Source: Blastococcus sp. TF02A-30
Lineage (GTDB): Bacteria; Actinomycetota; Actinomycetes; Mycobacteriales; Geodermatophilaceae
Assembly: GCF_003319185.1 (NCBI RefSeq)
Contig: NZ_QOHJ01000001.1
Location: forward strand, 1 to 64,000
Direction: 5' to 3'
DNA length: 64,000 nt
Below are positions 1 to 64,000 of this stretch, one piece after another (within the stretch, counting starts at the first letter, position 1; every line of letters begins with the position of its first letter). The translations under genes and the position numbers were made by a program. The notes under the pieces were generated by a model that did not search any database, was not told the DNA's origin, and saw only the letters and a list, made by a program, of their open reading frames with translations.

Positions 1-260
1 ACCGCGAGCTGACACTCGCGATATCAATCAACCAAAGGAATCCCAGCCGAACCTCGAAAGATCCGGCACGGGGTATTACTTGGCACTGACTTTCGGCACG
101 CTGTTGAGTTCTCAAAGAGCGGACGCGCAGAAAACCCACCCTCACGGGCTTCGCTCCTGGCTGGATGTCCAACACTACGCCGGTTTCCAGCGCTCCACCT
201 GACCGGGGGGCTGGTCCGGCGGCCCTTCCGGGCCGCGCGGCGCATGGAGAACATTACACG
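1..260 (-). promoter_or_regulatory. Leader region of a 16S rRNA operon (16S itself lies beyond the left edge)
   Basis: Read on the minus strand, this stretch has the layout of an actinobacterial rrn leader. A boxA-like antitermination element (GCTCTTTGAGAACTCAACAG, positions 101-120) is followed by a conserved-looking leader with a GGCTGGGATTCCTTTGG segment, and a small hairpin (CGCGAG/CTCGCG, positions 3-8 and 15-20) sits just before the window edge. The 16S gene should begin shortly to the left. No protein gene is credible here. Positions 261-386 hold only G/C runs downstream of alkB that might act as its terminator. The identification rests on recognising boxA and the leader pattern, because no rRNA sequence is present to confirm it. 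Confidence 0.75.
172..256 (-). promoter_or_regulatory. Candidate rrn promoters (two -10 elements)
   Basis: Two TANNNT-type -10 elements face the rRNA operon on the minus strand: TAATGT at 256-251 and TAGTGT at 177-172. Tandem promoters are usual for rrn operons. The -35 elements are weak or not recognisable, so the calls are tentative. Confidence 0.4.
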
Positions 261-386
261 ACGTTTCGGGGGTCCTGCAGGGGGGGTCCCCCGGGGGTCC
301 TCGTCGCGCCGTCCGAGCAGGTCAACCGGCTCCGCAGGCCCGGTATTCCGGGGCTTCTGCCCCCTGTGGTGGGGGAGCGCCCTGCC

Positions 387-1019
387 TCAGAGGACCCCGC
401 GCGGCCGGAACTGGACGCTCACGCGCGGGCCCACCGGCTTGGTGGTCTTCGGGACGCAGTGGTCCCAGGTGCGCTGGCACGAGCCACCCATGACCACGAG
501 GTCGCCGTGCCCCAGGGGGAACCGCCGCGAGGCCTCCCCGCCGCCGGCCGGGCGGAGCAGCAGCGGGCGGGGTGACCCGAAGGACACGATCGCGACCATG
601 GTGTCGTTCGAGCGCCCGCGGCCGATGCGGTCGCCGTGCCAGGCGACGCTGTCCCTGCCATCCCGGTACAGGCACATGCCCGCGGTGACGAAGGGCTCGC
701 CCAGTTCGGGCCCGTAGTAGCGGTCGAGCGCCGCCCGCGCCTCGGTGAGCAGCGGGTGCGGGAGCTGCTCTCCGCTCCCGTAGTGGCGCAGCAGCCGGGG
801 GACGGTGACCTCGCGCTCGTACATCTGCCGGCGGTCCTCCCGCCAGCCGATGTCGCCGAGCAGGACCTCGAGCACCTCGTCGGACCCGGACACCCAGCCG
901 GGCAGGTGGTCGACCCAGGCGCCGCGCGACAGCTGGTGCCGGACCACCCGGCCGGCCAGCGGCGTCAGCGTCGCCTCCTCGGCGAGGTCCCACATCGACG
1001 GCTGGTGCGCGAGCGACAT
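387..1019 (-). CDS. alkB: AlkB-like alpha-ketoglutarate-dependent DNA/RNA repair dioxygenase
   Basis: A 210-residue Fe(II)/2-oxoglutarate dioxygenase expected to remove alkyl groups from nucleobases by oxidative demethylation. The double-stranded beta-helix core carries the HxD motif (H128, D130, in AWHGDRIG), the distal histidine H187, and the GPRVSVQFR segment whose arginines (R199, R205) bind 2-oxoglutarate and substrate. Length and motifs resemble the ALKBH2/3-like bacterial proteins. The ATG start is supported by a TAGCGT -10 element exactly six bases upstream, so the mRNA is probably leaderless. A LexA-like palindrome covers the promoter. It follows the helicase gene (stop at 1072) on the same strand and may form a DNA-repair pair with it. 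Confidence 0.9.
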   Translation of the reverse strand: MSLAHQPSMWDLAEEATLTPLAGRVVRHQLSRGAWVDHLPGWVSGSDEVLEVLLGDIGWREDRRQMYEREVTVPRLLRHYGSGEQLPHPLLTEARAALDRYYGPELGEPFVTAGMCLYRDGRDSVAWHGDRIGRGRSNDTMVAIVSFGSPRPLLLRPAGGGEASRRFPLGHGDLVVMGGSCQRTWDHCVPKTTKPVGPRVSVQFRPRGVL

Positions 1020-1025
1020 GACCGC

Positions 1026-1031
1026 ACGCTA
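1026..1031 (-). promoter_or_regulatory. -10 element of alkB promoter
   Basis: TAGCGT on the minus strand, six bases before the alkB ATG, giving a leaderless transcript. The matching -35 region falls inside the palindrome at 1040-1059. Confidence 0.55.
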
Positions 1032-1039
1032 CCCGGAGC

Positions 1040-1059
1040 TTTCGCACATGTGTGCGAAA
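1040..1059. promoter_or_regulatory. 20-bp perfect palindrome, LexA/SOS-box-like operator
   Basis: TTTCGCACATGTGTGCGAAA has two perfect 9-bp arms around a central TG. The inner 16 bases match the actinobacterial LexA consensus TCGAACRNNYGTTCGA at all but two symmetric positions (A to C, T to G). It overlaps the -35 region of alkB and sits between two DNA-repair genes. An SOS role is inference; another dimeric repressor could bind it. Confidence 0.5.
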
Positions 1060-1071
1060 AGCTGTGGAGAA

Positions 1072-3306
1072 CTAGGCGGTGAGGGCCAGGGCGAAGGGCA
1101 GCACGGCGGAGGCCCCGGCCCGGCGCAGCTCCCGCCCGGCGACGGTCATCGTCCAGCGGGAGTCGGCGAGGTCGTCGACCAGCAGCACCGGCCCGGCGAC
1201 CGCCGCCAGCCGCTCGCGCAGCTCGGGACCGACCACGATCCGGTTCCAGACGCCGGCCAGGCGGAAGGCGCTGTTCCCCCCGGGCTGCCCGGTCGGCCCG
1301 CCGTGCTCGAGGGACAGCGAGCCCAGGTAGTCCAGCCGGCCCATGCGGGCCAGCCCCTCGGCGATGCCGGTGACCAGCCGCGGCCGGCGGCGGGACGGCA
1401 CCGCGACCACGGCGGCCGGGCGCTCCGCCCAGTCCCAGGCGGCCAGGACCCGCGCGCACGCGCGCAGCAGGTCGTCGTCAGGGGGTACGTCGGAGATCGA
1501 GCGCTGGACGGGGACGTCGAAGGCGGCGTCCGGGTCCTCCTCGATGCCGGGGGCCTCCAGATCGAGGGCGACCACACCACCGACGCCGTCGTCGCCGAGC
1601 AGGGAGCGCAGCCGCTGACCCCAGCCGAGGTCGGTCAACCGGGCGACCGCCCGGCCGGGCTCCAGCTGCTCCGACGCCGGGATCTTGCCCTTCACGTCGA
1701 CACCCAGCCGGTCGGCGCCGGTGGGCCACTGCGCCCGCGGGGGCAGCTCCACACCGGGCCGGTCCAGCACCGCCGACGCCTTCTCGGCCGCGGCCTCGGG
1801 GATCTCCGTGGCGTACCAGGGGCCGGCGCAGACGTCGCAGCGCCCGCACGGTGCCGCGGTCGTGTCGTCGAGCGCCGACTGGAGGAAGGCCATGCGGCAC
1901 TGGGCCTCGTCGACCGGCTTGGCGTAGGCGAGCATGGCGCGCTGCTCGGCCTCGCGCGTGCGGGTCACCCGGGAGTAGCGGTCGGCGTCGTAGACCCACG
2001 GCCGGCCGGTGGACCGCCAGCCGCCCTGCACCCGCTCGACGGCGCCGTCGACGGCCAGCACCTTGAGCAGCAGCTCCAGCCGGGAGCGGCGCACGTCGGC
2101 GACGGTCTCCAGCCGGGCCACCGACCAGGCCTTGCCGTCGGCCATCGCGCCCAGCACCGCGGCGGCGTGGTCCTCGCGCGGCATGGACGACGTCGCGAAC
2201 CACTGCCAGATCGCGATGTCCTCCGGCCCGGGGAGCAGCAGCACGTCGGCGTGCTCGACGGCGCGGCCGGCACGGCCCACCTGCTGGTAGTAGCTGACCG
2301 GCGACGACGGCGCCCCCAGGTGGACGACGAAACCGAGATCGGGCTTGTCGAAGCCCATGCCCAGCGCCGAGGTGGCCACGAGCGCCTTGACGGAGTTCGA
2401 GCGCAACGCCTCCTCGGCGTCCTTCCGGTCGGCGTCGTCGAGCCGTCCCGTGTAGGCGCGCACCTCGTGACCCGCGTCGCGCAGCAGCGCCGCCGTCTCC
2501 TCCGCCGCCGCGACGGTGAGGGTGTAGACGATGCCGCTGCCCGGCAGGTCGGTCAGGTGGGTGGCCAACCAGGCCAGCCGCGCGCGGTCGGACGGCAGCC
2601 GCAGCACCCCGAGGCGCAGGGAGTCGCGGGACAGCGGCCCGCGCACGGTGGTCACCTCGACCCCGCCGGCGCCGAGCTGCTCGGCGACGTCGTCCACCAC
2701 CCGCTCGTTGGCGGTGGCGGTGGTGGCCAGCACCGGTGTCCCGGCCGGGAGCGTGCCCAGCAGGTCGCGGATGCGGCGGTAGTCGGGGCGGAAGTCGTGC
2801 CCCCAGTCGGAGACGCAGTGCGCCTCGTCCACCACGACCAGCCCGCAGCGGGCGACCAGACCCGGCAGCTGCTCCTCGCGGAAGCGCGGGTTGGTGAGCC
2901 GCTCGGGGGAGACGAGCAGGACGTCGACGTCGTCGGCGGCCAGGCGGGCGGCGATGTCGTCCCACTCGGTCATGTTGGCGCTGGAGATCTCCACCGCCCT
3001 GATGCCGGCGCGGGCCGCGGCGGCCACCTGGTCGCGCATGAGCGCGAGGAGCGGGCTGACCAGCAGCGTGGGACCGGCACCCCGGCGGCGGAGCAGCGCC
3101 GTGGAGACGAAGTAGACCGCCGACTTGCCCCAGCCGGTGCGCTGCACGACCAGCGCCCGGGCGGACCGCTCGACCAGCGCGGCGACCGCGGCGTCCTGCC
3201 CCTCGCGGAAGACGGCGTCGGGCCGGCCGGTGAGCTCGCGCAGGACGCCGAGCGCCTCCTCGGCGAAGGAGGCGGTCAGCTCGGAGGGCGGCGCGGCGGT
3301 GCTCAT
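1072..3306 (-). CDS. RecQ-like ATP-dependent DNA helicase with C-terminal phosphoribosyltransferase-like domain
   Basis: A 744-residue superfamily 2 helicase. Motif I is QRTGWGKS (about residue 55) and motif II is VVDEAHCVSDWGHDFRP. Motif VI is the YYQQVGRAGR segment. A cysteine set (QCRMAF, then CGRCDVC) forms the RecQ-type zinc site. The C-terminal 200 residues look like a phosphoribosyltransferase fold ending in the VLLVDDLADSRWT pyrophosphate/ribose-phosphate loop, as in ComF-like proteins. Helicase-PRTase fusions occur in actinobacteria but their role is unknown. The ATG start has a TACTGT -10 element seven bases upstream, suggesting a leaderless mRNA. alkB follows 52 bp downstream, so a repair role is likely. 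Confidence 0.88.
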   Translation of the reverse strand: MSTAAPPSELTASFAEEALGVLRELTGRPDAVFREGQDAAVAALVERSARALVVQRTGWGKSAVYFVSTALLRRRGAGPTLLVSPLLALMRDQVAAAARAGIRAVEISSANMTEWDDIAARLAADDVDVLLVSPERLTNPRFREEQLPGLVARCGLVVVDEAHCVSDWGHDFRPDYRRIRDLLGTLPAGTPVLATTATANERVVDDVAEQLGAGGVEVTTVRGPLSRDSLRLGVLRLPSDRARLAWLATHLTDLPGSGIVYTLTVAAAEETAALLRDAGHEVRAYTGRLDDADRKDAEEALRSNSVKALVATSALGMGFDKPDLGFVVHLGAPSSPVSYYQQVGRAGRAVEHADVLLLPGPEDIAIWQWFATSSMPREDHAAAVLGAMADGKAWSVARLETVADVRRSRLELLLKVLAVDGAVERVQGGWRSTGRPWVYDADRYSRVTRTREAEQRAMLAYAKPVDEAQCRMAFLQSALDDTTAAPCGRCDVCAGPWYATEIPEAAAEKASAVLDRPGVELPPRAQWPTGADRLGVDVKGKIPASEQLEPGRAVARLTDLGWGQRLRSLLGDDGVGGVVALDLEAPGIEEDPDAAFDVPVQRSISDVPPDDDLLRACARVLAAWDWAERPAAVVAVPSRRRPRLVTGIAEGLARMGRLDYLGSLSLEHGGPTGQPGGNSAFRLAGVWNRIVVGPELRERLAAVAGPVLLVDDLADSRWTMTVAGRELRRAGASAVLPFALALTA

Positions 3307-3313
3307 GCCGACG

Positions 3314-3319
3314 ACAGTA
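3314..3319 (-). promoter_or_regulatory. -10 element of the helicase promoter
   Basis: TACTGT on the minus strand lies seven bases before the ATG at 3306, which fits a leaderless transcript. Confidence 0.5.
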
Positions 3320-3386
3320 GGCAGCCCGGACGACAGAACGGGTCACCGAGCGGGACCGGTGGACGACGGTGGACAATCCACAGGCG

Positions 3387-4220
3387 ATGGCACACGAGGG
3401 GCAGCTGCCGAGCGACAACCACGTCCACACCCACTGGTCGTGGGACACCCCGGACGCCTCCACCATGCGGAAGGCCTGCGAGCGGGCGATCGCGATCGGC
3501 CTCCCGGCGATCGCGTTCACCGAGCACCTGGACTTCACCGTCTGGGACCCCGACGACCGGGCGACCGACGAGGGCCTGGTCGAGCGGCACGCGTCCCGGC
3601 ACGCCGAGATCGACGTCGAGGGCTACTTCGCCGAGCTGGCCGAGGTGCGCGACCGGTTCCCCGAGCTGCGCATCCTCTCCGGCGTCGAGACCGGTGAGCC
3701 GCACCTGTTCGCCAGCAGCGTGGCCGCCTACCTGCGCGACGCCCCGGTGGACCGCGTCCTGGGCTCGCTGCACTCGCTGTCCAAGGACGGCCTCCTCTAC
3801 GGCGTCGGCCACCTGCTCTGGGAGGACGCCGACGGCACCATGCGCCGCTACCTCGCCGAGCTCGTGGACATGATCGAGAGCAGCGACGTCTTCCAGGTGC
3901 TCGCGCACGTCGACTTCCCGCGCCGCTACTGGCCCGGCGGCTCGCACCGGTTCGTGGAGAAGGACTACGAGGAGGAGTACCGGGCGGTGTTCCGCGCGCT
4001 GGCCGGCTCCGGCCGGGCGCTCGAGGTCAACACCAGCAGCCCGCTGGCCTCGGCGGACCAGGTGCGCTGGTTCTACGAGGCCGGCGGCGAGGCGGTGAGC
4101 TTCGGCTCCGACGCGCACGCGCCCACCGCCGTCGGCCAGAAGTTCGAGCTGGCGGTCGACGTCGTCGAGGCGGCGGGCTTCCGGCCGGGCCGCGACCGGT
4201 TCGACTTCTGGCGCCGCTGA
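3387..4220 (+). CDS. PHP-domain phosphatase, histidinol-phosphatase (HisJ/HisK) family
   Basis: A 277-residue PHP-superfamily metallophosphoesterase. The N-terminal metal motif is DNHVHTHWS, followed by TEHLDF, a central LGSLHSL histidine, LAHVDFPRR, and a late GSDAHAP motif. Together these supply the trinuclear metal ligands of PHP phosphatases. The best family match is histidinol-phosphate phosphatase (step 8 of histidine synthesis), but no other his genes are nearby, so another phosphoester substrate is possible. A GTG 18 bases further upstream (3369) is in frame. I prefer the ATG because the upstream codons cover an inverted repeat, GTGGA/TCCAC. It is divergent from the helicase gene. Confidence 0.8.
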   Translation: MAHEGQLPSDNHVHTHWSWDTPDASTMRKACERAIAIGLPAIAFTEHLDFTVWDPDDRATDEGLVERHASRHAEIDVEGYFAELAEVRDRFPELRILSGVETGEPHLFASSVAAYLRDAPVDRVLGSLHSLSKDGLLYGVGHLLWEDADGTMRRYLAELVDMIESSDVFQVLAHVDFPRRYWPGGSHRFVEKDYEEEYRAVFRALAGSGRALEVNTSSPLASADQVRWFYEAGGEAVSFGSDAHAPTAVGQKFELAVDVVEAAGFRPGRDRFDFWRR

Positions 4221-4227
4221 CCGGGTC

Positions 4228-5376
4228 TCAGGCCCGGAACCAGATCCAGAGGACCAGCCCCGCGGCCAGCGCCCAGAAGGCGGAGCCGATCCCGGCGATG
4301 CTGATCCCGCTCACGCCCACCAGGAAGGTGGCGACGACGGGCGTGCGGTCCCCCGGCCGTTCGAGCGCGCTGCTCAGGGACGACGCGAGCACCGGCCAGA
4401 GCGCCAGGCCCGCCGCGGCCGTGACGAACCCGTCCGGCGCGGTGGCGACCAGCGCCGCCACCGCGACGGAGACCAGCGCGATCGCGGCGTAGGCGACGCC
4501 GGCCGTGCGCGCGGCCCGGTACCGGCGGGCCGGGTCCGGATCGGCCTCCGGCCCGGCGGCGAGCGCCGCGCTGATGGCGGCGAGGTTGATCCCGTGGCCG
4601 CCGAACGGCGCGCCCAGCGCGGTGCCGGCGCCGGTGACCGCCATCGCCGGGCGCCACGGCGCCCGGTAGCCGAACGAGGCGAGCACCGCCATGCCCGGCA
4701 CGTTCTGCGAGGCCATGGTCACGAGGAACAGCGGCAGGCCGATCCCGAGCAGGGTGCCCGGGTCCAGCGCGGGCGTCGTCCACTCGAGGGCCGGGACCAG
4801 GTCGCCGGGGTCGAGGCCGCCGTCCCGCGCCGCGAGCCAGCCGACGATGCCGAGCGTGACGGCGAAGGCGGCGGGGATCGCCCACCGCGGGGCGAGCTTG
4901 GCCAGCACCGCCCAGACGAGCAGGACGGGGACCAGCAGCTCCGGCATCTCCAGGGCCGCGCGCACCGGCTGCAGGCACAGCGGGACGAGGACGCCGGCGA
5001 GCATCGCCTGCGCGATCGGGGCCGGGATCGCCGCGATGGCGTCGCCGAGGCGGGGCCAGGCGGCGGTGAGCAGCACGAGGCAGCCGACGAGGAGGAACGC
5101 GCCGACGGCGGCGGGCCAGGAGTGCGTCGACGCGCCGGCCAGCAGCGCCGCGCCGGGCGTGGACCAGGCGACGGTGATCGGCATCCGCGTCCGCTGCGCC
5201 AGGAACACCGTGGCCAGGCCCATGGTCAGCGACAGGACGAGCAGCCCGGAGGCCGCCTGGGCCGGCGAGGCCCCCACCGCCCGGAGCCCGGTGAGCACCA
5301 CGGCGAAGGAGCTCAGGAAGCCGACCAGGGCGGTGACGAGGCCCGCGACGGTCGTCGACGAGGGAGCGGCGGGCAC
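4228..5376 (-). CDS. BenE-family benzoate/H+ symporter-like membrane transporter
   Basis: A 382-residue polytopic inner-membrane protein with about 11-12 hydrophobic segments. Length and the motifs TPGAALLAG, ASQNVPGMAVL and GAPFGGHGINLAAISAA are typical of BenE aromatic-acid symporters, which share a fold with NCS2 nucleobase transporters. No benzoate catabolic genes are in the window. The GTG start is chosen because TAGCGT lies eight bases upstream with TTGGAC as a -35 at 16-bp spacing. A TTG 36 bases further upstream would overlap that promoter. It diverges from the carbamate kinase gene, and its -35 touches the shared operator at 5411-5428. It may import a heterocycle or acid used by the neighbouring regulon; this is inference. 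Confidence 0.75.
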   Translation of the reverse strand: MPAAPSSTTVAGLVTALVGFLSSFAVVLTGLRAVGASPAQAASGLLVLSLTMGLATVFLAQRTRMPITVAWSTPGAALLAGASTHSWPAAVGAFLLVGCLVLLTAAWPRLGDAIAAIPAPIAQAMLAGVLVPLCLQPVRAALEMPELLVPVLLVWAVLAKLAPRWAIPAAFAVTLGIVGWLAARDGGLDPGDLVPALEWTTPALDPGTLLGIGLPLFLVTMASQNVPGMAVLASFGYRAPWRPAMAVTGAGTALGAPFGGHGINLAAISAALAAGPEADPDPARRYRAARTAGVAYAAIALVSVAVAALVATAPDGFVTAAAGLALWPVLASSLSSALERPGDRTPVVATFLVGVSGISIAGIGSAFWALAAGLVLWIWFRA

Positions 5377-5384
5377 GACGGGGG

Positions 5385-5412
5385 ACGCTAGCCGCCCACC
5401 TTCTCGGTCCAA
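5385..5412 (-). promoter_or_regulatory. Promoter of the BenE-like gene
   Basis: On the minus strand, TTGGAC (5412-5407), a 16-bp spacer and TAGCGT (5390-5385) precede the GTG at 5376 by eight bases. The -35 overlaps the end of the operator at 5411-5428 by two bases. Confidence 0.5.
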
Positions 5413-5428
5413 CTACTTCACCGCTAAG
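5411..5428 (-). promoter_or_regulatory. Regulon operator copy 1 (CTTAGCGGTGAAGTAGTT)
   Basis: First of five copies of the 18-bp motif YTTAGCGSTGAGGTAYYT in the window. It covers the -35 (TTCACC) of the carbamate kinase promoter and touches the -35 of the divergent BenE-like gene, a position expected for a repressor. See 17618, 17720, 19393 and 50660 for the other copies. Confidence 0.7.
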
Positions 5429-5445
5429 GAATCTCCCGTTAGGGT
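5417..5445 (+). promoter_or_regulatory. Promoter of carbamate kinase gene
   Basis: TTCACC (5417-5422), a 17-bp spacer and TAGGGT (5440-5445) end six bases before the ATG at 5452, so the transcript is probably leaderless. The -35 is embedded in operator copy 1. Confidence 0.55.
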
Positions 5446-5451
5446 CGTCAC

Positions 5452-6402
5452 ATGACGTCTCGCCGCGTGGTGATAGCCCTGGGTGGCAATGCCATGACCG
5501 GAGCGGACGGCTCGGCCACGCCCGCCGCCCAGCAGGCGGCCCTCGCCCAGGCGAGCGGGCACATCGCCGACGTCGTCGCCGCCGGTGTGGACGTCGTCCT
5601 CACCCACGGCAACGGGCCGCAGGTGGGCAACCTGCTGGTCAAGAACGAGCTGGCCGCGCACGAGGTCCCGCCGGTCCCGCTCGACTGGAACGTCGCCCAG
5701 ACGCAGGCGACCATCGGCTTCACCGTCGCCGACGAGCTCGACGCCGCGCTGCGGGCCCGCGGCCTCGCCCGGCGCACCGCCGCGCTGATCACCCGCACGC
5801 TGGTCGACGCCGACGACCCGCTCTTCCGCGAGCCGTCCAAGCCGGTCGGCCGCTTCCTCCCCCGCGAGCAGGCGCAGCGCTTCATCGACCTCGGCCAGAT
5901 CTGGGAGGACCGCGGCGAGCGCGGGTGGCGCCGGGTCGTCGCCTCGCCCGAGCCGCGCTCCGTCGTCGACACCCCCGCCATCCGCGCACTGGCCGACGCC
6001 GGCTTCGTCGTCGTCTGCGCCGGCGGCGGCGGGATCCCGGTGGTGGACGACGGCGGTGAGGCGCGCCCGCTGCGCGGCGTCGAGGCGGTCATCGACAAGG
6101 ACCTGACCGCCGCCGTCCTGGCGCGGGAGTTCGGCGCGGACACCCTGGTGATCGCCACCGACGTCCCCAACGTCATGGTCGACTTCGGCACCCCGGACCA
6201 GCGCCCGCTGGGCCGGGTCACCGTCGCCGAGCTGCGCGCGCACGCCGCGGCCGGCCAGTTCGCCCGCGGCTCGATGGGCCCCAAGGTCGACGCCGCGCTC
6301 CGCTTCGTCGAGGCCGGCGGCGCCCGCGCCGTCGTCACCTCGCTCGAGCACATCGCCGACGCCGTCACCGGAGACGACGCCGGCACCGTCCTGACCGCCT
6401 GA
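5452..6402 (+). CDS. arcC: Carbamate kinase
   Basis: A 316-residue amino-acid-kinase-family enzyme: carbamoyl phosphate + ADP gives ATP + carbamate (NH3 + CO2). The N-terminal VVIALGGNAM loop, the LTHGNGPQVG motif, GGGGIPVV and AVIDKDLTA (nucleotide and carbamoyl phosphate sites) and the late RGSMGPKVDAA motif are all present at family-normal positions. It is followed after 24 bp by a ring-opening amidohydrolase with its own Shine-Dalgarno. No arginine deiminase or ornithine carbamoyltransferase gene is nearby, so arginine fermentation is not the likely role. With FdrA/DUF1116 under the same operator, it most likely recovers ATP from carbamoyl phosphate released in heterocycle breakdown, as AllK does in E. 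coli allantoin degradation. Confidence 0.92.
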   Translation: MTSRRVVIALGGNAMTGADGSATPAAQQAALAQASGHIADVVAAGVDVVLTHGNGPQVGNLLVKNELAAHEVPPVPLDWNVAQTQATIGFTVADELDAALRARGLARRTAALITRTLVDADDPLFREPSKPVGRFLPREQAQRFIDLGQIWEDRGERGWRRVVASPEPRSVVDTPAIRALADAGFVVVCAGGGGIPVVDDGGEARPLRGVEAVIDKDLTAAVLAREFGADTLVIATDVPNVMVDFGTPDQRPLGRVTVAELRAHAAAGQFARGSMGPKVDAALRFVEAGGARAVVTSLEHIADAVTGDDAGTVLTA

Positions 6403-6426
6403 TCCGCCCCTGTAGAAGGAGAGCCA

Positions 6427-7530
6427 GTGCCCGCACCGATCGAGGTCCGCAAGGTCCCGCTGCACAACGTCAGCGACGCCTCCGAGCTCGCCAAGCTCAT
6501 CGACGAGGGCGTCTTCGAGGCCGACCGCGTCATCGCCGTCATCGGCAAGACCGAGGGCAACGGCGGGGTGAACGACTACACCCGGATCATCGCCGACCGC
6601 GCCTTCCGCGAGGTGCTGCAGGAGAAGGGCACCCGCTCGGCCGAGGAGGTCAAGCAGGTCCCCATCGTGTGGTCCGGCGGCACCGACGGCGTCATCAGCC
6701 CGCACGCCACGATCTTCGCCACCCTCCCCGAGGAGTCGGTGGAGAAGACCGACGAGCCGCGGCTGACCGTCGGCTTCGCGATGAGCGACCAGATCCTGCC
6801 CGAGGACATCGGCCGGGTCGCGATGATCGAGAAGGTCGCCGCCGGGGTGAAGCAGGCGATGGCCGAGGCCGGCATCGAGGACCCCGCCGACGTGCACTAC
6901 GTGCAGACCAAGACCCCGCTGCTCACGATCGACACCATCCGCGACGCCAAGAGCCGCGGCAAGACGGTGTGGACCGAGCACACCCACGAGTCGATGGACC
7001 TGTCCAACGCCACCACCGCGCTGGGCATCGCCGTCGCGCTGGGCGAGATCGAGATGCCGACCGACGAGGACGTCATGCACGACCTCTCGCTGTTCTCCTC
7101 GGTGGCCTCCTGCTCCTCCGGCGTCGAGCTGGACCAGGCGCAGATCGTCGTCGTCGGCAACGCCCGCGGCCACGGCGGCAGCTACCGCATCGGTCACTCG
7201 GTCATGAAGGACGCGCTGGACCAGGACGGCATCTGGGAGGCCATCCGGTCCGCGGGTCTCGAGCTGCCCGAGCGGCCGCACCACACCGACCTCGGCGACC
7301 GGCTGGTCAACGTCTTCCTCAAGTGCGAGGCCGACCCCTCGGGCATGGTCCGCGACCGGCGCAACGCCATGCTCGACGACTCCGACGTGCACTGGCACCG
7401 CCAGATCAAGGCCACCGTCGGCGGCGTGACCGCCTCGGTGACCGGCGACCCGGCCGTGTTCGTGTCCGTGGCGGCGGTGCACCAGGGCCCCTCCGGCGGC
7501 GGCCCGGTCGCGGCCATCGTCAAGGCGTAG
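6427..7530 (+). CDS. Ring-opening amidohydrolase of the cyanuric acid hydrolase/barbiturase family
   Basis: A 367-residue protein of the AtzD/TrzD/barbiturase family, which hydrolyses six-membered cyclic imides such as cyanuric acid or barbiturate. The internal threefold repeat is visible: K41 in IGKTEGNG, K162 in VQTKTPLL and K299 in FLKCEADP. Serines at about 83 ([12 protein letters not shown]), 230-231 (ASCSSGVEL) and 347 ([12 protein letters not shown]) complete the likely Ser-Lys dyads. GNARGHGG is also characteristic. The GTG start has an AAGGAGA Shine-Dalgarno. Substrate cannot be fixed from sequence by eye. Neighbours (NCS2 permease, Mo-hydroxylase) favour barbiturate from pyrimidine oxidation, giving ureidomalonate. 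Cyanurate remains possible. Confidence 0.88.
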
Positions 7531-7548
7531 GACCCGCGCTCTCCCACA

Positions 7549-7601
7549 ACTTCGGGGGAGGTGCTGCTCGGACGACGTCCGCAGCGGCCCTCCCCCGAAG
7601 T
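7549..7601. terminator. Bidirectional terminator-like hairpin
   Basis: Perfect 13-bp arms ACTTCGGGGGAGG (7549-7561) and CCTCCCCCGAAGT (7589-7601) lie between the convergent amidohydrolase and SipW-like genes. There is no U tract, as is usual in actinobacteria. Confidence 0.7.
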
Positions 7602-7616
7602 CGTCCCAGGGGTCGC

Positions 7617-9227
7617 TCAGGCGAAGCGGCGGAGCAAACCACCGGCGGGCGACCGGCGGGCGGCCGCGACATGCGCCTCGCCGACGCGCGGGACGACGCA
7701 GCGGTAGGTGGTGTCGCCGTCCTGGACGGCGAAGGTGTCGGCGTGCGGCCCGGCGTGGTGCAGCACCAGGACCTCGAGCCGCTCGGCCAGCCGGTGGAGG
7801 GCCTCGGCGTCGGCGACGTCGATGACGGTGTTGCCCGGTGCGAAGGACGTCACCGGCAGCACCCGGGCGGCGTGCCGCACCAGGAACTCGTCGGCCTCAC
7901 CGCCCCGGCCGCGGCCGAGGAGGCCGGCGACGACGGCGGTGGCGACGGCGAGCACGAGCACGGCGGCCGCGACCAGGCGGACCGGGCCGAGGGGGAGCGT
8001 CACGCCGGCGATCTCCAGGTCGGAGGTCGCGGCGGCACCGCCCACCGCCAGCTGGGTGGTGACCGCAGGGGTGAGCGCGGTGGTCTCGCCGGCGACCCGC
8101 AGCGCCGTCGGGTCCATCGAGAAGCGGAGCGGCTCGGGCTGGTCGAGGGTCGCCGCGGCGCCGTCGACCGTGGCGGTCATCTCCACGACCGGCGTCAGGA
8201 CGAGGGTGGCGCTGACGCCGGCGGCGCCGACCTCGGCGTTGTGCCGCTCGAGCAGCTGCGCGGCCCGCACGTGGTCGACCAGGACCGCCGCCGTCGCCGT
8301 GCCGTCCTGCACCGGGGCGGCCGTGCCGCTGGTGACGGGCGCGGTCCAGCCGTCGGGGGCCTCGATGGCGACGTCGAGCCGGACGGTGCCGGCGACGTCG
8401 GCGCCGGTGACGACGTCCTCGAAGGAGACGGTCAGGTCCTCGACCAGGCGGGTGTAGACCGGATCGCCGGTGCCCAGCGCGCCGGTCGGGTACGTGGTGC
8501 TGGGCGCGGCGGTGGCAGTGTAGCCGTAGGCGCCCTGCTGGACGACGTCGACCGAGCCGGCGGAGGCCGCGGCGGCGGGCAGCACGAAGGTGGCGGCGCC
8601 GGCGCCGGCGGCCAGCACGGCGGCCACGGCGGAGCCGAGGGCCAGCTGGCGGGCCCGGGCACGCAGCGGCGCCGACAGGCCGGAGGCCCGCGGTGCGGGG
8701 CTCGCGGCGCGGCGGTGGAGGCGCGGCAGGCGCAGGCCGGGACGTCGGTGCGCGTGCCCGGCGGAGTGGCGGCCGCGGGGGCGGCGGCCGGCGGAGACGA
8801 GGGTGGTGACCGCGAGCGCGACGACGGCCAGGACCCAGGGGGAACGCATCGCGGCGAGGGCCTTGCCGCCCTGCGGGATGCTGAACCAGAGCTCGCCGAG
8901 GATCTCGTCGGACGTGGGCTCGTCGGGGTCGATCCAGGAGTTGTTGTCGCCGCGGGTGACGAAGCGGTGGTCGTCGCGGTCGATGATGCGGTGCATCACC
9001 GTGGTGCCGAGCTGAGCGCTGTCGTAGGCGACGACGTCGCCCATGCCGTAGGTCGCGGCCGGCCGCAGGATCGCCAGGTCACCGGTGCGGAAGTCCGGCT
9101 CCATGCTGTTGCCGTGCGTGGTGACGTACGTCGTGCTGCCACCGAGCTCGGTCGGGAGGAGCAGCCACACGGCTGCCAGCAGCACCGCGACGGCGCCGCT
9201 GAGGCGGGCGATCCTGGGAAGAGGCAT
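7617..9227 (-). CDS. SipW-like signal peptidase I with C-terminal DUF5305-like domain
   Basis: A 536-residue membrane protein. After an N-terminal transmembrane segment (about 10-27) comes an S26 peptidase domain with the catalytic serine in HGNSMEP (S41), histidine in VMHRII (H79) and aspartate in TRGDNN (D94). This Ser-His form is that of archaeal, ER and Bacillus SipW peptidases, not the usual bacterial Ser-Lys type. A second transmembrane segment (about 130-148) and an Arg/Pro-rich linker lead to a DUF5305-like extracellular domain with a closing transmembrane segment near residue 425. The fusion is unusual. An in-frame GTG at 9239 is an alternative start. The small exported protein encoded upstream is its likely client. 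Confidence 0.78.
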   Translation of the reverse strand: MPLPRIARLSGAVAVLLAAVWLLLPTELGGSTTYVTTHGNSMEPDFRTGDLAILRPAATYGMGDVVAYDSAQLGTTVMHRIIDRDDHRFVTRGDNNSWIDPDEPTSDEILGELWFSIPQGGKALAAMRSPWVLAVVALAVTTLVSAGRRPRGRHSAGHAHRRPGLRLPRLHRRAASPAPRASGLSAPLRARARQLALGSAVAAVLAAGAGAATFVLPAAAASAGSVDVVQQGAYGYTATAAPSTTYPTGALGTGDPVYTRLVEDLTVSFEDVVTGADVAGTVRLDVAIEAPDGWTAPVTSGTAAPVQDGTATAAVLVDHVRAAQLLERHNAEVGAAGVSATLVLTPVVEMTATVDGAAATLDQPEPLRFSMDPTALRVAGETTALTPAVTTQLAVGGAAATSDLEIAGVTLPLGPVRLVAAAVLVLAVATAVVAGLLGRGRGGEADEFLVRHAARVLPVTSFAPGNTVIDVADAEALHRLAERLEVLVLHHAGPHADTFAVQDGDTTYRCVVPRVGEAHVAAARRSPAGGLLRRFA

Positions 9228-9295
9228 GGGTGAGGTCACCGCCCCGGTCCGGCGGGACCGGCCACGAGGGCCGGGCCCGCCGTCGCGGAGGAGGA

Positions 9296-9700
9296 TCAGT
9301 CCAGGACCGTCAGACCGACGTAGGTGAACGAGTCGAACTTGGGGTGCGTCGCCGACGTGTCGCAGATGATGTCCATCGTGCCGGCGGCGTAGACGCTCGA
9401 GGCGGTGTCGCACGTGAAGGTGCCGATGACCGGGCCCGTGACGCCGTTCTTCAGCGTGAGGGTGGCGCTCTTGCCGTTCACGTTCGTGCTGGTGTTGAAC
9501 ACGACGCTGGCCAGGTCGGTCGGGTCCGCGGCGTAGGCCGTGAAGTCCGTGTCCGTCACGGTCGCACCGGTCACCAGCGTCTGGCCGTAACCGGCGATGG
9601 CGCTGGGCTGGGTGAACGTGTTGGCGGCGGTGAAGGCGGTCCCGGTGGCGACGGCCGCAGCGACCCCGACACCGGCGAACACAACGCGTGACTTACGCAT
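9296..9700 (-). CDS. Small exported protein, possible substrate of the adjacent SipW-like peptidase
   Basis: A 134-residue protein with a clear N-terminal signal: MRKSR, then a hydrophobic Ala/Val/Gly stretch to about residue 22, and a probable cleavage region near residues 25-34. The mature part (about 100 residues) is Thr/Ser/Asp-rich with two cysteines, predicted beta-rich, and has no family I recognise. A good AGGGAGAA Shine-Dalgarno precedes the ATG. It lies 69 bp upstream of the SipW-like gene on the same strand. Bacillus sipW is linked to its exported clients (TasA, TapA) in the same way. By analogy this may be a surface or fibre subunit; this is inference. Confidence 0.75.
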   Translation of the reverse strand: MRKSRVVFAGVGVAAAVATGTAFTAANTFTQPSAIAGYGQTLVTGATVTDTDFTAYAADPTDLASVVFNTSTNVNGKSATLTLKNGVTGPVIGTFTCDTASSVYAAGTMDIICDTSATHPKFDSFTYVGLTVLD

Positions 9701-9734
9701 TGCGATTCTCCCTGCTCTCGGTGGCTCAGCCTTC

Positions 9735-9763
9735 GACCGGGGAATCCGGGGATTCACCCGGTC
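9735..9763 (-). promoter_or_regulatory. Strong hairpin in the 5' leader of the exported-protein gene
   Basis: The arms GACCGGG (9735-9741) and CCCGGTC (9757-9763) enclose a second pair, GAATCC/GGATTC, giving a nearly continuous 13-bp stem with one bulge and a 2-base loop. It is 34 bases upstream of the start codon and could act as an RNA stability or attenuation element, or as an operator. The rest of the 313-bp gap (9701-10013) holds an AT-richer patch at 9825-9880 and no gene. Confidence 0.45.
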
Positions 9764-9797
9764 CAGCGACTGCTGCGCCTCTTTCGTTGACGCCGTG

Positions 9798-9825
9798 TCA
9801 TCGGCACGCCCGCCATTCCGCTTTA
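9798..9825 (-). promoter_or_regulatory. Possible sigma-28/WhiG-type promoter
   Basis: On the minus strand, TAAA (9825-9822), a 16-bp spacer and GCCGATGA (9805-9798) resemble the TAAA-N15-GCCGATAA consensus. Transcription would start about 90 bases before the exported-protein gene. The spacer is one base long and one -10 base deviates. Confidence 0.3.
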
Positions 9826-10013
9826 CGGACTGCACGGAAAAAGATTGCGCACGCCCATTTATCGATATCCGCGAGGCGGCGACCGTGCCACCGGTGTGGC
9901 CGTCCCCGCCCGTCCCACCGCCCACTCGTGCCCCCGGATCGGCGCCGGCGTCGGATACCGTGAGGACCGGTCAAGACGCGGCCGACCCCCCTGCCCGCCC
10001 GAGGAGCCTCCCC

Positions 10014-11123
10014 GTGAGCGGGTACGCGCGCGTCCAGCGGTCGCTGCCGATCGCCGTCCTGGCCGTCGTGTCGGTGCTGGACGTGGTCCTGGGCCGCGGT
10101 CAGGTGGTGCTGGGCCTGGTGGTGATCGCCCCGCTGGTGGCCTCCACCTTCCTGGGCCGGCGCGCCACCGTCGGGTACGGGGTGGCCGCCCTGCTCGTGG
10201 CAGCCACCCTCGGCGTCTTCGACCGGCAGTACTCGGAGGAGGCGCTGCCCGCCCAGCTCATCCGGCTGGCCGGCGTGGCCGTCGGCACCGGCATCGCGGT
10301 CACCGCGGCGACCCTGCGGCTGCGCCGCGAGGACGAGTTCGCGCGCAGCAACGCGGAGGCAGCCGAATCCCGGGCCGCTGCGGAGGTGGCCGAGACGCTC
10401 CAGCGGCACCTGCTCGGCGGTCCGCCGCGGATCGGCGGGCTGGAAGCGGTGGTGCGCTACCTGCCCGCCACGCGGCACGCCCAGGTGGGGGGCGACTGGT
10501 ACGACGGGTTCGACCGCGTCGACGGCAGCACGATGCTGGTCATCGGGGACGTCGCCGGGCACGACGCGGCCGCGGCGGCGACCATGGCGGAGGCCCGCGG
10601 CATGCTGCGGGCGATCGCGCAGTCCGCGGCCACGCCGTCGGCGGTGCTCACCGAGCTCGACCGCGCCATGGCCGGTGTCGGCGTCCCGACGCTGATCACC
10701 GCCGTCGTGGCGACGGTGGAGACCCGGGGCGACGTGATCTGCCTGCGCTGGTCCGACGCGGGCCACCCCGCGCCGGTGCTGCTCCGCGCCGACGGTGGCA
10801 CCGAGGTGCTGGTCCGGGCCCCGGAGCGGCTCCTGGGCGTGGACCCGTCGACCGCACGCCGGGACCACGAGGTGGAGCTCCGCCCCGGGGACACGGTGCT
10901 GCTCTACACCGACGGCCTCGTCGAGCGGCGGGGCGCCGTCCTCGACGAGGGCACGGCCTGGCTGGTCGGCGAGCTGCGCCGGTGGGCCGGGCGGCCGCTC
11001 GAGGAGCTGTGCGACGGGCTGCTCGGGACGCTGGGCGGCCGGGTGGAGGACGACGTCGCGCTGCTGGCCGTCCAGGTGCCGGGTGCTCGGGTGCCGGGGC
11101 GTCAGCCCTCGGCGGTGAGGTAG
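10014..11123 (+). CDS. Membrane-anchored PP2C/SpoIIE-type serine phosphatase
   Basis: A 369-residue protein. The N-terminal 100 residues form three or four transmembrane segments. A short coiled region (about 105-135, RLRREDEFARSNAEAAES) leads to a PPM/RsbU-type phosphatase domain with GGDWYDGF, VIGDVAGHD and YTDGLVERR motifs whose aspartates bind the metals, and EDDVALLAVQ near the end. Such enzymes dephosphorylate anti-anti-sigma factors in partner-switching pathways; no RsbW or STAS partner is adjacent. The GTG start has GAGGAG seven bases upstream. Its last 22 bases overlap the convergent kptA gene. Confidence 0.87.
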   Translation: MSGYARVQRSLPIAVLAVVSVLDVVLGRGQVVLGLVVIAPLVASTFLGRRATVGYGVAALLVAATLGVFDRQYSEEALPAQLIRLAGVAVGTGIAVTAATLRLRREDEFARSNAEAAESRAAAEVAETLQRHLLGGPPRIGGLEAVVRYLPATRHAQVGGDWYDGFDRVDGSTMLVIGDVAGHDAAAAATMAEARGMLRAIAQSAATPSAVLTELDRAMAGVGVPTLITAVVATVETRGDVICLRWSDAGHPAPVLLRADGGTEVLVRAPERLLGVDPSTARRDHEVELRPGDTVLLYTDGLVERRGAVLDEGTAWLVGELRRWAGRPLEELCDGLLGTLGGRVEDDVALLAVQVPGARVPGRQPSAVR

Positions 11124-11626
11124 CCCGGCGGCACCGCGGCCACCAGCCAGACGCCGTTCGCGGACCGGGTGAAGGCCGCGCCGTCGTCCGCCAGCCGCGC
11201 CGCCTCGACCCGGAGGACGACGGCCCGACCACGCCGCTCCCCCACCCGCCGCGCCGTCGCGGCGTCCGGGCTGAGGTGCACCGCGTGCCGGCGCCCGGGC
11301 CGCAGCCCCTGGGCGAGGATCTCCGGCAGGTTGCGCTCCGGGGTGCCGTGGAAGAGCACCTCCGGCGGCCGCTCCCGCGCGTAGCCGAGGTCGACCGGGA
11401 TGCTGTGCCCCTGGCTGGCGCGGATCCGCCGGCCGGTCGCGTCGAACGCGAACCGGCGCTTGTCGTTCGTCGCGACGACCCGCTCCAGCTCCTCGCGGGT
11501 GATGCCGACGGCCCGCAGCAGCTGGTCGACGTCGACCCACCCGGCGTCGTCCGGGGTGAGGCCCGCGGTGTCGGGGCGGTGCCGCAGCAGGTAGGACAGC
11601 CGCCTGCTCACCCGGACGACGTCCAC
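11102..11626 (-). CDS. kptA: RNA 2'-phosphotransferase (KptA/Tpt1 family)
   Basis: A 174-residue KptA homologue. Eukaryotic Tpt1 transfers the splice-junction 2'-phosphate of tRNA to NAD+; the bacterial role is unclear because bacteria lack that splicing pathway. Motifs: SYLLRHRP with the catalytic arginine, the NDKRRFAF region, ASQGHSIPVD with the key histidine, VLFHGT and the HAVHLSPD segment. The length is normal. The GTG start is uncertain; a second in-frame GTG lies 15 bases downstream. It overlaps the convergent phosphatase gene by 22 bp. Confidence 0.88.
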   Translation of the reverse strand: MDVVRVSRRLSYLLRHRPDTAGLTPDDAGWVDVDQLLRAVGITREELERVVATNDKRRFAFDATGRRIRASQGHSIPVDLGYARERPPEVLFHGTPERNLPEILAQGLRPGRRHAVHLSPDAATARRVGERRGRAVVLRVEAARLADDGAAFTRSANGVWLVAAVPPGYLTAEG

Positions 11627-11667
11627 GGCTCCGGTGTCAGGCGACGGCGGTCTACGGGGCTGACGGG

Positions 11668-12444
11668 TCAGGGCAGGATCGCATCCACGTAACCGCCGTC
11701 CACCCGCACGGCGCCGCCCGTCGTGGCCGAGGCGAGCGGGGAGGCGAGGTAGACGCACATGTTGGCGATCTCCTCGGGCTCGATCAGCCGCTGCAGCAGC
11801 GAGTTGGGGCGGTGCTGCCGCATGAACTCGCGCTGCGCCGCGTCCCACGGGAGGTCGCCGACCAGCTCGCGGACGAAGTCCTCCACGCCGCCGGTGTGCG
11901 TCGGGCCGGCGATCACCGAGTTGACGGTGACACCGGAGCCGGCCGCCTCCTTGGCGAAGCCGCGGGACACCGCGAGCAGCGCCGTCTTGGTGACGCCGTA
12001 GTGGACCATCTCGGCCGGGATCGCGACGGCCGAGTCGCTGGCGATGTACTGGATCCGGCCCCAGCCGCGCTCGCGCATTCTCGGCAGGTAGGCACGGGTC
12101 AGCCGGACGGCGGTGAGCACGTTGGTCTCGAAGTAGCGGCGCCACTCGTCGTCGGTGATCTCCAGGGCGGGCTGCGCCCCGAAGATGCCGAGGTTGTTCA
12201 CCAGCACGTCGGCGTCGGGGACGGCGTCGAGCAGCGCTGCCGTGCCCTCGTCGGTGGTGATGTCACCGGCGACGGCCAGCACCTCGCCGTCGATGCCGCC
12301 GGCCGCGGCGTCGAGCCGGGCCCGGTCGCGGCCGGTGAGGACGACGCGGGCCCCGGCCCGGGCCAGCCCGGCGGCGATGGCCAGCCCGATGCCCTGCGAC
12401 GAGCCCGTGACGACGGCGGTCTTCCCGCTCAGGTCGATCTGCAT
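11668..12444 (-). CDS. Short-chain dehydrogenase/reductase (SDR), FabG-like
   Basis: A 258-residue classical SDR oxidoreductase. It has the nucleotide-binding TGSSQGIG loop, the VNNLG motif (variant of NNAG), and the catalytic YGVTK (Tyr-x3-Lys) with an upstream serine in ASDSA. The C-terminus GGAVRVDGGYVDAILP is typical of FabG-like enzymes. After TGRDRARL an arginine-rich loop suggests NADP(H). The substrate cannot be inferred. It lies between kptA and an unknown gene, all on the minus strand but separated by 40 bp or more. Confidence 0.88.
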   Translation of the reverse strand: MQIDLSGKTAVVTGSSQGIGLAIAAGLARAGARVVLTGRDRARLDAAAGGIDGEVLAVAGDITTDEGTAALLDAVPDADVLVNNLGIFGAQPALEITDDEWRRYFETNVLTAVRLTRAYLPRMRERGWGRIQYIASDSAVAIPAEMVHYGVTKTALLAVSRGFAKEAAGSGVTVNSVIAGPTHTGGVEDFVRELVGDLPWDAAQREFMRQHRPNSLLQRLIEPEEIANMCVYLASPLASATTGGAVRVDGGYVDAILP

Positions 12445-12484
12445 GCCCGGGTCAAGACCGTGGGTGCGCCCGGTGTTCCGCGGC

Positions 12485-13087
12485 TCAGCCGGCGAACCAG
12501 CTGCCGGCCGGGAGATCCGGCGGCGTGGGCTCGGCGGGCTCCTCGTGCCGCGGCGGCTCCCAGGGCCAGAGGACGACGGCGCTCTCCCCCGCGCGGCGGA
12601 TCGCCGTCCCGTCCAGCTCGACGACGGTCTCCTCGATCCCGATCTCGGGGCAGCGGAGGACCACGCGCAGCGGACCGTCCGGCGGCAGCGGGCTGAGCCA
12701 CCACTCCTGGTCGACCGACGTGTCGCCACCGCTCCCCGCGCCGGAGTGGAGGAGCAGGTCGTCGCTGTTCCGGGGGCGGACCAGGTTGCTCGCCCGGCGG
12801 CCGTCGGCGAACTCGACGCCGAGGAGGAAGCGCGGGGTGCCCGGCCGCCGCTCCCAGAAGACGCTGCTCAGCCGGTTGCCGGCGTCCGGGTCCTCGAAGC
12901 CGCGCGCCCGGGCGACCAGCTCGAAGGCCACCCCGGTCGTGTACGCCCGGAGCCCCAGGAGCGCGACGGCCAGATCGGGTGTGCGCACGAGGACGCGGTT
13001 CATCGGCAGCGCGGTCGGGATCTCGTTCTCCGGCCGGTTCATCCGCCGCTGGACGTCCTCGTCGTCGGCGAACGCCTGGGTCCACAT
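12485..13087 (-). CDS. Conserved hypothetical protein, about 200 residues
   Basis: I do not recognise a named family. The 200-residue protein has no transmembrane segment. It contains a mixed alpha/beta region with FLLGVEFADGRRASN, PLRVVLRCPEIGIEETVVELDG and a WPWEPP segment. The C-terminus is Pro-rich. Codon use is that of its neighbours and third positions are strongly GC, so it is very probably coding. The ATG at 13087 is chosen because upstream in-frame sequence runs into the hairpin repeat at 13137-13194. It is transcribed away from rpsD. Confidence 0.7.
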   Translation of the reverse strand: MWTQAFADDEDVQRRMNRPENEIPTALPMNRVLVRTPDLAVALLGLRAYTTGVAFELVARARGFEDPDAGNRLSSVFWERRPGTPRFLLGVEFADGRRASNLVRPRNSDDLLLHSGAGSGGDTSVDQEWWLSPLPPDGPLRVVLRCPEIGIEETVVELDGTAIRRAGESAVVLWPWEPPRHEEPAEPTPPDLPAGSWFAG

Positions 13088-13136
13088 GGTTGCGGAGCCT
13101 GTCGGTTCCGGTGGTGCACGGCAACCGAGCTCTCCG

Positions 13137-13194
13137 CGAGATCTGCGCACTCGGGGCTTCCCGGGCCGCGAAAGGCCCGAGTGCGCAGATCTCG
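13137..13194. repeat. Dispersed palindromic repeat copy 1 (58 bp), likely terminator of rpsD
   Basis: CGAGATCTGCGCACTCGGGG and its complement form the outer arms of a long stem with a short GC-rich middle. Near-identical elements occur at 14620-14677 and 54732-54789. This copy starts five bases after the rpsD stop codon. Confidence 0.8.
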
Positions 13195-13198
13195 GTGG

Positions 13199-13801
13199 TC
13201 AGCGGGAGTAGTACTCCACGACCAGCTGCTCGTCGCAGACCACCGGGACCTCGTCGCGACCCGGCGTCCGGTCGACGCGGGCGACGAGGTCGGCCAGCCG
13301 CACCTCGAGGTACTTCGGCGCCTCGGCGTGCGCGCCGGACGCGGCGACGACGAACGGCTCCTTGGTCCTCGACTTCTCCGCGATCTGCACGAAGTCGCCG
13401 GGCTTGAGCCGGTAGGAGGGGCGGTCGACTCGCTTGCCGTTGACCAGCACGTGCTGGTGGGTGACGAACTGGCGGGCCTGGTAGATGGTCCGGGCGAAGC
13501 CGGCGCGCAGGACGGTGGCGTCCAGCCGCGACTCCAGGTCCTGGATCAGCGCCTCGCCGGTCTTGCCGCCGGAGCGCTTGGCCCGGTCGAACGCGGCGCG
13601 CAGCTGCGTCTCGCTGATGTCGTACTGCGCGCGCAGCCGCTGCTTCTCCTTGAGCCGGGTGGAGTAGTCGCTGTCCTTGCGGCGCTTGCGCCCGTGCTCA
13701 CCCGGCGGGTACGGCCGGCGCTCGAAGTACTGGACGCACTTCGGGGTCAGCGGGATGCCCAGCGCGCGGCTGAGCCGGACCTTGGGACGGGGTGTGTTCA
13801 C
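13199..13801 (-). CDS. rpsD: 30S ribosomal protein S4
   Basis: A 200-residue S4, which binds the 5' domain of 16S rRNA and helps start 30S assembly. The N-terminus (PRPKVRLSRALGIPLTPK) is like the free-standing Streptomyces-type S4, followed by RPYPPGEHGRKRRKDSDYS, the LDATVLRAGFARTIYQARQFV S4 RNA-binding domain and the VICDEQLVVEYYSR-like end. It is not next to rpoA or rpsK, so it may be a stand-alone or second copy. GTG at 13801 is chosen over an upstream ATG because it aligns with S4 N-termini and has GGAGG four bases before it. An iron-box-like site lies just upstream. Confidence 0.95.
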   Translation of the reverse strand: MNTPRPKVRLSRALGIPLTPKCVQYFERRPYPPGEHGRKRRKDSDYSTRLKEKQRLRAQYDISETQLRAAFDRAKRSGGKTGEALIQDLESRLDATVLRAGFARTIYQARQFVTHQHVLVNGKRVDRPSYRLKPGDFVQIAEKSRTKEPFVVAASGAHAEAPKYLEVRLADLVARVDRTPGRDEVPVVCDEQLVVEYYSR

Positions 13802-13813
13802 GGGACCTCCGAG

Positions 13814-13832
13814 TTTGGCTAGGCTCACCTTA
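13814..13832. promoter_or_regulatory. DtxR/IdeR iron-box-like operator
   Basis: TTTGGCTAGGCTCACCTTA matches the DtxR/IdeR 19-bp consensus TTAGGTTAGGCTAACCTAA at 15 of 19 positions with the central GGCT kept. It sits 13 bp before the rpsD start and 33 bp before the DUF2470 start, in the space between the two divergent genes. Confidence 0.6.
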
Positions 13833-13864
13833 CAACGCACCCGCTACTCCCCCGAGGTGGTCCC

Positions 13865-14611
13865 ATGACGGCCGGAACGCCCTCCTCGTCCGCGGCCACC
13901 CGCCGGCAGCCACCGCCCGCCGAGCGCGCCCGGACCGTCGCCGCGCGCCCCGGCGCCTCGCTGCACGCCGCCGGTCTCGGCGTCTGCCAGCTGTGGGGCG
14001 CGACGACGACGGCGTCCGGCGACGTGCTGCTCGTCGTCCCCGCCGACGGGGCGGTCACCGCGGCGCTGGCGCGCTCCCCGCTGGGCGACGTCCCGGCCCG
14101 GCTGACCGTCACCGACCGGGCGCCGGTGCCGTTGCGCCGTCCGGTGCGCGGGCTCGTGGAGCTGTCCGGCTGGATCACGCCGGTCGACGACGGCGACGTG
14201 CCGCGGCTGCTGCTCGACTACGCCGAGGCGCACCCGTGCGACGCGCTGTTCGAGGTGGGGCTGGGAGCGGCGCTGGTGCGGCTGGACCTGGCCGAGGTGG
14301 TGCTCGAGGAGGCGGGGACGACGACCGACGTGGACCCGGACGAGTTCGTGGCCGCCCGCCCGGACCCGGTGAGCGCGGCGGAGCGGGAGCTCATGGCCAC
14401 CGAGCAGCCGGCGCTGGACCGGCTCACCGCCCGCGTGCGCTGCTGGGCCGACCGGCGCGACGACGTCGCGCTGCTCGGGCTGGACCGCTACGGCGTGCGG
14501 TTCCGGGTGCAGGGGCGCGACGGCTGCTACGACCTGCGGGTGCCGTTCGAGGACACGCTCACCGGGCCGGCCGACGTCCGAGGAGCCCTGACGGGTCTGC
14601 TCAGCTGCTGA
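13865..14611 (+). CDS. DUF2470 domain protein, probably linked to haem/iron metabolism
   Basis: A 248-residue soluble protein with the split-barrel/DUF2470 pattern. The N-terminal half (to about 90) has the GVCQLWGATTTASGDVLLVVPADG strand region. The C-terminal half contains the LRCWADRRDDVALLGLDRYGVRFRVQGRDG DUF2470 core. DUF2470 is found at the C-terminus of HugZ-like haem oxygenases and in free-standing actinobacterial proteins, many near iron genes. GAGGTGG precedes the ATG. The iron-box-like site upstream supports iron-responsive expression. The catalytic role is unproven. Confidence 0.78.
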   Translation: MTAGTPSSSAATRRQPPPAERARTVAARPGASLHAAGLGVCQLWGATTTASGDVLLVVPADGAVTAALARSPLGDVPARLTVTDRAPVPLRRPVRGLVELSGWITPVDDGDVPRLLLDYAEAHPCDALFEVGLGAALVRLDLAEVVLEEAGTTTDVDPDEFVAARPDPVSAAERELMATEQPALDRLTARVRCWADRRDDVALLGLDRYGVRFRVQGRDGCYDLRVPFEDTLTGPADVRGALTGLLSC

Positions 14612-14619
14612 TCCCCGCC

Positions 14620-14677
14620 CGAGATCTGCACACTCGGGCCTTCCCGCGCCGGGAAAGCCCCGGGTGTGCAGATCTCG
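14620..14677. repeat. Dispersed palindromic repeat copy 2 (58 bp), between convergent genes
   Basis: Arms CGAGATCTGCACACTCGGG and CCCGGGTGTGCAGATCTCG flank a short centre containing TTCCCGCGCCGGGAA. It lies between the 3' ends of the DUF2470 and DUF1116 genes and probably terminates both. Confidence 0.8.
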
Positions 14678-14684
14678 CGGAGGG

Positions 14685-16097
14685 TCAGGCGGCGGCGCGG
14701 GCTTCGTGCGCGAGCGCCTTCAGAGCCTGCTCGAAGCACTGCTGCGGCGGCTGCACCAGCCCGGCGCCGACCTGGCCGGTGCCGGCGACCCGGCCGGCCA
14801 TGCCGGTGTTGATCTGCGGCAGCCAGCCGGTGCGCGCCACCTTGAGCACGTCGATGCCGGTCGGTGAGCCGCGGAAGCCCATGATCGGGATGGCCATGGC
14901 CGGGTTCTCGGCCAGGGTCAGCTGGTACATGCGCTCCGTCGTCGCCAGGGCGTCGGGCACCGTGCCGCCGACGAACCGCACGATCGCCGGCGCCGCGGCC
15001 ATGGCGAAGCCGCCGATGCCGTAGGTCTCCATGATCGCGGAGTCGCCGATGTCGGGGTTGGCGTCGTCGGGCCCGTAGTCCCCGAGGAAGAGCCCGACCG
15101 GGGTGTTGGCCGGGCCGGTGAACCAGCGGTCGCCGGTGCCGGCGGTCTGGATGCCGAACTCGGTGCCGTTGCGCGACATCACGGTCAGCATCGTCGAGCC
15201 CGGGATGCCGCGGCAGGCGTCGAGGGCGAGCTTCGCCGTCGGCATGCCGAGGTTGAGGAAGAAGTGCTCGTTGCCGCCGATGAACTTCAGCACGGCGGCG
15301 ATGTCGGACGCGGCCCAGCCCTCGACGGCCACGATCGCGGGCGAGAGCTCGCGCAGCGACATGAGCGAGCCGGCGCGGTTGCGGTTGTGCGCCTCGTCGC
15401 CCATCTGCAGCATCTGCGCGAGCACGGACTTCACGTCGAGCGGGTCGCTCATCGACCGCACGGCCTGTTGCAGCACCGGGCCGAGGACGTCGCGCATCCA
15501 CCGCAGCCGGGTCTGCACCTCCTCGTTGAAGGCGCCCATGCGCAGCACCTTGCCGAGGCCCTCGTTGAGGTTGCAGTACGCCTGGCCGCCGTGGACCGGG
15601 TCCTCCAGGCACCACATCCACATGGACGGCGAGGTGACGCCGGCCATCGGGCCCACCGTGCGGTGGTGGTGGCACGGGTCGAGGGTGATCTCGCCGGCGG
15701 CGAGCATCCGCTCGGCCTCCTCGACCGTGTCCGCCCAGCCCTCGAAGAGGCAGGCGCCGATCAGGCCGCCGCGCAGCGGACCGGAGGCGTCGGCCCACTC
15801 GATCGGCGGGCCGGCGTGCAGGATCGTGCGGTCGGCCAGGCCGATGACGTCGCGCGCGGGGCGGACGTCCACCAGCACCGAGCCGGCGGCCATCAGCCGC
15901 TCGACGGCGGTGCGGTTCGCGGCGGCCCGGCGGGGGTCGAGGGCCACCGCGGCGAGGTCCTCCGCCGAGCCGAAGCCCGGCGGCCGCCAGTCGACGTCGT
16001 GCACCTCGGCGCCCTGGGCGCGCAGGGCGTCGGAGAAGACGGAGACGCCGGCCGCGACGATCGCCGGCGGGCCGGAGAGGATGCCACCCAGGGTCAC
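14685..16097 (-). CDS. ylbE: DUF1116 protein (YlbE/AllG family), probable transcarbamylase component
   Basis: A 470-residue DUF1116 protein. E. coli YlbE (AllG) works with FdrA (AllF) and YlbF (AllH) as oxamic transcarbamylase, turning oxalurate and phosphate into oxamate and carbamoyl phosphate. Conserved-looking features include VDWRPPGFG, DPCHHHRTVGPMAGVTSPSMW, CNLNEGLGKVLRMGAF, the GNEHFFLNLGM segment and MSRNGTEFGIQ. The GTG start overlaps the fdrA stop by 4 bp, so the two are co-translated. No YlbF/AllH (DUF2877) gene follows; a hairpin repeat ends the operon. The true substrate is unknown; ureidomalonate or biuret are candidates given the regulon. Confidence 0.85.
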   Translation of the reverse strand: MTLGGILSGPPAIVAAGVSVFSDALRAQGAEVHDVDWRPPGFGSAEDLAAVALDPRRAAANRTAVERLMAAGSVLVDVRPARDVIGLADRTILHAGPPIEWADASGPLRGGLIGACLFEGWADTVEEAERMLAAGEITLDPCHHHRTVGPMAGVTSPSMWMWCLEDPVHGGQAYCNLNEGLGKVLRMGAFNEEVQTRLRWMRDVLGPVLQQAVRSMSDPLDVKSVLAQMLQMGDEAHNRNRAGSLMSLRELSPAIVAVEGWAASDIAAVLKFIGGNEHFFLNLGMPTAKLALDACRGIPGSTMLTVMSRNGTEFGIQTAGTGDRWFTGPANTPVGLFLGDYGPDDANPDIGDSAIMETYGIGGFAMAAAPAIVRFVGGTVPDALATTERMYQLTLAENPAMAIPIMGFRGSPTGIDVLKVARTGWLPQINTGMAGRVAGTGQVGAGLVQPPQQCFEQALKALAHEARAAA

Positions 16098-17590
16098 TTG
16101 CCAGCTCCCAGCAGGTCGAGGGCGTACCGCGTGGCCGCCGAGTTGGACGAGAAGACGGCGGCACCGGCCGCGGCGAGCGCGTCGGCCTGGCGGGACCAGC
16201 CCTGCGGGTCGCCCTCGGTGCCGATGAGCGCGATGACGACCGGCAGCGGGTGCTCGGCGGCGTCGCGGGCGGAGCTGAGCGCGGGCACCAGCGCGGCCGC
16301 CGGGTCGGCGTCTGCGCCGTAGCCGAGGACGACGTCGAGCAGCAGCACCGCGGGCTCGTCGGAGGACGCCACCGCGGCGATCGCCTCGAGCCGGAGCGTC
16401 GGGTCGATCATCGGGTGCGCGCGGCCCACGGTGAGCGCGTCGTCGCCGAAGTCGATGACCACGTGCCCGCGGGCGGTGAAGTCGGCGCCCAGGTCGAGCT
16501 CCGGGCGCAGCGGGATGTTCGAGCGGATGTCGCCGAGCGCCGGGCCGGCGATGAGCATCGCCTCGTCGGCGAGCGTGCCGCCGGCGTACAGGCCCTTGAG
16601 CACCGCACCCGGCGCCGGCGCCTCGGCCGGCCCGGGGCGCGAGGGCCACACCGGGACGTCGAGGCCCATGTCGCGCAGCAGGCCCTCGACCCCGGCGGTC
16701 AGGTCGGGGCTGTCGGCGGAGAGGACGGCGGAGCGCACGGGCACGGCGAGCTTCGCGGCGGCCTCCTCGACGGCGGCCGCGACCGACGGCGCGGGAGGCT
16801 TGGAGACCAGCAGCACCCGCTCGGTGGCGGGGTCGGCGTCCAGGGCGGCGAGCGCGTCGAGCGTGGCCAGCCCGCCCACCTCCTCCTTGAGGTCGCGCCC
16901 ACCGACGCCGAGCACGTGCGAGACGCCGACGCCGGCCATGTCGAGCAGGCAGGAGACCTGCTGGGCACCGGTGCCGGAGGCGGCGACGAGGCCGACCGGC
17001 CCGGGGCGGACGACGTTGGCGAAGCCGAGGGCGACGCCGGAGACGATCGCCGTCCCGCAGTCGGGGCCCATGACCAGCACGCCGGCGTCGTGGGCTGCCT
17101 GCTTGAGGGCCACCTCGGCCTCGACGGGGACGCCGTCGGAGAACACCAGGACGCTGCGGCCGGCGGCGATCGCGTCGGCGGCCTCGGCGACGGCGTAGCT
17201 GCCGGGGACGCTCACGATCGCGAGGGCCGGCCCGTCGGAGGGCAGCTCGTCGAGGCCGGCGCCGACGGTGCGCTGCGGGATCGCCGTCGCGGTGCCACCG
17301 GTGGACCGCTCACGGGCGGCCAGCGCGGTGTCGACGGCGGCGACGGCCCCGGTCAGCGCATCCTCGTCGTCGGCGCGGATCGCGATGAGCAGCTGCTCGG
17401 GGGAGGTGTCGCCGTCGGGCGCCAGGCCCATGTTCGCGGCGAGCTCGAGGTTCAGCGGCGTGGCCATGGCGACCACGACCGCCTGGACGCCGTCACGGGC
17501 GCCGATCTCGCGGCTGACCTGCATCAATCGCACGGAATCGGCGTAGACGCCGCTGCGGAGGGAGACGTGCCGGGCTGGACTGTCGCTCAC
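16094..17590 (-). CDS. fdrA: FdrA-family protein (AllF-like, succinyl-CoA-synthetase alpha-related)
   Basis: A 498-residue FdrA homologue, a little shorter than the roughly 550-residue E. coli protein. The N-terminal RSGVYADSVRLMQVS and VVVAMATPLNLELA segments are diagnostic. A CoA-binding-like domain carries GPDCGTAIV and GLVAASGTGAQQ, and a second ligase-like domain follows with VIDFGDD and LLLDVVLGYGADADP. The family was named as an acyl-CoA synthetase, but E. coli FdrA is a subunit of oxamic transcarbamylase. The GTG start has a TAGCGT -10 element eight bases upstream (leaderless), next to operator copy 2. It is co-transcribed with the DUF1116 gene. Confidence 0.88.
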   Translation of the reverse strand: MSDSPARHVSLRSGVYADSVRLMQVSREIGARDGVQAVVVAMATPLNLELAANMGLAPDGDTSPEQLLIAIRADDEDALTGAVAAVDTALAARERSTGGTATAIPQRTVGAGLDELPSDGPALAIVSVPGSYAVAEAADAIAAGRSVLVFSDGVPVEAEVALKQAAHDAGVLVMGPDCGTAIVSGVALGFANVVRPGPVGLVAASGTGAQQVSCLLDMAGVGVSHVLGVGGRDLKEEVGGLATLDALAALDADPATERVLLVSKPPAPSVAAAVEEAAAKLAVPVRSAVLSADSPDLTAGVEGLLRDMGLDVPVWPSRPGPAEAPAPGAVLKGLYAGGTLADEAMLIAGPALGDIRSNIPLRPELDLGADFTARGHVVIDFGDDALTVGRAHPMIDPTLRLEAIAAVASSDEPAVLLLDVVLGYGADADPAAALVPALSSARDAAEHPLPVVIALIGTEGDPQGWSRQADALAAAGAAVFSSNSAATRYALDLLGAGK

Positions 17591-17598
17591 CTTCCGGG

Positions 17599-17604
17599 AC
17601 GCTA
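17599..17604 (-). promoter_or_regulatory. -10 element of fdrA promoter
   Basis: TAGCGT on the minus strand, eight bases before the GTG at 17590. Operator copy 2 begins 13 bp upstream of it and covers the -35 region. Confidence 0.5.
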
Positions 17605-17617
17605 CCGGAGAATTCCT

Positions 17618-17635
17618 CTTAGCGGTGAGGTATCT
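17618..17635 (+). promoter_or_regulatory. Regulon operator copy 2 (CTTAGCGGTGAGGTATCT)
   Basis: Matches the 18-bp consensus at every defined position except a C at the second-last pyrimidine choice, which is allowed. It overlaps the -35 region of fdrA. It is 84 bp from copy 3 in the same orientation, both between the divergent fdrA and permease genes. Confidence 0.7.
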
Positions 17636-17719
17636 CGAAACGGACTCCGGCGACCCGGAAAGCGGGGCGCACGGGACAGGCGGGAGCGGTGGAGCGCCGG
17701 CATCTCCCCGCAATAACGA

Positions 17720-17737
17720 TTTAGCACTGAGGTACTT
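17720..17737 (+). promoter_or_regulatory. Regulon operator copy 3 (TTTAGCACTGAGGTACTT)
   Basis: It lies 102 bp before the NCS2 permease start, with one deviation from consensus (A for G at position 7). The promoter it controls is not clear. Ten bases downstream is a small inverted repeat, CTGTGT/ACACAG, at 17747-17764. Confidence 0.65.
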
Positions 17738-17839
17738 CCGCGACACCTGTGTGCGGTGACACAGTGGCGCCCCCGGTGGTGGCAACGCCCGTTGACCGAC
17801 ACCGCTCACTGGTCTGCAGTGCACGTCGAGGAGGCACTC

Positions 17840-19291
17840 ATGGCGTTCGGTTGGAAGCTCTACGGGGACGGCAAGACGCCGCCCCTCGGCGAGGCGGTGG
17901 CACCGGACGAGCGGCTCTCGTGGCCCCGCACGGCCGGCATCGGCGCGCAGCACGTCGTCGCCATGTTCGGGGCGACCTTCGTCTTCCCGATCATCATGGG
18001 GCTGGACGCGAACCTCGCGATCATGATGAGCGGTATCGCGACGATCCTGTTCCTGATCATCGTGAAGGGTCAGGTACCGAGCTACCTCGGCACCAGCGCC
18101 GCCTTCGTCGGCGGTGTCGCGGCGATCCGCCTCAACGGCGGTGACTCGTCCGACGTCGTCGGCGCGATCCTGGTCGCCGGCGTCGTGCTGGCGCTGGTGG
18201 GTCTGCTGATCCACTTCGCCGGCCTGGGGCTGATCAACAAGGTGCTGCCGCCCGCCGTCACCGGCGCGGTCGTCATGCTCATCGGCTTCAACCTGGCCCC
18301 GGTGGCCGCCAAGACGTACTGGCCGCAGGACCAGTGGGTCGCGCTGGCCGTCATGGCCTTCGTCATCGTCTGCTCGCTGGCGCTGCGCGGCTTCCTGGCC
18401 CGCATCTCCATCCTGCTGGGCCTGGTCTTCGGCTACCTGCTCTCGGTGCTGCTCGACGCCACGGCCGGCCAGATCACCTCGCCCGACGGCACCGGCGCCG
18501 AGGTCACCCGCGACCGGATCAACTTCGACGCGGTCTCCGACGCCGACTGGTTCGGGCTGCCCGACTTCACCGCGCCGAGCTTCTCGCTCAAGTTCAGCCT
18601 GCTCGTCATCCCGGCCGTCATCGCCCTGGTCGCCGAGAACGTCGGCCACGTCAAGGCCGTGGCCGAGATGACCAAGCGCAACCTCGACCCGGTCATGGGC
18701 CGCGCGGTCTTCGCCGACGGCGTCGCCACCGTGGTCGCCACCTCCGTGGGTGGCTCGCCGACCACGACCTACGCCGAGAACATCGGCGTCATGGCCGCCA
18801 CCCGCGTCTACTCGACGGCGGCCTACTACGTCGCCGCGATCGTGGCGATCCTGCTGGGCCTGGTGCCCAAGTTCGGCGCCCTGGTCAACATCGTCCCGGG
18901 CGGCGTGCTCGGCGGCATCACCGTCGTCCTCTACGGGATGATCGGCCTGCTGGGCGCCAAGATCTGGAAGGAGAACCGGGTCGACTTCGCCAACCCGATC
19001 AACCTCGTGCCGCTCGCGGCCGGGATCATCATCGGCATCGGCGACGTCACGCTGCGGTTCTCCGACGACTTCTCGCTCAACGGCATCGCGCTCGGCTCGA
19101 TCGTCGCGGTCGTGGCCTGGCACGTGGCCAAGGCCCTGGCGCCCGCCGAGATGAAGGCAGCGCTCGAGCGCGAAGGCACCCACCCGGCGGCCGGGACCAC
19201 CTTCGGTCACGTCCACGGTGAAGAGGTCTCCGCGGACCCGTCGTCGGTCGACCAGGTCGGCCGACCGGGGGTTCCGGGCACCAACCGGTAG
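17840..19291 (+). CDS. NCS2-family nucleobase permease (uracil/xanthine type)
   Basis: A 483-residue inner-membrane symporter with about 14 hydrophobic segments. NCS2 hallmarks: GAQHVVAMFGATFVFP near residue 35, the transmembrane-8 acidic residue in LVAENVGHVKAV, and GGSPTTTYAENIGVMAATRVYS, a pattern closest to uracil/pyrimidine permeases of the UraA/RutG group. The ATG is preferred over an in-frame GTG 84 bp upstream because GAGGAGG lies directly before it and the upstream codons cover an inverted repeat. It diverges from fdrA with an operator copy on each side. It probably imports the heterocycle that the regulon degrades. Position in the membrane and proton coupling follow from the family. 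Confidence 0.9.
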   Translation: MAFGWKLYGDGKTPPLGEAVAPDERLSWPRTAGIGAQHVVAMFGATFVFPIIMGLDANLAIMMSGIATILFLIIVKGQVPSYLGTSAAFVGGVAAIRLNGGDSSDVVGAILVAGVVLALVGLLIHFAGLGLINKVLPPAVTGAVVMLIGFNLAPVAAKTYWPQDQWVALAVMAFVIVCSLALRGFLARISILLGLVFGYLLSVLLDATAGQITSPDGTGAEVTRDRINFDAVSDADWFGLPDFTAPSFSLKFSLLVIPAVIALVAENVGHVKAVAEMTKRNLDPVMGRAVFADGVATVVATSVGGSPTTTYAENIGVMAATRVYSTAAYYVAAIVAILLGLVPKFGALVNIVPGGVLGGITVVLYGMIGLLGAKIWKENRVDFANPINLVPLAAGIIIGIGDVTLRFSDDFSLNGIALGSIVAVVAWHVAKALAPAEMKAALEREGTHPAAGTTFGHVHGEEVSADPSSVDQVGRPGVPGTNR

Positions 19292-19310
19292 CTCTTCCCG
19301 CTCCGCAGTC

Positions 19311-19347
19311 CGCACGCCGTCCCCGCGCCTCGCGGGGGCGGCGTGCG
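19311..19347 (+). terminator. Terminator after the permease gene
   Basis: A 17-bp stem: CGCACGCCGTCCCCGCG (19311-19327) and CGCGGGGGCGGCGTGCG (19331-19347), with one G-T pair and a 3-base loop. Confidence 0.7.
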
Positions 19348-19392
19348 GCGTTTCCGGCACGGGACCGGCCGCTGCACGATCGCAACAAAAGT

Positions 19393-19410
19393 TTTAGCGC
19401 TGAGGTACTT
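19393..19410 (+). promoter_or_regulatory. Regulon operator copy 4 (TTTAGCGCTGAGGTACTT)
   Basis: A perfect match to the consensus, 68 bp upstream of the first gene of the Mo-hydroxylase operon and just after the permease terminator. The surrounding CAACAAAAGTTTT is notably AT-rich for this genome. A TACTTT within the motif could be a -10 element. Confidence 0.7.
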
Positions 19411-19478
19411 TCGCCAGCCCGCAGCGCGGTGAAAGAGTGACGGCTCTCGCACCACTCGCACGGAGGTGACCGCAGCCG

Positions 19479-20354
19479 GTGAAGCCTGCTCCGTTCCGGT
19501 ACGCCGATCCCGGCTCGCTGGACGAGGCCCTCGCGGTCCTCGTCGCCGAGGGGGACGGCGCCAAGGTGCTCGCCGGCGGCCAGTCGCTGCTGCCGCTGCT
19601 CTCGATGCGGCTCGCCGCGCCCAGCACCCTGGTCGACATCAACCGCGTGCCCGGCCTCTCGGCCGTGGACGTCTCCGCCGACGGCGTCCGGGTGGGCGCC
19701 CTCGTGCGGCACAACACGCTGCTGCACGACGAGGCCGCCGCGGGCGTGCAGCCCCTGCTGGGACGGGCGACGGCGAACGTGGCCCACCCGGCCATCCGCA
19801 ACCGCGGCACCACCGTCGGCTCGATCGCGCACGCCGACCCCTCGGGCGAGATGACGTCGGTCCTCGCCCTGACCGGCGGCTCGGTCACCGTGGCCACCCC
19901 GTCCGGCGTGGACACCGTCGACTGGCAGGACTTCTTCGTCGGCCCGCTCGAGACCTCGGTGCACGGCCCCGCCGTCGTCACCTCCGCCTTCTTCCCGGCG
20001 CTGCCGGCCCGCTCCGGCACGGCGTTCGAGGAGGTCGCCCGGCGCAAGGGCGACTACGCCGTCTGCGGCGCCGGCGTCGTCGTCACGCTGGACGCCGACC
20101 GCAAGGTCGAGCGGGCGCTGGCCTCCTACGTCTCGGTGGGTCTGACCCCCGAGGTGCACGACCTGACCGACGCCGTCGTCGGCGCCCCGGTGGAGAAGGC
20201 CGACTGGGCCGCCGCGGGCGAGCTGGCGCGCACGCTGGTCGACCCCGACACCGACATCCACGCCAGCGCCGACTACCGGCGGCTGCTGGTGGGGGTGCTC
20301 ACCGAGCGCACGCTGGCCGCGGCCGCGGCCGAAGCTGCTGGGAGGGTCTCGTGA
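19479..20354 (+). CDS. Molybdenum hydroxylase, FAD-binding medium subunit (CoxM/CutM-like)
   Basis: A 291-residue FAD subunit of a three-subunit xanthine-dehydrogenase-family enzyme. It has the two family FAD motifs, AGGQSLLPLL (about residues 32-41) and the NVAHPAIRNRGTTVGSIAHADPSGE segment, followed by the CO-dehydrogenase FAD C-terminal domain. It passes electrons from the iron-sulfur subunit to an acceptor. The GTG start has GGAGGTG eleven bases upstream. Its stop overlaps the next gene's GTG (GTGA). It is the first gene of a tight four-gene operon behind operator copy 4. Confidence 0.92.
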   Translation: MKPAPFRYADPGSLDEALAVLVAEGDGAKVLAGGQSLLPLLSMRLAAPSTLVDINRVPGLSAVDVSADGVRVGALVRHNTLLHDEAAAGVQPLLGRATANVAHPAIRNRGTTVGSIAHADPSGEMTSVLALTGGSVTVATPSGVDTVDWQDFFVGPLETSVHGPAVVTSAFFPALPARSGTAFEEVARRKGDYAVCGAGVVVTLDADRKVERALASYVSVGLTPEVHDLTDAVVGAPVEKADWAAAGELARTLVDPDTDIHASADYRRLLVGVLTERTLAAAAAEAAGRVS

Positions 20355-20872
20355 CCGCCTCCGTCGACACCGAGCGCACCATCACCGTCACGGTGAACGG
20401 GGTGCGCCGCGAAGCCACCGTGCCGGTGCGCCGGCTCCTGTCGGACGCGCTGCGCCACGACCTCGGGCTGACCGGCACGCACGTCGGCTGCGAGCACGGC
20501 GTCTGCGGCGCCTGCACCGTGATCGTCGACGGCGCCCCGATGCGCTCGTGCCTCATGCTCGCCGTCCAGGTCGACGGCGCCGAGGTGCGCACCGTCGAGG
20601 GGCTGGCGCACGAGGACCACCAGGGCGGCCAGGTGCTGCACCCGGTGCAGGAGGCCTTCCGCGAGTGCCACGCCCTGCAGTGCGGGTTCTGCACGCCGGG
20701 CTTCCTCATGACGATCGCCGCCGGGCTGGAGTCCCGCGATCCGGACGCCGAGCTCACCGAGGACGAGGTCGACGAGATGGTCGGCGGCAACCTCTGCCGG
20801 TGCACCGGCTACGCGAACATCAAGAAGGCCGTGCGCCACGCGGCCGACGCGATGAAGGACGGCGCCCGATGA
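20351..20872 (+). CDS. Molybdenum hydroxylase, [2Fe-2S] small subunit (CoxS-like)
   Basis: A 173-residue subunit with two [2Fe-2S] clusters. The N-terminal plant-ferredoxin-type cluster uses C47, C52, C55 and C67 (GCEHGVCGACTV). The C-terminal helical domain uses C111, C114, C149 and C151 (QCGFCTPGF and LCRCTGY). All eight cysteines are present. The GTG start has GGAGG before it and overlaps the FAD-subunit stop. The stop overlaps the large-subunit ATG by 4 bp. Confidence 0.95.
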   Translation: MTASVDTERTITVTVNGVRREATVPVRRLLSDALRHDLGLTGTHVGCEHGVCGACTVIVDGAPMRSCLMLAVQVDGAEVRTVEGLAHEDHQGGQVLHPVQEAFRECHALQCGFCTPGFLMTIAAGLESRDPDAELTEDEVDEMVGGNLCRCTGYANIKKAVRHAADAMKDGAR

Positions 20873-23292
20873 CGACGAAGCTCTTCGGGGAGCCGGTCCG
20901 CCGGCGCGAGGACCAGCGGCTGATCACCGGCAAGGGCCGCTACCTGGACGACATCGGTGCGCAGGCGCTGGCCGCGGCCTTCGTGCGCTCGCCGCACGCG
21001 CACGCCCGGATCGTCGACATCGACGTGGACGAGGCGCTCGAGGTCGAGGGCCTCATCGCCATCTACACCTACGAGGACCTGCACGGCCCGATGGCCGAGC
21101 CGCTCCCGGTGCTCATCCCCCACCCGCAGCTGCACGCGCCGCGCACCGGCTACCCGCTGGCCAACGGCGAGGTGAACCACGTCGGCGAGCCGGTGGTCAT
21201 GGTCGTGGCCACCGACCGGTACGTCGCCGAGGACGCCGCCGAGCGGATCGTCGTCACGTACGAGGAGCTGCCGGTCGTCGTCGGCGTGGACCAGGCCCGC
21301 GAGGCCCGGATCGCCGTCCACGAGGAGATCCCGGACAACGTCGCCGCCCGGCACCACCAGGAGACCGGCGACGTCGAGCCGGCGCTGGCCGCCGCGCCGC
21401 GCACCCTGTCCTTCACCCAGTACATCGAGCGCAGCGCCTGCACGCCGATGGAGGGCAAGGGCGTGCACGCCAAGTGGGACGCCGACGACTCGTCGCTGCG
21501 GGTCTACACGAGCACCCAGGCGTCGACGTCGGTGCGCGCGGCGATCGCGGCCAAGCTCGAGCTGTCGCTGGACAAGGTCGAGGTCATCGCGCCCGACGTC
21601 GGCGGCGGCTTCGGCGTGAAGATCGTGCACCCGTGGCCCGAGGAGCTGCTGGTGCCGATGGCGGCGATCGCGCTCGGCCAGGAGGTGAAGTGGACCGAGG
21701 ACCGGCGTGAGCACTTCATCGGCTCGGCCCACGAGCGCCAGCAGCGGCAGGAGATCACCGTCGGCTACGACGACGACGGCCGGATCACCGCCCTCGACGT
21801 GCACGTCTGGCACGACAACGGCGCCTACACGCCCTACGGGATCATCGTCCCGATCGTGACCGCGACCCAGCTGGTCGGGCCCTACGTCATCCCCGTGTAC
21901 CGGGTGATCGTCGAGTCGGTCTACACGAACACCGTCATCGTGACGCCGTACCGCGGCGCCGGGCGGCCGCAGGGCTGCTACGCGATGGAACGGACGATGG
22001 ACCGCATCGCCGACGACCTGGGCCTGGACCGGGCCCTGGTCCGCGAGCGGAACCTCATCCAGCCCGAGCAGTTCCCCTACGACCACCACCTGACGTTCCA
22101 GGACGGCCGGCCGGTCATCTACGACTCGGGCGACTACCCGGGCCTGATGCGGAAGCTGAAGGACCTGGTCGGCTGGTCGGAGGCCGAGAAGCTCCGGGCC
22201 GACGCCGAGGCGCGCGGGAAGCTGCTCGGCGTCGGGATGGCCATGTACGTGGAGGGCACCGGCCCCGGCCCCTACGAGGGCGGGCACGTGCAGGTGCTCG
22301 GCAGCGGCAAGGTGCTGGTCTCGACCGGGCTCACGTCGCAGGGCCAGGGGCACGAGACGGCGTTCGCGCAGATCGTGGCCTCCGAGCTCGGCGTCCCGAT
22401 CGAGGACGTCGAGGTGACCACGGGCGACACCCGACGCTTCGGCTACGCCGTCGGCACGTTCGCCTCCCGCGCCGCGGTCATGAGCGGCAACGCGATCGCG
22501 CTGGCCGCCCGCGGGGTGCGGGAGAAGGCCCTGCGGATCGCCGCCGACGTGCTGGAGGCCTCGCCCGACGACCTCGAGATCGACGAGGGCCTCATCCAGG
22601 TGAAGGGCGTGCCCGGGACCTCGATCCCGCTGCGCACCGTCGCCGTCCTGTCCAACCCGCTGCGCTACGCGTTCGACGAGGCCGCCAAGCAGGCCACGCA
22701 GTTCGCCGGCCCGGGCGACGACTCGAAGCCGCCGGTCGCGCCGGGCGACGCCCCGGGCCTGGAGCACCGCGACTACTACTCGCCGATCCGCTCGACGTTC
22801 GCGTCCGGCGCGCACGCGGCGATCGTCGAGATCGACCCGGCGACGTGGGAGATCGACGTCGTCAAGTACGCCGTGGTGCACGACTGCGGCAACGTGGTGA
22901 ACCCGATGATCGTCGAGGGCCAGGTGCACGGCGGCGTCGCCCAGGGCGTGGGCGGCGCGCTGTACGAGCGGATGGCCTACGACGGCGACGGGCAGCTGCA
23001 GAACGCCTCGTTCATGGACTTCCTGATGCCCTACGCGTCGGAGGTGCCCGACGTGGTGATCGACCACCAGGAGACGCCGTCGCCGCTGAACCCGCTGGGG
23101 ATCAAGGGCGCCGGCGAGGCCGGCGTCATCCCGGGGACGGCGGCGCTGGCCTCGGCGATCGAGGACGCGGTGGGACGGCGGATCGCGGCCATGCCGATCT
23201 CGCCCACCGAGCTGTACGACCTGGTGCGTTCCCCCGATTCGGAGATGACCGCGACGGCGCAGCGCCGCGCGGGGACTGGAGTGATGGCGTGA
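20869..23292 (+). CDS. Molybdenum hydroxylase, molybdopterin-binding large subunit (CoxL/XdhB-like)
   Basis: An 807-residue catalytic subunit. The Mo cofactor site shows GGGFG at residues 245-249 and the catalytic glutamate in KGAGEAG near residue 750. The active-site loop is TPYRGAGRP (359-367), not the AYxCSFR loop with the copper-binding cysteine of true form I CO dehydrogenases. It is therefore a hydroxylase of an N-heterocycle or other organic substrate rather than a CO oxidiser. Under the shared operator, likely substrates are uracil/thymine (giving barbiturate) or a purine. Overlapping start and stop codons couple it to both neighbours. Confidence 0.9.
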   Translation: MTTKLFGEPVRRREDQRLITGKGRYLDDIGAQALAAAFVRSPHAHARIVDIDVDEALEVEGLIAIYTYEDLHGPMAEPLPVLIPHPQLHAPRTGYPLANGEVNHVGEPVVMVVATDRYVAEDAAERIVVTYEELPVVVGVDQAREARIAVHEEIPDNVAARHHQETGDVEPALAAAPRTLSFTQYIERSACTPMEGKGVHAKWDADDSSLRVYTSTQASTSVRAAIAAKLELSLDKVEVIAPDVGGGFGVKIVHPWPEELLVPMAAIALGQEVKWTEDRREHFIGSAHERQQRQEITVGYDDDGRITALDVHVWHDNGAYTPYGIIVPIVTATQLVGPYVIPVYRVIVESVYTNTVIVTPYRGAGRPQGCYAMERTMDRIADDLGLDRALVRERNLIQPEQFPYDHHLTFQDGRPVIYDSGDYPGLMRKLKDLVGWSEAEKLRADAEARGKLLGVGMAMYVEGTGPGPYEGGHVQVLGSGKVLVSTGLTSQGQGHETAFAQIVASELGVPIEDVEVTTGDTRRFGYAVGTFASRAAVMSGNAIALAARGVREKALRIAADVLEASPDDLEIDEGLIQVKGVPGTSIPLRTVAVLSNPLRYAFDEAAKQATQFAGPGDDSKPPVAPGDAPGLEHRDYYSPIRSTFASGAHAAIVEIDPATWEIDVVKYAVVHDCGNVVNPMIVEGQVHGGVAQGVGGALYERMAYDGDGQLQNASFMDFLMPYASEVPDVVIDHQETPSPLNPLGIKGAGEAGVIPGTAALASAIEDAVGRRIAAMPISPTELYDLVRSPDSEMTATAQRRAGTGVMA

Positions 23293-23972
23293 ACCTCGAC
23301 GGCTCTGCGGTTCTCTCGGGCAGCCCCGAGCAGGTGTGGTCGGTCATCACCGACCCGGCCGTGCTGGCGCGGACGATCCCGGGCTGCGAGACGCTCGAGC
23401 AGGTCGGCGACGACGAGTACAAGATGAACGTCTCGGTCGGCGTCGGGGCGATCCGCGGCACGTACGCGGGCGAGGTGCGGCTGGCCGACAAGGAGCACCC
23501 GAAGTCCTACGTCATGCACGCCTCCGGCGCCGGTGCCCCGGGGAACGCGCGGGCCCAGGTGACGATCAACCTCGCCGACGCCGGCAACGGGACGACGAAC
23601 CTGACCTACTCGGCCGACGCCGTCATCGGCGGCCCGGTGGCCGGGGTGGGCCAGCGGATGATCACCGGCGTCGCGAAGCGCATGGCCGGCCAGTTCTTCA
23701 AGGCGATCGACGCCGAGCTGACCGGCACGGCTCCGGCTCCGGCCGCCGCTCCGACGGCTGCGGCCATCAGCACGACGGCGGCTGCCCCCGCCGCTGCGGG
23801 CGAGGCCGCGCCGGCTGCCGCCGCACCGGCGGTCTTCGCCGGCAGGGCCGCGGGCGTTCCGGCGGGACCGTCCGGCGACGTGCAGACCCTGGCGCTCGGC
23901 GCTGTCGGCGGCGCGGTGCTGACGCTGATCGGCGTGCTCATCGGCTACCGCATGGGCCGCCGCAAGGGCTGA
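23289..23972 (+). CDS. CoxG-like SRPBCC protein with C-terminal membrane anchor
   Basis: A 227-residue CoxG-family protein. Residues 1-150 form a START-like (SRPBCC) domain beginning with the GSAVLSGSPEQVWSVITDP pattern. An Ala/Pro-rich linker (about 150-200) joins a single transmembrane helix near 205-222 ending in a basic MGRRKG tail. In Oligotropha, CoxG is needed for membrane recruitment of CO dehydrogenase, so this protein may dock the Mo-hydroxylase at the membrane to feed electrons to quinones. The GTG start overlaps the large-subunit stop by 4 bp. A strong terminator follows. Confidence 0.87.
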   Translation: MNLDGSAVLSGSPEQVWSVITDPAVLARTIPGCETLEQVGDDEYKMNVSVGVGAIRGTYAGEVRLADKEHPKSYVMHASGAGAPGNARAQVTINLADAGNGTTNLTYSADAVIGGPVAGVGQRMITGVAKRMAGQFFKAIDAELTGTAPAPAAAPTAAAISTTAAAPAAAGEAAPAAAAPAVFAGRAAGVPAGPSGDVQTLALGAVGGAVLTLIGVLIGYRMGRRKG

Positions 23973-23990
23973 TCGCCGTCAACGCCCGCT

Positions 23991-24023
23991 GAGGGCCCTC
24001 TCGATCCGTTCGAGAGGGCCCTC
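23991..24023. terminator. Bidirectional terminator between Mo-hydroxylase operon and ABC permease gene
   Basis: Perfect 14-bp arms GAGGGCCCTCTCGA (23991-24004) and TCGAGAGGGCCCTC (24010-24023) with a 5-base loop. Confidence 0.8.
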
Positions 24024-24041
24024 GGCGCGTTCTGATCGAGC

Positions 24042-24800
24042 TCACTGCACCGCACGGCGCTTGGTGAGGACCCAGCCGGCCACGGTCGCGACGAGCACCC
24101 AGCCGGTCAGGATGAGGATCGACCGCTGCTCCGCCATGCCCTGGCCCAGCAGCATGGTGGCGTGGGCGGGGTCGACGGCGTCCCCGAGCTCCGGCCGGCT
24201 CACCCGCAGCAGCGGCAGCACGCCCAGGATGAGCAGGTAGAGCACGGTCAGCGCGGCCGTGGTGTTCGCCGTCGCGGCCCCGATGCCGGCGCCGACCACC
24301 GCGAACACCGCACCCGCCGCCACCGTCACCCACAGGCCCTGGGCCCAGCCGTCCCAGTTCAGGTCGTCGACCCCCACCAGGGCGATCACGCCGAGCGAGC
24401 CGACGCCCGACACCGCCGCGAACGCGGCGCCCAGCAGCGCGACCGCGGCCACCTTGGCCGTCTGCACGAGCCCCCGCCGCGGCACCAGCAGGTAGCTCGT
24501 CTGCACCGTCCGGTGGGTCCACTCCCCCGCCGTCGAGACGACGCCCAGGGCCAGCATCACCAGCCCGGTCATCATCGCGGTGACGCCCATCGGGCCGCTC
24601 ACCGCGCCGAGCTCCGCGTCCAGCGCGGCCAGCGCCAGCCCGACGGGCCCCATCAGCATCGCGGCCGCGGCGAACCCCCTGCCGGAGCGGTGGGAGGTCG
24701 ACTTGCGCATCTCCAGGCCGACCAGGGTCGGCAGTGACGGAGCGGTCCCGCGCACGGGCACGTCGGTGCGCGGCGCGGAGAGGGTCAGGGTCTCGGTCAT
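24042..24800 (-). CDS. ABC transporter permease subunit (ABC-2 type)
   Basis: A 252-residue integral membrane protein with six hydrophobic segments. The AGEWTHRTVQTSYLLVPRRG segment between the second and third segments is typical of small actinobacterial ABC-2 permeases. It pairs with the ATPase encoded 26 bp upstream. The ATG has AAGGAGC before it. The cargo is unknown; such pairs beside a two-component system often confer resistance to antibiotics or peptides. Confidence 0.85.
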   Translation of the reverse strand: MTETLTLSAPRTDVPVRGTAPSLPTLVGLEMRKSTSHRSGRGFAAAAMLMGPVGLALAALDAELGAVSGPMGVTAMMTGLVMLALGVVSTAGEWTHRTVQTSYLLVPRRGLVQTAKVAAVALLGAAFAAVSGVGSLGVIALVGVDDLNWDGWAQGLWVTVAAGAVFAVVGAGIGAATANTTAALTVLYLLILGVLPLLRVSRPELGDAVDPAHATMLLGQGMAEQRSILILTGWVLVATVAGWVLTKRRAVQ

Positions 24801-24826
24801 GGCAGTGCTCCTTCGGGAACGGTCGG

Positions 24827-25705
24827 TCAGGCAGCGGGGGAGGTGAGGGAGAAGAAGACGTCCTCGAGGCCGCGCTGCACCGGGCGCAGGTCGACCAGGA
24901 CGTGACCGCCCGCGGCGGCCACCGCGCCGACCTCGGCCGGCTCGGCGTCCGGGACGACGAGCGCACCGTCGTCCCTCCGTTCCACGTGGAACCCGGCCGC
25001 CTCGAGCGCCACGGCCAGCGCCCGCGGCTGCGCCGCCCGCACGACGACGCCGTCCGCGCCGAGCAGCGCGGCGACCGGGCCGTCGGCGACGATCCGCCCG
25101 CCGCCGATCACCAGCAGCCGGTCGACCGTGTGCTCGACCTCGCCGAGCAGGTGCGAGGACAGCAGCACCGTCCCGCCGCGCGCCGCGTGCCCGCGGAGCA
25201 GGTCGCGCATCCAGCGGATCCCCTCGGGATCGAGCCCGTTGACCGGCTCGTCGAACACCAGCACCGGCGGGTCGGCCAGCAGCGCCCCGGCGATGCCCAG
25301 CCGCTGCCGCATGCCCAGCGAGTAGCCGCCCAGCCGCCGGGAGGCCGCGTCGGCCAGCCCGACCGCCGCCAGCACGTCGTCCACCCGCGACGGCGGCACC
25401 CCGACCGCCGTCGCCAGCAGCCGCAGGTGCGTCCGTCCGGTGCGGCCGGGGTGCATCGCACCGGCGTCCAGCAGGGTGCCGACGACGGCGCCCGGGTTGG
25501 GCAGCTGGTCGTACCGCCGGCCATCGACGGTCGCCGTGCCCGACGTCGCCGGCACCAGGCCGGTCATCATCCGCATCGTCGTCGTCTTGCCGGCGCCGTT
25601 CGGGCCGAGGAAGCCGGTGACGGTGCCGGGCTCGAGGGCGAACGAGACGTCGTCGACGACGGTCCGCTCGCCGTACTCCTTGGTCAGTCCGCTGACCGTG
25701 ATCAT
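24827..25705 (-). CDS. ABC transporter ATP-binding protein
   Basis: A 292-residue ATPase. Walker A is GPNGAGKTT, the signature is LGGYSLGMRQRLGIA (relaxed LSGGQ), Walker B is VLVFDEPVNGLDP, and the H-loop is LLSSHLL. The extra C-terminal region (about 215-290) resembles the DrrA/CcmA group. The ATG at 25705 is chosen over an upstream in-frame start because GGAGG lies five bases before it and the family normally begins with MITVSGLTK-like sequence. It forms an operon with the permease and diverges from the two-component system at 25885. Confidence 0.92.
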   Translation of the reverse strand: MITVSGLTKEYGERTVVDDVSFALEPGTVTGFLGPNGAGKTTTMRMMTGLVPATSGTATVDGRRYDQLPNPGAVVGTLLDAGAMHPGRTGRTHLRLLATAVGVPPSRVDDVLAAVGLADAASRRLGGYSLGMRQRLGIAGALLADPPVLVFDEPVNGLDPEGIRWMRDLLRGHAARGGTVLLSSHLLGEVEHTVDRLLVIGGGRIVADGPVAALLGADGVVVRAAQPRALAVALEAAGFHVERRDDGALVVPDAEPAEVGAVAAAGGHVLVDLRPVQRGLEDVFFSLTSPAA

Positions 25706-25787
25706 GGGAACCTCCGCAGGGGATCGGGACGGCACCGAATCTGCTGCCCGGGCCCCGGTCCCCGCGTCGGCCGGGAGCCGCGACCCC

Positions 25788-25816
25788 GGACGACGGACGG
25801 CGCGACGTCGTCATCC
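25788..25816. promoter_or_regulatory. Imperfect inverted repeat, possible response-regulator site
   Basis: GGACGACG and CGTCGTCATCC form imperfect arms midway between the divergent ABC operon and the two-component operon. This is a plausible target of the adjacent response regulator, but the symmetry is weak. Confidence 0.3.
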
Positions 25817-25871
25817 GAAAGTTGACGCAGGAGCCCCCTCCCGGGCGACCCGCGACCGGCCCGCGGAGAAA

Positions 25872-25877
25872 TACGCT
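25872..25877 (+). promoter_or_regulatory. -10 element of the histidine kinase promoter
   Basis: TACGCT lies seven bases before the ATG at 25885, indicating a leaderless transcript and supporting that start. Confidence 0.5.
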
Positions 25878-25884
25878 CCGCCGC

Positions 25885-27018
25885 ATGGGGCTCCGCGACC
25901 GGTTGTGGCCGGGCCTCCCCGTGCGCGCGATCTGGGTCGAGCTGCACGTCGCGGTCTCCTGCGCGGCCGTGCTCGCCTTCGAGGTCGCGGCGCTGAACCC
26001 GGGCCCGCTGGCCTCCCTCCTGCTGATCCTGGTCGGCGTCGGGCTCGGCTTCCTGCTGCTCCTCCTGCGCCGGCGGGCTCCGCTGATCCCTTTCGCCGTC
26101 GGCGCGGCGCTGAGCACGATCGGCCTCTCCACCGGGCTGCTGGTCTCGGCCTACGCCGTCGCCCGGTACGTCGCCTCCTGGCGCACCCTCGCCGTCGCCG
26201 GCGGCGCGGGCAGCGTCCTGGCGCTGCGGCCCTGGGAGCACGACACGCGCAGCGAGTGGATCGGCGGCATCGGCACCGCCGCGCTGCTCGTGCTGCTCCC
26301 CGGCGCGCTCGGCATCTGGCAGCGCACCCGCGCCGAGCTCCTGTCCGCGCTGCGCGACCGAGCCGAGCGGGCCGAGGCCGAGCGCGAGCTGCTGGCCCGC
26401 GACGCCGTCCTCACCGAGCGGACCCGCATCGCCCGCGAGATGCACGACGTCGTCGGCCACCGGGTGAGCCTCATGGTGCTGCAGGCCGGGGCGATCGAGA
26501 TGGCCGCGCGGGATCCCGCCCGCGTGGAGCAGCTGGCCGACAACGTGCAGACCGCCGGCCGGCAGGCGCTGGACGAGCTGCGGGAGATGGTCGGGGTGCT
26601 GCGCGGCGCGGAGCTGGACGAGGCGGCGCCGCTCGGCCCGCAGCCCGGGCTGGAGGACCTGCCCCGGCTGGTGGAGCACGCCCGCGCCGCGGGGATGCGC
26701 GTCGACCTCGCCCTGCCGCGGATCGCCGACGTCGAGCCGTCGGTCGGCCGCGCCGCCTACCGGATCGTGCAGGAGGCGCTCACCAACGCGGGCCGGCACG
26801 CACCCGGCGCAGCGGTGACCGTCGCCGTCGGGCGGACGGCGGGCTCGCTCAGCGTGCGGGTGGTCAACGGGCGGGCGGACGGCGTTCCCGCGGGAACGCC
26901 CGGCGGTGGCTACGGCCTGGTGGGGTTGGCCGAGCGGGTGCGCACCCTCGGCGGCCGGTTCACGGCCGGGCCGCGGCTGGACGGCGGCTTCTGCGTCGAG
27001 GCGGTGCTGCCGGCGTGA
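25885..27018 (+). CDS. Sensor histidine kinase, HisKA_3/NarL-partner type
   Basis: A 377-residue membrane kinase. About four or five transmembrane segments fill residues 15-145, a coiled region spans 147-180, and the dimerisation motif RIAREMHDVVGHRV carries the phospho-accepting H187. The ATPase domain includes RIVQEALTNAGRHA (N box) and GGGYGLVGLAERV (G box). There is no extracellular sensor domain, so it may sense within the membrane, as LiaS/DesK-like kinases do. It overlaps the response-regulator start by 4 bp. The divergent ABC exporter is the likely target. Confidence 0.9.
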   Translation: MGLRDRLWPGLPVRAIWVELHVAVSCAAVLAFEVAALNPGPLASLLLILVGVGLGFLLLLLRRRAPLIPFAVGAALSTIGLSTGLLVSAYAVARYVASWRTLAVAGGAGSVLALRPWEHDTRSEWIGGIGTAALLVLLPGALGIWQRTRAELLSALRDRAERAEAERELLARDAVLTERTRIAREMHDVVGHRVSLMVLQAGAIEMAARDPARVEQLADNVQTAGRQALDELREMVGVLRGAELDEAAPLGPQPGLEDLPRLVEHARAAGMRVDLALPRIADVEPSVGRAAYRIVQEALTNAGRHAPGAAVTVAVGRTAGSLSVRVVNGRADGVPAGTPGGGYGLVGLAERVRTLGGRFTAGPRLDGGFCVEAVLPA

Positions 27019-27677
27019 GCGAGCCGATCCGGGTGCTGCTGGTGGACGACGAGGAGCTCGTGCGGTTCGGGCTGCGCACGGTGCTGGAGTCCGCGGGCGG
27101 GTTCGAGGTGGTCGGCGAGGCGGGGAACGGCGCCGAGGGTGTCCGCAAGGCCCGGGAGCTGCGGCCCGACGTCGTCCTCGTCGACATCCGCATGCCGGAG
27201 GTGGACGGGCTGACCGCGACGGCGCAGCTCCTCGCGCTGCCCCAGCCGCCGCAGGTCGCCGTCCTCACCACGTTCCACCTGGACGAGTACGTCTACGGCG
27301 CGCTGGCCGCCGGCGCGGCCGGCTTCCTGCTCAAGGACACCCCGCCCCGTCAGATCGCCGCCGCGGTGCGCGCGGTCGCCGACGGCACGGCGACGCTGAG
27401 CCCGAAGGTGACCGCGCAGCTCATCGAGTCCTACGTCGACCGGCGGGCCGCACCACGCCGGGCGGCGGCGCTGCAGCGGGTCGGCAGCCTGTCCGACCGC
27501 GAGCGCGAGGTGCTGGCGCTGCTGGGCACCGGCGAGCCCAACGCCGAGCTGGCGAAGCGGCTGTTCGTCAGCGAGGCGACGGTGAAGACCTACGTCTCGC
27601 GGCTGCTCACCAAGCTCGACCTGGCCAACCGGACGCAGGCGGCGATCCTGGCCCACGAGGCCGGGCTGCTGGACTAG
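27015..27677 (+). CDS. Response regulator, NarL/FixJ family
   Basis: A 220-residue regulator. The receiver domain has acidic D11/D12, the phospho-accepting D57 in VVLVDIRMPEVDG, and lysine in FLLKDTPP. A LuxR-type HTH at the C-terminus starts with SLSDREREVLALLGTGEPNAE and contains SEATVKTYVSRLLTKL. GTG start overlaps the kinase stop. It converges with the MocR gene, overlapping it by 4 bp at the stop codons. Confidence 0.93.
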   Translation: MSEPIRVLLVDDEELVRFGLRTVLESAGGFEVVGEAGNGAEGVRKARELRPDVVLVDIRMPEVDGLTATAQLLALPQPPQVAVLTTFHLDEYVYGALAAGAAGFLLKDTPPRQIAAAVRAVADGTATLSPKVTAQLIESYVDRRAAPRRAAALQRVGSLSDREREVLALLGTGEPNAELAKRLFVSEATVKTYVSRLLTKLDLANRTQAAILAHEAGLLD

Positions 27678-29113
27678 TTCCTCCGCCCGGGCAGCGCCCT
27701 CGCCATGCGCACGACCGCCTCCCGCAGCCGGTCCGGGGCGTGCGCGGCGTAGCCCAGCACGAGGCCGGGCCGGCCGGGTGCCAGCCGGTGCCAGGACAGC
27801 GGGTGCACGACGACGCCGGTGTCCCGCACCGCCTCGGCGAGGTGGACGTCGTCCGCGTCGCTGCCCGGGAAGGTGACGAGGACGTGCAACCCGGCCGCCA
27901 CCCCGTCCACCTGCGCTCCCGGAAGGTGCTCGGCCAGGGCGGTCACCAGCGCGTCCCGCCGGGCCCGCTGCCGTCCGCGGACCAGCCGGAGGTGCCGCTC
28001 GTACGCCCCGCCGGCGAGCAGCTCCGCGAGCACCAGCTGGGGCAGCACCGGGCTGCCCAGGTCGCTGGCGTGCTTGGCGGCGACCAGCTCGGCGTCCATC
28101 CCGGCCGGGGCGACCAGCCAGCCGAGCCGCATCCCGGGCGCCAGCGACTTGGACACGCTGCCGGTGTGCGCCACCTGCTCCGGCGCCGAGGGCTGCAGGG
28201 CGGGCACCGGCGCGCGGTCGTAGCGGTGCTCGGCGTCGTAGTCGTCCTCGATGACCAGGCCACCGCTGGCCGCCCAGGCCAGCAGCTCGCGGCGCCGTCC
28301 CGGTGACAGCACGACGCCGGTCGGGAACTGGTGCGCCGGCGTCACCATCACCGCCCCGACGCCGGTCCCCACCAGCGCCGCCACGTCGAGCCCCTCGCCG
28401 TCCACCGGGACGCCCACCGGGGCGAGGCCCCAGTGCGCGAACTCCTCGCGCGCCCCCTTGGACCCCGGGTCCTCGACGCCGATGGTGGTCGCTCCTCGGC
28501 GCCCGAGGGTCTGCGCCAGGAGGGCCAGCGCCTGGGCCACCCCGCCGACGACGAGGATCTCCTCCGCGTCCACCCGCAACCCCCGGGTGCGGGCCAGCCA
28601 ACCGGCCAGCTGGCTGCGCAACCGTCCGCTCCCCCGCGGATCGCCGTACCCGAGCTCGGCCGCCGGCGCGCTGCGCAGCACCTCGCGCTCCGCGCGCAGC
28701 CAGGCGGCCCGCGGGAAGGCCGACAGGTCCGGGAGGCCGGGGGAGAGGTCGATCTCGCCGGATCGGGGCGTCTCCGCCGTGGGCCTGGGCAGCCGCAGCG
28801 CGCCCGCCCCGGGCCGGGGCCGGGACGGACGGCGAGGCGAGGGCGCGAGCGCGACCGGCAGCACGGTGCTGCCGCTGCCCGGTCGCGGCTCCACCAGGCC
28901 CTCGTCGGCCAACCGCTGGTAGACCTCCACCACCACGCCCCGGGCGATGCCGAGATCGGTGGCCAGGGTGCGCGTCGCCGGCAGCCGGTTCCCGGCCGCC
29001 AACCGCCCGGCGGCGATCGCGGAGCGGAGCTCCTCGGTCAGCCACGACGTCAGCTGCCCCCGGGGCACCCCGGCAGCGGACAGCTGCAGGAAGTCAGCAC
29101 CCCGGTCCGCCAC
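27674..29113 (-). CDS. MocR-type transcription factor (GntR HTH fused to aminotransferase domain)
   Basis: A 479-residue PdxR/MocR-family regulator. The N-terminal winged helix covers about residues 10-75 (GRLAAGNRLPATRTLATDLGIARG). A linker leads to a fold-type I aminotransferase-like domain with the PLP lysine in HTGSVSKSLAPGMRLGW and the aspartate/tyrosine region in IEDDYDAEHRYD. PLP probably acts as effector. The GTG start is inferred from the alignment of the N-terminus (QLTSWLTEELRSAI). It diverges from an EamA transporter across 66 bp that hold TGGTCC repeats, so control of that transporter is likely. Confidence 0.88.
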   Translation of the reverse strand: MADRGADFLQLSAAGVPRGQLTSWLTEELRSAIAAGRLAAGNRLPATRTLATDLGIARGVVVEVYQRLADEGLVEPRPGSGSTVLPVALAPSPRRPSRPRPGAGALRLPRPTAETPRSGEIDLSPGLPDLSAFPRAAWLRAEREVLRSAPAAELGYGDPRGSGRLRSQLAGWLARTRGLRVDAEEILVVGGVAQALALLAQTLGRRGATTIGVEDPGSKGAREEFAHWGLAPVGVPVDGEGLDVAALVGTGVGAVMVTPAHQFPTGVVLSPGRRRELLAWAASGGLVIEDDYDAEHRYDRAPVPALQPSAPEQVAHTGSVSKSLAPGMRLGWLVAPAGMDAELVAAKHASDLGSPVLPQLVLAELLAGGAYERHLRLVRGRQRARRDALVTALAEHLPGAQVDGVAAGLHVLVTFPGSDADDVHLAEAVRDTGVVVHPLSWHRLAPGRPGLVLGYAAHAPDRLREAVVRMARALPGRRN

Positions 29114-29156
29114 TGGTCCACTCCACCAGCCCGGAAGTGGTCCTGTCGAGAGGACC
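29112..29156. promoter_or_regulatory. MocR-type operator region (repeated TGGTCC half-sites)
   Basis: Direct repeats ACTGGTCC (29112-29119) and AGTGGTCC (29136-29143), plus an inverted GAGGACC (29149-29155), lie between the divergent MocR and EamA genes. MocR regulators commonly bind direct repeats, so this is a likely operator. Confidence 0.5.
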
Positions 29157-29179
29157 GCCTGCGGTGCAGCGTGGCGGCC

Positions 29180-30181
29180 ATGACGACGACGCTCCCGGCC
29201 CACCCCTCCGCCCGGCTCTCGGCGACGACGGCCGGCGCCCTGACCGGCATCCCGGCGATGGCCTTCGTCGGCAGCAGCGTCGCGGTGTCGGCGCACCTGG
29301 CCGACGCCCCGCTGTCCACCGTCCAGTCGCTGCGCTACGCCCTCGCGGTGCTGCTGCTGGCCGCGATGGCGCGGATCGCCGGGCACCGGGTGCAGCGGCC
29401 GCGGGGCGCGGAGTGGTTGTGGCTGGGCGGCGTGGTCGCCACCGGGCTGGTGCTCTTCAACGTCGGCCTGGTGCGCGGAGGGCAGCACGCCGAGCCGGCC
29501 GTGCTGGGCGTCGCCGTGGCGTGCGTGCCGCTGGTCCTCGCCGTCGTCGGGCCCCTCCTCGAGGGCAACCGGCCGCGCCCGCGCGTGCTGGCGGCGGCCG
29601 CAGTGGTGACGGCGGGCGCGGTCCTGGTGCAGGGCGCCGGGCAGAGCGACGGGCTGGGCATCGCCTGGGCGGTGCTCGTGCTCGCCTGCGAGGTGGGGTT
29701 CACCCTGCTCGCCGTCCCGCTGCTGCGCCGGCACGGCCCGTGGGGCGTCTCGATGCACACCGCCTGGCTGGCCGCCCTCGCGTTCGGCGCAGGAGGCGTG
29801 GTCCTCGACGGGCCGACCGCGATCGCCGCGCTGGGCGGGGAGGACCTGCTGGCCGCGGGGTACCTCGCCGTGGTGGTCACCGCGGTGGCGTTCGTGCTCT
29901 GGTACTCCGCGGTCGGCCGGCTGGGCGCCGCGCGGGCCGGTCTGCTGACCGGGATCACGCCGATCGCCGCCGCGCTGACGGCCGTGGCGCTGGGCGGTGC
30001 GGCGCCGCGGCCGCTGGTCCTGACCGGAATCGCGGTCGTGGGAGCCGGGCTGGTGCTCGGGCTCGGAGCCGCCCGCGCGCCCGCCGGCGCACAGGGGGGC
30101 TCCCGGCAAGCGGTGTCGCGGAGCACCATGGGGCATCCGACCGGGAGGGCCCATGGGCAACCGGATGCTCGAACGGGGTGA
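29180..30181 (+). CDS. EamA/DMT-family membrane transporter
   Basis: A 333-residue protein with ten hydrophobic segments arranged as two EamA repeats (about 15-140 and 150-290). These are metabolite or drug exporters of the inner membrane. The ATG start leaves a 66-bp gap to the divergent MocR gene. The last 40 residues are a hydrophilic Gly/Arg/Pro-rich tail whose final 29 bases overlap the next gene. The pairing with MocR suggests export of an amine, amino acid or vitamin B6-related compound, but the cargo is not determinable. Confidence 0.85.
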   Translation: MTTTLPAHPSARLSATTAGALTGIPAMAFVGSSVAVSAHLADAPLSTVQSLRYALAVLLLAAMARIAGHRVQRPRGAEWLWLGGVVATGLVLFNVGLVRGGQHAEPAVLGVAVACVPLVLAVVGPLLEGNRPRPRVLAAAAVVTAGAVLVQGAGQSDGLGIAWAVLVLACEVGFTLLAVPLLRRHGPWGVSMHTAWLAALAFGAGGVVLDGPTAIAALGGEDLLAAGYLAVVVTAVAFVLWYSAVGRLGAARAGLLTGITPIAAALTAVALGGAAPRPLVLTGIAVVGAGLVLGLGAARAPAGAQGGSRQAVSRSTMGHPTGRAHGQPDARTG

Positions 30182-32723
30182 GGAACTGCGGCAGCTCGCC
30201 GCCGCCGCGCGCGAGGCAGCGGCCGGTCAGGGCAGCGTGCTGCTCGTCTCCGGCGAGGCGGGCATCGGCAAGACCACTCTCGTCGCCGCCACCCGCGCCC
30301 AGCTGGCCCCCGAGGGCCGCCTGCTCGTCGGCCACTGCGACGACCTCGCCACGGCTCGCCCGCTCGGCCCGTTCCGCGACCTCAGCGACTCCGTCGGCGT
30401 CGACCTGCGCAGGGCCCTCACCGGCGAGGTCGACCGCGAGACCCTCCTGACCGCCCTGCGCTCCGAGCTCGACTGGACCGGGCACGGCACCGTCCTCGCC
30501 ATCGAGGACGTGCACTGGGCCGACCACGCCACCCTCGACGTCCTCCGCTACCTCGTCCGCCGGGTGCACGAGCTGCCCGCCGTCCTCGTCCTCACCTACC
30601 GGGACGACGAGGTCCCCCGCGACCACCCGCTGCGCGCGCTGCTCGCCCTCGCCGCCGCCCAGCCCCGCACCCGGCGGCTGCCACTCGCGCCGCTCTCCCC
30701 CGCCGCCGTCGCCGAGCTCTGCGGACCGGAAGGCGCCGGAGAGGTCTACGCCGTCACCGCCGGCAACCCCTACTACGTCAGCGAGGTGCTCTCCGCCGGC
30801 AGCAGCGACCCCGTCCCGGCCACCGTCGTCGACGCCGTGCTCGGCCGGCTGCGCCGGCTCGACCCCGGTAGCCGCGCCGCGGTCGAGCAGCTGTCCGTGG
30901 TCCCCGGCGCGGCCGAACGGCGGCTGGTGGACGCCCTTCTCCCCTCGGGCCTGGTCGACCTCGCCCCCGCCGAGGAGCACGGGCTCGTCACCGTCACCGC
31001 GCACGGCGTCACCTTCCGGCACGAGCTCACCCGCCGCGCCGTCGTCGATGCCCTCCCGGGCGCCCGTCGGATCGCGCTGGAGTCCTGCGTCCTGAAGGCG
31101 CTGGAGGAGAGGCACGACGTCGAGCCCGCCCGCCTGGTGCACCACGCCGCCCGCGCCGGCGACGACGGCGCCGTCATCCGCTACGCCCCGCTGGCCGCGC
31201 GCGAGGCCGCCCGCAGCGGTGCGCACCGCGAGGCGGTGGCCCACTACCGGCTGGCGCTCGAGCACGCCGACGCCTACGACGACGCCCAGCTCGCCGACCT
31301 GCTCGAGGGCAGCGCGATCGAGGTCTACACCGCCGGCGGCCACGAGCGCAGCTCGCTGGACGACCAGGCGGACGCCGTCGAGCTGCGGCGGGCGCTCGAG
31401 GACCCCGCGAAGCTCGGGGCGAGCCTGCGCTGGCTGTCGCGGATCTGCTGGTGGTCCGGTGAGCGCGCCCGCGCCGAGGCCGCGGCGGCGGAAGCCGTCG
31501 CCGTCCTGGAGTCCGCCGGCGACGACGGGCTGCTGGGCATGGCCTACAGCAACCAGTCGCAGCTCGACATGCTCGCCGACCGCAACGTCCGCGCCGTCGA
31601 GGTCAGCGGCCTTGCGATCGCGCTGGCCCGGGCCACCGCCGACCCCGCCACCCTCAGCCACGCCCTCTGCAACCACGCCACAGCCCGGCTCAACCTCGGG
31701 GACACCGCGGCGCTGGAGCTGCTGCCCGAGGCCCGCGCCGTCGCGCTGGCCGCCGGCGAGACCGAGCACGCCGTCCGTGGCTACGTGAACGAGATATGGG
31801 CCCGCCTGGAGGGGCTGGACCCGCGGTCGGCCGAACCGCTGATCCGCGAGGGCATCGCGCTCGCCGAGGAGCACGAGCACCTGGTCTTCCTCAGCTACCT
31901 GCACGTGGAGGCCGGGATGGCCGCCGTCGCCACCGGCCGCTACGCCGACGCCGCCGAGGAGGTGCGCACCGGGCTGGAGTCGACGCTGCCGATCCGTTGC
32001 GCCGCGCTCACCGTCGCCAACCGCGCGGCGGTGCGCACCGGCCGGGCCGACCCGGCTCGGCTGCACGAGATGTGGCGGCTGGCCGAGCGGCTCGACGAGC
32101 TCCAGCGCACCGCGCCCGCCGCGGGCACGCTCGCCGAGGCGGCCTGGCTGGAGCACGGGGACGACGGCCTGCGCGCCGTCCGCGGCGTGCTGGAACGGGT
32201 GCACACCGAGGGGCTCCGCCTGGGCCACGGCGAGCGGGTCGCCGAGCTGGGCTTCTGGCTCACCCGGGCCGGGGCCGACGTGCCGCTGGACGGGGACCAC
32301 CCGTTCACCCGGCTCGCCTCCGGCCGAGCCCGGTCCGCCGCCGCCGCGTGGGAGATCGCCGGCCACCCCTACGAGCGGGCGCTCGCGCTGTCGCTGAGCC
32401 CGGAGGTGGACGACGCCGTCACCGCGCTGGGCGTGCTCGACCGGATCGGCGCGGCCCCCCTGGCGGCGAAGATCCGCCGCGAGCTGCGGGCGCGCGGGGT
32501 GCTCGGCGTCCCCCGCGGGCCCATGCGCGCCACGAAGCAGCACGCCGGCGGCCTCACCCCGCGCCAGGCCGAGGTCGCCGACCTGCTGCGCCAGGGCCTG
32601 ACCAACGCCGAGATCGCCGGGCGGCTGGTCATCTCCGAGCGCACCGCCGACCACCACGTCTCCGCCGTCCTGGCCAAGCTGGGGGTGCGCAGCCGCGCCG
32701 ATCTGGGCACCGCTGCCCGCTGA
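30153..32723 (+). CDS. Large LuxR-family (LAL-type) ATP-binding transcriptional regulator
   Basis: An 856-residue STAND-type regulator. Walker A is GEAGIGKTTL (about residue 34) and a Walker B-like VLAIEDVHWADHATLD follows, then helical repeats of TPR type over about 330-760. The C-terminal LuxR HTH includes GGLTPRQAEVADLLRQGL and SERTADHHVSAVL. GGGAGGG lies three bases before the ATG. It overlaps the transporter gene by 29 bp and may be translated with it. Targets are unknown; the methyltransferase 92 bp downstream is a candidate. Confidence 0.9.
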   Translation: MGNRMLERGEELRQLAAAAREAAAGQGSVLLVSGEAGIGKTTLVAATRAQLAPEGRLLVGHCDDLATARPLGPFRDLSDSVGVDLRRALTGEVDRETLLTALRSELDWTGHGTVLAIEDVHWADHATLDVLRYLVRRVHELPAVLVLTYRDDEVPRDHPLRALLALAAAQPRTRRLPLAPLSPAAVAELCGPEGAGEVYAVTAGNPYYVSEVLSAGSSDPVPATVVDAVLGRLRRLDPGSRAAVEQLSVVPGAAERRLVDALLPSGLVDLAPAEEHGLVTVTAHGVTFRHELTRRAVVDALPGARRIALESCVLKALEERHDVEPARLVHHAARAGDDGAVIRYAPLAAREAARSGAHREAVAHYRLALEHADAYDDAQLADLLEGSAIEVYTAGGHERSSLDDQADAVELRRALEDPAKLGASLRWLSRICWWSGERARAEAAAAEAVAVLESAGDDGLLGMAYSNQSQLDMLADRNVRAVEVSGLAIALARATADPATLSHALCNHATARLNLGDTAALELLPEARAVALAAGETEHAVRGYVNEIWARLEGLDPRSAEPLIREGIALAEEHEHLVFLSYLHVEAGMAAVATGRYADAAEEVRTGLESTLPIRCAALTVANRAAVRTGRADPARLHEMWRLAERLDELQRTAPAAGTLAEAAWLEHGDDGLRAVRGVLERVHTEGLRLGHGERVAELGFWLTRAGADVPLDGDHPFTRLASGRARSAAAAWEIAGHPYERALALSLSPEVDDAVTALGVLDRIGAAPLAAKIRRELRARGVLGVPRGPMRATKQHAGGLTPRQAEVADLLRQGLTNAEIAGRLVISERTADHHVSAVLAKLGVRSRADLGTAAR

Positions 32724-32735
32724 TCTGGGCACCGC
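32700..32735 (+). repeat. 14-bp direct repeat across the LuxR stop codon
   Basis: GATCTGGGCACCGC occurs at 32700-32713 and again at 32722-32735, straddling the TGA at 32721-32723. It looks like a small local duplication. Confidence 0.6.
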
Positions 32736-32815
32736 GGACCGATTCCCCGCGGCGTCGTCGTCCCTAGGAAGGAGTCACCCGGCCGACACCGGCCGCCGAC
32801 CAGAGCTAGCGCGAC

Positions 32816-33871
32816 ATGACCGTGAACGAGGACCGGCTGATGGACTTCCTGCACCGGTTCGTGGGAGACCTCGGCGCCACGATGGCCGCCGGCAACGTCG
32901 TCCTCGGCGACCGGCTGGGCCTCTACCGCGCGCTGGCGGCCGGACCGGTGCTGCCCGGCGAGCTGGCCGAGAAGGCCGGCACCGCCCCGCGCTACACCGA
33001 GGAGTGGCTGCGCGGGCAGGCCGCCGGCGGCTACGTCGAGTACGACCCGGGGACCGGCCGGTACTCCATGACCGAGGAGCAGGCGTTCGCGCTGACCAGC
33101 CCCGACAACCCGGTGTTCGCGCCAGGGGCCTTCCAGCTGGCGCTCGGCGCGCTGCGCGCGGAGGACCGGATCACCGAGGCCTTCCGCACCGGCCAGGGCG
33201 TCGGCTGGCACGAGCACGACGCCGAGGTGTTCAGCGGGACGGAACGGTTCTTCCGGCCCGGCTACATCGGCAACCTGATGTCGAGCTGGCTGCCGGCGCT
33301 GGACGGCGTCGTCGCCAAGCTGCAGTCCGGCGCGCGGGTGGCCGACCTGGGGTGCGGGTACGGCGCCTCCACCGTGCTGATGGCGCAGGCCTTCCCGGCG
33401 TCGACGTTCGTCGGCAGCGACTACCACGCCGGCTCGATCGCGGCGGCCGAGAAGCGGGCGTCGGAGGCCGGGGTCGCACCGACCGTCTCGTTCGAGGTGG
33501 CCCGGGCCGGCGACTTCGGCGGCGGCCCGTACGACCTGGTGACGACGTTCGACTGCCTGCACGACATGGGCGACCCGCTGGGCGCCGCCCGGCACATCCG
33601 CGAGCAGCTGGCCCCCGACGGCACCTGGATGATCGTCGAGCCGGCGGCCGGCGACACGGTGGAGGACAACCTGAACCCGGTCGGCCGGGTCTACTACTCG
33701 TTCAGCTCGTTCCTCTGCGTGCCCAACGCGCTCTCCCAGGACGGCGGGTACGCCCTCGGGGCCCAGGCGGGCGAGGCCGCGATCCGGCGGGTGGTCACCG
33801 ACGCCGGGTTCTCCCGGTTCGCGCGGGTGGCCGAGACGCCGTTCAACATCGTCTACGAGGCTCGCACGTAG
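32816..33871 (+). CDS. Class I SAM-dependent methyltransferase with N-terminal winged helix
   Basis: A 351-residue methyltransferase. Residues about 5-90 form a winged-helix dimerisation domain ([24 protein letters not shown]), as in O-methyltransferase-like proteins and Mycobacterium Rv2258c. The SAM fold begins with [12 protein letters not shown] (about residue 177) and continues with [11 protein letters not shown] and the [10 protein letters not shown] segment. Acceptor unknown. The ATG start is the first in frame after the LuxR gene. No strong Shine-Dalgarno is visible, though GAAGGAG lies about 40 bases upstream. Confidence 0.88.
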
Positions 33872-34073
33872 CGGTCCGGGGCGCCGGTGTCGTCGGCACC
33901 CGGCATGCTCGCCCCACGCGGTGGGCGAGGTCGTCGACGACGCCGTCGTCGCCTGGCGCGACCTGCGGCTGACCTGCCCGGCGCCGGTCCCATCCGGATC
34001 GCGGCCTGCCGATATCCACCAGCGACGAGCGGGGCCTTCTGGCGGTCCTGACGACCAGCCGGAAGGGCGATCG

Positions 34074-35618
34074 ATGCTGCGCAACCGAGGGACTGCCCTC
34101 CGGACCGAACCGGTACCCGTCCCCCGCGACGTGGAGGCCGTCGAGGCCGTCGTGAACGCGCTCGACGAGGGTGTCGCCGACGACGCCGAGGCGCACCGCA
34201 CGATCGCCCTCACCCTCGGGCGGGAGCTCGACCTCGACTACGGCGCCGCCTGGCTGCCCGACGGCGCCGGGGGCTTCGCCCTCGAGGCCGAGAGCGGCCG
34301 CTACGCCGGGGCGATGCGGGCCTCGCGGATCGACCGGCTGCTGCCCACCGAGGGGCTGGCCGGCGCCGCGGTCCGCACCCAGGAGCCGGTGCTCAGCAAC
34401 GAGGCCACCGACCCGGCGACCTGCGGCCGGTGGCGCGCGGCGCAGGCGGCCGGTGCCACCCGCGGGTGCGTCCTCCCCGTCGTCGAGGACGGCACGGTGG
34501 TCGCGCTGTACGAGTTCTACAACGACCACGAGCTGCCGTTCTTCGGCGGACGCCAGTCGAAGTGGAAGTCCCTGCGCCGGCTGCTCTCCCACGCCCGGAA
34601 GGCGGCGCTGGCCAAGGCCACGCTGCAGGAGACCCTCGACGACCGCGAGGCCGTGACCACCGTCGTCACGAAGATCGGCGCGGCCGCCGACCAGGAGCAG
34701 GCGCTCCGGATCGCCCTGGACACAGTGCGCAGCGCGTTCGGCTGGGCCTACGGCTCCTACTGGGCACTGGACGAGGAGGCCGGGGTGCTGCGCTTCCAGC
34801 AGGAGTCCGGCAACGCCGGGGACGAGTTCCGCCAGGTCACGCTCACCGCCAGCTTCGCCGAGGGCGTGGGCCTGTCCGGCCGCGCCTGGCGGGCCCGCGA
34901 ACTGGTCTTCGTGCCCGACATCGGCCAGGTCACCGACTGCGTCCGGGCCCCCGCCGCGCAGCGCGCGGGGGTGAAGTCCGGCGTCTGCTTCCCGCTGGTC
35001 ATCGGCGGCCGCGTCGTCGGCACCATGGACTTCTTCGTCACGACGACCATCGAGCTGTCCCAGTCGCGGGCCGCCTCGCTGCGCAACGTGCAGCAGCTGG
35101 TGTCGCAGCGGCTCGACGTCCTCCGGCGCAACGAGGAGAGCGCGCAGAACGCCCGCGAGCTGCTCGACACCATCGCCCGGCTCCGCGAGGCGGCCAACGA
35201 GGCCGGCACGGTCGCCGAGAGCGCCGTCGCCCAGGCCAGCACGATGACCGGCGACGTCGCCCAGCTCGACGAGGCCTCGGCCGCCGTCGGCGAGGTCATC
35301 CGGATCATCTCCGGCATCGCCGACCAGACCAACCTGCTGGCGCTCAACGCGACCATCGAGGCCGCGCGCGCCGGCGACGTCGGCAAGGGGTTCGCCGTCG
35401 TCGCCAGCGAGGTCAAGGACCTGGCCCGGGAGACGGCACAGGCCACCCAGCGCGTCTCCGACCAGATCGCCGGCATCCAGGGCAGCAGCAAGGCGGTGGC
35501 CGCCGGCATCCACACGACCAGCGAGATCATCGGCCGGCTCGACGCCGTGCAGGCCCGGATCGGCGACGTCCTCGAGGAGCAGCGGCGGATGGCGCAGCTG
35601 ATCGAGGCGGCCGGGTGA
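34074..35618 (+). CDS. Cytoplasmic chemoreceptor-like protein: two GAF domains plus MCP signalling domain
   Basis: A 514-residue protein without transmembrane segments. Two GAF domains (about 35-185 and 200-345) precede a methyl-accepting chemotaxis signalling hairpin with [20 protein letters not shown] and [15 protein letters not shown] near residues 430-470. It should bind a small ligand or redox cofactor and signal to CheA/CheW, though no che genes are in the window. The GTG/ATG alternatives upstream run through non-conserved sequence; the ATG at 34074 has GGAAGGG eight bases before it. The C-terminal coiled coil is short, so it is a compact soluble receptor. Confidence 0.87.
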
Positions 35619-35641
35619 CGCCCGCCGTCCGACCCGCTCCG

Positions 35642-35647
35642 TAGCCT
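35642..35647 (+). promoter_or_regulatory. -10 element of the DUF4240 gene
   Basis: TAGCCT six bases before the GTG at 35654, indicating a leaderless transcript separate from the receptor gene. Confidence 0.5.
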
Positions 35648-35653
35648 CCGGCC

Positions 35654-36148
35654 GTGGACGCCGACCGGTTCTGGGCGCTCGTCGACGCGGCGGGCGGCGA
35701 GCTCGACGCGCTGCGGCCGCTGCTGGCACCGCTTCCCGACCAGGAGCTGCTCGCGTTCCAGCAGCGGCTGCACGACCAGACCGCCCGCGCGAACGGCTGG
35801 CGGCTCTGGGCGGCCGGCTACCTGGCCGCGGACGGGATGAGCGACGACTCGTTCGACTACTTCCGGCTGTGGCTGGTGCTGCAGGGCCGGGCGGCCTTCG
35901 AGCGGGTGCTCGCCGATCCCGACACGCTCGCCGAGCTGGCCTGGGACGACGAGGGCGCGGTGTTCGACGCGGCCGAGGCCTTCGGCTACCTGGTCGCCGA
36001 GGTGCTCGAGGAGCGGGGCTCGGATCCGGGCGACGCGCTCGTGGCCGCCACCGCGACCGGCGAGCCCAGCGGTGAGCCGTTCCGCGAGGACGACGACGCC
36101 TGGTTCGCGACGGCGTTCCCCCGGCTCACCGCCCGCACCCGCGCCTGA
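35654..36148 (+). CDS. DUF4240 domain protein
   Basis: A 164-residue soluble protein with the DUF4240 pattern: MDADRFWALVDAAGG, LAFQQRLHDQTARANGWRLWAAGYL, and GMSDDSFDYFRLWLVLQGRAAFERVLADPDTLAEL. The function of this domain is unknown; related WGR/polymorphic-toxin-associated and immunity-like proteins share it. It has no toxin partner here. The GTG start fits the leaderless promoter. Confidence 0.82.
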   Translation: MDADRFWALVDAAGGELDALRPLLAPLPDQELLAFQQRLHDQTARANGWRLWAAGYLAADGMSDDSFDYFRLWLVLQGRAAFERVLADPDTLAELAWDDEGAVFDAAEAFGYLVAEVLEERGSDPGDALVAATATGEPSGEPFREDDDAWFATAFPRLTARTRA

Positions 36149-36154
36149 CGAGAA

Positions 36155-36200
36155 CGGGCCGGGCGGGGCCTCGATCGGCGTCGAGGCCCCGCCCGGCCCG
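36155..36200. terminator. Bidirectional terminator between DUF4240 and OYE genes
   Basis: Perfect 20-bp arms CGGGCCGGGCGGGGCCTCGA (36155-36174) and its complement (36181-36200) with a 6-base loop between convergent genes. Confidence 0.85.
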
Positions 36201-36218
36201 GAGTGGTCTCCCGGAGGA

Positions 36219-37298
36219 TCAGCCGGCCTGCTCCAGGAACGGGTAGTCGGTGTAGCCCTCGGCGCCGCTGGCGTAGAAGAGGTGCGGCTTCGGCTCGTTC
36301 TCGGGGTGCTCGCCCTTCCACCGCTCGACCAGGTCCGGGTTGGCGATCACCGGCCGGCCCACGGCGACGGCGTCGGCGTGCGCGGCCTCGATCAGCGCGA
36401 CGGCCTCGTCCCGCGTCGTCACCGTGCTGAAGCCGCTGTTGACGATCAGCGGCCCCCCGAAGCGGCGGCGCAGCTCCTGCACCAGCTCGCCGGCCGGTTC
36501 CACGTGCAACACCGACAGGTACGCCAGGCCCAGCGGCCGCAGCCGGTCGAGCAGGTAGCCGTAGGTGGCGAGCACGTCGGCGCGGTCGGTCTCGAACGCG
36601 TCCTGGATGTTGTGCTCCGGCGAGATCCGCAGGCCCACGCGGCCGGCGCCGATCTCGGCGGACACCGCCTCGACCACCTCGGCGACGAAACGGGCCCGCT
36701 GCTCGGGCGAGCCGCCGTACCCGTCGTCGCGGACGTTGGACGCCGGTGACAGGAACTCGTGCAGCAGGTAGCCGTTGGCCCCGTGCAGCTCGACGCCGTC
36801 CAGCCCGGCCTCGATCGCCCGGCGCGACGCGGCCACGAAGTCCTGCGTGACGCGCTGCAGCTCCTCGGCGGTCAGCGCGTGCGGCTCGGGGTAGGCGAGC
36901 TTGCCCTCGGCGGTGCGGGCGACGCCGTTGATCGCGATCGCCGACGGCGCCTCGACCCGGCGCCCGCCGTTGATCTCCGGGTGCGTGACCCGGCCCCCGT
37001 GCATGACCTGCAGGACGATCCGCCCGCCCTCGACGTGCACGGCGTCGGCGACGCGGCGCCAGCCCTCGACCTGCTCGTCGGTGACGATGCCGGGCTGGCC
37101 CACGAAGGCCTGCGACTGGTGGTTCGGGTACGTGCCCTCGGTGATGATCAGGCCGACACCCGCGCGCTGCCGGTAGTGCTCGACGACGAGGTCACCGGGG
37201 ACGCCGGAGGCTCCCGAGCGCATGCGGGTGAGCGGCGCCATCACGACGCGGTTGGCCAGCTGCAGATCGCCCAGGGCGATCGGGGAGAACAGGTCCAT
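36219..37298 (-). CDS. Old yellow enzyme-family alkene reductase (NemA-like)
   Basis: A 359-residue FMN-dependent TIM-barrel ene-reductase that reduces activated C=C bonds or nitro groups with NAD(P)H. Features: NRVVMAPLTRMRS near the start, ITEGTYPN, LQVMHGGRV, the catalytic HGANGYLLHEFLSPASN region with SNVRDDGYGGS, and VNSGF/AVGRPVIANPDLV near the FMN phosphate site. Full family length. It diverges from an SDR gene 118 bp away, and both may serve detoxification of electrophiles. Confidence 0.92.
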   Translation of the reverse strand: MDLFSPIALGDLQLANRVVMAPLTRMRSGASGVPGDLVVEHYRQRAGVGLIITEGTYPNHQSQAFVGQPGIVTDEQVEGWRRVADAVHVEGGRIVLQVMHGGRVTHPEINGGRRVEAPSAIAINGVARTAEGKLAYPEPHALTAEELQRVTQDFVAASRRAIEAGLDGVELHGANGYLLHEFLSPASNVRDDGYGGSPEQRARFVAEVVEAVSAEIGAGRVGLRISPEHNIQDAFETDRADVLATYGYLLDRLRPLGLAYLSVLHVEPAGELVQELRRRFGGPLIVNSGFSTVTTRDEAVALIEAAHADAVAVGRPVIANPDLVERWKGEHPENEPKPHLFYASGAEGYTDYPFLEQAG

Positions 37299-37415
37299 GG
37301 TGGGTTGCAACGACCAACGACCGCCCGGATTCCGGAACGCGACCGGCATCACGGCCGGCCGCAGCGAGCCGGGCCACCCGCAGCGAGCCGGCCGGCCGGC
37401 CAGCAGACTGGCCCC

Positions 37416-38339
37416 ATGACCTGGACGCCCGCCGACATCCCCGACCTCAGCGGCCGCACCGCGGTCATCACCGGTGGCAACGGCGGGCTCGGCCTGGTCT
37501 GCGCGCACGAGCTCGCCCGCGCCGGCGCGCACGTGGTGATCGCCGCCCGCGACCAGGACAAGGCCCGGACGGCGGAGCAGCAGGTCCGCGCCCGGAACGC
37601 CGACGCCTCGCTCGAGGTCGTGCCGCTGGACCTCGGCTCGCTGGCGTCGGTGCGGCAGGCGGCCGATGACGTCCTGGCCGCGCACGACCGCGTCGACCTG
37701 CTGCTGAACAACGCCGGGCTCATGGCGATGCCGGAACGGCGCACCGCCGACGGGTTCGAGATGCAGTTCGGGGTCGACCACCTCGGCCACTTCGCCTTCA
37801 CCGCGCACCTGCTGCCCGCGCTGCTCGCGGCGCCGGCGGCCCGCGTCGTCACGATCACGAGCATCGCCCGCTTCGCCGGCTCCCCGGTGGACCCGGCCGA
37901 TCCGCACCTGCGCCGTCGCTACCGCCCGTGGCGCGCCTACGCGCAGGCCAAGTGGGCGAACTACCACTTCGGGCTGGGCCTCCAGCAGCGGTTCGAGCGG
38001 GCCGGCGTCGCCGCGCGCAGCCTGATCGCGCACCCCGGGCTGTCGAACACCGACCTGCAGGCGCGGACCGTCCGCGAGGGCGGCGGGGGGTGGCTGGGCG
38101 CGGTGTCGGAGGTCATGGCGAAGCGCAGCGGCATGCCCGCGGCCGAGGGCGCCCGCCCCCAGCTGCGCGCCGCCACCGACCCGGGCGCGCGCGGCGGCGA
38201 GCTGTACGGCCCCCGCTGGGGCTCGAACGGTGCGGCGGTGCGCCGGCCGGTGCTGCGGCGCTGGGACCTGCAGCGGCGGATCGACCAGCTCTGGGAGGTC
38301 TCCGCGCGGGAGACCGGCGTCGCCCTCGACGTCGGCTAG
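37416..38339 (+). CDS. SDR-family oxidoreductase (retinol dehydrogenase/WWOX-like)
   Basis: A 307-residue extended-length classical SDR. It has TGGNGGLG for nucleotide binding, LNNAG, the VDHLGHFAFT segment, and the catalytic YAQAKWANYHFGLGL. These place it with the bacterial retinol-dehydrogenase-like SDRs that use NADP(H). Substrate unknown. The ATG is the only reasonable start. Its 3' end overlaps the convergent gene at 38336 by 4 bp. Confidence 0.88.
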   Translation: MTWTPADIPDLSGRTAVITGGNGGLGLVCAHELARAGAHVVIAARDQDKARTAEQQVRARNADASLEVVPLDLGSLASVRQAADDVLAAHDRVDLLLNNAGLMAMPERRTADGFEMQFGVDHLGHFAFTAHLLPALLAAPAARVVTITSIARFAGSPVDPADPHLRRRYRPWRAYAQAKWANYHFGLGLQQRFERAGVAARSLIAHPGLSNTDLQARTVREGGGGWLGAVSEVMAKRSGMPAAEGARPQLRAATDPGARGGELYGPRWGSNGAAVRRPVLRRWDLQRRIDQLWEVSARETGVALDVG

Positions 38340-38887
38340 AGCCGGCCGGCGGCCGTGAGCTCGACCGCGGTCAGCACCTCCCAGCGGACGGCGGTGCTGC
38401 CCGGCCGGACCACCCGCCAGTATCGGGCGAACAACCGGCGGGAGGCGTCATCGGTCGCCTTCACCCGCGTCTCCGAGCTGAGCTCCGTCCCGCTGCCGCT
38501 GGGCGCGAGCCGGAAGTCCACCGCGGCCTTCACCCATCCCGGCGCGTACCAGGCCCGCAGCCCCGCGGCGTCCAGCTGCGGCCCGGTCTCCCCACCGGTC
38601 CAGTGCCAGGGCTGCAGCAACCCGCCGAACACGACCGAGGTCGGCTCGTCCGACGCCAGCAGCGGCACCGGCAGCGCGTCCAGGAACGGCCGGTCGTGCA
38701 GCTGCCCCAGCCCGCGGCCGGCGAGCAGCACGGGCAGGAAGCGCGCGGCCGACAGCGTCAGCGTCACCGGGAGCCGGGACAGCCGCACGGCGTGCAGCGC
38801 GTCCCAGACGTCGTCCGGTGGGGCGGCGATCCACCGCGCCTGCCGGGTGACGTGGTCCGGCCGCGGGACGACGTCGTCGAGCTCCAC
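38336..38887 (-). CDS. SRPBCC-like conserved hypothetical protein
   Basis: A 183-residue protein with a probable START/SRPBCC fold: ARWIAAPPDDVWDALHAVRL at the N-terminus, VDFRLAPSGSGTELSSETRVKATDD, and a final helix with RRLFARYWRVVRPGS. Similar actinobacterial proteins are annotated as polyketide cyclase-like or simply hypothetical. The GTG start lies 4 bp after the stop of the serine hydrolase gene, so they form an operon. The ligand is unknown. Confidence 0.78.
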   Translation of the reverse strand: MELDDVVPRPDHVTRQARWIAAPPDDVWDALHAVRLSRLPVTLTLSAARFLPVLLAGRGLGQLHDRPFLDALPVPLLASDEPTSVVFGGLLQPWHWTGGETGPQLDAAGLRAWYAPGWVKAAVDFRLAPSGSGTELSSETRVKATDDASRRLFARYWRVVRPGSTAVRWEVLTAVELTAAGRL

Positions 38888-38891
38888 GCCG

Positions 38892-40025
38892 TCAGCCCAG
38901 CGCGGCGTAGACCGCGCGCACGTAGGCCTCGGCCCGCCCGGAGCCGATGATCCCCGGCGTCATCCGGTTCATCATGTAGGTGATCGTGAGCCGCCGGTCC
39001 AGGTCCACCACCGCCAGCGAGCCGCCCCAGCCGCCCCAGAAGAAGGTGCGCCCCTCGGGGACGTAGGGCACGACCGGCGAGCCGAGGCAGAAGCCCATGC
39101 CGAACCGGAACCGCTCGCCCAGCACCAGGTCGACGCCGTCGAACTGCTGGTCGAGCACCAGCTCCACGGTCTTCGGCGAGAGCAGCCGGACCCCGCCGGC
39201 GGTGCCGCCGAGGGACAGCACCCGCAGCACCTTCATCACGCCGCGGGCGTTGGAGTGCCCGTTGAGCGCGCCGAGGTCGGCGGCCCGCCACTCCGGTGAG
39301 TTCGCCGCCTTGGCCGACATCACCGGCCCGGTGGAGGTCCTGACCGCGATCGAGTCCGGGTCCAGCGTCCGCGGATCGACGTCCGGCGGGGGCGGCGGCA
39401 CCACGGGCGCGATCCGCGACACCTCGGACTCGCGGGCACCGATCTGGAAGTCGGCCTGCAGCGGGTCGGCGATGGAGTCGGCGACGAACTTCCGCAGCGT
39501 GGTGTTCGTGATCCGCCGGATCACCTCGCCGACCAGGTTCCCCTGCGTGGCGGCGTGGTAGCCCGACGCCGTCCCCGGCTCCCACCACGGCCGCTGCTGG
39601 GCCAGCCGCTCGGTGGCCGAGCTCCAGTCGTACATGTCCCGGATGGAGAACGGCTTCTCCCAGCCGGAGACGCCGGAGGTGTGCGACAGCAGGTGGCGCA
39701 CCTGCACGTCCTTCTTGCCCTTGGCGGAGAACTCCGGCCAGTAGTCGCCCACCGGTGCGTAGAGGTCCAGCTCGCCGCGCTCGACCAGCAGCAGCGCGGC
39801 CAGCGCCAGCACGCACTTCGTCGTCGACCAGACGTTGACGATCGTGTGCTCCGACCAGGGCTGGGTGCGCGCCTCGTCGCGGTGGCCGCCCCACAGGTCG
39901 ACGACGGTCTCGCCGTCCAGGTCCACCGCGACGGACGCCCCGAGCTCCTCGCCGTCGAGGTGCTGGGCCAGCGCGTCCCGCACGGCGGAGAAGCGGTCGT
40001 CGCACCGGCCGTGGACGTCGGCCAT
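38892..40025 (-). CDS. Serine hydrolase of the beta-lactamase/EstB family
   Basis: A 377-residue class C beta-lactamase-fold hydrolase. The nucleophile motif is STTK (S67, K70). The second motif includes YHAATQG (tyrosine near 155), and the third is a GGWGGS-type variant of the KTG site. There is no signal peptide, which favours an intracellular esterase (EstB/LovD-like) over an antibiotic-hydrolysing lactamase. GGGAGGG precedes the ATG. It is transcribed with the SRPBCC-like gene. Confidence 0.87.
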   Translation of the reverse strand: MADVHGRCDDRFSAVRDALAQHLDGEELGASVAVDLDGETVVDLWGGHRDEARTQPWSEHTIVNVWSTTKCVLALAALLLVERGELDLYAPVGDYWPEFSAKGKKDVQVRHLLSHTSGVSGWEKPFSIRDMYDWSSATERLAQQRPWWEPGTASGYHAATQGNLVGEVIRRITNTTLRKFVADSIADPLQADFQIGARESEVSRIAPVVPPPPPDVDPRTLDPDSIAVRTSTGPVMSAKAANSPEWRAADLGALNGHSNARGVMKVLRVLSLGGTAGGVRLLSPKTVELVLDQQFDGVDLVLGERFRFGMGFCLGSPVVPYVPEGRTFFWGGWGGSLAVVDLDRRLTITYMMNRMTPGIIGSGRAEAYVRAVYAALG

Positions 40026-40134
40026 CAGGAGCCCTCCCGGGGGTCGGGACGGCCCCGTTGCCGCCCGAGCAAGATCCCATCACGGGCGCCGCGCGGGCGC
40101 GAGCCGCGTCGTCCGGACCGGCCGCCGTCGCCAA

Positions 40135-40186
40135 CTGCGGGGAAGCAGGCCTCCGGACGGCGCCCCGGGGACCTGCTTCCCCGCAG
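40135..40186 (-). terminator. Terminator after the reductase gene
   Basis: Perfect 15-bp arms CTGCGGGGAAGCAGG (40135-40149) and CCTGCTTCCCCGCAG (40172-40186). It lies 17 bp beyond the stop of the reductase gene, upstream of the hydrolase operon. Confidence 0.75.
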
Positions 40187-40202
40187 GTGCGGGCGGCGGC
40201 GG

Positions 40203-40829
40203 TCAGCTCTCGTACTCCGCGCCGACGGCGCCGGTCTCCACCTCGCCCACCCGGCGGTACTCGCACATCAGCGCCCCGGTGGAGGTGGCGGTCGACGAGG
40301 TGAGCCGCCACGTCCGGGGGATGGTGCCCTCGCCGAACAGCCGCTTGCCCTCGCCCAGCGCCACGGGGAAGACGATCACGCGGAGCACGTCGACCAGGTC
40401 CTCGCGCAGCAGCGTCTGAATCAGCCCGGCGGAGCCGTGCACCTGCAGCTCCCCGCCGTCCTGCTCCCGGAGGGCACGGACGGCGCCCGGGACGTCGTCC
40501 CCGAGGAGGCGCGCGCCCTGCCACTCGACCGAGGTGAGCGTGCGGGAGGCGACGTGCTTGGTCTTGGTGTTCAGCGCCCGGGCGACGGCGTCGTCCTCGG
40601 TCGGCGCCTGCGGCCAGTGCTGCGCGAAGATCTCGTAGGTCCCGCGGCCCAGCAGGAAGTCCTCGGCGGGCGCGAACCAGGCGTCCATCTGCGCGCCCAT
40701 CGCCTCGTCGAAGAACGGCACGAGCCAGCCGCCCCACCGGAAGCCGCCCGAGGTGTCCTCGTCCGGGCCGCCGGGCGCCTGCAGAACGCCGTCCATGGTG
40801 ACGAACGTGGTGACGACGAGATCGCGCAT
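40203..40829 (-). CDS. Dihydrofolate reductase-family protein (RibD C-terminal-like)
   Basis: A 208-residue NADPH-binding protein of the DHFR/RibD-C superfamily. Features: VVTTFVTMDGVLQAPGGPDED at the N-terminus, DFLLGRGTYEIFAQHWP, the HVASRTL strand and GSAGLIQTLLREDLVD with VFPVALGEGKRLF. It is not the folate-pathway enzyme; substrates of this group are mostly unknown. AGGAGAAGG lies just before the ATG. It diverges from the SDR at 40953. Confidence 0.88.
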   Translation of the reverse strand: MRDLVVTTFVTMDGVLQAPGGPDEDTSGGFRWGGWLVPFFDEAMGAQMDAWFAPAEDFLLGRGTYEIFAQHWPQAPTEDDAVARALNTKTKHVASRTLTSVEWQGARLLGDDVPGAVRALREQDGGELQVHGSAGLIQTLLREDLVDVLRVIVFPVALGEGKRLFGEGTIPRTWRLTSSTATSTGALMCEYRRVGEVETGAVGAEYES

Positions 40830-40952
40830 GACCTTCTCCTCCGCTGCTCGGCGGCCCCTGGCAGGCCGCCCCTCACCAGGACGTCGAACGGCGGCGGCCC
40901 TCATCGACACCCGCACCGAAATTTCTGACGGGACCGCCCGGTTGTCGGCCGC

Positions 40953-41777
40953 ATGCCCAAGGTCTGGTTCATCACCGGTGCGTCCCGCGGCTTCGGCCGG
41001 GAGTGGGCGACCGCCGCCCTCGAGCGCGGCGACTCGGTCGCCGCCACCGCCCGCGACACGAGCACGCTCGACGACCTCGCCCAGCGGTTCGGCGACCGCC
41101 TGCTGCCGCTGCAGCTCGACGTGGACGACCGCGCCGCCGACGTCGCCGCCGTCCAGCAGGCGCACGAGCGGTTCGGCCGGCTCGACGTCGTCGTCAACAA
41201 CGCCGGCTACGGCCAGTTCGGCATGATCGAGGAGATCTCCGAGGCCGAGGCCCGGGCCCAGTTCGAGACGAACGTCTTCGGCGCCCTCTTCGTCACCCAG
41301 GCCGCGCTGCCGATCCTGCGGGCGCAGGGCTCCGGCCACATCCTGCAGGTCAGCAGCATCGGCGGGATCAGCGCGTTCCCGAACATCGGCATCTACAACG
41401 CCTCCAAGTGGGCGCTCGAGGCGCTCAGCCAGTCGCTGGCCGCGGAGGTCGCCGACTTCGGCATCAAGGTCACGATCATCGAGCCCGGCGCCTACGGCAC
41501 CGACTGGGGCGGCTCGTCGGCGAGGCACGCGACGCCGGACCCGGCCTACGACGAGTTCCGCGCGAAGGCGGCCGAGGCCCGCAAGGCCCGCGCCGGCAAC
41601 CCCGGCGACCCGGCCGCCACCCGTGCCGCGGTCCTGGAGCTCGTCGACGCCGAGGAGCCGCCGCTGCGGGTCTTCTTCGGCGACGGCCCGCTGGCGATCG
41701 CCACGCGGGACTACGAGTCCCGGCTGGCCGAGTGGAAGCGGTGGGAGCCGCTGTCGGTGAAGGCCCACCGGGGCTGA
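40953..41777 (+). CDS. SDR-family oxidoreductase
   Basis: A 274-residue classical SDR: TGASRGFGREWA nucleotide loop, VNNAGYGQFG, SSIGG serine motif and catalytic YNASKWALEALSQSL. The sequence IEPGAYGTDWGGSSA is typical of the group often annotated as oxidoreductases acting on ketones or sugars. It ends 9 bp before the convergent LysR gene. The divergent reductase gene on the other side may share its promoter region. Confidence 0.9.
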   Translation: MPKVWFITGASRGFGREWATAALERGDSVAATARDTSTLDDLAQRFGDRLLPLQLDVDDRAADVAAVQQAHERFGRLDVVVNNAGYGQFGMIEEISEAEARAQFETNVFGALFVTQAALPILRAQGSGHILQVSSIGGISAFPNIGIYNASKWALEALSQSLAAEVADFGIKVTIIEPGAYGTDWGGSSARHATPDPAYDEFRAKAAEARKARAGNPGDPAATRAAVLELVDAEEPPLRVFFGDGPLAIATRDYESRLAEWKRWEPLSVKAHRG

Positions 41778-41786
41778 TCCGGAAGG

Positions 41787-42626
41787 TCAGAGGCGGAGGG
41801 CGGTGCGGACCAGATCGGCGACCGCCCGCGAGCGGCTGTGCGGCGGCCAGGCGATGACCGTGGTGACCTCGGGGGCGTCCACGACCGGCACCGCGACGAC
41901 GTCGTCGTGCAGCAGCGGCCGGACCGACTCCGGCAGCACGGCCGCGGCCCGGCCCAGCGAGACCAGCTGCAGCAGCTGGGTCGGGCTCTGCACCGCCGGG
42001 CCGGAGCCGGTCGGGTAGCTGCCGTCCGGCGCGGGCCAGCGCGGGAGCGGCAGGTCGTCCAGGTCGGCGAGGTGCAGCTCCCGGCGGGTGGGCAGCTCGT
42101 GCCCGGCCGGGAGGACGACGACCTGACCCTCCGTGCCGAGCTCCTCGACGTCGAAGCCGGCCACGTCGTCGAACGGCCGGTGCAGGACCGCCACGTCGGC
42201 GCGGCCGTCGCGCAGGTACCGCGCCTGCTCGCCGGGGCCGCAGAGCGCCACCTCGACGCGGGTGGCGCCGGGCTCCGCCGCGTAGGCGTCCAGCAGCTTG
42301 GCCAGCAGCTCCGTCGACGCCCCGGCCTTGGTGGCCAGCACGACCCCCGGCTCGCCGTCCGCGGTCCGGGCCGCCCGCCGGGTCCGCTGCTCGGCGGCCG
42401 CCACGGCGTCCAGGGCGGCCCGCGCCTCGTGCAGGAGGACCGCCCCCGCCCCGGTCAGCGTGACGGACCGGCTCGTCCGGTGCAGCAGCTCGGCACCCAG
42501 GCGGCGCTCGAGCCGGCTGATCGCCCGGGACAGCGGCGGCTGCGCCATGCCCAGGCGCTGTGCGGCCCGGCCGAAGTGCAGCTCCTCGGCGACGGCGACG
42601 AAGTACCGCAGCTCCCGCGTCTCCAC
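41787..42626 (-). CDS. LysR-family transcriptional regulator
   Basis: A 279-residue LysR regulator. The N-terminal HTH (ELRYFVAVAEELHFGRAAQRLGMAQPPLSRAISRLERRLG) is followed by a type 2 periplasmic-binding-like effector domain. The GTG start has TACCGT seven bases upstream, giving a leaderless message. It diverges from an SDR gene with a palindromic T-N11-A site between them, the usual arrangement for a LysR regulator and its target. Confidence 0.92.
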   Translation of the reverse strand: METRELRYFVAVAEELHFGRAAQRLGMAQPPLSRAISRLERRLGAELLHRTSRSVTLTGAGAVLLHEARAALDAVAAAEQRTRRAARTADGEPGVVLATKAGASTELLAKLLDAYAAEPGATRVEVALCGPGEQARYLRDGRADVAVLHRPFDDVAGFDVEELGTEGQVVVLPAGHELPTRRELHLADLDDLPLPRWPAPDGSYPTGSGPAVQSPTQLLQLVSLGRAAAVLPESVRPLLHDDVVAVPVVDAPEVTTVIAWPPHSRSRAVADLVRTALRL

Positions 42627-42633
42627 GCCGACG

Positions 42634-42639
42634 ACGGTA
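42634..42639 (-). promoter_or_regulatory. -10 element of the LysR gene
   Basis: TACCGT on the minus strand, seven bases before the GTG start. Confidence 0.45.
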
Positions 42640-42658
42640 GCCGCGTGGGGGCGGCGGA

Positions 42659-42679
42659 GCGATACCCGCCGGGTATCGC
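42659..42679. promoter_or_regulatory. LysR-type operator (perfect inverted repeat)
   Basis: Arms GCGATACCC and GGGTATCGC around a 3-base centre, containing the T-N11-A signature (T42663, A42675). It is in the 108-bp gap between the divergent LysR and SDR genes. Confidence 0.65.
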
Positions 42680-42734
42680 CGGGCACCCAGCTCGTCTTGG
42701 ACCGCGGGGCCACCCCGGCCGCAGGCTCGACGGC

Positions 42735-43466
42735 ATGAGCGACACGAAGACCGCCCTGGTCACCGGGGCGAACAAGGGCATCGGCTACGAGATCGCGGCG
42801 GGCCTCGGCGCGCTGGGCTGGAGCGTGGGGGTGGGCGCCCGCGACGCGGCACGGCGGGACGACGCGGTGGCCCGGCTGCGCGGCTCCGGCGTCGACGCCT
42901 TCGGCGTCCCGCTGGACGTCACCGACGACAGCAGCGTGCGTGCCGCCGCGGACCTGCTCGCCGAGCGCGCCGGCCACCTGGACGCCCTGGTGAACAACGC
43001 CGGCATCACCGGCCGCCTCGACCAGATGCCGACCACCGTCGACCTCGACGTCATCCGCACCGTCGTGGACACCAACGTCCTCGGCGTCATCCGGGTCACC
43101 AACGCGGTGCTGCCGCTGCTGCGCCGGGCGCCGTCGCCGCGGATCGTCAACATGTCCAGCGGCGTCGGCTCGCTCACCCGGCAGTCCGGGCCGGGCGGCG
43201 AGCTCACAACCGGCCCGATCGCCGTGGCCTACTCCCCCTCCAAGACGTTCCTCAACGCCGTCACGCTGCAGTACGTCCGCGAGCTGGCCGGCACCGGCAT
43301 CCTGGTCAACTGCGCCTGCCCGGGCTTCGTCGCCACCGACCTCAACGGCTTCCGCGGCGTGCGGACCCCGCAGCAGGGTGCGGCCACCGCCATCCGCCTG
43401 GCGACGCTGCCCGACGACGGCCCGACCGGGGGCTTCTTCGAGGACGCCGGCACCGTTCCCTGGTGA
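42735..43466 (+). CDS. SDR-family oxidoreductase, probable LysR target
   Basis: A 243-residue classical SDR: VTGANKGIGYEIAAGL, VNNAGITGRLDQMP, MSSGVGSLT and YSPSKTFLNAVTLQYV. These motifs match the carbonyl-reductase-like group (TGANKGIG is the CBR signature). NADPH use is likely. The ATG is chosen by alignment. It lies downstream of the LysR palindrome and is the natural target of that regulator. Confidence 0.9.
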   Translation: MSDTKTALVTGANKGIGYEIAAGLGALGWSVGVGARDAARRDDAVARLRGSGVDAFGVPLDVTDDSSVRAAADLLAERAGHLDALVNNAGITGRLDQMPTTVDLDVIRTVVDTNVLGVIRVTNAVLPLLRRAPSPRIVNMSSGVGSLTRQSGPGGELTTGPIAVAYSPSKTFLNAVTLQYVRELAGTGILVNCACPGFVATDLNGFRGVRTPQQGAATAIRLATLPDDGPTGGFFEDAGTVPW

Positions 43467-43503
43467 CGCCGTCGGGTGATCGCGGTGGGGCCACCGGTAC
43501 CGG

Positions 43504-43509
43504 TACGTT
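43504..43509 (+). promoter_or_regulatory. -10 element of the FtsX-type ABC operon
   Basis: TACGTT eight bases before the ATG at 43518, consistent with a leaderless transcript for the three-gene ABC operon. Confidence 0.45.
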
Positions 43510-43517
43510 CCCCGCTG

Positions 43518-46193
43518 ATGATCACCCGATGGCTCCGGCGGCTGCGCCTGGCGCTGCTCCCGCTGCCGGGTCAGGCCGCCGGGCTGGTCCTCCTGGTGGC
43601 GGTGCTGGCGGCGGCCGTCGTCTCCGCGCCGCTGATGATCGCCTCGGCCGAGCAGGGCGCCTGGGAGCAGCAGGAGGAACGGCTCTCCCCGGCGACGCTC
43701 GGCACCTCGATCTACAGCTCCACCTTCACCGCGGACGGCCGCCGGCCGGTCGACCGGCTCCCCCGGCTCGACGAGCTCGACACCGGCGTCGCCCGCACCG
43801 CCGAGGACGCCGGGCTCAACCGCCCGCTGCTCACCACCCAGCTGCGCCGGCCGGTGCTCACGCCGCTGGCCGACGGCGGGGCCGGCGAGGTGGAGCTGGC
43901 CTCCCGCACCGGCGCCGAGGAGCACCTGGAGATCGTCGCCGGCGCGGCGTCGGCCGACGGCGTGCTCATCCCCGAGGAGCTGGCCGCGGGCACCGGGGCC
44001 GGCCCCGGTGATCCCCTGCCCCTCGCCACCGAGGACCGCGGGACGACGACGGTGACCGTCAGCGGCGTCTACGTCACCCCGGTCGAGCCGATCGAGCAGT
44101 GGTGGGAGGCGCAGGCCTACCTGTTCGTCCCCCGCTACGTCCCGCAGTCGCTGGAGCTGGTGCCCCCGCCGCCGGCCGTCATCGCACCCCGCGACGTCGC
44201 GCTCGGCGCCTACGAGCAGCTCGGCGAGGACGTCTTCCTCGAGTGGTTCCTGCCGCCGACGCCGGACGTGCAGGTCGAGGAGATGCGCGCGACGGCCGAC
44301 CGGGTCGCCGAGCTGCAGCTGCGGCTCACCAAGCCCGACTCGCCCGTGGCGCAGCTGGTCGACCAGTGGAACTTCGCCAACCTCGAGCCCCGCTCCGGCC
44401 TGCTGCCCGTGCTCGACATCGTCGACCGCACCGTCGAGCTGCTCGAGCCGCCCGTCCGCGCCGTCGGCATCGGCGGTGGGGCGGCCGCGCTGGTGCTCGT
44501 CGGCGCCTGGGCCGGGCAGCGGGTGCGCCGCCGCGAGGACGAGATGCGCGCACTGGTCGCCCGTGGCGTCTCGCCGGCCCGCGGCGCGCTGGACGCCGCC
44601 CGGGAGTCCCTCCTCCCGCTACTGGCCGGCCTGGCCGCCGGAGGTGCCGCGGGCTGGCTGCTGGTGCGCGCGCTCGGCCCCTCGGCCGACCTCCCCGGAT
44701 CGGTGCTCGCCGGCGCCGCCCTGGCCCTGGTCGCCGCGGCTGCCGCGACCCTGGCCGTCGTCGGCGCGGTCACCGCGGTGCTGTTCAGCCGGATCGACGC
44801 CGTCGGCCGGGGCGCGGCAGCCTCGATCGCCGGCCGGGTCCCGTGGCTGGCGGTCACCGCGGCGGTCACGGTCGTCACCGTCGTCCCGCTGGTGCTCGCC
44901 GAACCGGAGGAGGGCGCCGGCATCGGCGTCCTGCCGCTGCTCGCCCCGCTGCTGGTGACCGTCGTCGCCGCCGGGCTGGTCACCGCGCTGCTGCCCCGCC
45001 TCGGCGCCCTGCGCGCCGTCCGCCGGCTGCCCACCGCCGGATTCCTCGCCGCCCGCCGGGTGCTGGCCGGGCAGGGCGCCACCCGGCTCGTCGTGGTGAC
45101 GACGGCGCTGGCGCTGGGCCTCGTCGTGTACGCCGGTGCCCTGGCCGACTCCACCGACCGGACGATCGCGGCCAAGGCGTCGGTCGCCAGCGGCAGCGAC
45201 GTCGTCGTCCCGCTCTCCCGGCTCAGCCCCGGCGACGGCCCGCTGCCCGGGGCCGCGACGCTGGTCGGCTCGGAGGACACCGGCACCCTGGTGCCCAGCG
45301 AGTCGCCGGCCGACGTCCTCGTCGTCCGCCCCGACGAGATCACCGACGTGGTGCGCTGGAACGAGGCGTTCGCCGACCAGCCGCTGCCCGAGCTGATGTC
45401 CGCGCTCTCCGGGTACGACGGCGCCCGGGTGCCCGTCGTCGTCGCCGGCGACCTGCCCGAGGGGGTCACCGACGCCACCGGCGGCGAGCTGGTCCTGGAC
45501 TTCCGCTACTGGTCGGTGCCGGTCGAGGTCGTCGGCCGGGCCAGCGCCTTCCCCGGTCAGCGCGGCCAGGACCCGCTGTTCGTCGCGGACTGGGACCGCT
45601 TCGACGAGGCGCTGAGCCGGGTCAGCCGGCAGATCGACCTGGTGCTCGCCCGCGAGGTCTGGGCCCGCGGCGACGCCGGTGAGGTGACCCGGGCCGTCGT
45701 CGCCGCCGGGTTCGAGCAGGGCGACGACGTGCGGACGGCGGCCGAGTTCGCCGACCGCCCCGAGCTCGATGCCCAGACGTGGGCGCTGTCCTACCTGCGG
45801 GCGGTCGCGCTGGCCGCCGGCGTGCTCGGGCTGGTCGGGGTGGCGATGCACGCGCTCGCCCAGCAGCGCCGGCGCACGGTGGCCGCGCTGCTGCTCACCC
45901 GCATGGGCATGGGCCGGCGCTCCGCCGACGCCGCCGGCGCGCTGGAGATCGGCCTGCTGACCGGGCTGGCCGCGCTGGTCGCCACCGCCGTCGCGCTCCC
46001 CGCGTCCGCGCTGGTGCTCGACCGCCTCGACCCCGTGCCCGGCCTGCGGCCCGACCCCCTGTTCGCCGTCCCGTGGGGCAGCCTGGCGGCCGTGCTCGCC
46101 GGCGTGCTGCTCGTGACCGCCGGCGGGGCGGCCCTCGTCGGCCGCACGGCCCGCCGGAGCACCGGAGGCCAGGTGATGCGCGATGCGGCATGA
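43518..46193 (+). CDS. FtsX/MacB-like ABC transporter permease
   Basis: An 891-residue membrane protein with ten or so transmembrane segments: one near 15-40, a large extracellular domain to about 305, clusters near 310-500, a second extracellular domain (about 540-750) and three C-terminal segments. This is the duplicated FtsX-type layout of LolCE/MacB-like and lipoprotein- or peptide-extruding systems. The ATG is preferred over an upstream in-frame start on the basis of the leaderless promoter. It overlaps the first ATPase gene by 11 bp. Two ATPases follow, so the complex may be a heterodimeric ABC machine. Confidence 0.85.
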   Translation: MITRWLRRLRLALLPLPGQAAGLVLLVAVLAAAVVSAPLMIASAEQGAWEQQEERLSPATLGTSIYSSTFTADGRRPVDRLPRLDELDTGVARTAEDAGLNRPLLTTQLRRPVLTPLADGGAGEVELASRTGAEEHLEIVAGAASADGVLIPEELAAGTGAGPGDPLPLATEDRGTTTVTVSGVYVTPVEPIEQWWEAQAYLFVPRYVPQSLELVPPPPAVIAPRDVALGAYEQLGEDVFLEWFLPPTPDVQVEEMRATADRVAELQLRLTKPDSPVAQLVDQWNFANLEPRSGLLPVLDIVDRTVELLEPPVRAVGIGGGAAALVLVGAWAGQRVRRREDEMRALVARGVSPARGALDAARESLLPLLAGLAAGGAAGWLLVRALGPSADLPGSVLAGAALALVAAAAATLAVVGAVTAVLFSRIDAVGRGAAASIAGRVPWLAVTAAVTVVTVVPLVLAEPEEGAGIGVLPLLAPLLVTVVAAGLVTALLPRLGALRAVRRLPTAGFLAARRVLAGQGATRLVVVTTALALGLVVYAGALADSTDRTIAAKASVASGSDVVVPLSRLSPGDGPLPGAATLVGSEDTGTLVPSESPADVLVVRPDEITDVVRWNEAFADQPLPELMSALSGYDGARVPVVVAGDLPEGVTDATGGELVLDFRYWSVPVEVVGRASAFPGQRGQDPLFVADWDRFDEALSRVSRQIDLVLAREVWARGDAGEVTRAVVAAGFEQGDDVRTAAEFADRPELDAQTWALSYLRAVALAAGVLGLVGVAMHALAQQRRRTVAALLLTRMGMGRRSADAAGALEIGLLTGLAALVATAVALPASALVLDRLDPVPGLRPDPLFAVPWGSLAAVLAGVLLVTAGGAALVGRTARRSTGGQVMRDAA

Positions 46194-47010
46194 CGTCCCG
46201 GCGGCGGTCTGCGAGGGCCTGGTCCGCATCTACTGGTCGCCCAGCGGCGAGGCGCACGCGCTCAAGGGTGTGGACGCGGTGATCCCCGCCGGGCGGCTGA
46301 CCGCCATCACCGGGCCCTCCGGCTCGGGCAAGAGCTCGCTGCTGCGCATCCTGGCCGCGCAGGACCGGCCGACCGCGGGTCGCGCCGAGGTGGCCGGCCA
46401 GCCGCTCACCGGGCTGTCGGCGCACCGGCTGCGGGCGCTGCGCCGCCGGAGCATCGGCTACGTCTTCCCCCGCCCGCCGCAGAACCTGCTGGCGCACCTC
46501 ACCGGTCGCGAGCACCTGGCGCTGGCCGCCCGGTTCCGCGGCGTCCCCCGGGCGGAGGCGGCGAGCCAGGCCGACCGGCTGATGGAGCTGCTCGGCATCG
46601 CCGAGCGGGCCGACCACCTGCCGGGGCAGCTCTCCGGTGGCGAGCAGCAGCGGCTCGCCTTCGCCCAGGCGGTGATCGGCCGCCCGGCGCTGGTGGTCGC
46701 CGACGAGCCCACCAGCGAGCTCGACAGCCGCACCGCCGCCGACCTGCTGGCCGCCGTCCGCGAGCTGACCCGCACCGGCACCACGGTCGTCATGGCCACG
46801 CACGACGCCCAGGCCGCGGCGGCCGCCGACCAGGTCATCCACCTGCGCTCCGGCGCGGTGGCGCACGAGGAGGTGGGTGGCCGGCGGCTGGCGGTCATCG
46901 ACGGCGACGGCCGGATCCAGCTGCCCGAGGAGGCGCTGGCCCGGTTCACCGCCCGGCGCGTGCTGGTCGACGTCACCGACGACGCCGTCGTGCTGCGGGA
47001 GCCGACGTGA
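46183..47010 (+). CDS. ABC transporter ATP-binding protein (MacB/LolD type), first of two
   Basis: A 275-residue ATPase: Walker A GPSGSGKSS, signature LSGGEQQRLAFA, Walker B LVVADEPTSELDS and H-loop MATHD. The Q-loop region reads FPRPPQNLLAHLT, slightly altered. The C-terminal 45 residues add a small domain (RRLAVIDGDGRIQLPEEAL). ATG start lies inside the permease gene; its end overlaps the next GTG start by 4 bp. Confidence 0.92.
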   Translation: MRHDVPAAVCEGLVRIYWSPSGEAHALKGVDAVIPAGRLTAITGPSGSGKSSLLRILAAQDRPTAGRAEVAGQPLTGLSAHRLRALRRRSIGYVFPRPPQNLLAHLTGREHLALAARFRGVPRAEAASQADRLMELLGIAERADHLPGQLSGGEQQRLAFAQAVIGRPALVVADEPTSELDSRTAADLLAAVRELTRTGTTVVMATHDAQAAAAADQVIHLRSGAVAHEEVGGRRLAVIDGDGRIQLPEEALARFTARRVLVDVTDDAVVLREPT

Positions 47011-47657
47011 GCGCCGTCCTGCGGGCGACCGACCTGCACAAGAGCTTCCGCCGCGGCCGGGAGGAGGTGCACGCGCTGCGCGGGGTGAGCATCCAGGTGC
47101 ACCCCGGCGAGATGGTCGCCCTGCTCGGCCGCTCCGGCTCGGGGAAGACGACGCTGCTGAACTGCCTGCTCGGCTGGGAGCGCCCCGACCGCGGCACGGT
47201 GGAGGTGCCCGGCGCGGCCGATCCGGCGGCGGCGCCGTGGACCGCCGTCGCCGTCGTCCCCCAGCGGTTCGGCCTGCTGGGCGAGCTCAGCCTGGCCGAC
47301 AACGTGGCGCTGGCCGCCCGCCTGGCCGGGCAGCTCGAGCCGGCGACGGCGGCGGGCGAGGTGCTCGACCTGCTGCGGCTGGGCCACCTGGCCGAACGGG
47401 CGCCCGACGAGGTCTCGCTCGGCGAGCAGCAGCGCACCGCCCTGGCCCGCGCGCTCGTCGTCCGCCCGGCGTTCCTGGTGGCCGACGAGCCGACCGCCCG
47501 GCTGGACGACGAGCTGACCGCGCACGTCGTCAGCACGCTGCGCGACCTGCACGCGGCCACCGGCACCGGCGTGCTGCTGGCCAGCCACGACCCCGCGGTG
47601 GTCGCCTCGGCCGACCGGGTGGTGCGGCTGGACGACGGCCTCGTCGTCGCCGGCTGA
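47007..47657 (+). CDS. ABC transporter ATP-binding protein, second of two
   Basis: A 216-residue ATPase: Walker A GRSGSGKTT, Q-loop VVPQRFGLL, Walker B FLVADEPTARLDD and H-loop LASHDP. The signature is degenerate (SLGEQQRTALARA instead of LSGGQ), so together with the first ATPase it may form an asymmetric heterodimer. The GTG start overlaps the preceding stop. It converges with the GGDEF gene with a 2-bp gap. Confidence 0.9.
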   Translation: MSAVLRATDLHKSFRRGREEVHALRGVSIQVHPGEMVALLGRSGSGKTTLLNCLLGWERPDRGTVEVPGAADPAAAPWTAVAVVPQRFGLLGELSLADNVALAARLAGQLEPATAAGEVLDLLRLGHLAERAPDEVSLGEQQRTALARALVVRPAFLVADEPTARLDDELTAHVVSTLRDLHAATGTGVLLASHDPAVVASADRVVRLDDGLVVAG

Positions 47658-47659
47658 TC

Positions 47660-48556
47660 TCAGGCGCGGGGCACGCGCCGGCGCTGGTGGCTCTTCACCC
47701 CGTACATGGCGCGGTCGGCCCGGGCGATGAGCTCGTCGGGGTCCTCGCCGGGCCGCCCGAGGGCCACCCCCACGCTGATGCCGACCGGCTGCGGGCCGGT
47801 GGGCAGCTCGAAGGGCGCCAGGACGCCGGCCACCACCCGCTGCGCCAGCGCGGTGAGCGCCGCCTCGTCGCAGGACGGGCGGAGGACGACGAACTCGTCG
47901 CCGCCGAAACGCGCCACCAGGTCGCCCGGGGCCACCACGTCCACGATCCGGTTCGCCACCTCGGCCAGCAGCTGGTCGCCCACCGCGTGCCCGAACTCGT
48001 CGTTGATCGGCTTGAACCGGTCCAGGTCGCAGAAGAGCACGCCGCACCCCTCGCCGGTGGTCCGGTCCAGGTGCCGCCGCAGCGCGTCGAACAGCGCGCC
48101 CCGGTTGGCGATCCCGGTGAGGGGATCGGTGTGCGCCCGCGCGTGCAGCCGCTCCTCGCGCTCGCGGTCGGCGGTCACGTCGATGCCCACGCAGGCGATC
48201 GCGTACGGCCGGCCGTCGTCGTCGGCCAGCACCGTCAGGCGCATCGCCACCCGGCGCCGGGTGCCGTCCCCGGTGAGCCAGTCGCCCTCCTGCGGGTAGG
48301 CCCGGCCGGTGCGGATCGCCCGCGCGGAGGCGTCCTGCGCCAGCTCCACGTGCTCGGGGACCACGTAGACCTCCCAGAACGGCAGGCCCAGCAGCCGGTC
48401 CGGGGTGCGCCCGGTGAACCGCTGCAGCGCCGGGTTCGCGTAGAGGATGGCCCCGTCGCGACCGGTGATGCAGACCAGCGCCTCGGTGGCGTCGACGAAG
48501 GCGGCCACGAGCGGCTCGGCACCGGGGATGGGCTGCCCTCCCTCGTGACGGAACAC
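47660..48556 (-). CDS. PAS-GGDEF diguanylate cyclase
   Basis: A 298-residue soluble protein. A PAS domain (about 18-130, with LVCITGRDGAILYANPALQRFTG) precedes a GGDEF domain with DPLTGIANR, DLDRFKPINDEFGH and an intact RFGGDEF catalytic motif. It should make cyclic di-GMP from GTP. The position for the RxxD inhibitory site reads APGD, so product inhibition through that site is not expected. GGGAGGAGG precedes the GTG start. It diverges from the flavohemoglobin gene, which may point to oxygen or nitric oxide sensing by the PAS domain. Confidence 0.92.
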   Translation of the reverse strand: MFRHEGGQPIPGAEPLVAAFVDATEALVCITGRDGAILYANPALQRFTGRTPDRLLGLPFWEVYVVPEHVELAQDASARAIRTGRAYPQEGDWLTGDGTRRRVAMRLTVLADDDGRPYAIACVGIDVTADREREERLHARAHTDPLTGIANRGALFDALRRHLDRTTGEGCGVLFCDLDRFKPINDEFGHAVGDQLLAEVANRIVDVVAPGDLVARFGGDEFVVLRPSCDEAALTALAQRVVAGVLAPFELPTGPQPVGISVGVALGRPGEDPDELIARADRAMYGVKSHQRRRVPRA

Positions 48557-48589
48557 CCGGGCCTCCTCCCCGCGCCCGCTGTGGCGGCC

Positions 48590-48604
48590 GGTCCCGGGAC
48601 CCTA
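48590..48604 (-). promoter_or_regulatory. Candidate promoter/palindrome of the GGDEF gene
   Basis: A perfect 12-bp palindrome, GGTCCCGGGACC (48590-48601), overlaps a minus-strand TAGGGT -10 element (48604-48599), about 35 bases before the start codon. Confidence 0.4.
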
Positions 48605-48659
48605 CGACCGGATGGGGCTCCCGCCCAGCTCCCGACCTGCCGGATCGCGCCGTCCTCCC

Positions 48660-48665
48660 TAGCGT
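48660..48665 (+). promoter_or_regulatory. -10 element of the flavohemoglobin gene
   Basis: TAGCGT about 48 bases before the ATG. Here a normal leader with a GAGGGGGAAG ribosome site is present. Confidence 0.4.
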
Positions 48666-48712
48666 GGGGTGGACGGGGACCTGATCCGAACGCATGAGGG
48701 GGAAGCGCACGC

Positions 48713-49921
48713 ATGCTGTCCGCGAAGTCCACGCCCGTGATCCAGGCCACGCTGCCGGTGGTCGCCGAGAACATCCAGGAGATCGCCCGCCGGTTCTACG
48801 AGCACCTGTTCGGCCAGCACCCCGAGCTGCTGGACGGCACGTTCAACCGCGGCAACCAGGCCGAGGGCACCCAGCAGGTGGCGCTGGCCGGCTCGGTCGC
48901 GGTCTTCGCCACCGCGCTGGTCGACCACCCCGACCGGCTGCCCGAGCACCTGATGAGCCGGATCGCGCACAAGCACGCCTCGCTGGGCATCACGCCCGCG
49001 CAGTACCAGGTGGTGCACGACAACCTGTTCTGGGCGATCGCCGACGTGCTCGGCGACGCCGTGACGCCGGAGGTGGCCGCCGCCTGGGACGAGGTCTACT
49101 GGCTGATGGCGAACGCGCTGATCAACCAGGAGCGCGGCCTCTACAGCGCCCGCGGCGTCCGGCCGGAGACGGTCTGGCGCGAGTGGGAGGTCACCGACAA
49201 GATCCGGGAGACCGACGACGTCGTCACCTTCAAGGTCAAGCGGGTCGACGACCGGCTGGTGAAGACCTCGCTGCCGGGCCAGTACGTGACCGTGCGCCCG
49301 GTGATGCCCGACGGCGTCCGCCAGCCCCGGCAGTACAGCCTCACCGCGGCCGACGACGGCGAGCACCGCCAGTTCGCGGTCAAGCGGGTGCACGGCGGGG
49401 GCAAGCCCGACGGCGAGGTGTCCAACTGGCTGCACGACCGGGTCGACGTCGGCAACCGGATCGAGATGTCCCTGCCCTTCGGTGACGTCGTGCTCGACGA
49501 CTCCGGCCGGCCGGTGGTCTTCGCCAGCGCCGGCATCGGCATCACCCCGATGGCCGGGATGCTGTCGCACCTGGTCAACGCCGGGTCGCACCTGGACATC
49601 CGGCTCTGGCACGCCGCTCTGGACGAGTCCTCGTGGGCGCTGCGCCAGCAGGTCCTCGACGACGTCCGCAAGCTGCCCCACGGGCGGATCGACGTCTGGT
49701 TCGAGCGCGGCGGCGAGTGCTCGCTGCCGGTCGACGGCGTGCACGCCGGGCAGGTGGACCTCGACGAGGTGGAGCTGCCGTGGGGCGCGCTGTACTACCT
49801 GTGCGGCCCGCTGCCGTTCATGCAGGCGCTGCGCAGCCGGCTGATCGACCGCGGCATCCCGCCGAAGGACATCCAGTACGAGGTGTTCGGCCCGGACCTC
49901 TGGCAGGCCGACCTGGAGTGA
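48713..49921 (+). CDS. hmp: Flavohemoglobin, nitric oxide dioxygenase
   Basis: A 402-residue flavohemoprotein that turns NO and O2 into nitrate using NAD(P)H. The globin domain covers residues 1-140, with the proximal haem histidine in KHASLGI (H88). The FAD domain has RQYSLTAA, and the NAD domain has ASAGIGITPMAGML and YLCGPLPFMQ. Length is family-normal. GAGGGGGAAG precedes the ATG. No NsrR-like regulator is adjacent. The divergent GGDEF gene may respond to the same signal. Confidence 0.95.
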   Translation: MLSAKSTPVIQATLPVVAENIQEIARRFYEHLFGQHPELLDGTFNRGNQAEGTQQVALAGSVAVFATALVDHPDRLPEHLMSRIAHKHASLGITPAQYQVVHDNLFWAIADVLGDAVTPEVAAAWDEVYWLMANALINQERGLYSARGVRPETVWREWEVTDKIRETDDVVTFKVKRVDDRLVKTSLPGQYVTVRPVMPDGVRQPRQYSLTAADDGEHRQFAVKRVHGGGKPDGEVSNWLHDRVDVGNRIEMSLPFGDVVLDDSGRPVVFASAGIGITPMAGMLSHLVNAGSHLDIRLWHAALDESSWALRQQVLDDVRKLPHGRIDVWFERGGECSLPVDGVHAGQVDLDEVELPWGALYYLCGPLPFMQALRSRLIDRGIPPKDIQYEVFGPDLWQADLE

Positions 49922-49930
49922 CGCCGGCGC

Positions 49931-50578
49931 TCAGCCCCGGCGACGAGCGAGGAGCGCGCCGGAGGCGAGCGCGACGACTGCGACCGCGGCGACCGCCGGC
50001 CAGCGGCGGCCCGGTTCGACCGGAGGGACCAGCGGTCCCAGTTCGTCGATCTCGTCCGGCGTCGGCCGCGCGCAGACGACGCGGTCGCACACGGTGCAGC
50101 CCTCGGCCGCCAGCACCTCGTCGCCGCGACCGCGGAACACTGCCCGCCCGGTCGGTTCACGCCCTGCCGCGGCGACGGTCGCCACCACGTCGTGGAGGCA
50201 GATGATCACCGCGGCGAGCACGAAGACGCCCGGGAGCCAGAGCTGCCCCGGCGTTGCGAGATCTTCGTCGATCGAGGTGACGCCGAGGGTGACCAGTCCT
50301 CCCGCGACCACGGCGACCACCACCGCGCGCGCCCAGCTGCGGGGCAGCACGCACGCCACGGCGAAGAAGGCGCCGGCGCTCAGCTCGAGCAGGTAGGGGC
50401 CCGGCCGCAGGGACGACGTGTCGAAACGCGAGCACGCGGCCACGACGAAGGCCGCGAGGGGCGGCAGCGCCGCGGCGTAAGCCACGATCCACCGCGACCG
50501 CTTCTCGGACCGGCTCTCCGGGTCCCCCAGCCACTTCTCCCGCCGGGACCGCCGACCGCTCAGGTTGAGCACGGCCAC
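49931..50578 (-). CDS. Hypothetical membrane protein
   Basis: About 215 residues, with a basic N-terminus (SGRRSRREKW), four hydrophobic segments in the first 120 residues, a cytoplasmic or external loop containing CTVCDRVVCARPTPDE, and a C-terminal transmembrane helix followed by ARRRG. I recognise no family. The start is uncertain: GTG codons at 50578, 50572 and 50626 are all in frame and none has a good ribosome site. It converges with hmp (9-bp gap) and diverges from hyuA. Confidence 0.6.
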   Translation of the reverse strand: MAVLNLSGRRSRREKWLGDPESRSEKRSRWIVAYAAALPPLAAFVVAACSRFDTSSLRPGPYLLELSAGAFFAVACVLPRSWARAVVVAVVAGGLVTLGVTSIDEDLATPGQLWLPGVFVLAAVIICLHDVVATVAAAGREPTGRAVFRGRGDEVLAAEGCTVCDRVVCARPTPDEIDELGPLVPPVEPGRRWPAVAAVAVVALASGALLARRRG

Positions 50579-50650
50579 GTCATCGTCACGGGTCGCCGGT
50601 GTCTTGAACCGCTCATGACCTGGCACTGTTCTGACGGCACCGCCAAGGTC

Positions 50651-50679
50651 TTCCCGACGAGATATCTCAGCGCTAAGGT
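50651..50679 (+). promoter_or_regulatory. Promoter of hyuA
   Basis: TTCCCG (50651-50656), a 17-bp spacer and TAAGGT (50674-50679) end eight bases before the ATG at 50688, fitting a leaderless transcript. Operator copy 5 lies between and over these elements. Confidence 0.5.
50660..50677 (-). promoter_or_regulatory. Regulon operator copy 5 (CTTAGCGCTGAGATATCT)
   Basis: Matches the consensus with one substitution (A for G at position 13). It overlaps the -10 element of hyuA, so binding should block transcription. It is about 31 kb from copy 4 and ties hyuAB to the heterocycle cluster. Confidence 0.7.
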
Positions 50680-50687
50680 TTCTGTCC

Positions 50688-52760
50688 ATGAGTGAACGCC
50701 GGGTCCGCATCGGCATCGACACCGGGGGGACGTTCACCGACGTCGTCGCGGTGGACGAGGAGTCCGGCCGGACGACCACGACGAAGACCCCTTCCACGCC
50801 CGCCGACCCGGCCGAGGGCTTCCTCGCCGGCGTCCGCAAGGTCCTCGACCTGATGGGCCTCGACGGCACCGCCGTCACGGCGGTCAGCCACGGGACGACG
50901 GTGGCGACCAACCAGCTGCTCGAGGGCAAGCTCGACCGGATCGGGTTCATCACGACCGAGGGCTACGAGTCGGTCCTGGAGATCGCCCGCCAATCGGTGC
51001 CCGACGGCTACGGCAACAGCTACTTCTGGGTCAAGCCGCCGCGGATCGTCCCGGCCGACCTGGTGAGGACGGTGCGCGGCCGGCTGGACCACACCGGCGC
51101 CGAGGTGCGCCCGTTCGACGAGGGCGACGCCCGCGCCGCGGCCCGCTTCTTCAAGGACGCCGGCATCACCACGATCGGCGTCTGCTTCCTGCACGCCTAC
51201 GCGAACGACGCGCACGAGCAGCGGATGCTCGAGGTGATCCGCGAGGAGCACCCCGACGCCGTCGTCTCGATCAGCTCCGGCGTCCTGCGCGAGTACCGCG
51301 AGTACGAGCGCTCGGTGACCACCCTGGTCGACGCCGCGGTCAAGCCCAAGGTGAGCGCCTACGTCACCAACATCCGCACCCGGCTGGACGAGATCGCCCC
51401 GGGCGTGCCGTTCTACGTGATGAAGAGCAACGGCGGCGTGCTCTCGGCCGGCGAGGTCGTGCACCAGCCGATCACCACGATGCTCTCCGGCCCGGCCGCC
51501 GGCGCCCTGGGCGCCGCGCTGATCGCCGGCACCGCCGGCTTCGACCGCGTGCTCACCTGCGACGGCGGCGGCACCTCCACCGACGTCACCGTGGTCATCG
51601 ACGGCGACCCGGCGCTCACCACCGAGGGCTCGGTCGGCGACTACCCGAGCAAGATCCCGATGATCGACGTCGTCACCGTCGGCGCGGGCGGCGGCTCGAT
51701 CGCCTGGCTGTCGCCCGAGGGGACGCTCAAGGTCGGCCCGAAGTCGGCCGGCGCCGACCCCGGCCCCATCTGCTACTCGAACGGCGGCACCCAGCCGACC
51801 GTCACCGACGCGCACGTCGTCCTCGGCCGGATCCCCCCGCACCTGCTCGGCGGCGAGATCCCGCTGTCGGTGGACGCGGCCCGCGAGGGCCTGGAGAAGC
51901 TGGGCGCCTCCCTGGACCTGGACCTGGCCCGCACCGCGACCGGGATCCTGGAGATCTCCGCCTGGAACCAGGCCAACGCGCTGCGCCAGGTGACCGTGGC
52001 CCGCGGCCTCGACGTCCGCGACTTCACGCTCACCACGTTCGGCGGCTCGGGCTCGCTGCTGGCCTGCCGGCTCATGGACATCCTCGGCCTGCCGAGGACG
52101 CTGGTGCCGCCGAACCCGGGCAACGTCAGCGCGTTCGGCCTGCTCACCGTCGACGTCCGCAACGACTACGTGCAGACCGTCGTCAGCAAGCACGCCGACC
52201 TCGACCTGGACCGGGTGCGCTCGGTGTTCGGCGCCCTGGAGGACCAGGCGCGGGTGGCGCTGGACGGCGAGGGCTTCGACCGCGCCGACCAGCGCATGCA
52301 GCGGACCGCGGACCTGCGCTACGTCGGCCAGGCCTTCGAGGTGCGGGTGCCGGTGGCCGACGGCGAGCTCGACGCCGCCGCGGCCGAGCAGGTCGCGCAG
52401 GAGTTCCACGCCGCGCACCGCCAGCTCTACGGCTACGACTTCGCCGACGACCCGCGCCAGGCCGTCGAGTGGGTGAACCTGCGGGTCAGCGGCATCGGCC
52501 CGATCCGCCGTCCCGACATCGTGCGGCTCGAGCCGCGCGACGGCGGGATCGAGCGCGCCGTCACCGGCAGCCGCCGGGTGTTCTTCGACGACTGGGTCGA
52601 CACCCCCACCTACAACCGGCCCGACCTCGCCCCCGGCGACGTGGTCAGCGGCCCGGCCATCATCGAGGAGTTCGGCTCCACCGTCCCGGTGCACCCCGGC
52701 TTCGCCGCCACCGTGGACGACCACGGCAACCTGCTGCTCACGAAGGAGTCGGGCCAGTGA
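50688..52760 (+). CDS. hyuA: Hydantoinase/oxoprolinase-family protein, subunit A (HyuA)
   Basis: A 690-residue HyuA homologue with an actin/ASKHA-like ATPase fold: RIGIDTGGTFTDVVAVD at the N-terminus, SHGTTVATNQLLEGK, SGPAAGALGAAL, CDGGGTSTDV, and GGGSIAWLSPEGTLKVGPKSAGADPGP. Members are ATP-dependent cyclic amidases (N-methylhydantoinase, 5-oxoprolinase) or carboxylases. With HyuB it forms a two-subunit enzyme. Under the same operator as the barbiturase-like gene, it may open a five-membered ring or activate an amide or ketone intermediate. The exact substrate cannot be read from the sequence. Confidence 0.9.
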   Translation: MSERRVRIGIDTGGTFTDVVAVDEESGRTTTTKTPSTPADPAEGFLAGVRKVLDLMGLDGTAVTAVSHGTTVATNQLLEGKLDRIGFITTEGYESVLEIARQSVPDGYGNSYFWVKPPRIVPADLVRTVRGRLDHTGAEVRPFDEGDARAAARFFKDAGITTIGVCFLHAYANDAHEQRMLEVIREEHPDAVVSISSGVLREYREYERSVTTLVDAAVKPKVSAYVTNIRTRLDEIAPGVPFYVMKSNGGVLSAGEVVHQPITTMLSGPAAGALGAALIAGTAGFDRVLTCDGGGTSTDVTVVIDGDPALTTEGSVGDYPSKIPMIDVVTVGAGGGSIAWLSPEGTLKVGPKSAGADPGPICYSNGGTQPTVTDAHVVLGRIPPHLLGGEIPLSVDAAREGLEKLGASLDLDLARTATGILEISAWNQANALRQVTVARGLDVRDFTLTTFGGSGSLLACRLMDILGLPRTLVPPNPGNVSAFGLLTVDVRNDYVQTVVSKHADLDLDRVRSVFGALEDQARVALDGEGFDRADQRMQRTADLRYVGQAFEVRVPVADGELDAAAAEQVAQEFHAAHRQLYGYDFADDPRQAVEWVNLRVSGIGPIRRPDIVRLEPRDGGIERAVTGSRRVFFDDWVDTPTYNRPDLAPGDVVSGPAIIEEFGSTVPVHPGFAATVDDHGNLLLTKESGQ

Positions 52761-54652
52761 CGACGACGTTCCCCACCGGTCCCCTGAACGCGACCAAGGT
52801 CGACGCCGACCCGGTCCTCGTCGAGATCGTCGCCGGCACGCTGGCGGCCATCGAGAAGGAGGTCGAGACGGCGATCGGGCGCACCTCGCGCTCGCCGATG
52901 ATCCGCGACGCGCACGACTTCCGGGCCGGCATCCACGACCGGAACCTGCGCAAGCTCACCGGCCGCTCGTACTCGGCGCTCGTGCACCCCGTGGTGCGCG
53001 ACTACCCGATCGAGCAGATGAACGTCGGTGACGTCTTCTTCCACAACGACGTCTACGCCTCCGAGGGCGGCATCGGGCACCTGCCCGACCTGTGCGTCAC
53101 GGTGCCGGTGTTCGCGACCGGCGACGACGGCGCGCCCTACGTGGTGGCGTTCATCCAGGCGTTCGGCCACCACGACGACATCGGCGGCGCGGTGCCGGGC
53201 TCTATGCCCTCGGCGGCGACCAGCGTGTACGAGGAGGGCCTGATGGTCCCTCCGATCAAGCTGTGGGACCGCGGCGTGCCGAACGAGAGCGCGCTGAAGA
53301 TCATGACCCGCAACTCGCGGATGCCCGACTCGCTGGCCGCCGACCTCGACGCCGAGTGCTCGGCCTGCCTGGCCGGGGCCCGCCGCCTGGGCGAGCTGTT
53401 CGACCGGTACGGCGTCGCCGCCGTCGAGGCCTGCTTCGACGCGATCCTGGCCAACTCCACCGAGGTCTACCGGCGCGAGATCCTGTCCCAGATCCCGGAC
53501 GGCACCTACGTCTGGGAGGACTACGCCGAGCACGACGGCGTCGAGGAGCCGCAGCTCCACCGGCAGCGGATCACGCTGACCATGGATTCCTCGGCCGAGA
53601 CGCCGCTGGTCATCGACTTCACCGGCACCGGGCCGCAGGCCAAGGGCCCGATCAACCACTGCGGCGACTACGCCGACGGCAACTTCCTCAAGAAGTGGCT
53701 GGCGCCGATCCTGCGCAACCTGGCCGCGACGCCGGAGCGGATGGCCGAGCTCGACGTCAACGAGGGCGTCGTGCCGCTGATCGAGATGCGCTTCCCCGAG
53801 AAGGGCACGCTGCTCACCCCGATCTTCCCGGCGCCCACCAACGCCCGGACGTTCGTGATCCTGCGGCTGCTCGGCGTGCTCGCCGGTGTGCTGGCCAAGG
53901 CCACCGGCGGCCGGATGCCCGCCGACCAGGAGACGATCCGCTACACCGGCGTCTACGGCACCGACTTCGACGGCCAGCCCTACCTCATGCGCGAGGTGCT
54001 GGGCGGCGGGTCGGGCGGCCGGTACTACGCCGACGGCGAGGACACCATCCACGTCGTCCCCGACTCGCGGAACCTGCCGACGGAGTTCACCGAGGGCCGC
54101 TTCCCGCTGCGGGTCGAGCGGCTGGGCCTGGCGCTGGACTCCGGCGGCCCCGGCCGCTACCGCGGCGGCTGCGGCTACGAGAAGCACATCCGGGTGCTGC
54201 GCGACGCGCACTTCATGTCCATCGCCGACCGCTCGATCCTGGCCTGCTGGGGCGTGAAGGGCGGCAAGGCCGGCCGGCCGTTCCAGGTCACGGTCGACCC
54301 GGGCGGCCCGGACGAGCACGACGTCGACGCGCTGGCCGACGCCGAGCCGCTGAAGGCCGGCACGGTCGTGCGGATCCGCACCACCGGCGGCGGCGGCTGG
54401 GGCGACCCGCTGGACCGCCCGGTCGAGGAGGTGCTGCGCGACATCGCCTGGCGCAAGGTATCGGTGGCCGGCGCCCGTGACGACTACGGCGTCGTCGTGC
54501 GCGAGGACGGCACGGCCGACGAGGCGGCGACCGAGGAGCTGCGGGCGTCGATCCGCGCGTCGCGGACCGGCGAGGAGCCGTTCTTCGACCGCGGCCCGGG
54601 CTACGCCCAGCTCTCCGGCGGCGCGGAGTTCAACGAGTTCGACGTCCTGTAG
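52757..54652 (+). CDS. hyuB: Hydantoinase B/oxoprolinase-family protein (HyuB)
   Basis: A 631-residue HyuB homologue. Family features: DPVLVEIVAGTLAAIEKEVETAIGRTSRSP, the NDVYASEGGIGHLPD region, FGHHDDIGGAVPGSMP with metal-binding-like histidines/aspartates, DFTGTGPQAKGPIN and RTTGGGGWGDPLDRP near the end. It is somewhat longer than typical HyuB (about 520-600), with a C-terminal tail that includes GEEPFFDRGPGYAQLSGG. GTG start overlaps the hyuA stop by 4 bp. A terminator follows. Confidence 0.9.
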   Translation: MTTTFPTGPLNATKVDADPVLVEIVAGTLAAIEKEVETAIGRTSRSPMIRDAHDFRAGIHDRNLRKLTGRSYSALVHPVVRDYPIEQMNVGDVFFHNDVYASEGGIGHLPDLCVTVPVFATGDDGAPYVVAFIQAFGHHDDIGGAVPGSMPSAATSVYEEGLMVPPIKLWDRGVPNESALKIMTRNSRMPDSLAADLDAECSACLAGARRLGELFDRYGVAAVEACFDAILANSTEVYRREILSQIPDGTYVWEDYAEHDGVEEPQLHRQRITLTMDSSAETPLVIDFTGTGPQAKGPINHCGDYADGNFLKKWLAPILRNLAATPERMAELDVNEGVVPLIEMRFPEKGTLLTPIFPAPTNARTFVILRLLGVLAGVLAKATGGRMPADQETIRYTGVYGTDFDGQPYLMREVLGGGSGGRYYADGEDTIHVVPDSRNLPTEFTEGRFPLRVERLGLALDSGGPGRYRGGCGYEKHIRVLRDAHFMSIADRSILACWGVKGGKAGRPFQVTVDPGGPDEHDVDALADAEPLKAGTVVRIRTTGGGGWGDPLDRPVEEVLRDIAWRKVSVAGARDDYGVVVREDGTADEAATEELRASIRASRTGEEPFFDRGPGYAQLSGGAEFNEFDVL

Positions 54653-54667
54653 GTCGTCCCCCTCGCA

Positions 54668-54707
54668 CGATCGGGCCCTGCTCCTCTCCGGGAGCAGGGC
54701 CCGATCG
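54668..54707 (+). terminator. Terminator after hyuB
   Basis: Perfect 17-bp arms CGATCGGGCCCTGCTCC (54668-54684) and GGAGCAGGGCCCGATCG (54691-54707), 15 bp after the stop codon. Confidence 0.8.
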
Positions 54708-54731
54708 CGTGTCCGGGGTCCGCGGTCCCCC

Positions 54732-54789
54732 CGAGATCTGCACGGTCGGGGCTTTCGAGGGCGCGAATGCCCCGAGTGTGCAGATCTCG
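54732..54789. repeat. Dispersed palindromic repeat copy 3 (58 bp), between convergent genes
   Basis: Arms CGAGATCTGCACGGTCGGGG and CCCCGAGTGTGCAGATCTCG have two mismatched pairs. The element separates the hyuB terminator from the oxidoreductase 3' end. Same family as 13137-13194 and 14620-14677. Confidence 0.8.
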
Positions 54790-54802
54790 CGCGGGAAGGG
54801 AG

Positions 54803-55372
54803 TCAGGCGCGGAGGGTGCGCAGGGCGCCGGTGAGCCGGTCGATCTCGCCGAGCATCGCCTTGGCGCCGACCTCGAGCTCGGAGTTGGGCACGAACTCGT
54901 CGTCCTCGTCCAGGAACTGGGCGAAGAACGGGATGGACACCGCCTCGACGACCGGCACCACGCGCAGGGCGGCGAGCACCGGCTTGAGCGCGGTGGCCGC
55001 CCGGAGCCCGGCCGAGACGCCGCCATAGGACACGATCCCGGCGGCCTTGTCGGCCCACTCGGTGTGCAGGAAGTCCAGCGCGTTCTTCAGCGAGCCCGGC
55101 AGCGAGTGGTTGTACTCGGGGGTGACGAAGACGAACGCGTCGGCCCGGGCGACCGTGGCGCTCCAGTCGCGGGTGTGCTGGTGCGTGTACTGCTGCAGCC
55201 GCGGGTGGTTCGGCTCGTCGAAGACCGGGAGCCCCACCTCGGCCAGGTCGACCACCTCGACGTCGAAGCCGCCGTGCTGCTCGGCCTGGCGGGCGATCCA
55301 GCGCGCGACGGCGAGACCCTTGCGGCCGGGGCGGGTGCTGGCGGCGATCACCTGCAGGACGGGCTGGGACAT
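54803..55372 (-). CDS. NADPH-dependent FMN reductase-family protein
   Basis: A 189-residue flavodoxin-fold reductase. ASTRPGRKGLAVARWI binds FMN phosphate, and VTPEYNHSLPGSLKNALDFL is the diagnostic motif of the NAD(P)H-dependent FMN/azo/quinone reductase group. YGGVSAGLRAA follows. GGAGGAG lies before the ATG. It is probably involved in quinone or chromate-type redox detoxification. Confidence 0.92.
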   Translation of the reverse strand: MSQPVLQVIAASTRPGRKGLAVARWIARQAEQHGGFDVEVVDLAEVGLPVFDEPNHPRLQQYTHQHTRDWSATVARADAFVFVTPEYNHSLPGSLKNALDFLHTEWADKAAGIVSYGGVSAGLRAATALKPVLAALRVVPVVEAVSIPFFAQFLDEDDEFVPNSELEVGAKAMLGEIDRLTGALRTLRA

Positions 55373-55444
55373 GCGCTGCTCCTCCGGTTGGTCGGTACAA
55401 CCGGTTCCAGCACCCGGGAGGTCGGCATTCGTCCCCTCCCGCGG

Positions 55445-55458
55445 GTGAGCGCGCTCAC
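55445..55458. promoter_or_regulatory. 14-bp perfect palindrome GTGAGCGCGCTCAC
   Basis: It lies between the divergent reductase gene and the 41-codon gene, 24 bp before the latter. It may be an operator for either; no regulator can be assigned. Confidence 0.4.
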
Positions 55459-55481
55459 GGACCGCACGGGAGACTGAGCCG

Positions 55482-55607
55482 GTGAGCGAGCCGCGCGAGG
55501 ACGACCGGACCAACAACCTGCACCCGGGCCAGCACGACGAGGGCGGGCACGGCGGCATGGCCACCCGCGAGCACGACGCGGAGGCGGAGGCCCAGGAGGA
55601 GGACTGA
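55482..55607 (+). CDS. Small acidic hypothetical protein, 41 residues
   Basis: GTG-started reading frame encoding a 41-residue, highly charged, disordered peptide: DDRTNNLHPGQHDEGGHGG, then ATREHDAEAEAQEED. It has no hydrophobic segment and no cysteine. GC at third positions fits coding use. The stop lies 7 bp before the convergent XRE gene's stop. Function unknown; it could be a small stress-related or chaperone-like peptide. The call depends on conservation that cannot be checked here. Confidence 0.5.
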   Translation: MSEPREDDRTNNLHPGQHDEGGHGGMATREHDAEAEAQEED

Positions 55608-55614
55608 CCGCCGG

Positions 55615-56397
55615 TCAGCTCCGCGCGCGCAGCGCCTCGGCGGTGGCCGGGTCGGCGGGGAGGAACGCCTCGATGCTCAGCTCGGCGGCGGTCACGTCGA
55701 TCGCGGTGCCGAACGTGGTCACGGTGCTCAGGAAGGACAGCACGGTGTCCCGCCACCGGACCCGCAGCGGGACGGCGATCCCGTTCGGCGGCGCCGCCGC
55801 GGTCCCCCCGGGCAGGGCGGCGAGCTCGCGGTGCAGCGCGGACAGGCCCGGGTCGCCGGTGAGGTGCGCCTCCCGGGCCAGCCGGTGGAGCACGTGCCGG
55901 CGCCACTGCGCGAGGTCGAGGATCCGCGGGGCGAGCCCCTCCGGGTGCAGGCTCAGCCGCAGCACGTTGGCCGGGGGCTCGAGCAGGAACGGCGCCGCCC
56001 CCTCGGTGAACAGCGCGACGGCCCGGTTCGCGGCCACCAGGTTCCACGAGCGGTCGACGACCAGCGCGGGGAACGGCTCGTAGGCGGCGAGGACGAGGTC
56101 CACCGCGGCCCGGACGGTCCCCATGTCGGGCTCGTCGAGCCGGCGCCGGCCGTAGACCGGCGCGAACCCCGCGGCCACGAGCATCTCGTTGCGCTCCCGC
56201 AGCGGGACCTCGAGCTGCTCGGCGAGGTGCAGCACCATCTCGCGGCTCGGCCGGGCCCGCCCGGTCTCCACGAAGCTCAGGTGGCGGGCGGAGACCCCCG
56301 CCTCGACGGCGAGGTCCAGCTGGCTGAGCCGGCGGCGGCGACGCCACCCGCGCAGCAGCTCCCCCGCGGTGGTCTCCGACGCGAGTGCGCTGGTCAC
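55615..56397 (-). CDS. XRE-family regulator with MmyB-like ligand-binding domain
   Basis: A 260-residue regulator. The N-terminal HTH (about 12-68) includes RRRLSQLDLAVEAGVSARHLSFVETGRARPS. The C-terminal MmyB-like domain (PAS-like fold, about 95-250) contains PFPALVVDRSWNLVAANRA and LRLSLHPEGLAPRI, a pattern reported to bind fatty acids in MmyB-type proteins. GTG start with TAGCGT seven bases upstream (leaderless). Adjacent divergent genes at 56485 and 56917 are probable targets. Confidence 0.92.
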   Translation of the reverse strand: MTSALASETTAGELLRGWRRRRRLSQLDLAVEAGVSARHLSFVETGRARPSREMVLHLAEQLEVPLRERNEMLVAAGFAPVYGRRRLDEPDMGTVRAAVDLVLAAYEPFPALVVDRSWNLVAANRAVALFTEGAAPFLLEPPANVLRLSLHPEGLAPRILDLAQWRRHVLHRLAREAHLTGDPGLSALHRELAALPGGTAAAPPNGIAVPLRVRWRDTVLSFLSTVTTFGTAIDVTAAELSIEAFLPADPATAEALRARS

Positions 56398-56404
56398 GGC
56401 GCCG

Positions 56405-56410
56405 ACGCTA
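56405..56410 (-). promoter_or_regulatory. -10 element of the XRE gene
   Basis: TAGCGT on the minus strand, seven bases before the GTG at 56397. Confidence 0.5.
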
Positions 56411-56434
56411 GCCAGCCCGCCGACGGCTGTCGCC

Positions 56435-56447
56435 TACCTGCGAGGTA
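56435..56447. promoter_or_regulatory. Inverted repeat TACCT-GCG-AGGTA, candidate XRE operator
   Basis: A perfect 5-bp inverted repeat with a 3-bp centre, midway between the divergent XRE gene and the small membrane-protein gene. Confidence 0.5.
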
Positions 56448-56484
56448 ATCGACGCCGTTCCCCGTCGGCGGCACGGTCGTCGCC

Positions 56485-56886
56485 ATGACCACCGCACCCG
56501 CCCCCACCACCCGCCGCCCCGACCTGCTCCGCACGGCGCTGCGCCTCGACGCCGCCGTCACCGGGGCCAACGGGGCGGCCTACCTGCTGGCCGCACCGTG
56601 GCTGTCCGACGTGCTCGGCGTCCCGAGCGGCGCCCTGCTCGGCCTCGGCGGCTTCCTGCTCGCCTACGCCGTCGCGGTCGCCGCCGTCGCCGCCCGTCGG
56701 CCGGCGCCCGTCCCGGCCGTCGAGGCGGTCGTGGCCGCCAACGCGCTGTGGGCGGCGGCCAGCGTCGCCGCCGTCGTCGCCGGCGCGTTCGACCTGACCG
56801 CCCTCGGCACCGCCTGGGTGCTGCTCCAGGCCGCCGTCGTCGCCGCTTTCGCCCTCGTCCAGATCGCCGGCCTCCGCCGGCGCTGA
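56485..56886 (+). CDS. Small membrane protein, four transmembrane segments
   Basis: A 133-residue protein with four hydrophobic segments (about 18-45, 50-70, 78-100 and 105-128) and a short basic end. It resembles small actinobacterial integral membrane proteins next to MmyB-like regulators; no function is known. It is followed 30 bp later by a SnoaL-like gene, forming a probable operon under the XRE regulator. Confidence 0.75.
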   Translation: MTTAPAPTTRRPDLLRTALRLDAAVTGANGAAYLLAAPWLSDVLGVPSGALLGLGGFLLAYAVAVAAVAARRPAPVPAVEAVVAANALWAAASVAAVVAGAFDLTALGTAWVLLQAAVVAAFALVQIAGLRRR

Positions 56887-56916
56887 TCCCACCCCGAGAT
56901 GCAGAGGAGTTCCGCC

Positions 56917-57285
56917 ATGACCGCCACCCCCGACCTCGTCGACCGCTACCTGGCCGCCTGGAACGAGACCGACCCGGGCGCCCGCCGGGCGGCCGTCGAC
57001 GCGCTGTTCAGCGCCGACGCCCGGTACACCGACCCGCTCGCCGACGCCCGCGGCCGCGATGCGATCGACGCCACGATCGCCGCCGTCCAGGCGCAGTTCC
57101 CGGGCTTCGTCTTCCGGCCGGTCGGCACGGTGGATGCGCACCACGACCAGGTCCGCTTCTCGTGGGAGCTGGGCCCGGCCGGGCAGGACGCCCCGATCGC
57201 CGGCTCCGACGTCGCCCTGGTCGACGCCGACGGCCGGATCAGCACGGTCCTCGGCTTCCTGGACCGGGTGCCGGTGGGCGCCTAG
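56917..57285 (+). CDS. SnoaL-like/NTF2-fold protein
   Basis: A 122-residue alpha+beta-barrel protein: DLVDRYLAAWNETDPGARRAAVDALFSADARYTDPLADARGRDAI is the typical SnoaL-like N-terminus, followed by strands with WELGPAG and GSDVALVDADGRISTVLGFLD. The fold hosts hydrolases, isomerases and ligand binders; the substrate is unknown. AGAGGAG lies before the ATG, which I prefer over an upstream ATG at 56899. A terminator follows. Confidence 0.85.
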   Translation: MTATPDLVDRYLAAWNETDPGARRAAVDALFSADARYTDPLADARGRDAIDATIAAVQAQFPGFVFRPVGTVDAHHDQVRFSWELGPAGQDAPIAGSDVALVDADGRISTVLGFLDRVPVGA

Positions 57286-57301
57286 GTGCCCTGAGGAGGC
57301 T

Positions 57302-57329
57302 GGCCCTGCCCACCCCGGTGGGCAGGGCC
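57302..57329. terminator. Bidirectional terminator
   Basis: Perfect 13-bp arms GGCCCTGCCCACC (57302-57314) and GGTGGGCAGGGCC (57317-57329) with a 2-base centre, between convergent genes. Confidence 0.75.
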
Positions 57330-57337
57330 GATGCCCG

Positions 57338-58249
57338 TCAGCACGGCCCCGACGGGGCGGTGGCGGTCCGGAACTCCAGCCGGACACCGGACCCGCGCGG
57401 GATCAGCAGGGCGCTCCCCGTGGCGCGCGTCCACGTGGCCGGCACCAGCAGGTACTGGTTGCCGGCCTGCCGCACCAGCCGGAGCCCGTCGTACCGGAAC
57501 CGGTAGGCGGCCTCCGGATCGGCGCAGCGGACCTCCACCACGCCGGGGACGTCGATGCTCTGGCTGCGCTCGCTGTAGAGCACCGCCGCCGGCTGGGTCG
57601 GCAGCGCCCGCTGCAGCTGCAGGGCCCGGCCGGTGCCGACCCCGAGGGCGTAGCTGCCCACGGCCCAGTAGAGCCCGACGCTGACCAGCAGGAACGCCGC
57701 CGCCCACTCGGCGAGTTCGGCGCTCTCCGACCGGCGCGGGGTGCCACGGGCGGCGCGCACCAGCCGCACCGCGTAGACGACGAGCAGCACGCCGACGGCC
57801 AGGCCGAGGCCGCCGGCCTCCGACTCGCCCCAGAACAGCCGGACGTCGGTGAGCAGGTCGAGCAGCGCCAGCGCCACCAGGACGGCGCCGACCGCCCCGG
57901 CTGCCGGCGCCAGCAGCCGCAGCACCCGCCACCGGGGGCCGCTCGGCAGCCGGTGGGCGACCACCCGGTGCAGCAGGAGCAGCACCAGGGCCAGCGCGCA
58001 GGCACCCGCCAGCGGGACGAACAGCCCGTCGGCACCGCTGATCAGGTGGTCGTTGACGCTCAGGTCGAGGACGCTGAAGTTGACGCCGAAGTGCCGGAAG
58101 TAGCCCGCCGAGTGCAGCCGGCCGAACTGGAACAGCAGCGCGGTGAGCAGCGTCGCCGGTGCGATCACCTCCCCCGCGATGCGGACGAGCCGGGGCAGCG
58201 CCTCCCGCGCGTCCAGCCCGTCGTCGGGCGGCGGCACGGGGGCCGTCAT
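57338..58249 (-). CDS. Hypothetical polytopic membrane protein
   Basis: A 303-residue protein with about five hydrophobic segments (roughly 27-45, 75-95, 110-135, 150-170, 185-205) and a C-terminal soluble domain of about 95 residues containing VEVRCADPEAAYRFRYDGLRLV. No family recognised. The ATG start overlaps the stop of the upstream lipoprotein gene by 3 bp, so the two are co-expressed. Confidence 0.75.
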   Translation of the reverse strand: MTAPVPPPDDGLDAREALPRLVRIAGEVIAPATLLTALLFQFGRLHSAGYFRHFGVNFSVLDLSVNDHLISGADGLFVPLAGACALALVLLLLHRVVAHRLPSGPRWRVLRLLAPAAGAVGAVLVALALLDLLTDVRLFWGESEAGGLGLAVGVLLVVYAVRLVRAARGTPRRSESAELAEWAAAFLLVSVGLYWAVGSYALGVGTGRALQLQRALPTQPAAVLYSERSQSIDVPGVVEVRCADPEAAYRFRYDGLRLVRQAGNQYLLVPATWTRATGSALLIPRGSGVRLEFRTATAPSGPC

Positions 58250-59166
58250 CCGACGGGCTGCTCGGCGGGTGCCTCCGCGGGTGCCTGCCCGGGCTCCTCC
58301 ACGGGGGCCTGCACCGGTGGCTGCGCGGGGCCCTGCTCCGGCTGCGGGGTGGCCGGCTCCGGCTGCTCGGTCCCACCGGTGCCGCCGGTCCCGGGCGCCT
58401 CTCCACCGGACCCCGGCGTCTCCTCACCGGGGCCCGCGGGGGCACCGCCGTCCGGTCGGCAGTCGACGTGCGCGAGGACCGTCGCACCCGCCTGGAAGTA
58501 CTCCCGCCCCCCGCGGAGCTGGGACGGCGGGGAGTAGGTGATCGCGTCGACCCGGCAGTTCCCCACGCCCTCGACGTCCGCCGGGTTCCCGGCGACGACG
58601 CGCGGCGGATCGGCGAGCGTGCACCGACCGCCGGCACAGCGGTCGGCGGCGCCCGACCGCAACCCGTCGAACGAGCCACCGATGTTCTCGAACGCCTCCA
58701 GGTCGAACGGACCACCCGGTCGGGCGCCCGCGCCCGCGTCGGTCGGGTCGGGCCCTCCGGGCCGTCCCGCACCGGCTGCCCCGGTGTCCGGCGCGGTCCC
58801 CGGGCTCTCCGGAGCAGCCGGATCCCCCGTCGCACCGGGGTCGGTGGCGCCCGGGTCGACGGTGCCGCCACCAGGGTCTCCCGTCCCGCCGGGGCCTCCC
58901 GTCCCGCCGGGAGCATCGCCATCCCCCGTCCCGCCCGGAGCCCCGGCATCCCCGGTCCCGCCGGGGGTCGCGGTGTCGTCCGGATCGCGCGTCCCGCCCG
59001 ACCCGCTCCCGTCGCCCGGCTCCGTGCCCCCGGGTTCCTCGGCGCCGGGCGCCTGCTGGGGGACGGCGGCGACCGCGCCGTCGTCGGGCCCCGGGGCATC
59101 GCCGCAGGCGGGCACCACCACCAGCAGCAGTCCGATCGCGAGGAGCGGGAGCGGCGAGCGGGTCAT
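58246..59166 (-). CDS. Gly/Pro-rich low-complexity lipoprotein
   Basis: A 306-residue probable lipoprotein: MTRSPLPLLA signal, hydrophobic core, and a lipobox-like VPAC with lipidation cysteine C21. Residues about 45-150 are disordered and built of PGGTGD-type repeats, a central folded part (about 150-235) has four cysteines, and the C-terminus is Pro/Glu/Gln-rich. The folded part includes GGRCTLADPPRVV and NCRVDAITYSPPSQLRGG. Probably an extracellular, surface-anchored protein. AGGAGGT lies just before the ATG. Operon with the membrane protein downstream. Confidence 0.78.
   Translation of the reverse strand: MTRSPLPLLAIGLLLVVVPACGDAPGPDDGAVAAVPQQAPGAEEPGGTEPGDGSGSGGTRDPDDTATPGGTGDAGAPGGTGDGDAPGGTGGPGGTGDPGGGTVDPGATDPGATGDPAAPESPGTAPDTGAAGAGRPGGPDPTDAGAGARPGGPFDLEAFENIGGSFDGLRSGAADRCAGGRCTLADPPRVVAGNPADVEGVGNCRVDAITYSPPSQLRGGREYFQAGATVLAHVDCRPDGGAPAGPGEETPGSGGEAPGTGGTGGTEQPEPATPQPEQGPAQPPVQAPVEEPGQAPAEAPAEQPVG
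58863..58965 (-). repeat. Tandem Gly-Gly-Thr-Gly-rich coding repeats
   Basis: Degenerate units encoding PGGTGD-like hexapeptides occupy residues about 68-101 of the lipoprotein. Such repeats expand and contract by slippage and are likely to vary between strains. Confidence 0.6.
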
Positions 59167-59225
59167 GGCGACCTCCTGCGGCCGGTGGCCGAGAGGAACC
59201 ACGGTTCTCCCGGCCGGTGCACCGG

Positions 59226-59735
59226 TCAAGAGAACGGCGGACGCTCCCCGGATACCGGGCGCCGGCGGTGCCACCAGCGCCGCCGCGACGGCGGATCGGA
59301 CGGTGGCTCGACCGGAGGCGGGGGCGGCGGCCGGTCGCGCAGCCAGCCCGCCACCAGGGCCTCCACGTCGGCCAGCCCGGGCACCGGCGCCCACCGGCTC
59401 TCCGCGGGGAGCCGCCAGAACGCCTCCACGCGGGCGTTGTAGTCCTCCGCGAGCGCGCGCACCTCGGCCTCGGTGGCCAGGCGCGCCGCCCGGGCCGGCA
59501 GCTCGTCGCGCTCGCGGCGCAGCCGCAGCCCCGGCGGGAGCATCGCCGCGGTGTCCACGCCCTCGCGGCGCGCCTTGGCCAGCGCCCAGTCGTAGGCAGT
59601 CTCCTCGCGGTCCAGCCCGGTGAGCGGCTTGCCCGTGCCGGGCAGCGCGGCGAACTGGCCGTTCTCCTGGGCCTGGGCGATCTGCCGCTCCACCCAGGTC
59701 TCGAACGACATCCCCGGGGGCTTGCGCTCGGTCAT
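59226..59735 (-). CDS. DUF1992 (DnaJ homologue subfamily C member 28-like) protein
   Basis: A 169-residue soluble protein with the DUF1992 signature: MSFETWVERQIAQAQENGQFAALPGTGKPL near the N-terminus and LARLATEAEVRALAEDYNARVEAFWR later. The C-terminus is a Pro-rich linker and a Trp/Arg-rich tail (WWHRRRP). DUF1992 is found beside J domains in DNAJC28, but this protein has no J domain. Function unknown. The ATG at 59735 is preferred because upstream in-frame sequence is not conserved-looking. Confidence 0.82.
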   Translation of the reverse strand: MTERKPPGMSFETWVERQIAQAQENGQFAALPGTGKPLTGLDREETAYDWALAKARREGVDTAAMLPPGLRLRRERDELPARAARLATEAEVRALAEDYNARVEAFWRLPAESRWAPVPGLADVEALVAGWLRDRPPPPPPVEPPSDPPSRRRWWHRRRPVSGERPPFS

Positions 59736-59773
59736 CGCCGTCCATGGTTCCACCGGTCTGCGAGGCTCGTCGG

Positions 59774-60304
59774 GTGCGGACGACGAGCAGCCGAGAGGCC
59801 TACCGGAACCCATGGATGAGCGTCCGGGAGGACGTCCTCCAGCTCGACGACGGCTCGAGCGGGCTGTACGGCGTCGTCGAGAAGCCCGACTTCGCGGTCG
59901 TGCTGCCGTGGCAGGACGGCGGCTTCTGGCTGGTCGAGCAGTTCCGCCACCCGGTGGGCCGGCGCTGCTGGGAGTTCCCCCAGGGCACCTGGCCGCCGGG
60001 CACGGAGCCGGGAGCGCCGGAGGACCTGGCCCGCGCGGAACTGGCGGAGGAGACCGGCCTGCGGGCCGGGCGGCTGCGGCACCTGGGCCGCCTGGACGCC
60101 GCGCCCGGGCTCATGCCCACGCGGTTCGACGTCTGGCTGGCCACCGAGCTGACCCAGGGGCCGACCGCGCGGGAAGCGACCGAGGCGGACATGCGCTCCG
60201 CCTTCGTCCCCGAGGCCGAGCTGCGCCGCATGATCGACACCGGAGGCCTGGGCGACGCCGCGAGCATCGCCGCCCTCGGTCTGCTGCTGCTCGACCGGGC
60301 GTGA
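59774..60304 (+). CDS. Nudix hydrolase (ADP-ribose pyrophosphatase-like)
   Basis: A 176-residue Nudix protein. The Nudix helix region is present as GTEPGAPEDLARAELAEETG; the usual REL arginine is alanine (AEL) and the spacing after the first glycine is one longer, so activity may be altered. VEQFRHPVG before it is typical of NudF-like ADP-ribose pyrophosphatases. The GTG start is inferred. It is divergent from the DUF1992 gene. Confidence 0.85.
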   Translation: MRTTSSREAYRNPWMSVREDVLQLDDGSSGLYGVVEKPDFAVVLPWQDGGFWLVEQFRHPVGRRCWEFPQGTWPPGTEPGAPEDLARAELAEETGLRAGRLRHLGRLDAAPGLMPTRFDVWLATELTQGPTAREATEADMRSAFVPEAELRRMIDTGGLGDAASIAALGLLLLDRA

Positions 60305-60350
60305 CGGAGAACGCGCCACCCTCCTCTCACGTGAGGGTCGAGTTCCGCCC

Positions 60351-61841
60351 ATGATGGACGGGATGTCTCCCGCGCCCGCTCTCAGCCCGTCCCGCCCTGC
60401 CTGGCTGGACCCCCGCGTCGCCCGCACGGAGGTGCTCGCCGGCCTGGTGGTCGCCCTGGCGCTGATCCCCGAGGCGATCAGCTTCTCGATCCTCGCCGGG
60501 GTCGATCCGCGCGTCGGCCTCTTCTCGTCCTTCGTGATGGCCGTGGTCATCGCCTTCACCGGCGGACGGCCGGCCATGATCACCGCCGCCACCGGCGCGA
60601 TCGCCCTGGTCGTGGCGCCGTTGGCGCTGGAGCACGGCGTCCAGTACCTGTTCGCCGCCGTCATCCTCGGCGGCGTCTTCCAGATCCTGCTCGCCGCCGC
60701 GGGCGTCGCCCGGCTCATGCGGTTCGTCCCCCGCAGCGTCATGGTGGGGTTCGTCAACGCCCTGGCGATCCTGATCTTCACCGCCCAGCTGCCCCAGCTG
60801 GTCGACGTGCCCTGGCTGGTCTACCCGATGGTGGCCGCGGGCCTGGCGATCATCTTCCTCTTCCCCCGGTTCACCACCGCCGTCCCGGCGCCGCTGGTGG
60901 CGATCGTCGTCCTCACGACGCTGGCGGTCGTCCTCGGCTGGGACCTGCCCGACGTCGGCGGCGAAGGCGAGCTGCCGGACAGCCTGCCGTTCTTCCTGCT
61001 GCCCGACGTCCCCTTCACGGTCGAGACGCTGGGCGTGATCGCGCCCTACGCGCTCGGCATCGCCTTCGTCGGGCTCATGGAGTCCCTGATGACGGCGAAG
61101 CTCGTGGACGACATCACCGACACCCACTCGGACAAGACCCGTGAGTCCTGGGGTCAGGGCGTCGCCAACGTGGCGTCGGGCTTCTTCGGTGGCATGGGCG
61201 GCTGCGCCATGATCGGCCAGACGATGATCAACGTGAAGGCGTCCGGTGCCCGCACCCGCCTCTCCACCTTCCTGGCCGGCGCCTTCCTGCTCGTCCTGGT
61301 CGTGGTGCTGGGCGACGTCGTCGCGATCATCCCCATGGCCGCGCTGGTCGCCGTCATGGTCTTCGTGTCGATCGCGACGTTCGACTGGCACAGCCTGCGG
61401 ACGATCCACCGGATGCCCAAGAGCGAGACCACGGTGATGGTCTCGACCGTGGCCGTCACCCTCCTCACGCACAACCTCGCGATCGGCGTCGGCGTCGGCG
61501 TGCTGGTCGCCTGCGTGCTGTTCGCCCAGCGCGTCGCGCACCTGGTGGACGTGACCCGGGAGCTGGGGCCCGACGGCGTCGCCCGCTACTCCGTGGCCGG
61601 CGCGCTGTTCTTCGCGTCCAGCAACGACCTCTACACGCAGTTCCGCTACGCGGAGGACCCGGCCGAGGTGGTCATCGACCTGTCCGACGCCCAGGTCTGG
61701 GACGCCTCGACCGTCGCCGCCCTGGACGCCATCACGCACAAGTACGCGACCCGCGGGAAGACGGCGACCATCGTCGGCCTGGACCAGCACTCGGCCACCC
61801 GGTTCGAGCGGCACACCGGCCAGCTGGGCGGCGGGCACTGA
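60351..61841 (+). CDS. SulP-family anion transporter with STAS domain
   Basis: A 496-residue SLC26/SulP transporter with about 12 transmembrane segments, with EVLAGLVVALALIPEAISFSILAGVDP at the start, TAATGAIALV, and GCAMIGQTMINV in the conserved core. A C-terminal STAS domain begins near residue 410 and contains VIDLSDAQVWDASTVAALD. The family moves sulfate, bicarbonate or carboxylates. The start could be 60351 or 60363. Its stop overlaps the MerR start (TGATG), so they form a transcriptional unit and the regulator may control the transporter. Confidence 0.9.
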   Translation: MMDGMSPAPALSPSRPAWLDPRVARTEVLAGLVVALALIPEAISFSILAGVDPRVGLFSSFVMAVVIAFTGGRPAMITAATGAIALVVAPLALEHGVQYLFAAVILGGVFQILLAAAGVARLMRFVPRSVMVGFVNALAILIFTAQLPQLVDVPWLVYPMVAAGLAIIFLFPRFTTAVPAPLVAIVVLTTLAVVLGWDLPDVGGEGELPDSLPFFLLPDVPFTVETLGVIAPYALGIAFVGLMESLMTAKLVDDITDTHSDKTRESWGQGVANVASGFFGGMGGCAMIGQTMINVKASGARTRLSTFLAGAFLLVLVVVLGDVVAIIPMAALVAVMVFVSIATFDWHSLRTIHRMPKSETTVMVSTVAVTLLTHNLAIGVGVGVLVACVLFAQRVAHLVDVTRELGPDGVARYSVAGALFFASSNDLYTQFRYAEDPAEVVIDLSDAQVWDASTVAALDAITHKYATRGKTATIVGLDQHSATRFERHTGQLGGGH

Positions 61842-62233
61842 TGCCGGCGCGCACCGGGCTGCTGCAGATCGGCCAGGTCGCCGAGCGGACCGGGCTGAGC
61901 CTGCGCACCATCCGCTTCTACGAGGAGCACGGCCTGGTGCGGCCCACCACCCGCACCGAGGGCGGCTTCCGGCTCTACAGCGACGACGACGTGGCCCGGC
62001 TCGAGGTCATCAAGCGGATGAAACCGCTCGGCTTCACGGTCGAGGAGATGCAGGAGCTGCTCGGCCTGCTCGACGAGCTGGCCGCCCGGCCCGGTGACGC
62101 CGCTCTGGTCGACCGGCTGCGCATGTTCCACGAGGCCGCGACCGCCCGGGTCCGGGCCCTGCGCGAGCAGCTGGCGGTGGCCGAGGGGTTCGCGGGCGAC
62201 CTCGCCGGCCGGCTGGGCGACGCGACGGGCTGA
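61841..62233 (+). CDS. MerR-family transcriptional regulator
   Basis: A 130-residue MerR regulator. The winged HTH starts with LQIGQVAERTGLSLRTIRFYEEHGLVRP, followed by the coiled-coil dimerisation helix. No metal-binding cysteine pair is present in the C-terminal loop, so it is not a classic metal sensor. It overlaps the SulP stop by one base. Confidence 0.92.
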   Translation: MPARTGLLQIGQVAERTGLSLRTIRFYEEHGLVRPTTRTEGGFRLYSDDDVARLEVIKRMKPLGFTVEEMQELLGLLDELAARPGDAALVDRLRMFHEAATARVRALREQLAVAEGFAGDLAGRLGDATG

Positions 62234-62321
62234 CCGCGCAGGGTCGCGACCCGGCGCCCGATCGGGTGTGACGTCGCCCGCGCGCCGTGCACGCGGACGG
62301 GCGGGCCGCCAGGCTGTACGG

Positions 62322-63335
62322 GTGCCGCTGTCCGTCCCCGCCCTGCCGGGGCTGCCGCCGGAGCTCGCCGGGCCGGTCGGTGTCGCCCTGGCCAAGCCGG
62401 TCCGCGACATCCCGGCGCCGCACGCCCTCTCCGGCGGCTGCCTCTACGAGCCGAAGTGGGACGGCTACCGGCTGGTCGTCGTGCGCGACGGCGGCAGCAC
62501 CCGGCTGTGGTCGAAGCAGGGCCGCGACCTCACCGACCGCTTCCCGGACGTCGCCGCAGCGGCGCGGGCCCAGGTGCCCGCCGGCAGCGTGGTCGACGGC
62601 GAGGTGGTCATCTGGGCCGACGACCGGCTCGACTTCGGCCTCCTCCAGCAACGCATGGTCTCCTCCCCCGGCCGGATCGCCGCCCAGGTGGCCGCCCACC
62701 CCGCGTCCTACGTCGCCTTCGACCTGCTGGCCGCCGGCGGGCAGGACCTGCGCGACTGGACCCTGGCCCGGCGCCGCGCGGAGCTGGAGACGCTCGCCGC
62801 GCGCTGGGCGCCGCCGATGCAGCTCTCCCCCGCGACCGCCGACCCCGCGCTGGCCCGCCAGTGGTTCGACGACTTCCGCCCCGCCGGCGTCGAGGGGCTG
62901 GTGGCCAAGGGCAGCCGCAGCCGGTACGCCCCCGGGCGGCGCGAGTGGCTGAAGGTCAAGAGCTGGGAGACCACCGAGGTGCTCGCCGGCGGCGTGATCG
63001 GCTCCCTCGACCGGCCCAGCCAGCTGGTGGCCGGCCGGTACCGCGACGGTGAGCTGGTCGTGGTCGGCCGCACCAGCCCGCTGAACCCGGCGCAGTCCGC
63101 CGAGCTGGCCGCCGTCCTCACCCCGGCGGGAGACGAGCACCCGTGGCCGGAGCGCATCGGCACCGGGCGCTTCGGCGGCGGCCGGCTGTCGGTGCCGCTC
63201 ACCCGGGTCCGCCCGGACGTCGTGGTCGAGGTGAGCGCCGACGCGGCCCTCCAGGCGGGGGTCTTCCGGCACCCGCTGCGGTACGTGCGGGTGCGCTCCG
63301 ACCTCGTGCCCGACGACCTGCCGCCCCTGCGCTGA
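62322..63335 (+). CDS. ligC: ATP-dependent DNA ligase (LigC-type)
   Basis: A 337-residue ligase. The adenylated lysine is in EPKWDGYR (motif I), with VDGEVVIW (motif III), AFDLLAAGG, EGLVAKGSRSRY (motif IV) and WLKVKSW (motif V). An OB-fold C-terminal domain completes the core. The size and lack of polymerase or phosphoesterase domains match LigC of actinobacteria, which acts in base-excision and stationary-phase repair. The GTG start is inferred from the family N-terminus; no good ribosome site is visible. Confidence 0.88.
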   Translation: MPLSVPALPGLPPELAGPVGVALAKPVRDIPAPHALSGGCLYEPKWDGYRLVVVRDGGSTRLWSKQGRDLTDRFPDVAAAARAQVPAGSVVDGEVVIWADDRLDFGLLQQRMVSSPGRIAAQVAAHPASYVAFDLLAAGGQDLRDWTLARRRAELETLAARWAPPMQLSPATADPALARQWFDDFRPAGVEGLVAKGSRSRYAPGRREWLKVKSWETTEVLAGGVIGSLDRPSQLVAGRYRDGELVVVGRTSPLNPAQSAELAAVLTPAGDEHPWPERIGTGRFGGGRLSVPLTRVRPDVVVEVSADAALQAGVFRHPLRYVRVRSDLVPDDLPPLR

Positions 63336-63423
63336 CCTCGGGGAACGGCCATCCGCGGGCGGCGGCATCCCCCACAGGGGTGAGCACCCGCAAGGTCCGC
63401 CATCGCCGTGTCGATGGGGGGGC

Positions 63424-64000
63424 GTGAGCACTCCTCCCGCACCGACCGCCCGTGCCGCCTGGTCGCACGCGGCGCTGGTCGTGGTGCTGGTCGCGGTCGT
63501 CGTCACGGCGGTCCCCCTGGGCCCGTGGCGCCCCGCCGCGGAGCTGGTCCTCTTCGCCCTCGGCCTCCTGGCCGTCCGCGTGGCGTTGAGGCAGCACCGG
63601 ACGCCGCTCGTCGTCGCGTGGCGCGGTCTCGGCGCGGGGCTGGTGTTCTTCGCGCTGAGCTGCGTAGCCGAGGTCGTCGAGCTGGCCGGGGTCGCGACGG
63701 GTCCGGCCGGGGTCGCGGAGTCCGCGTTCGACGTCGCCGCCTACGCCGCGATGGTGGTGGGCGCGCTCGGCGTCGTCCGCAACGGCCGCCGCCGCGGCTG
63801 GGCGTCGGCGAGCGACACCGTCACCCTGCTGCTCGCCGCGGGCCTGGCGCTGCTCGCGGTGCGCGGCGGGGAACACGGCGGCCTCTCGCCCGATCTCGTC
63901 GAGATGGGCATCGGCACCCCGCTGCTCACCGCCGTGCTGCTCATGGTGTGCGTGCCCCTGGCCATGTCCCGGGCCGCGCGGTCGGTCAGCACGATGGCGC
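63424..64000 (+). CDS. Membrane protein, 3' end cut by the window edge
   Basis: An open reading frame from a GTG runs in frame to the end of the window (192 codons, no stop). The translated part has at least six hydrophobic segments with short loops and an LVLFALGLLAVRVALRQH start. Such N-terminal halves are common in actinobacterial membrane-bound GGDEF/EAL or sensor kinase proteins, but the signalling domain, if any, lies outside the window. Codon use is typical of neighbours. Confidence 0.65.
   Translation, partial: MSTPPAPTARAAWSHAALVVVLVAVVVTAVPLGPWRPAAELVLFALGLLAVRVALRQHRTPLVVAWRGLGAGLVFFALSCVAEVVELAGVATGPAGVAESAFDVAAYAAMVVGALGVVRNGRRRGWASASDTVTLLLAAGLALLAVRGGEHGGLSPDLVEMGIGTPLLTAVLLMVCVPLAMSRAARSVSTMA

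Follow-up and report, generated by a model that had tools for sequence, protein, structure and literature searches.

We analysed a 64,000-nucleotide stretch of the Blastococcus sp. TF02A-30 genome (hereafter, the window), in which a first-pass annotation had marked positions 19479-23972 as a CO dehydrogenase-like operon with a CoxG-like protein. Open reading frames and Pfam domains bear out both the coordinates and the gene set, which comprises four plus-strand genes with a 4-base overlap at each junction:

19479-20354, plus strand: FAD (medium, M) subunit of a molybdenum hydroxylase; PF00941 (FAD_binding_5), PF03450 (CO_deh_flav_C)
20351-20872, plus strand: small (S) subunit, 2x[2Fe-2S]; PF00111 (Fer2), PF01799 (Fer2_2)
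20869-23292, plus strand: molybdopterin (large, L) subunit, candidate uracil/thymine dehydrogenase catalytic subunit; PF01315 (Ald_Xan_dh_C), PF02738 (MoCoBD_1), PF20256 (MoCoBD_2)
23289-23972, plus strand: CoxG-like protein; PF06240 (COXG), hydropathy

The first three genes have the make-up of a xanthine-oxidase-type molybdenum hydroxylase, with FAD, 2x2Fe-2S and molybdenum cofactor subunits and, in alignments of the large subunit, the conserved Glu of KGxGE (GIKGAGEAG, residues 744-752). XdhC/CoxI-family genes, which are common to molybdenum hydroxylases, lie beside some relatives of the enzyme. The fourth protein has a single hydrophobic stretch, at its C-terminus (LALGAVGGAVLTLIGVLIG, by hydropathy), and is probably a quinone carrier or membrane anchor, as judged from its sequence, the first-pass annotation having proposed a membrane tether; the available text of PMC13240472 describes CoxG as a quinone-binding electron carrier, and that of PMC11962113 as an anchor. 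A CoxG homologue has also been proposed, in the part of the account available, as the anchor of another heterocycle dehydrogenase, which we liken to the present enzyme by description, not sequence, and which differs in substrate and pathway.

Neighbouring genes and a shared motif

As had been annotated, the operon stands beside a nucleobase permease. The window also holds the following genes and putative operator sites:

4228-5412, minus strand: BenE-family permease; PF03594; start probably near 5376; divergent from the carbamate kinase-barbiturase pair
5408-5427, minus strand: putative operator motif (2 mismatches), between BenE and carbamate kinase-barbiturase, just upstream of BenE
5452-6402, plus strand: carbamate kinase-like protein (open reading frame); 40% identical to E. 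coli YbcF (blastp)
6427-7530, plus strand: barbiturase; PF09663, 499.5 bits; 310/365 (85%) identical to PDB 5hwe
14685-16118, minus strand: AllG; PF06545, 308.5 bits; 48% identical to E. coli YlbE (blastp)
16094-17527, minus strand: FdrA-like protein; PF00549, PF02629; 39% identical to E. coli FdrA (blastp)
17619-17638, plus strand: putative operator motif (1 mismatch), between fdrA and permease
17721-17740, plus strand: putative operator motif, upstream of permease
17840-19291, plus strand: NCS2 nucleobase permease; PF00860; best NCBIfam models of RutG and UraA type, under equivalog cut-offs
19394-19413, plus strand: putative operator motif, upstream of FAD subunit
50657-50676, minus strand: putative operator motif (2 mismatches), 11 bp upstream of HydA start codon
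50688-52760, plus strand: HydA, hydantoinase/oxoprolinase-type subunit; PF05378, PF01968, PF19278
52469-54652, plus strand: HydB subunit (open frame); PF02538 from residue 114; start probably near 52757

The regulon motif said in the first-pass annotation to mark the operon is real by two controls: TTAGCNNTGAGGTANNTNNG occurs five times in the window with up to two mismatches (shuffle mean 0.01) and seven times in the 4.13 Mb genome (reversed pattern, 0). Within the window it is common to barbiturase, the NCS2 permease, the hydroxylase and HydAB. On another contig (C23:445215), a site precedes the start of a CoA-transferase gene by 51 bp; a carboxyltransferase gene follows, and in other genomes this pair adjoins barbiturase or is at most a few kb from it. 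Among loci related to the hydroxylase, the exact motif core is present in 39 of the 48 close ones and in 0 of the 32 divergent ones; it therefore belongs to the window's relatives and not to the system at large.

The gene at 6427-7530, directly behind the carbamate kinase gene, encodes a true barbiturase of the characterised type. When aligned to 4bvq, it has barbiturase-type residues at 5/5 specificity positions (Asn194/His324/Lys328/Val348/Ala349); for Group VI (barbiturase), the available text of PMC3758960 gives Asn195/His321/Lys325/Val345/Ser-Ala346 in AtzD numbering. Cyanuric acid hydrolase was rejected for this gene by the residue signature and by a score of 670 bits to 5hwe vs 337 to the next chain. 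The first-pass annotation makes no mention of barbiturase, which we count as the best evidence.

Counterparts of FdrA, AllG and carbamate kinase are found in the oxamate carbamoyltransferase set of E. coli (fdrA, ylbE/AllG, ylbF/AllH, ybcF), with 39%, 48% and 40% identity, respectively, but the three genes of the window go with barbiturase rather than with allantoin genes, and come without AllH. The FdrA-like protein scores 382.6 bits against NF004760, under the cut-off of 433, while AllG carries the PF06545 domain by which the AllG of oxamate carbamoyltransferase is recognised. AllH had no match in the window, nor in any of the 43 close loci for which 9.9 kb or more of upstream sequence was covered, and was found in 12 of 23 divergent loci; because the window is without it, the step assigned below to FdrA-AllG is less secure.

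Hydroxylase and barbiturase across genomes

The first-pass annotation proposed an N-heterocycle hydroxylase, possibly uracil/thymine dehydrogenase (which we take to be EC 1.17.99.4). Gene content, family membership, the shared motif, synteny and co-occurrence make it very probable that the four genes encode this enzyme, as a molybdenum hydroxylase, and not a CO dehydrogenase. The proposal gains strong independent support from the true barbiturase, which shares both the window and the motif, from co-occurrence with barbiturase and from same-strand runs (G816, G941), and we infer the activity from these. Among 394 genomes sampled from the class, 76 passed the cut-off of the large-subunit family NF040766, 82 had PF09663 and 75 had both, so that the barbiturase family is present in 75 of the 76 genomes with the hydroxylase vs 7 of the 318 without; the Fisher table retains all seven PF09663-only genomes and makes no correction for kinship. 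Five of these seven (L129, L132-L135) have only homologues of 35-40% identity. In another (G161) the hydroxylase is split between two contigs, the pieces scoring 881 and 532 bits, and in the last (G062; 95% complete, ~380 contigs) a contig of 10 kb carries a true barbiturase together with carbamate kinase. The window's own genus has 7 genomes with both and 8 with neither. A sample of 348 genomes from the order gave 87 with both, 4 with hydroxylase only, 2 with barbiturase only and 255 with neither, counts that exclude four barbiturase matches of 37-40% identity (G073, G572, G629, G649) and one hydroxylase match under the cut-off (G741) but keep G579 (796 bits, partial); with the dropped rows restored, they become 87, 5, 6 and 250.

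In the class sample, 49 genomes have the two genes on a single contig; they are on the same strand in all 49, with barbiturase downstream in 47. Same-strand barbiturase-hydroxylase runs occur at L148, L149, L150, L182 and L184. Two genomes, G816 and G941, have the one-strand run barbiturase-amidase-aminotransferase-NCS2-M-S-L-CoxG-HydA-HydB, and their barbiturases match 5hwe at 363 and 364 of 365 residues, respectively; L150 (G620), from the window's own family, has barbiturase-NCS2-M-S-L-CoxG-HydA-HydB. In G902, barbiturase and amidase are present with no hydroxylase within the 39 kb examined.

It is unlikely that the substrate is a related pyrimidine or some other N-heterocycle, with HydAB opening the oxidised product and barbiturase serving a parallel branch. 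HydAB is nearly invariant beside the hydroxylase in divergent loci (HydA in 21/21 and HydB in 20/21 with at least 9.9 kb downstream), and as the more constant neighbour there it could point to a product other than barbiturate. The search for barbiturase covered the genomes of 42 of the 80 loci, namely every one of the 32 divergent loci and 10 close ones. G308 and G684, both rated 100% complete, have a hydroxylase-HydAB cluster with no barbiturase match, a search of the genus around G684 (18 genomes) found none, and on the Rhodococcus sp. ZPP plasmid the cluster is present with no barbiturase of at least 60% identity. Thus, in some bacteria the product may bypass barbiturase. Against a HydAB route stand the five same-strand runs and the 75/76 co-occurrence, both of which favour uracil/thymine dehydrogenase.

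The catalytic subunit

Quinoline 2-oxidoreductase adds a hydroxyl group to an N-heterocycle next to the ring nitrogen. Its structure (1t3q) supplies the PDB chain nearest to the large subunit by sequence (481 bits; best CO dehydrogenase, 398 bits; phmmer), but it acts on a different substrate and, in our tree, sits on a long branch at a distance of 2.1 substitutions per site. That the window's enzyme hydroxylates purines (xanthine, hypoxanthine) for an allantoin/oxalurate route, with FdrA-AllG as a true oxamate carbamoyltransferase, is very improbable. The likeness of FdrA-AllG and carbamate kinase to the E. coli allantoin set would fit, as would the PucR-family regulator adjoining 20 of 23 divergent loci (family assigned by eye from sequence and the L151 annotation), but the genome's uricase is on another contig, ~6 kb from a different molybdenum hydroxylase, FdrA and AllG have no match within the 19.5 kb stretch around it, the large subunit scores 387.8 bits against NF043082 (xanthine dehydrogenase; cut-off 780), and the hydroxylase is linked to barbiturase, for which we know of no place in purine breakdown. 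With uricase and another molybdenum hydroxylase located elsewhere, xanthine dehydrogenase was set aside.

Form I Mo-Cu CO dehydrogenase (CoxMSL, CoxG) shares the subunit make-up, the M-S-L order and CoxG with the window's operon. The first-pass annotation held that the active-site loop of that enzyme is missing, replaced by TPYRGAGRP, and phmmer and MAFFT alignments agree: residues 359-369 (TPYRGAGRPQG) give VTPYRGAGRPQG where CO dehydrogenases have VAYRCSFR (PDB 1n5w) or VAYACSFR (8uem), and the AYxCSFR of form I CoxL is absent. Of 80 related loci, 79 have PYRGAGRP and one (L049) has PSRGAGRP. The loop resembles the form II type, PYRGAGR vs AYRGAGR, the latter being the form II CoxL loop in the available text of PMC13240472 and PMC12021596. 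A paralogue in the same genome (L013) has the exact AYRGAGR loop and groups with form I in the tree. The first-pass annotation was silent on this likeness to form II. Its expectation that homology would mis-annotate the subunit as CO dehydrogenase holds for NCBIfam, where the protein is by sequence alone a full member of NF040766 (aerobic CO dehydrogenase, 'CODH_aero_grp5'; 1466.7 bits, cut-off 950), a family whose name asserts CO oxidation whereas the genomic evidence here points to uracil. It scores 466.6 bits against the form I CoxL model TIGR02416 (cut-off 991.15), and a phylogeny of the kind suggested in that annotation places it in a clade separate from form I (40 rows; support 100/99 vs 100/100), the long branches restricting use of the tree to the split between these two main clades. 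On loop, clade and TIGR02416 score, CO dehydrogenase was set aside. That the operon encodes a real aerobic CO dehydrogenase, form II-like and of 'group 5', with the pyrimidine genes as mere neighbours, is most improbable, since the family name and score, the M-S-L order with CoxG, and a report of CO oxidation in two strains of Kyrpidia whose sole CO dehydrogenase is of form 2 (available text of PMC12021596) are outweighed by the missing CSFR loop, the low TIGR02416 score, the separate clade and the co-occurrence with barbiturase.

Predicted route from uracil

An oxidative pathway of uracil breakdown was described in the 1950s. In Rhodococcus erythropolis it comprises uracil/thymine dehydrogenase, barbiturase and ureidomalonase, according to the available text of PMC3758960 and PMC7662398 (citing Soong et al. 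2001, 2002). The present system is like it in the two genomes that join a true barbiturase, near-identical to 5hwe, and the hydroxylase in one same-strand run; unlike it, the window has FdrA-AllG and carbamate kinase, with no amidase noted beside barbiturase. We found no gene for uracil/thymine dehydrogenase or ureidomalonase in the published literature searched. Barbiturase neighbourhoods were taken from 7 of the 22 barbiturase genomes in a sample of 371, and the amidase beside barbiturase in some other genomes is likely to be ureidomalonase.

In the route we propose, the NCS2 permease would import the base and M-S-L would oxidise uracil at C6 to barbiturate, and probably thymine to 5-methylbarbiturate, with electrons leaving via FeS and FAD and then, presumably, CoxG for the quinone pool. 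Barbiturase would open the ring of barbiturate to give ureidomalonate, which FdrA-AllG probably converts with phosphate to malonamate and carbamoyl phosphate; carbamate kinase would then make ATP from carbamoyl phosphate. FdrA-AllG and carbamate kinase thus probably stand in for ureidomalonase in the window's lineage, and the CoA-transferase and carboxyltransferase under the motif probably activate malonate. We rate as an even chance that FdrA-AllG(-AllH) is a ureidomalonate carbamoyltransferase, which with carbamate kinase would add substrate-level ATP to the respiratory electrons from uracil oxidation; the literature searched gave no report of such a branch of uracil breakdown.

If the assignment is true, the first enzyme of the oxidative uracil pathway gets a gene where the literature searched had none, and CoxG is used outside CO oxidation. 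Uracil breakdown would also have an energy-conserving variant at the ureidomalonate step. An NCBIfam 'CO dehydrogenase' family, over its cut-off in 76 of the 394 class genomes, would need renaming, and counts of CO-oxidising soil bacteria that are based on family names, not on the active-site loop, would fall.

The hydroxylase and its active-site loop

The first-pass annotation had described a CO dehydrogenase-like operon at 19479-23972, and its four-gene make-up holds: the genes encode an FAD subunit (M), a subunit with two [2Fe-2S] clusters (S), a molybdopterin subunit (L), and CoxG, with neighboring genes overlapping by 4 bases each. The large subunit has the xanthine oxidase family's three Pfam domains and, in alignment, retains the Glu of KGxGE. 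The absence of the CO dehydrogenase (CODH) loop was confirmed by alignment, which places VTPYRGAGRPQG opposite VAYRCSFR of PDB 1n5w and VAYACSFR of 8uem; E. coli XdhA has AMRGYGAPQV at the same place. The loop PYRGAGRP occurs in 79 of 80 related loci, with PSRGAGRP in the remaining one. Judged by its residues, this loop is a form II-type motif, given as AYRGAGR in PMC13240472 and PMC12021596. Passages of both papers term the CO activity of form II unresolved or non-preferred, although an opposing report of CO oxidation in Kyrpidia appears in PMC12021596.

As anticipated, homology assigns the CODH name: the large subunit scores 1466.7 bits against NCBIfam NF040766 (aerobic CO dehydrogenase; cut-off 950), but only 466.6 against the form I model TIGR02416, under its cut-off of 991. 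No TIGR02416 match at E 1e-250 was found among the eight candidates scored in the window's own genome. In a 40-row tree of large subunits, the phylogeny proposed as a check, the group forms one clade (100/99); the form I clade (100/100) is separate and includes 1n5w, 8uem, and 12 form I loci.

Other molybdenum hydroxylase genes were encountered during this survey. A second CoxL-like gene of the window's own genome (L013, C11:363249-363932) has the order S-L-M and the exact form II motif, and places within the form I clade of the 40-row tree on a long branch. Second large-subunit copies at loci L146 (G656:C61:96552) and L147 (G491:C85:1407) score 1256 and 1148 bits with NF040766 and are diverged paralogues, one of them near an AllG-like gene. 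Locus L014 (C24:171702-179648, own genome) encodes uricase and, ca. 6 kb away, a further Mo hydroxylase resembling xanthine dehydrogenase; it is likely the purine locus of this organism.

Association with barbiturase

Two genes in the window would be relevant to the fate of a barbiturate product:

5452-6402, carbamate kinase-like gene, preceding the barbiturase gene
6427-7530, barbiturase-family gene (PF09663, 499.5 bits)

The latter protein is identical at 310 of 365 positions to the solved protein "Barbiturase" (PDB 5hwe), which we take to be from Rhodococcus erythropolis; cyanuric acid hydrolases are far weaker matches (337 bits versus 670 for 5hwe). Alignment to AtzD showed all five of the specificity residues that PMC3758960 gives for the Bar type, and the same source groups the Blastococcus, Geodermatophilus, and Modestobacter enzymes with characterized barbiturase. 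Judged by its closest named relatives, the window belongs to Geodermatophilaceae. In the oxidative pathway, as outlined in PMC3758960 and PMC7662398, uracil is converted to barbiturate and then to malonate and urea. Nearby, an open frame at 11102-12145 (-) adjoins a short-chain dehydrogenase, and its C-terminal half resembles RNA 2'-phosphotransferase (Tpt1/KptA) by eye.

The hydroxylase and barbiturase families have closely matching distributions. A PF09663 gene was found in 41 of 42 searched genomes of relatives (42 of the 80 loci), the exception (L073) being a MAG. Among 394 genomes sampled from the class, the hydroxylase family was above cut-off in 76 and PF09663 in 82; 75 had both, one the hydroxylase alone, seven PF09663 alone (in five of them, only homologues of 35-40% identity), and 311 neither (Fisher p = 2.9e-71, ignoring kinship). 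An order-level sample of 348 genomes, counted after removal of four weak matches to barbiturase and of one hydroxylase below the cut-off, gave 87 with both, four with only the hydroxylase (G308 and G684, rated 100% complete; G447, 82%; G559, 88%), two with only barbiturase (G549, 88% complete; G565, 86%), and 255 with neither. The pattern recurs within genera: both genes are present in seven genomes of the window's own genus and absent from eight, and the 18 listed genomes of genus g47 divide into 11 with both and seven with neither.

Gene order points the same way. In the 49 class-sample genomes that have both genes on a single contig, these always share a strand, with barbiturase downstream of the hydroxylase in 47 (distance 7.8 to 78.6 kb). 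Single same-strand runs read Bar-NCS2-M-S-L-CoxG-HydA-HydB in L150, a locus from the window's own family, PucR-NCS2-M-S-L-CoxG-HydA-HydB-Bar in L149, and HydA-HydB-carbamate kinase-Bar-NCS2-M-S-L-CoxG in L148. In genomes G816 and G941, a single strand carries Bar-amidase-class III aminotransferase-NCS2-M-S-L-CoxG-HydA-HydB, and the barbiturase is identical to 5hwe at 363 and 364 of 365 positions, respectively. The aminotransferase of this run (L182:12426-13646 (-), and L184) has no obvious pathway role. In the family of G684, 22 of 371 sampled genomes have barbiturase; the hydroxylase is also present in six of the seven barbiturase neighborhoods inspected, and the 39 kb inspected in G902 contain none.

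Regulon and the ureidomalonate step

We searched the 4.13 Mb genome for the operator motif TTAGCNNTGAGGTANNTNNG, allowing up to two mismatches, and found seven sites, five within the window; the reversed pattern, used as a control, gave none. Within the window, one site precedes the FAD subunit gene and two occupy the fdrA-permease gap; the others lie between BenE and carbamate kinase-barbiturase and before HydA. The sixth (C23:445215, another contig) lies 51 bp ahead of the start of a gene resembling CoA-transferase family III, which is followed by a carboxyltransferase-like gene (Pfam names); the two are 67% and 62% identical, respectively, to genes from loci L186 and L183. Because a pair of this kind also adjoins barbiturase or lies within a few kb of it elsewhere (L136, L138, L143, L152, L182/L183, L186-L189), motif and synteny, two independent lines, converge on one gene set. 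The seventh site, at C11:238124-238143 (-), has two mismatches. Of 48 close loci, 39 have the exact motif core, and none of the 32 divergent ones does. Among the divergent loci, a PucR-type regulator is usually adjacent (20 of the 23 whose upstream sequence extends 9.9 kb or more). The sixth site and the CoA-transferase gene are immediately preceded by the gene for a membrane protein, permease-like by eye (L012:7851-9203 (+)), which could transport malonate or a base.

Among loci with 9.9 kb or more of upstream sequence, FdrA and AllG are encoded in 42 of 43 close ones and in 21 of 23 divergent ones; AllH is encoded in none of the 43 and in 12 of the 23. Since the FdrA model scored under its cut-off and AllH was not seen in the window, assignment of FdrA-AllG as oxamate carbamoyltransferase was set aside. 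In 17 barbiturase-bearing stretches, carbamate kinase is beside barbiturase in nine, an amidase at least 77% identical to that of G816 in five, a 40% identical amidase in one, and neither enzyme in two; none has both. FdrA, AllG, and carbamate kinase were not found in the five amidase-type neighborhoods (20 to 40 kb). Thus, there look to be two solutions to the ureidomalonate step: an amidase, or a phosphorolytic split that gives carbamoyl phosphate and allows ATP to be recovered. The amidase would likely be a ureidomalonase, yielding urea. After phosphorolysis, malonamate could be converted to malonate by a carbon-nitrogen hydrolase, encoded in 14 of the 21 divergent loci that have 9.9 kb or more of downstream sequence and in none of 40 close loci.

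A proposed electron route and the HydAB genes

No gene for uracil/thymine dehydrogenase was found named in the literature searched, which was mostly open-access. The hydroxylase is the sole oxidoreductase within the conserved gene set that we observed, and CoxG accompanies it in all 48 close loci and in 31 of the 32 divergent ones. PMC13240472 describes CoxG as a carrier that binds menaquinone and serves CODH; PMC11962113 describes it as anchoring a Sulfolobus dehydrogenase. A quinone as electron acceptor would suit a dye-linked, not an NAD-linked, enzyme.

Of the 21 divergent loci whose downstream sequence extends 9.9 kb or more, all have HydA and 20 have HydB. Both genes also occur in G308, G684, and Rhodococcus sp. 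ZPP, for which barbiturase is missing or was not observed. One possibility is that HydAB opens 5-methylbarbiturate derived from thymine; possibly, in some lineages, it opens barbiturate with ATP. If HydAB acts on some other product, the hydroxylase of those lineages may have another substrate as well.
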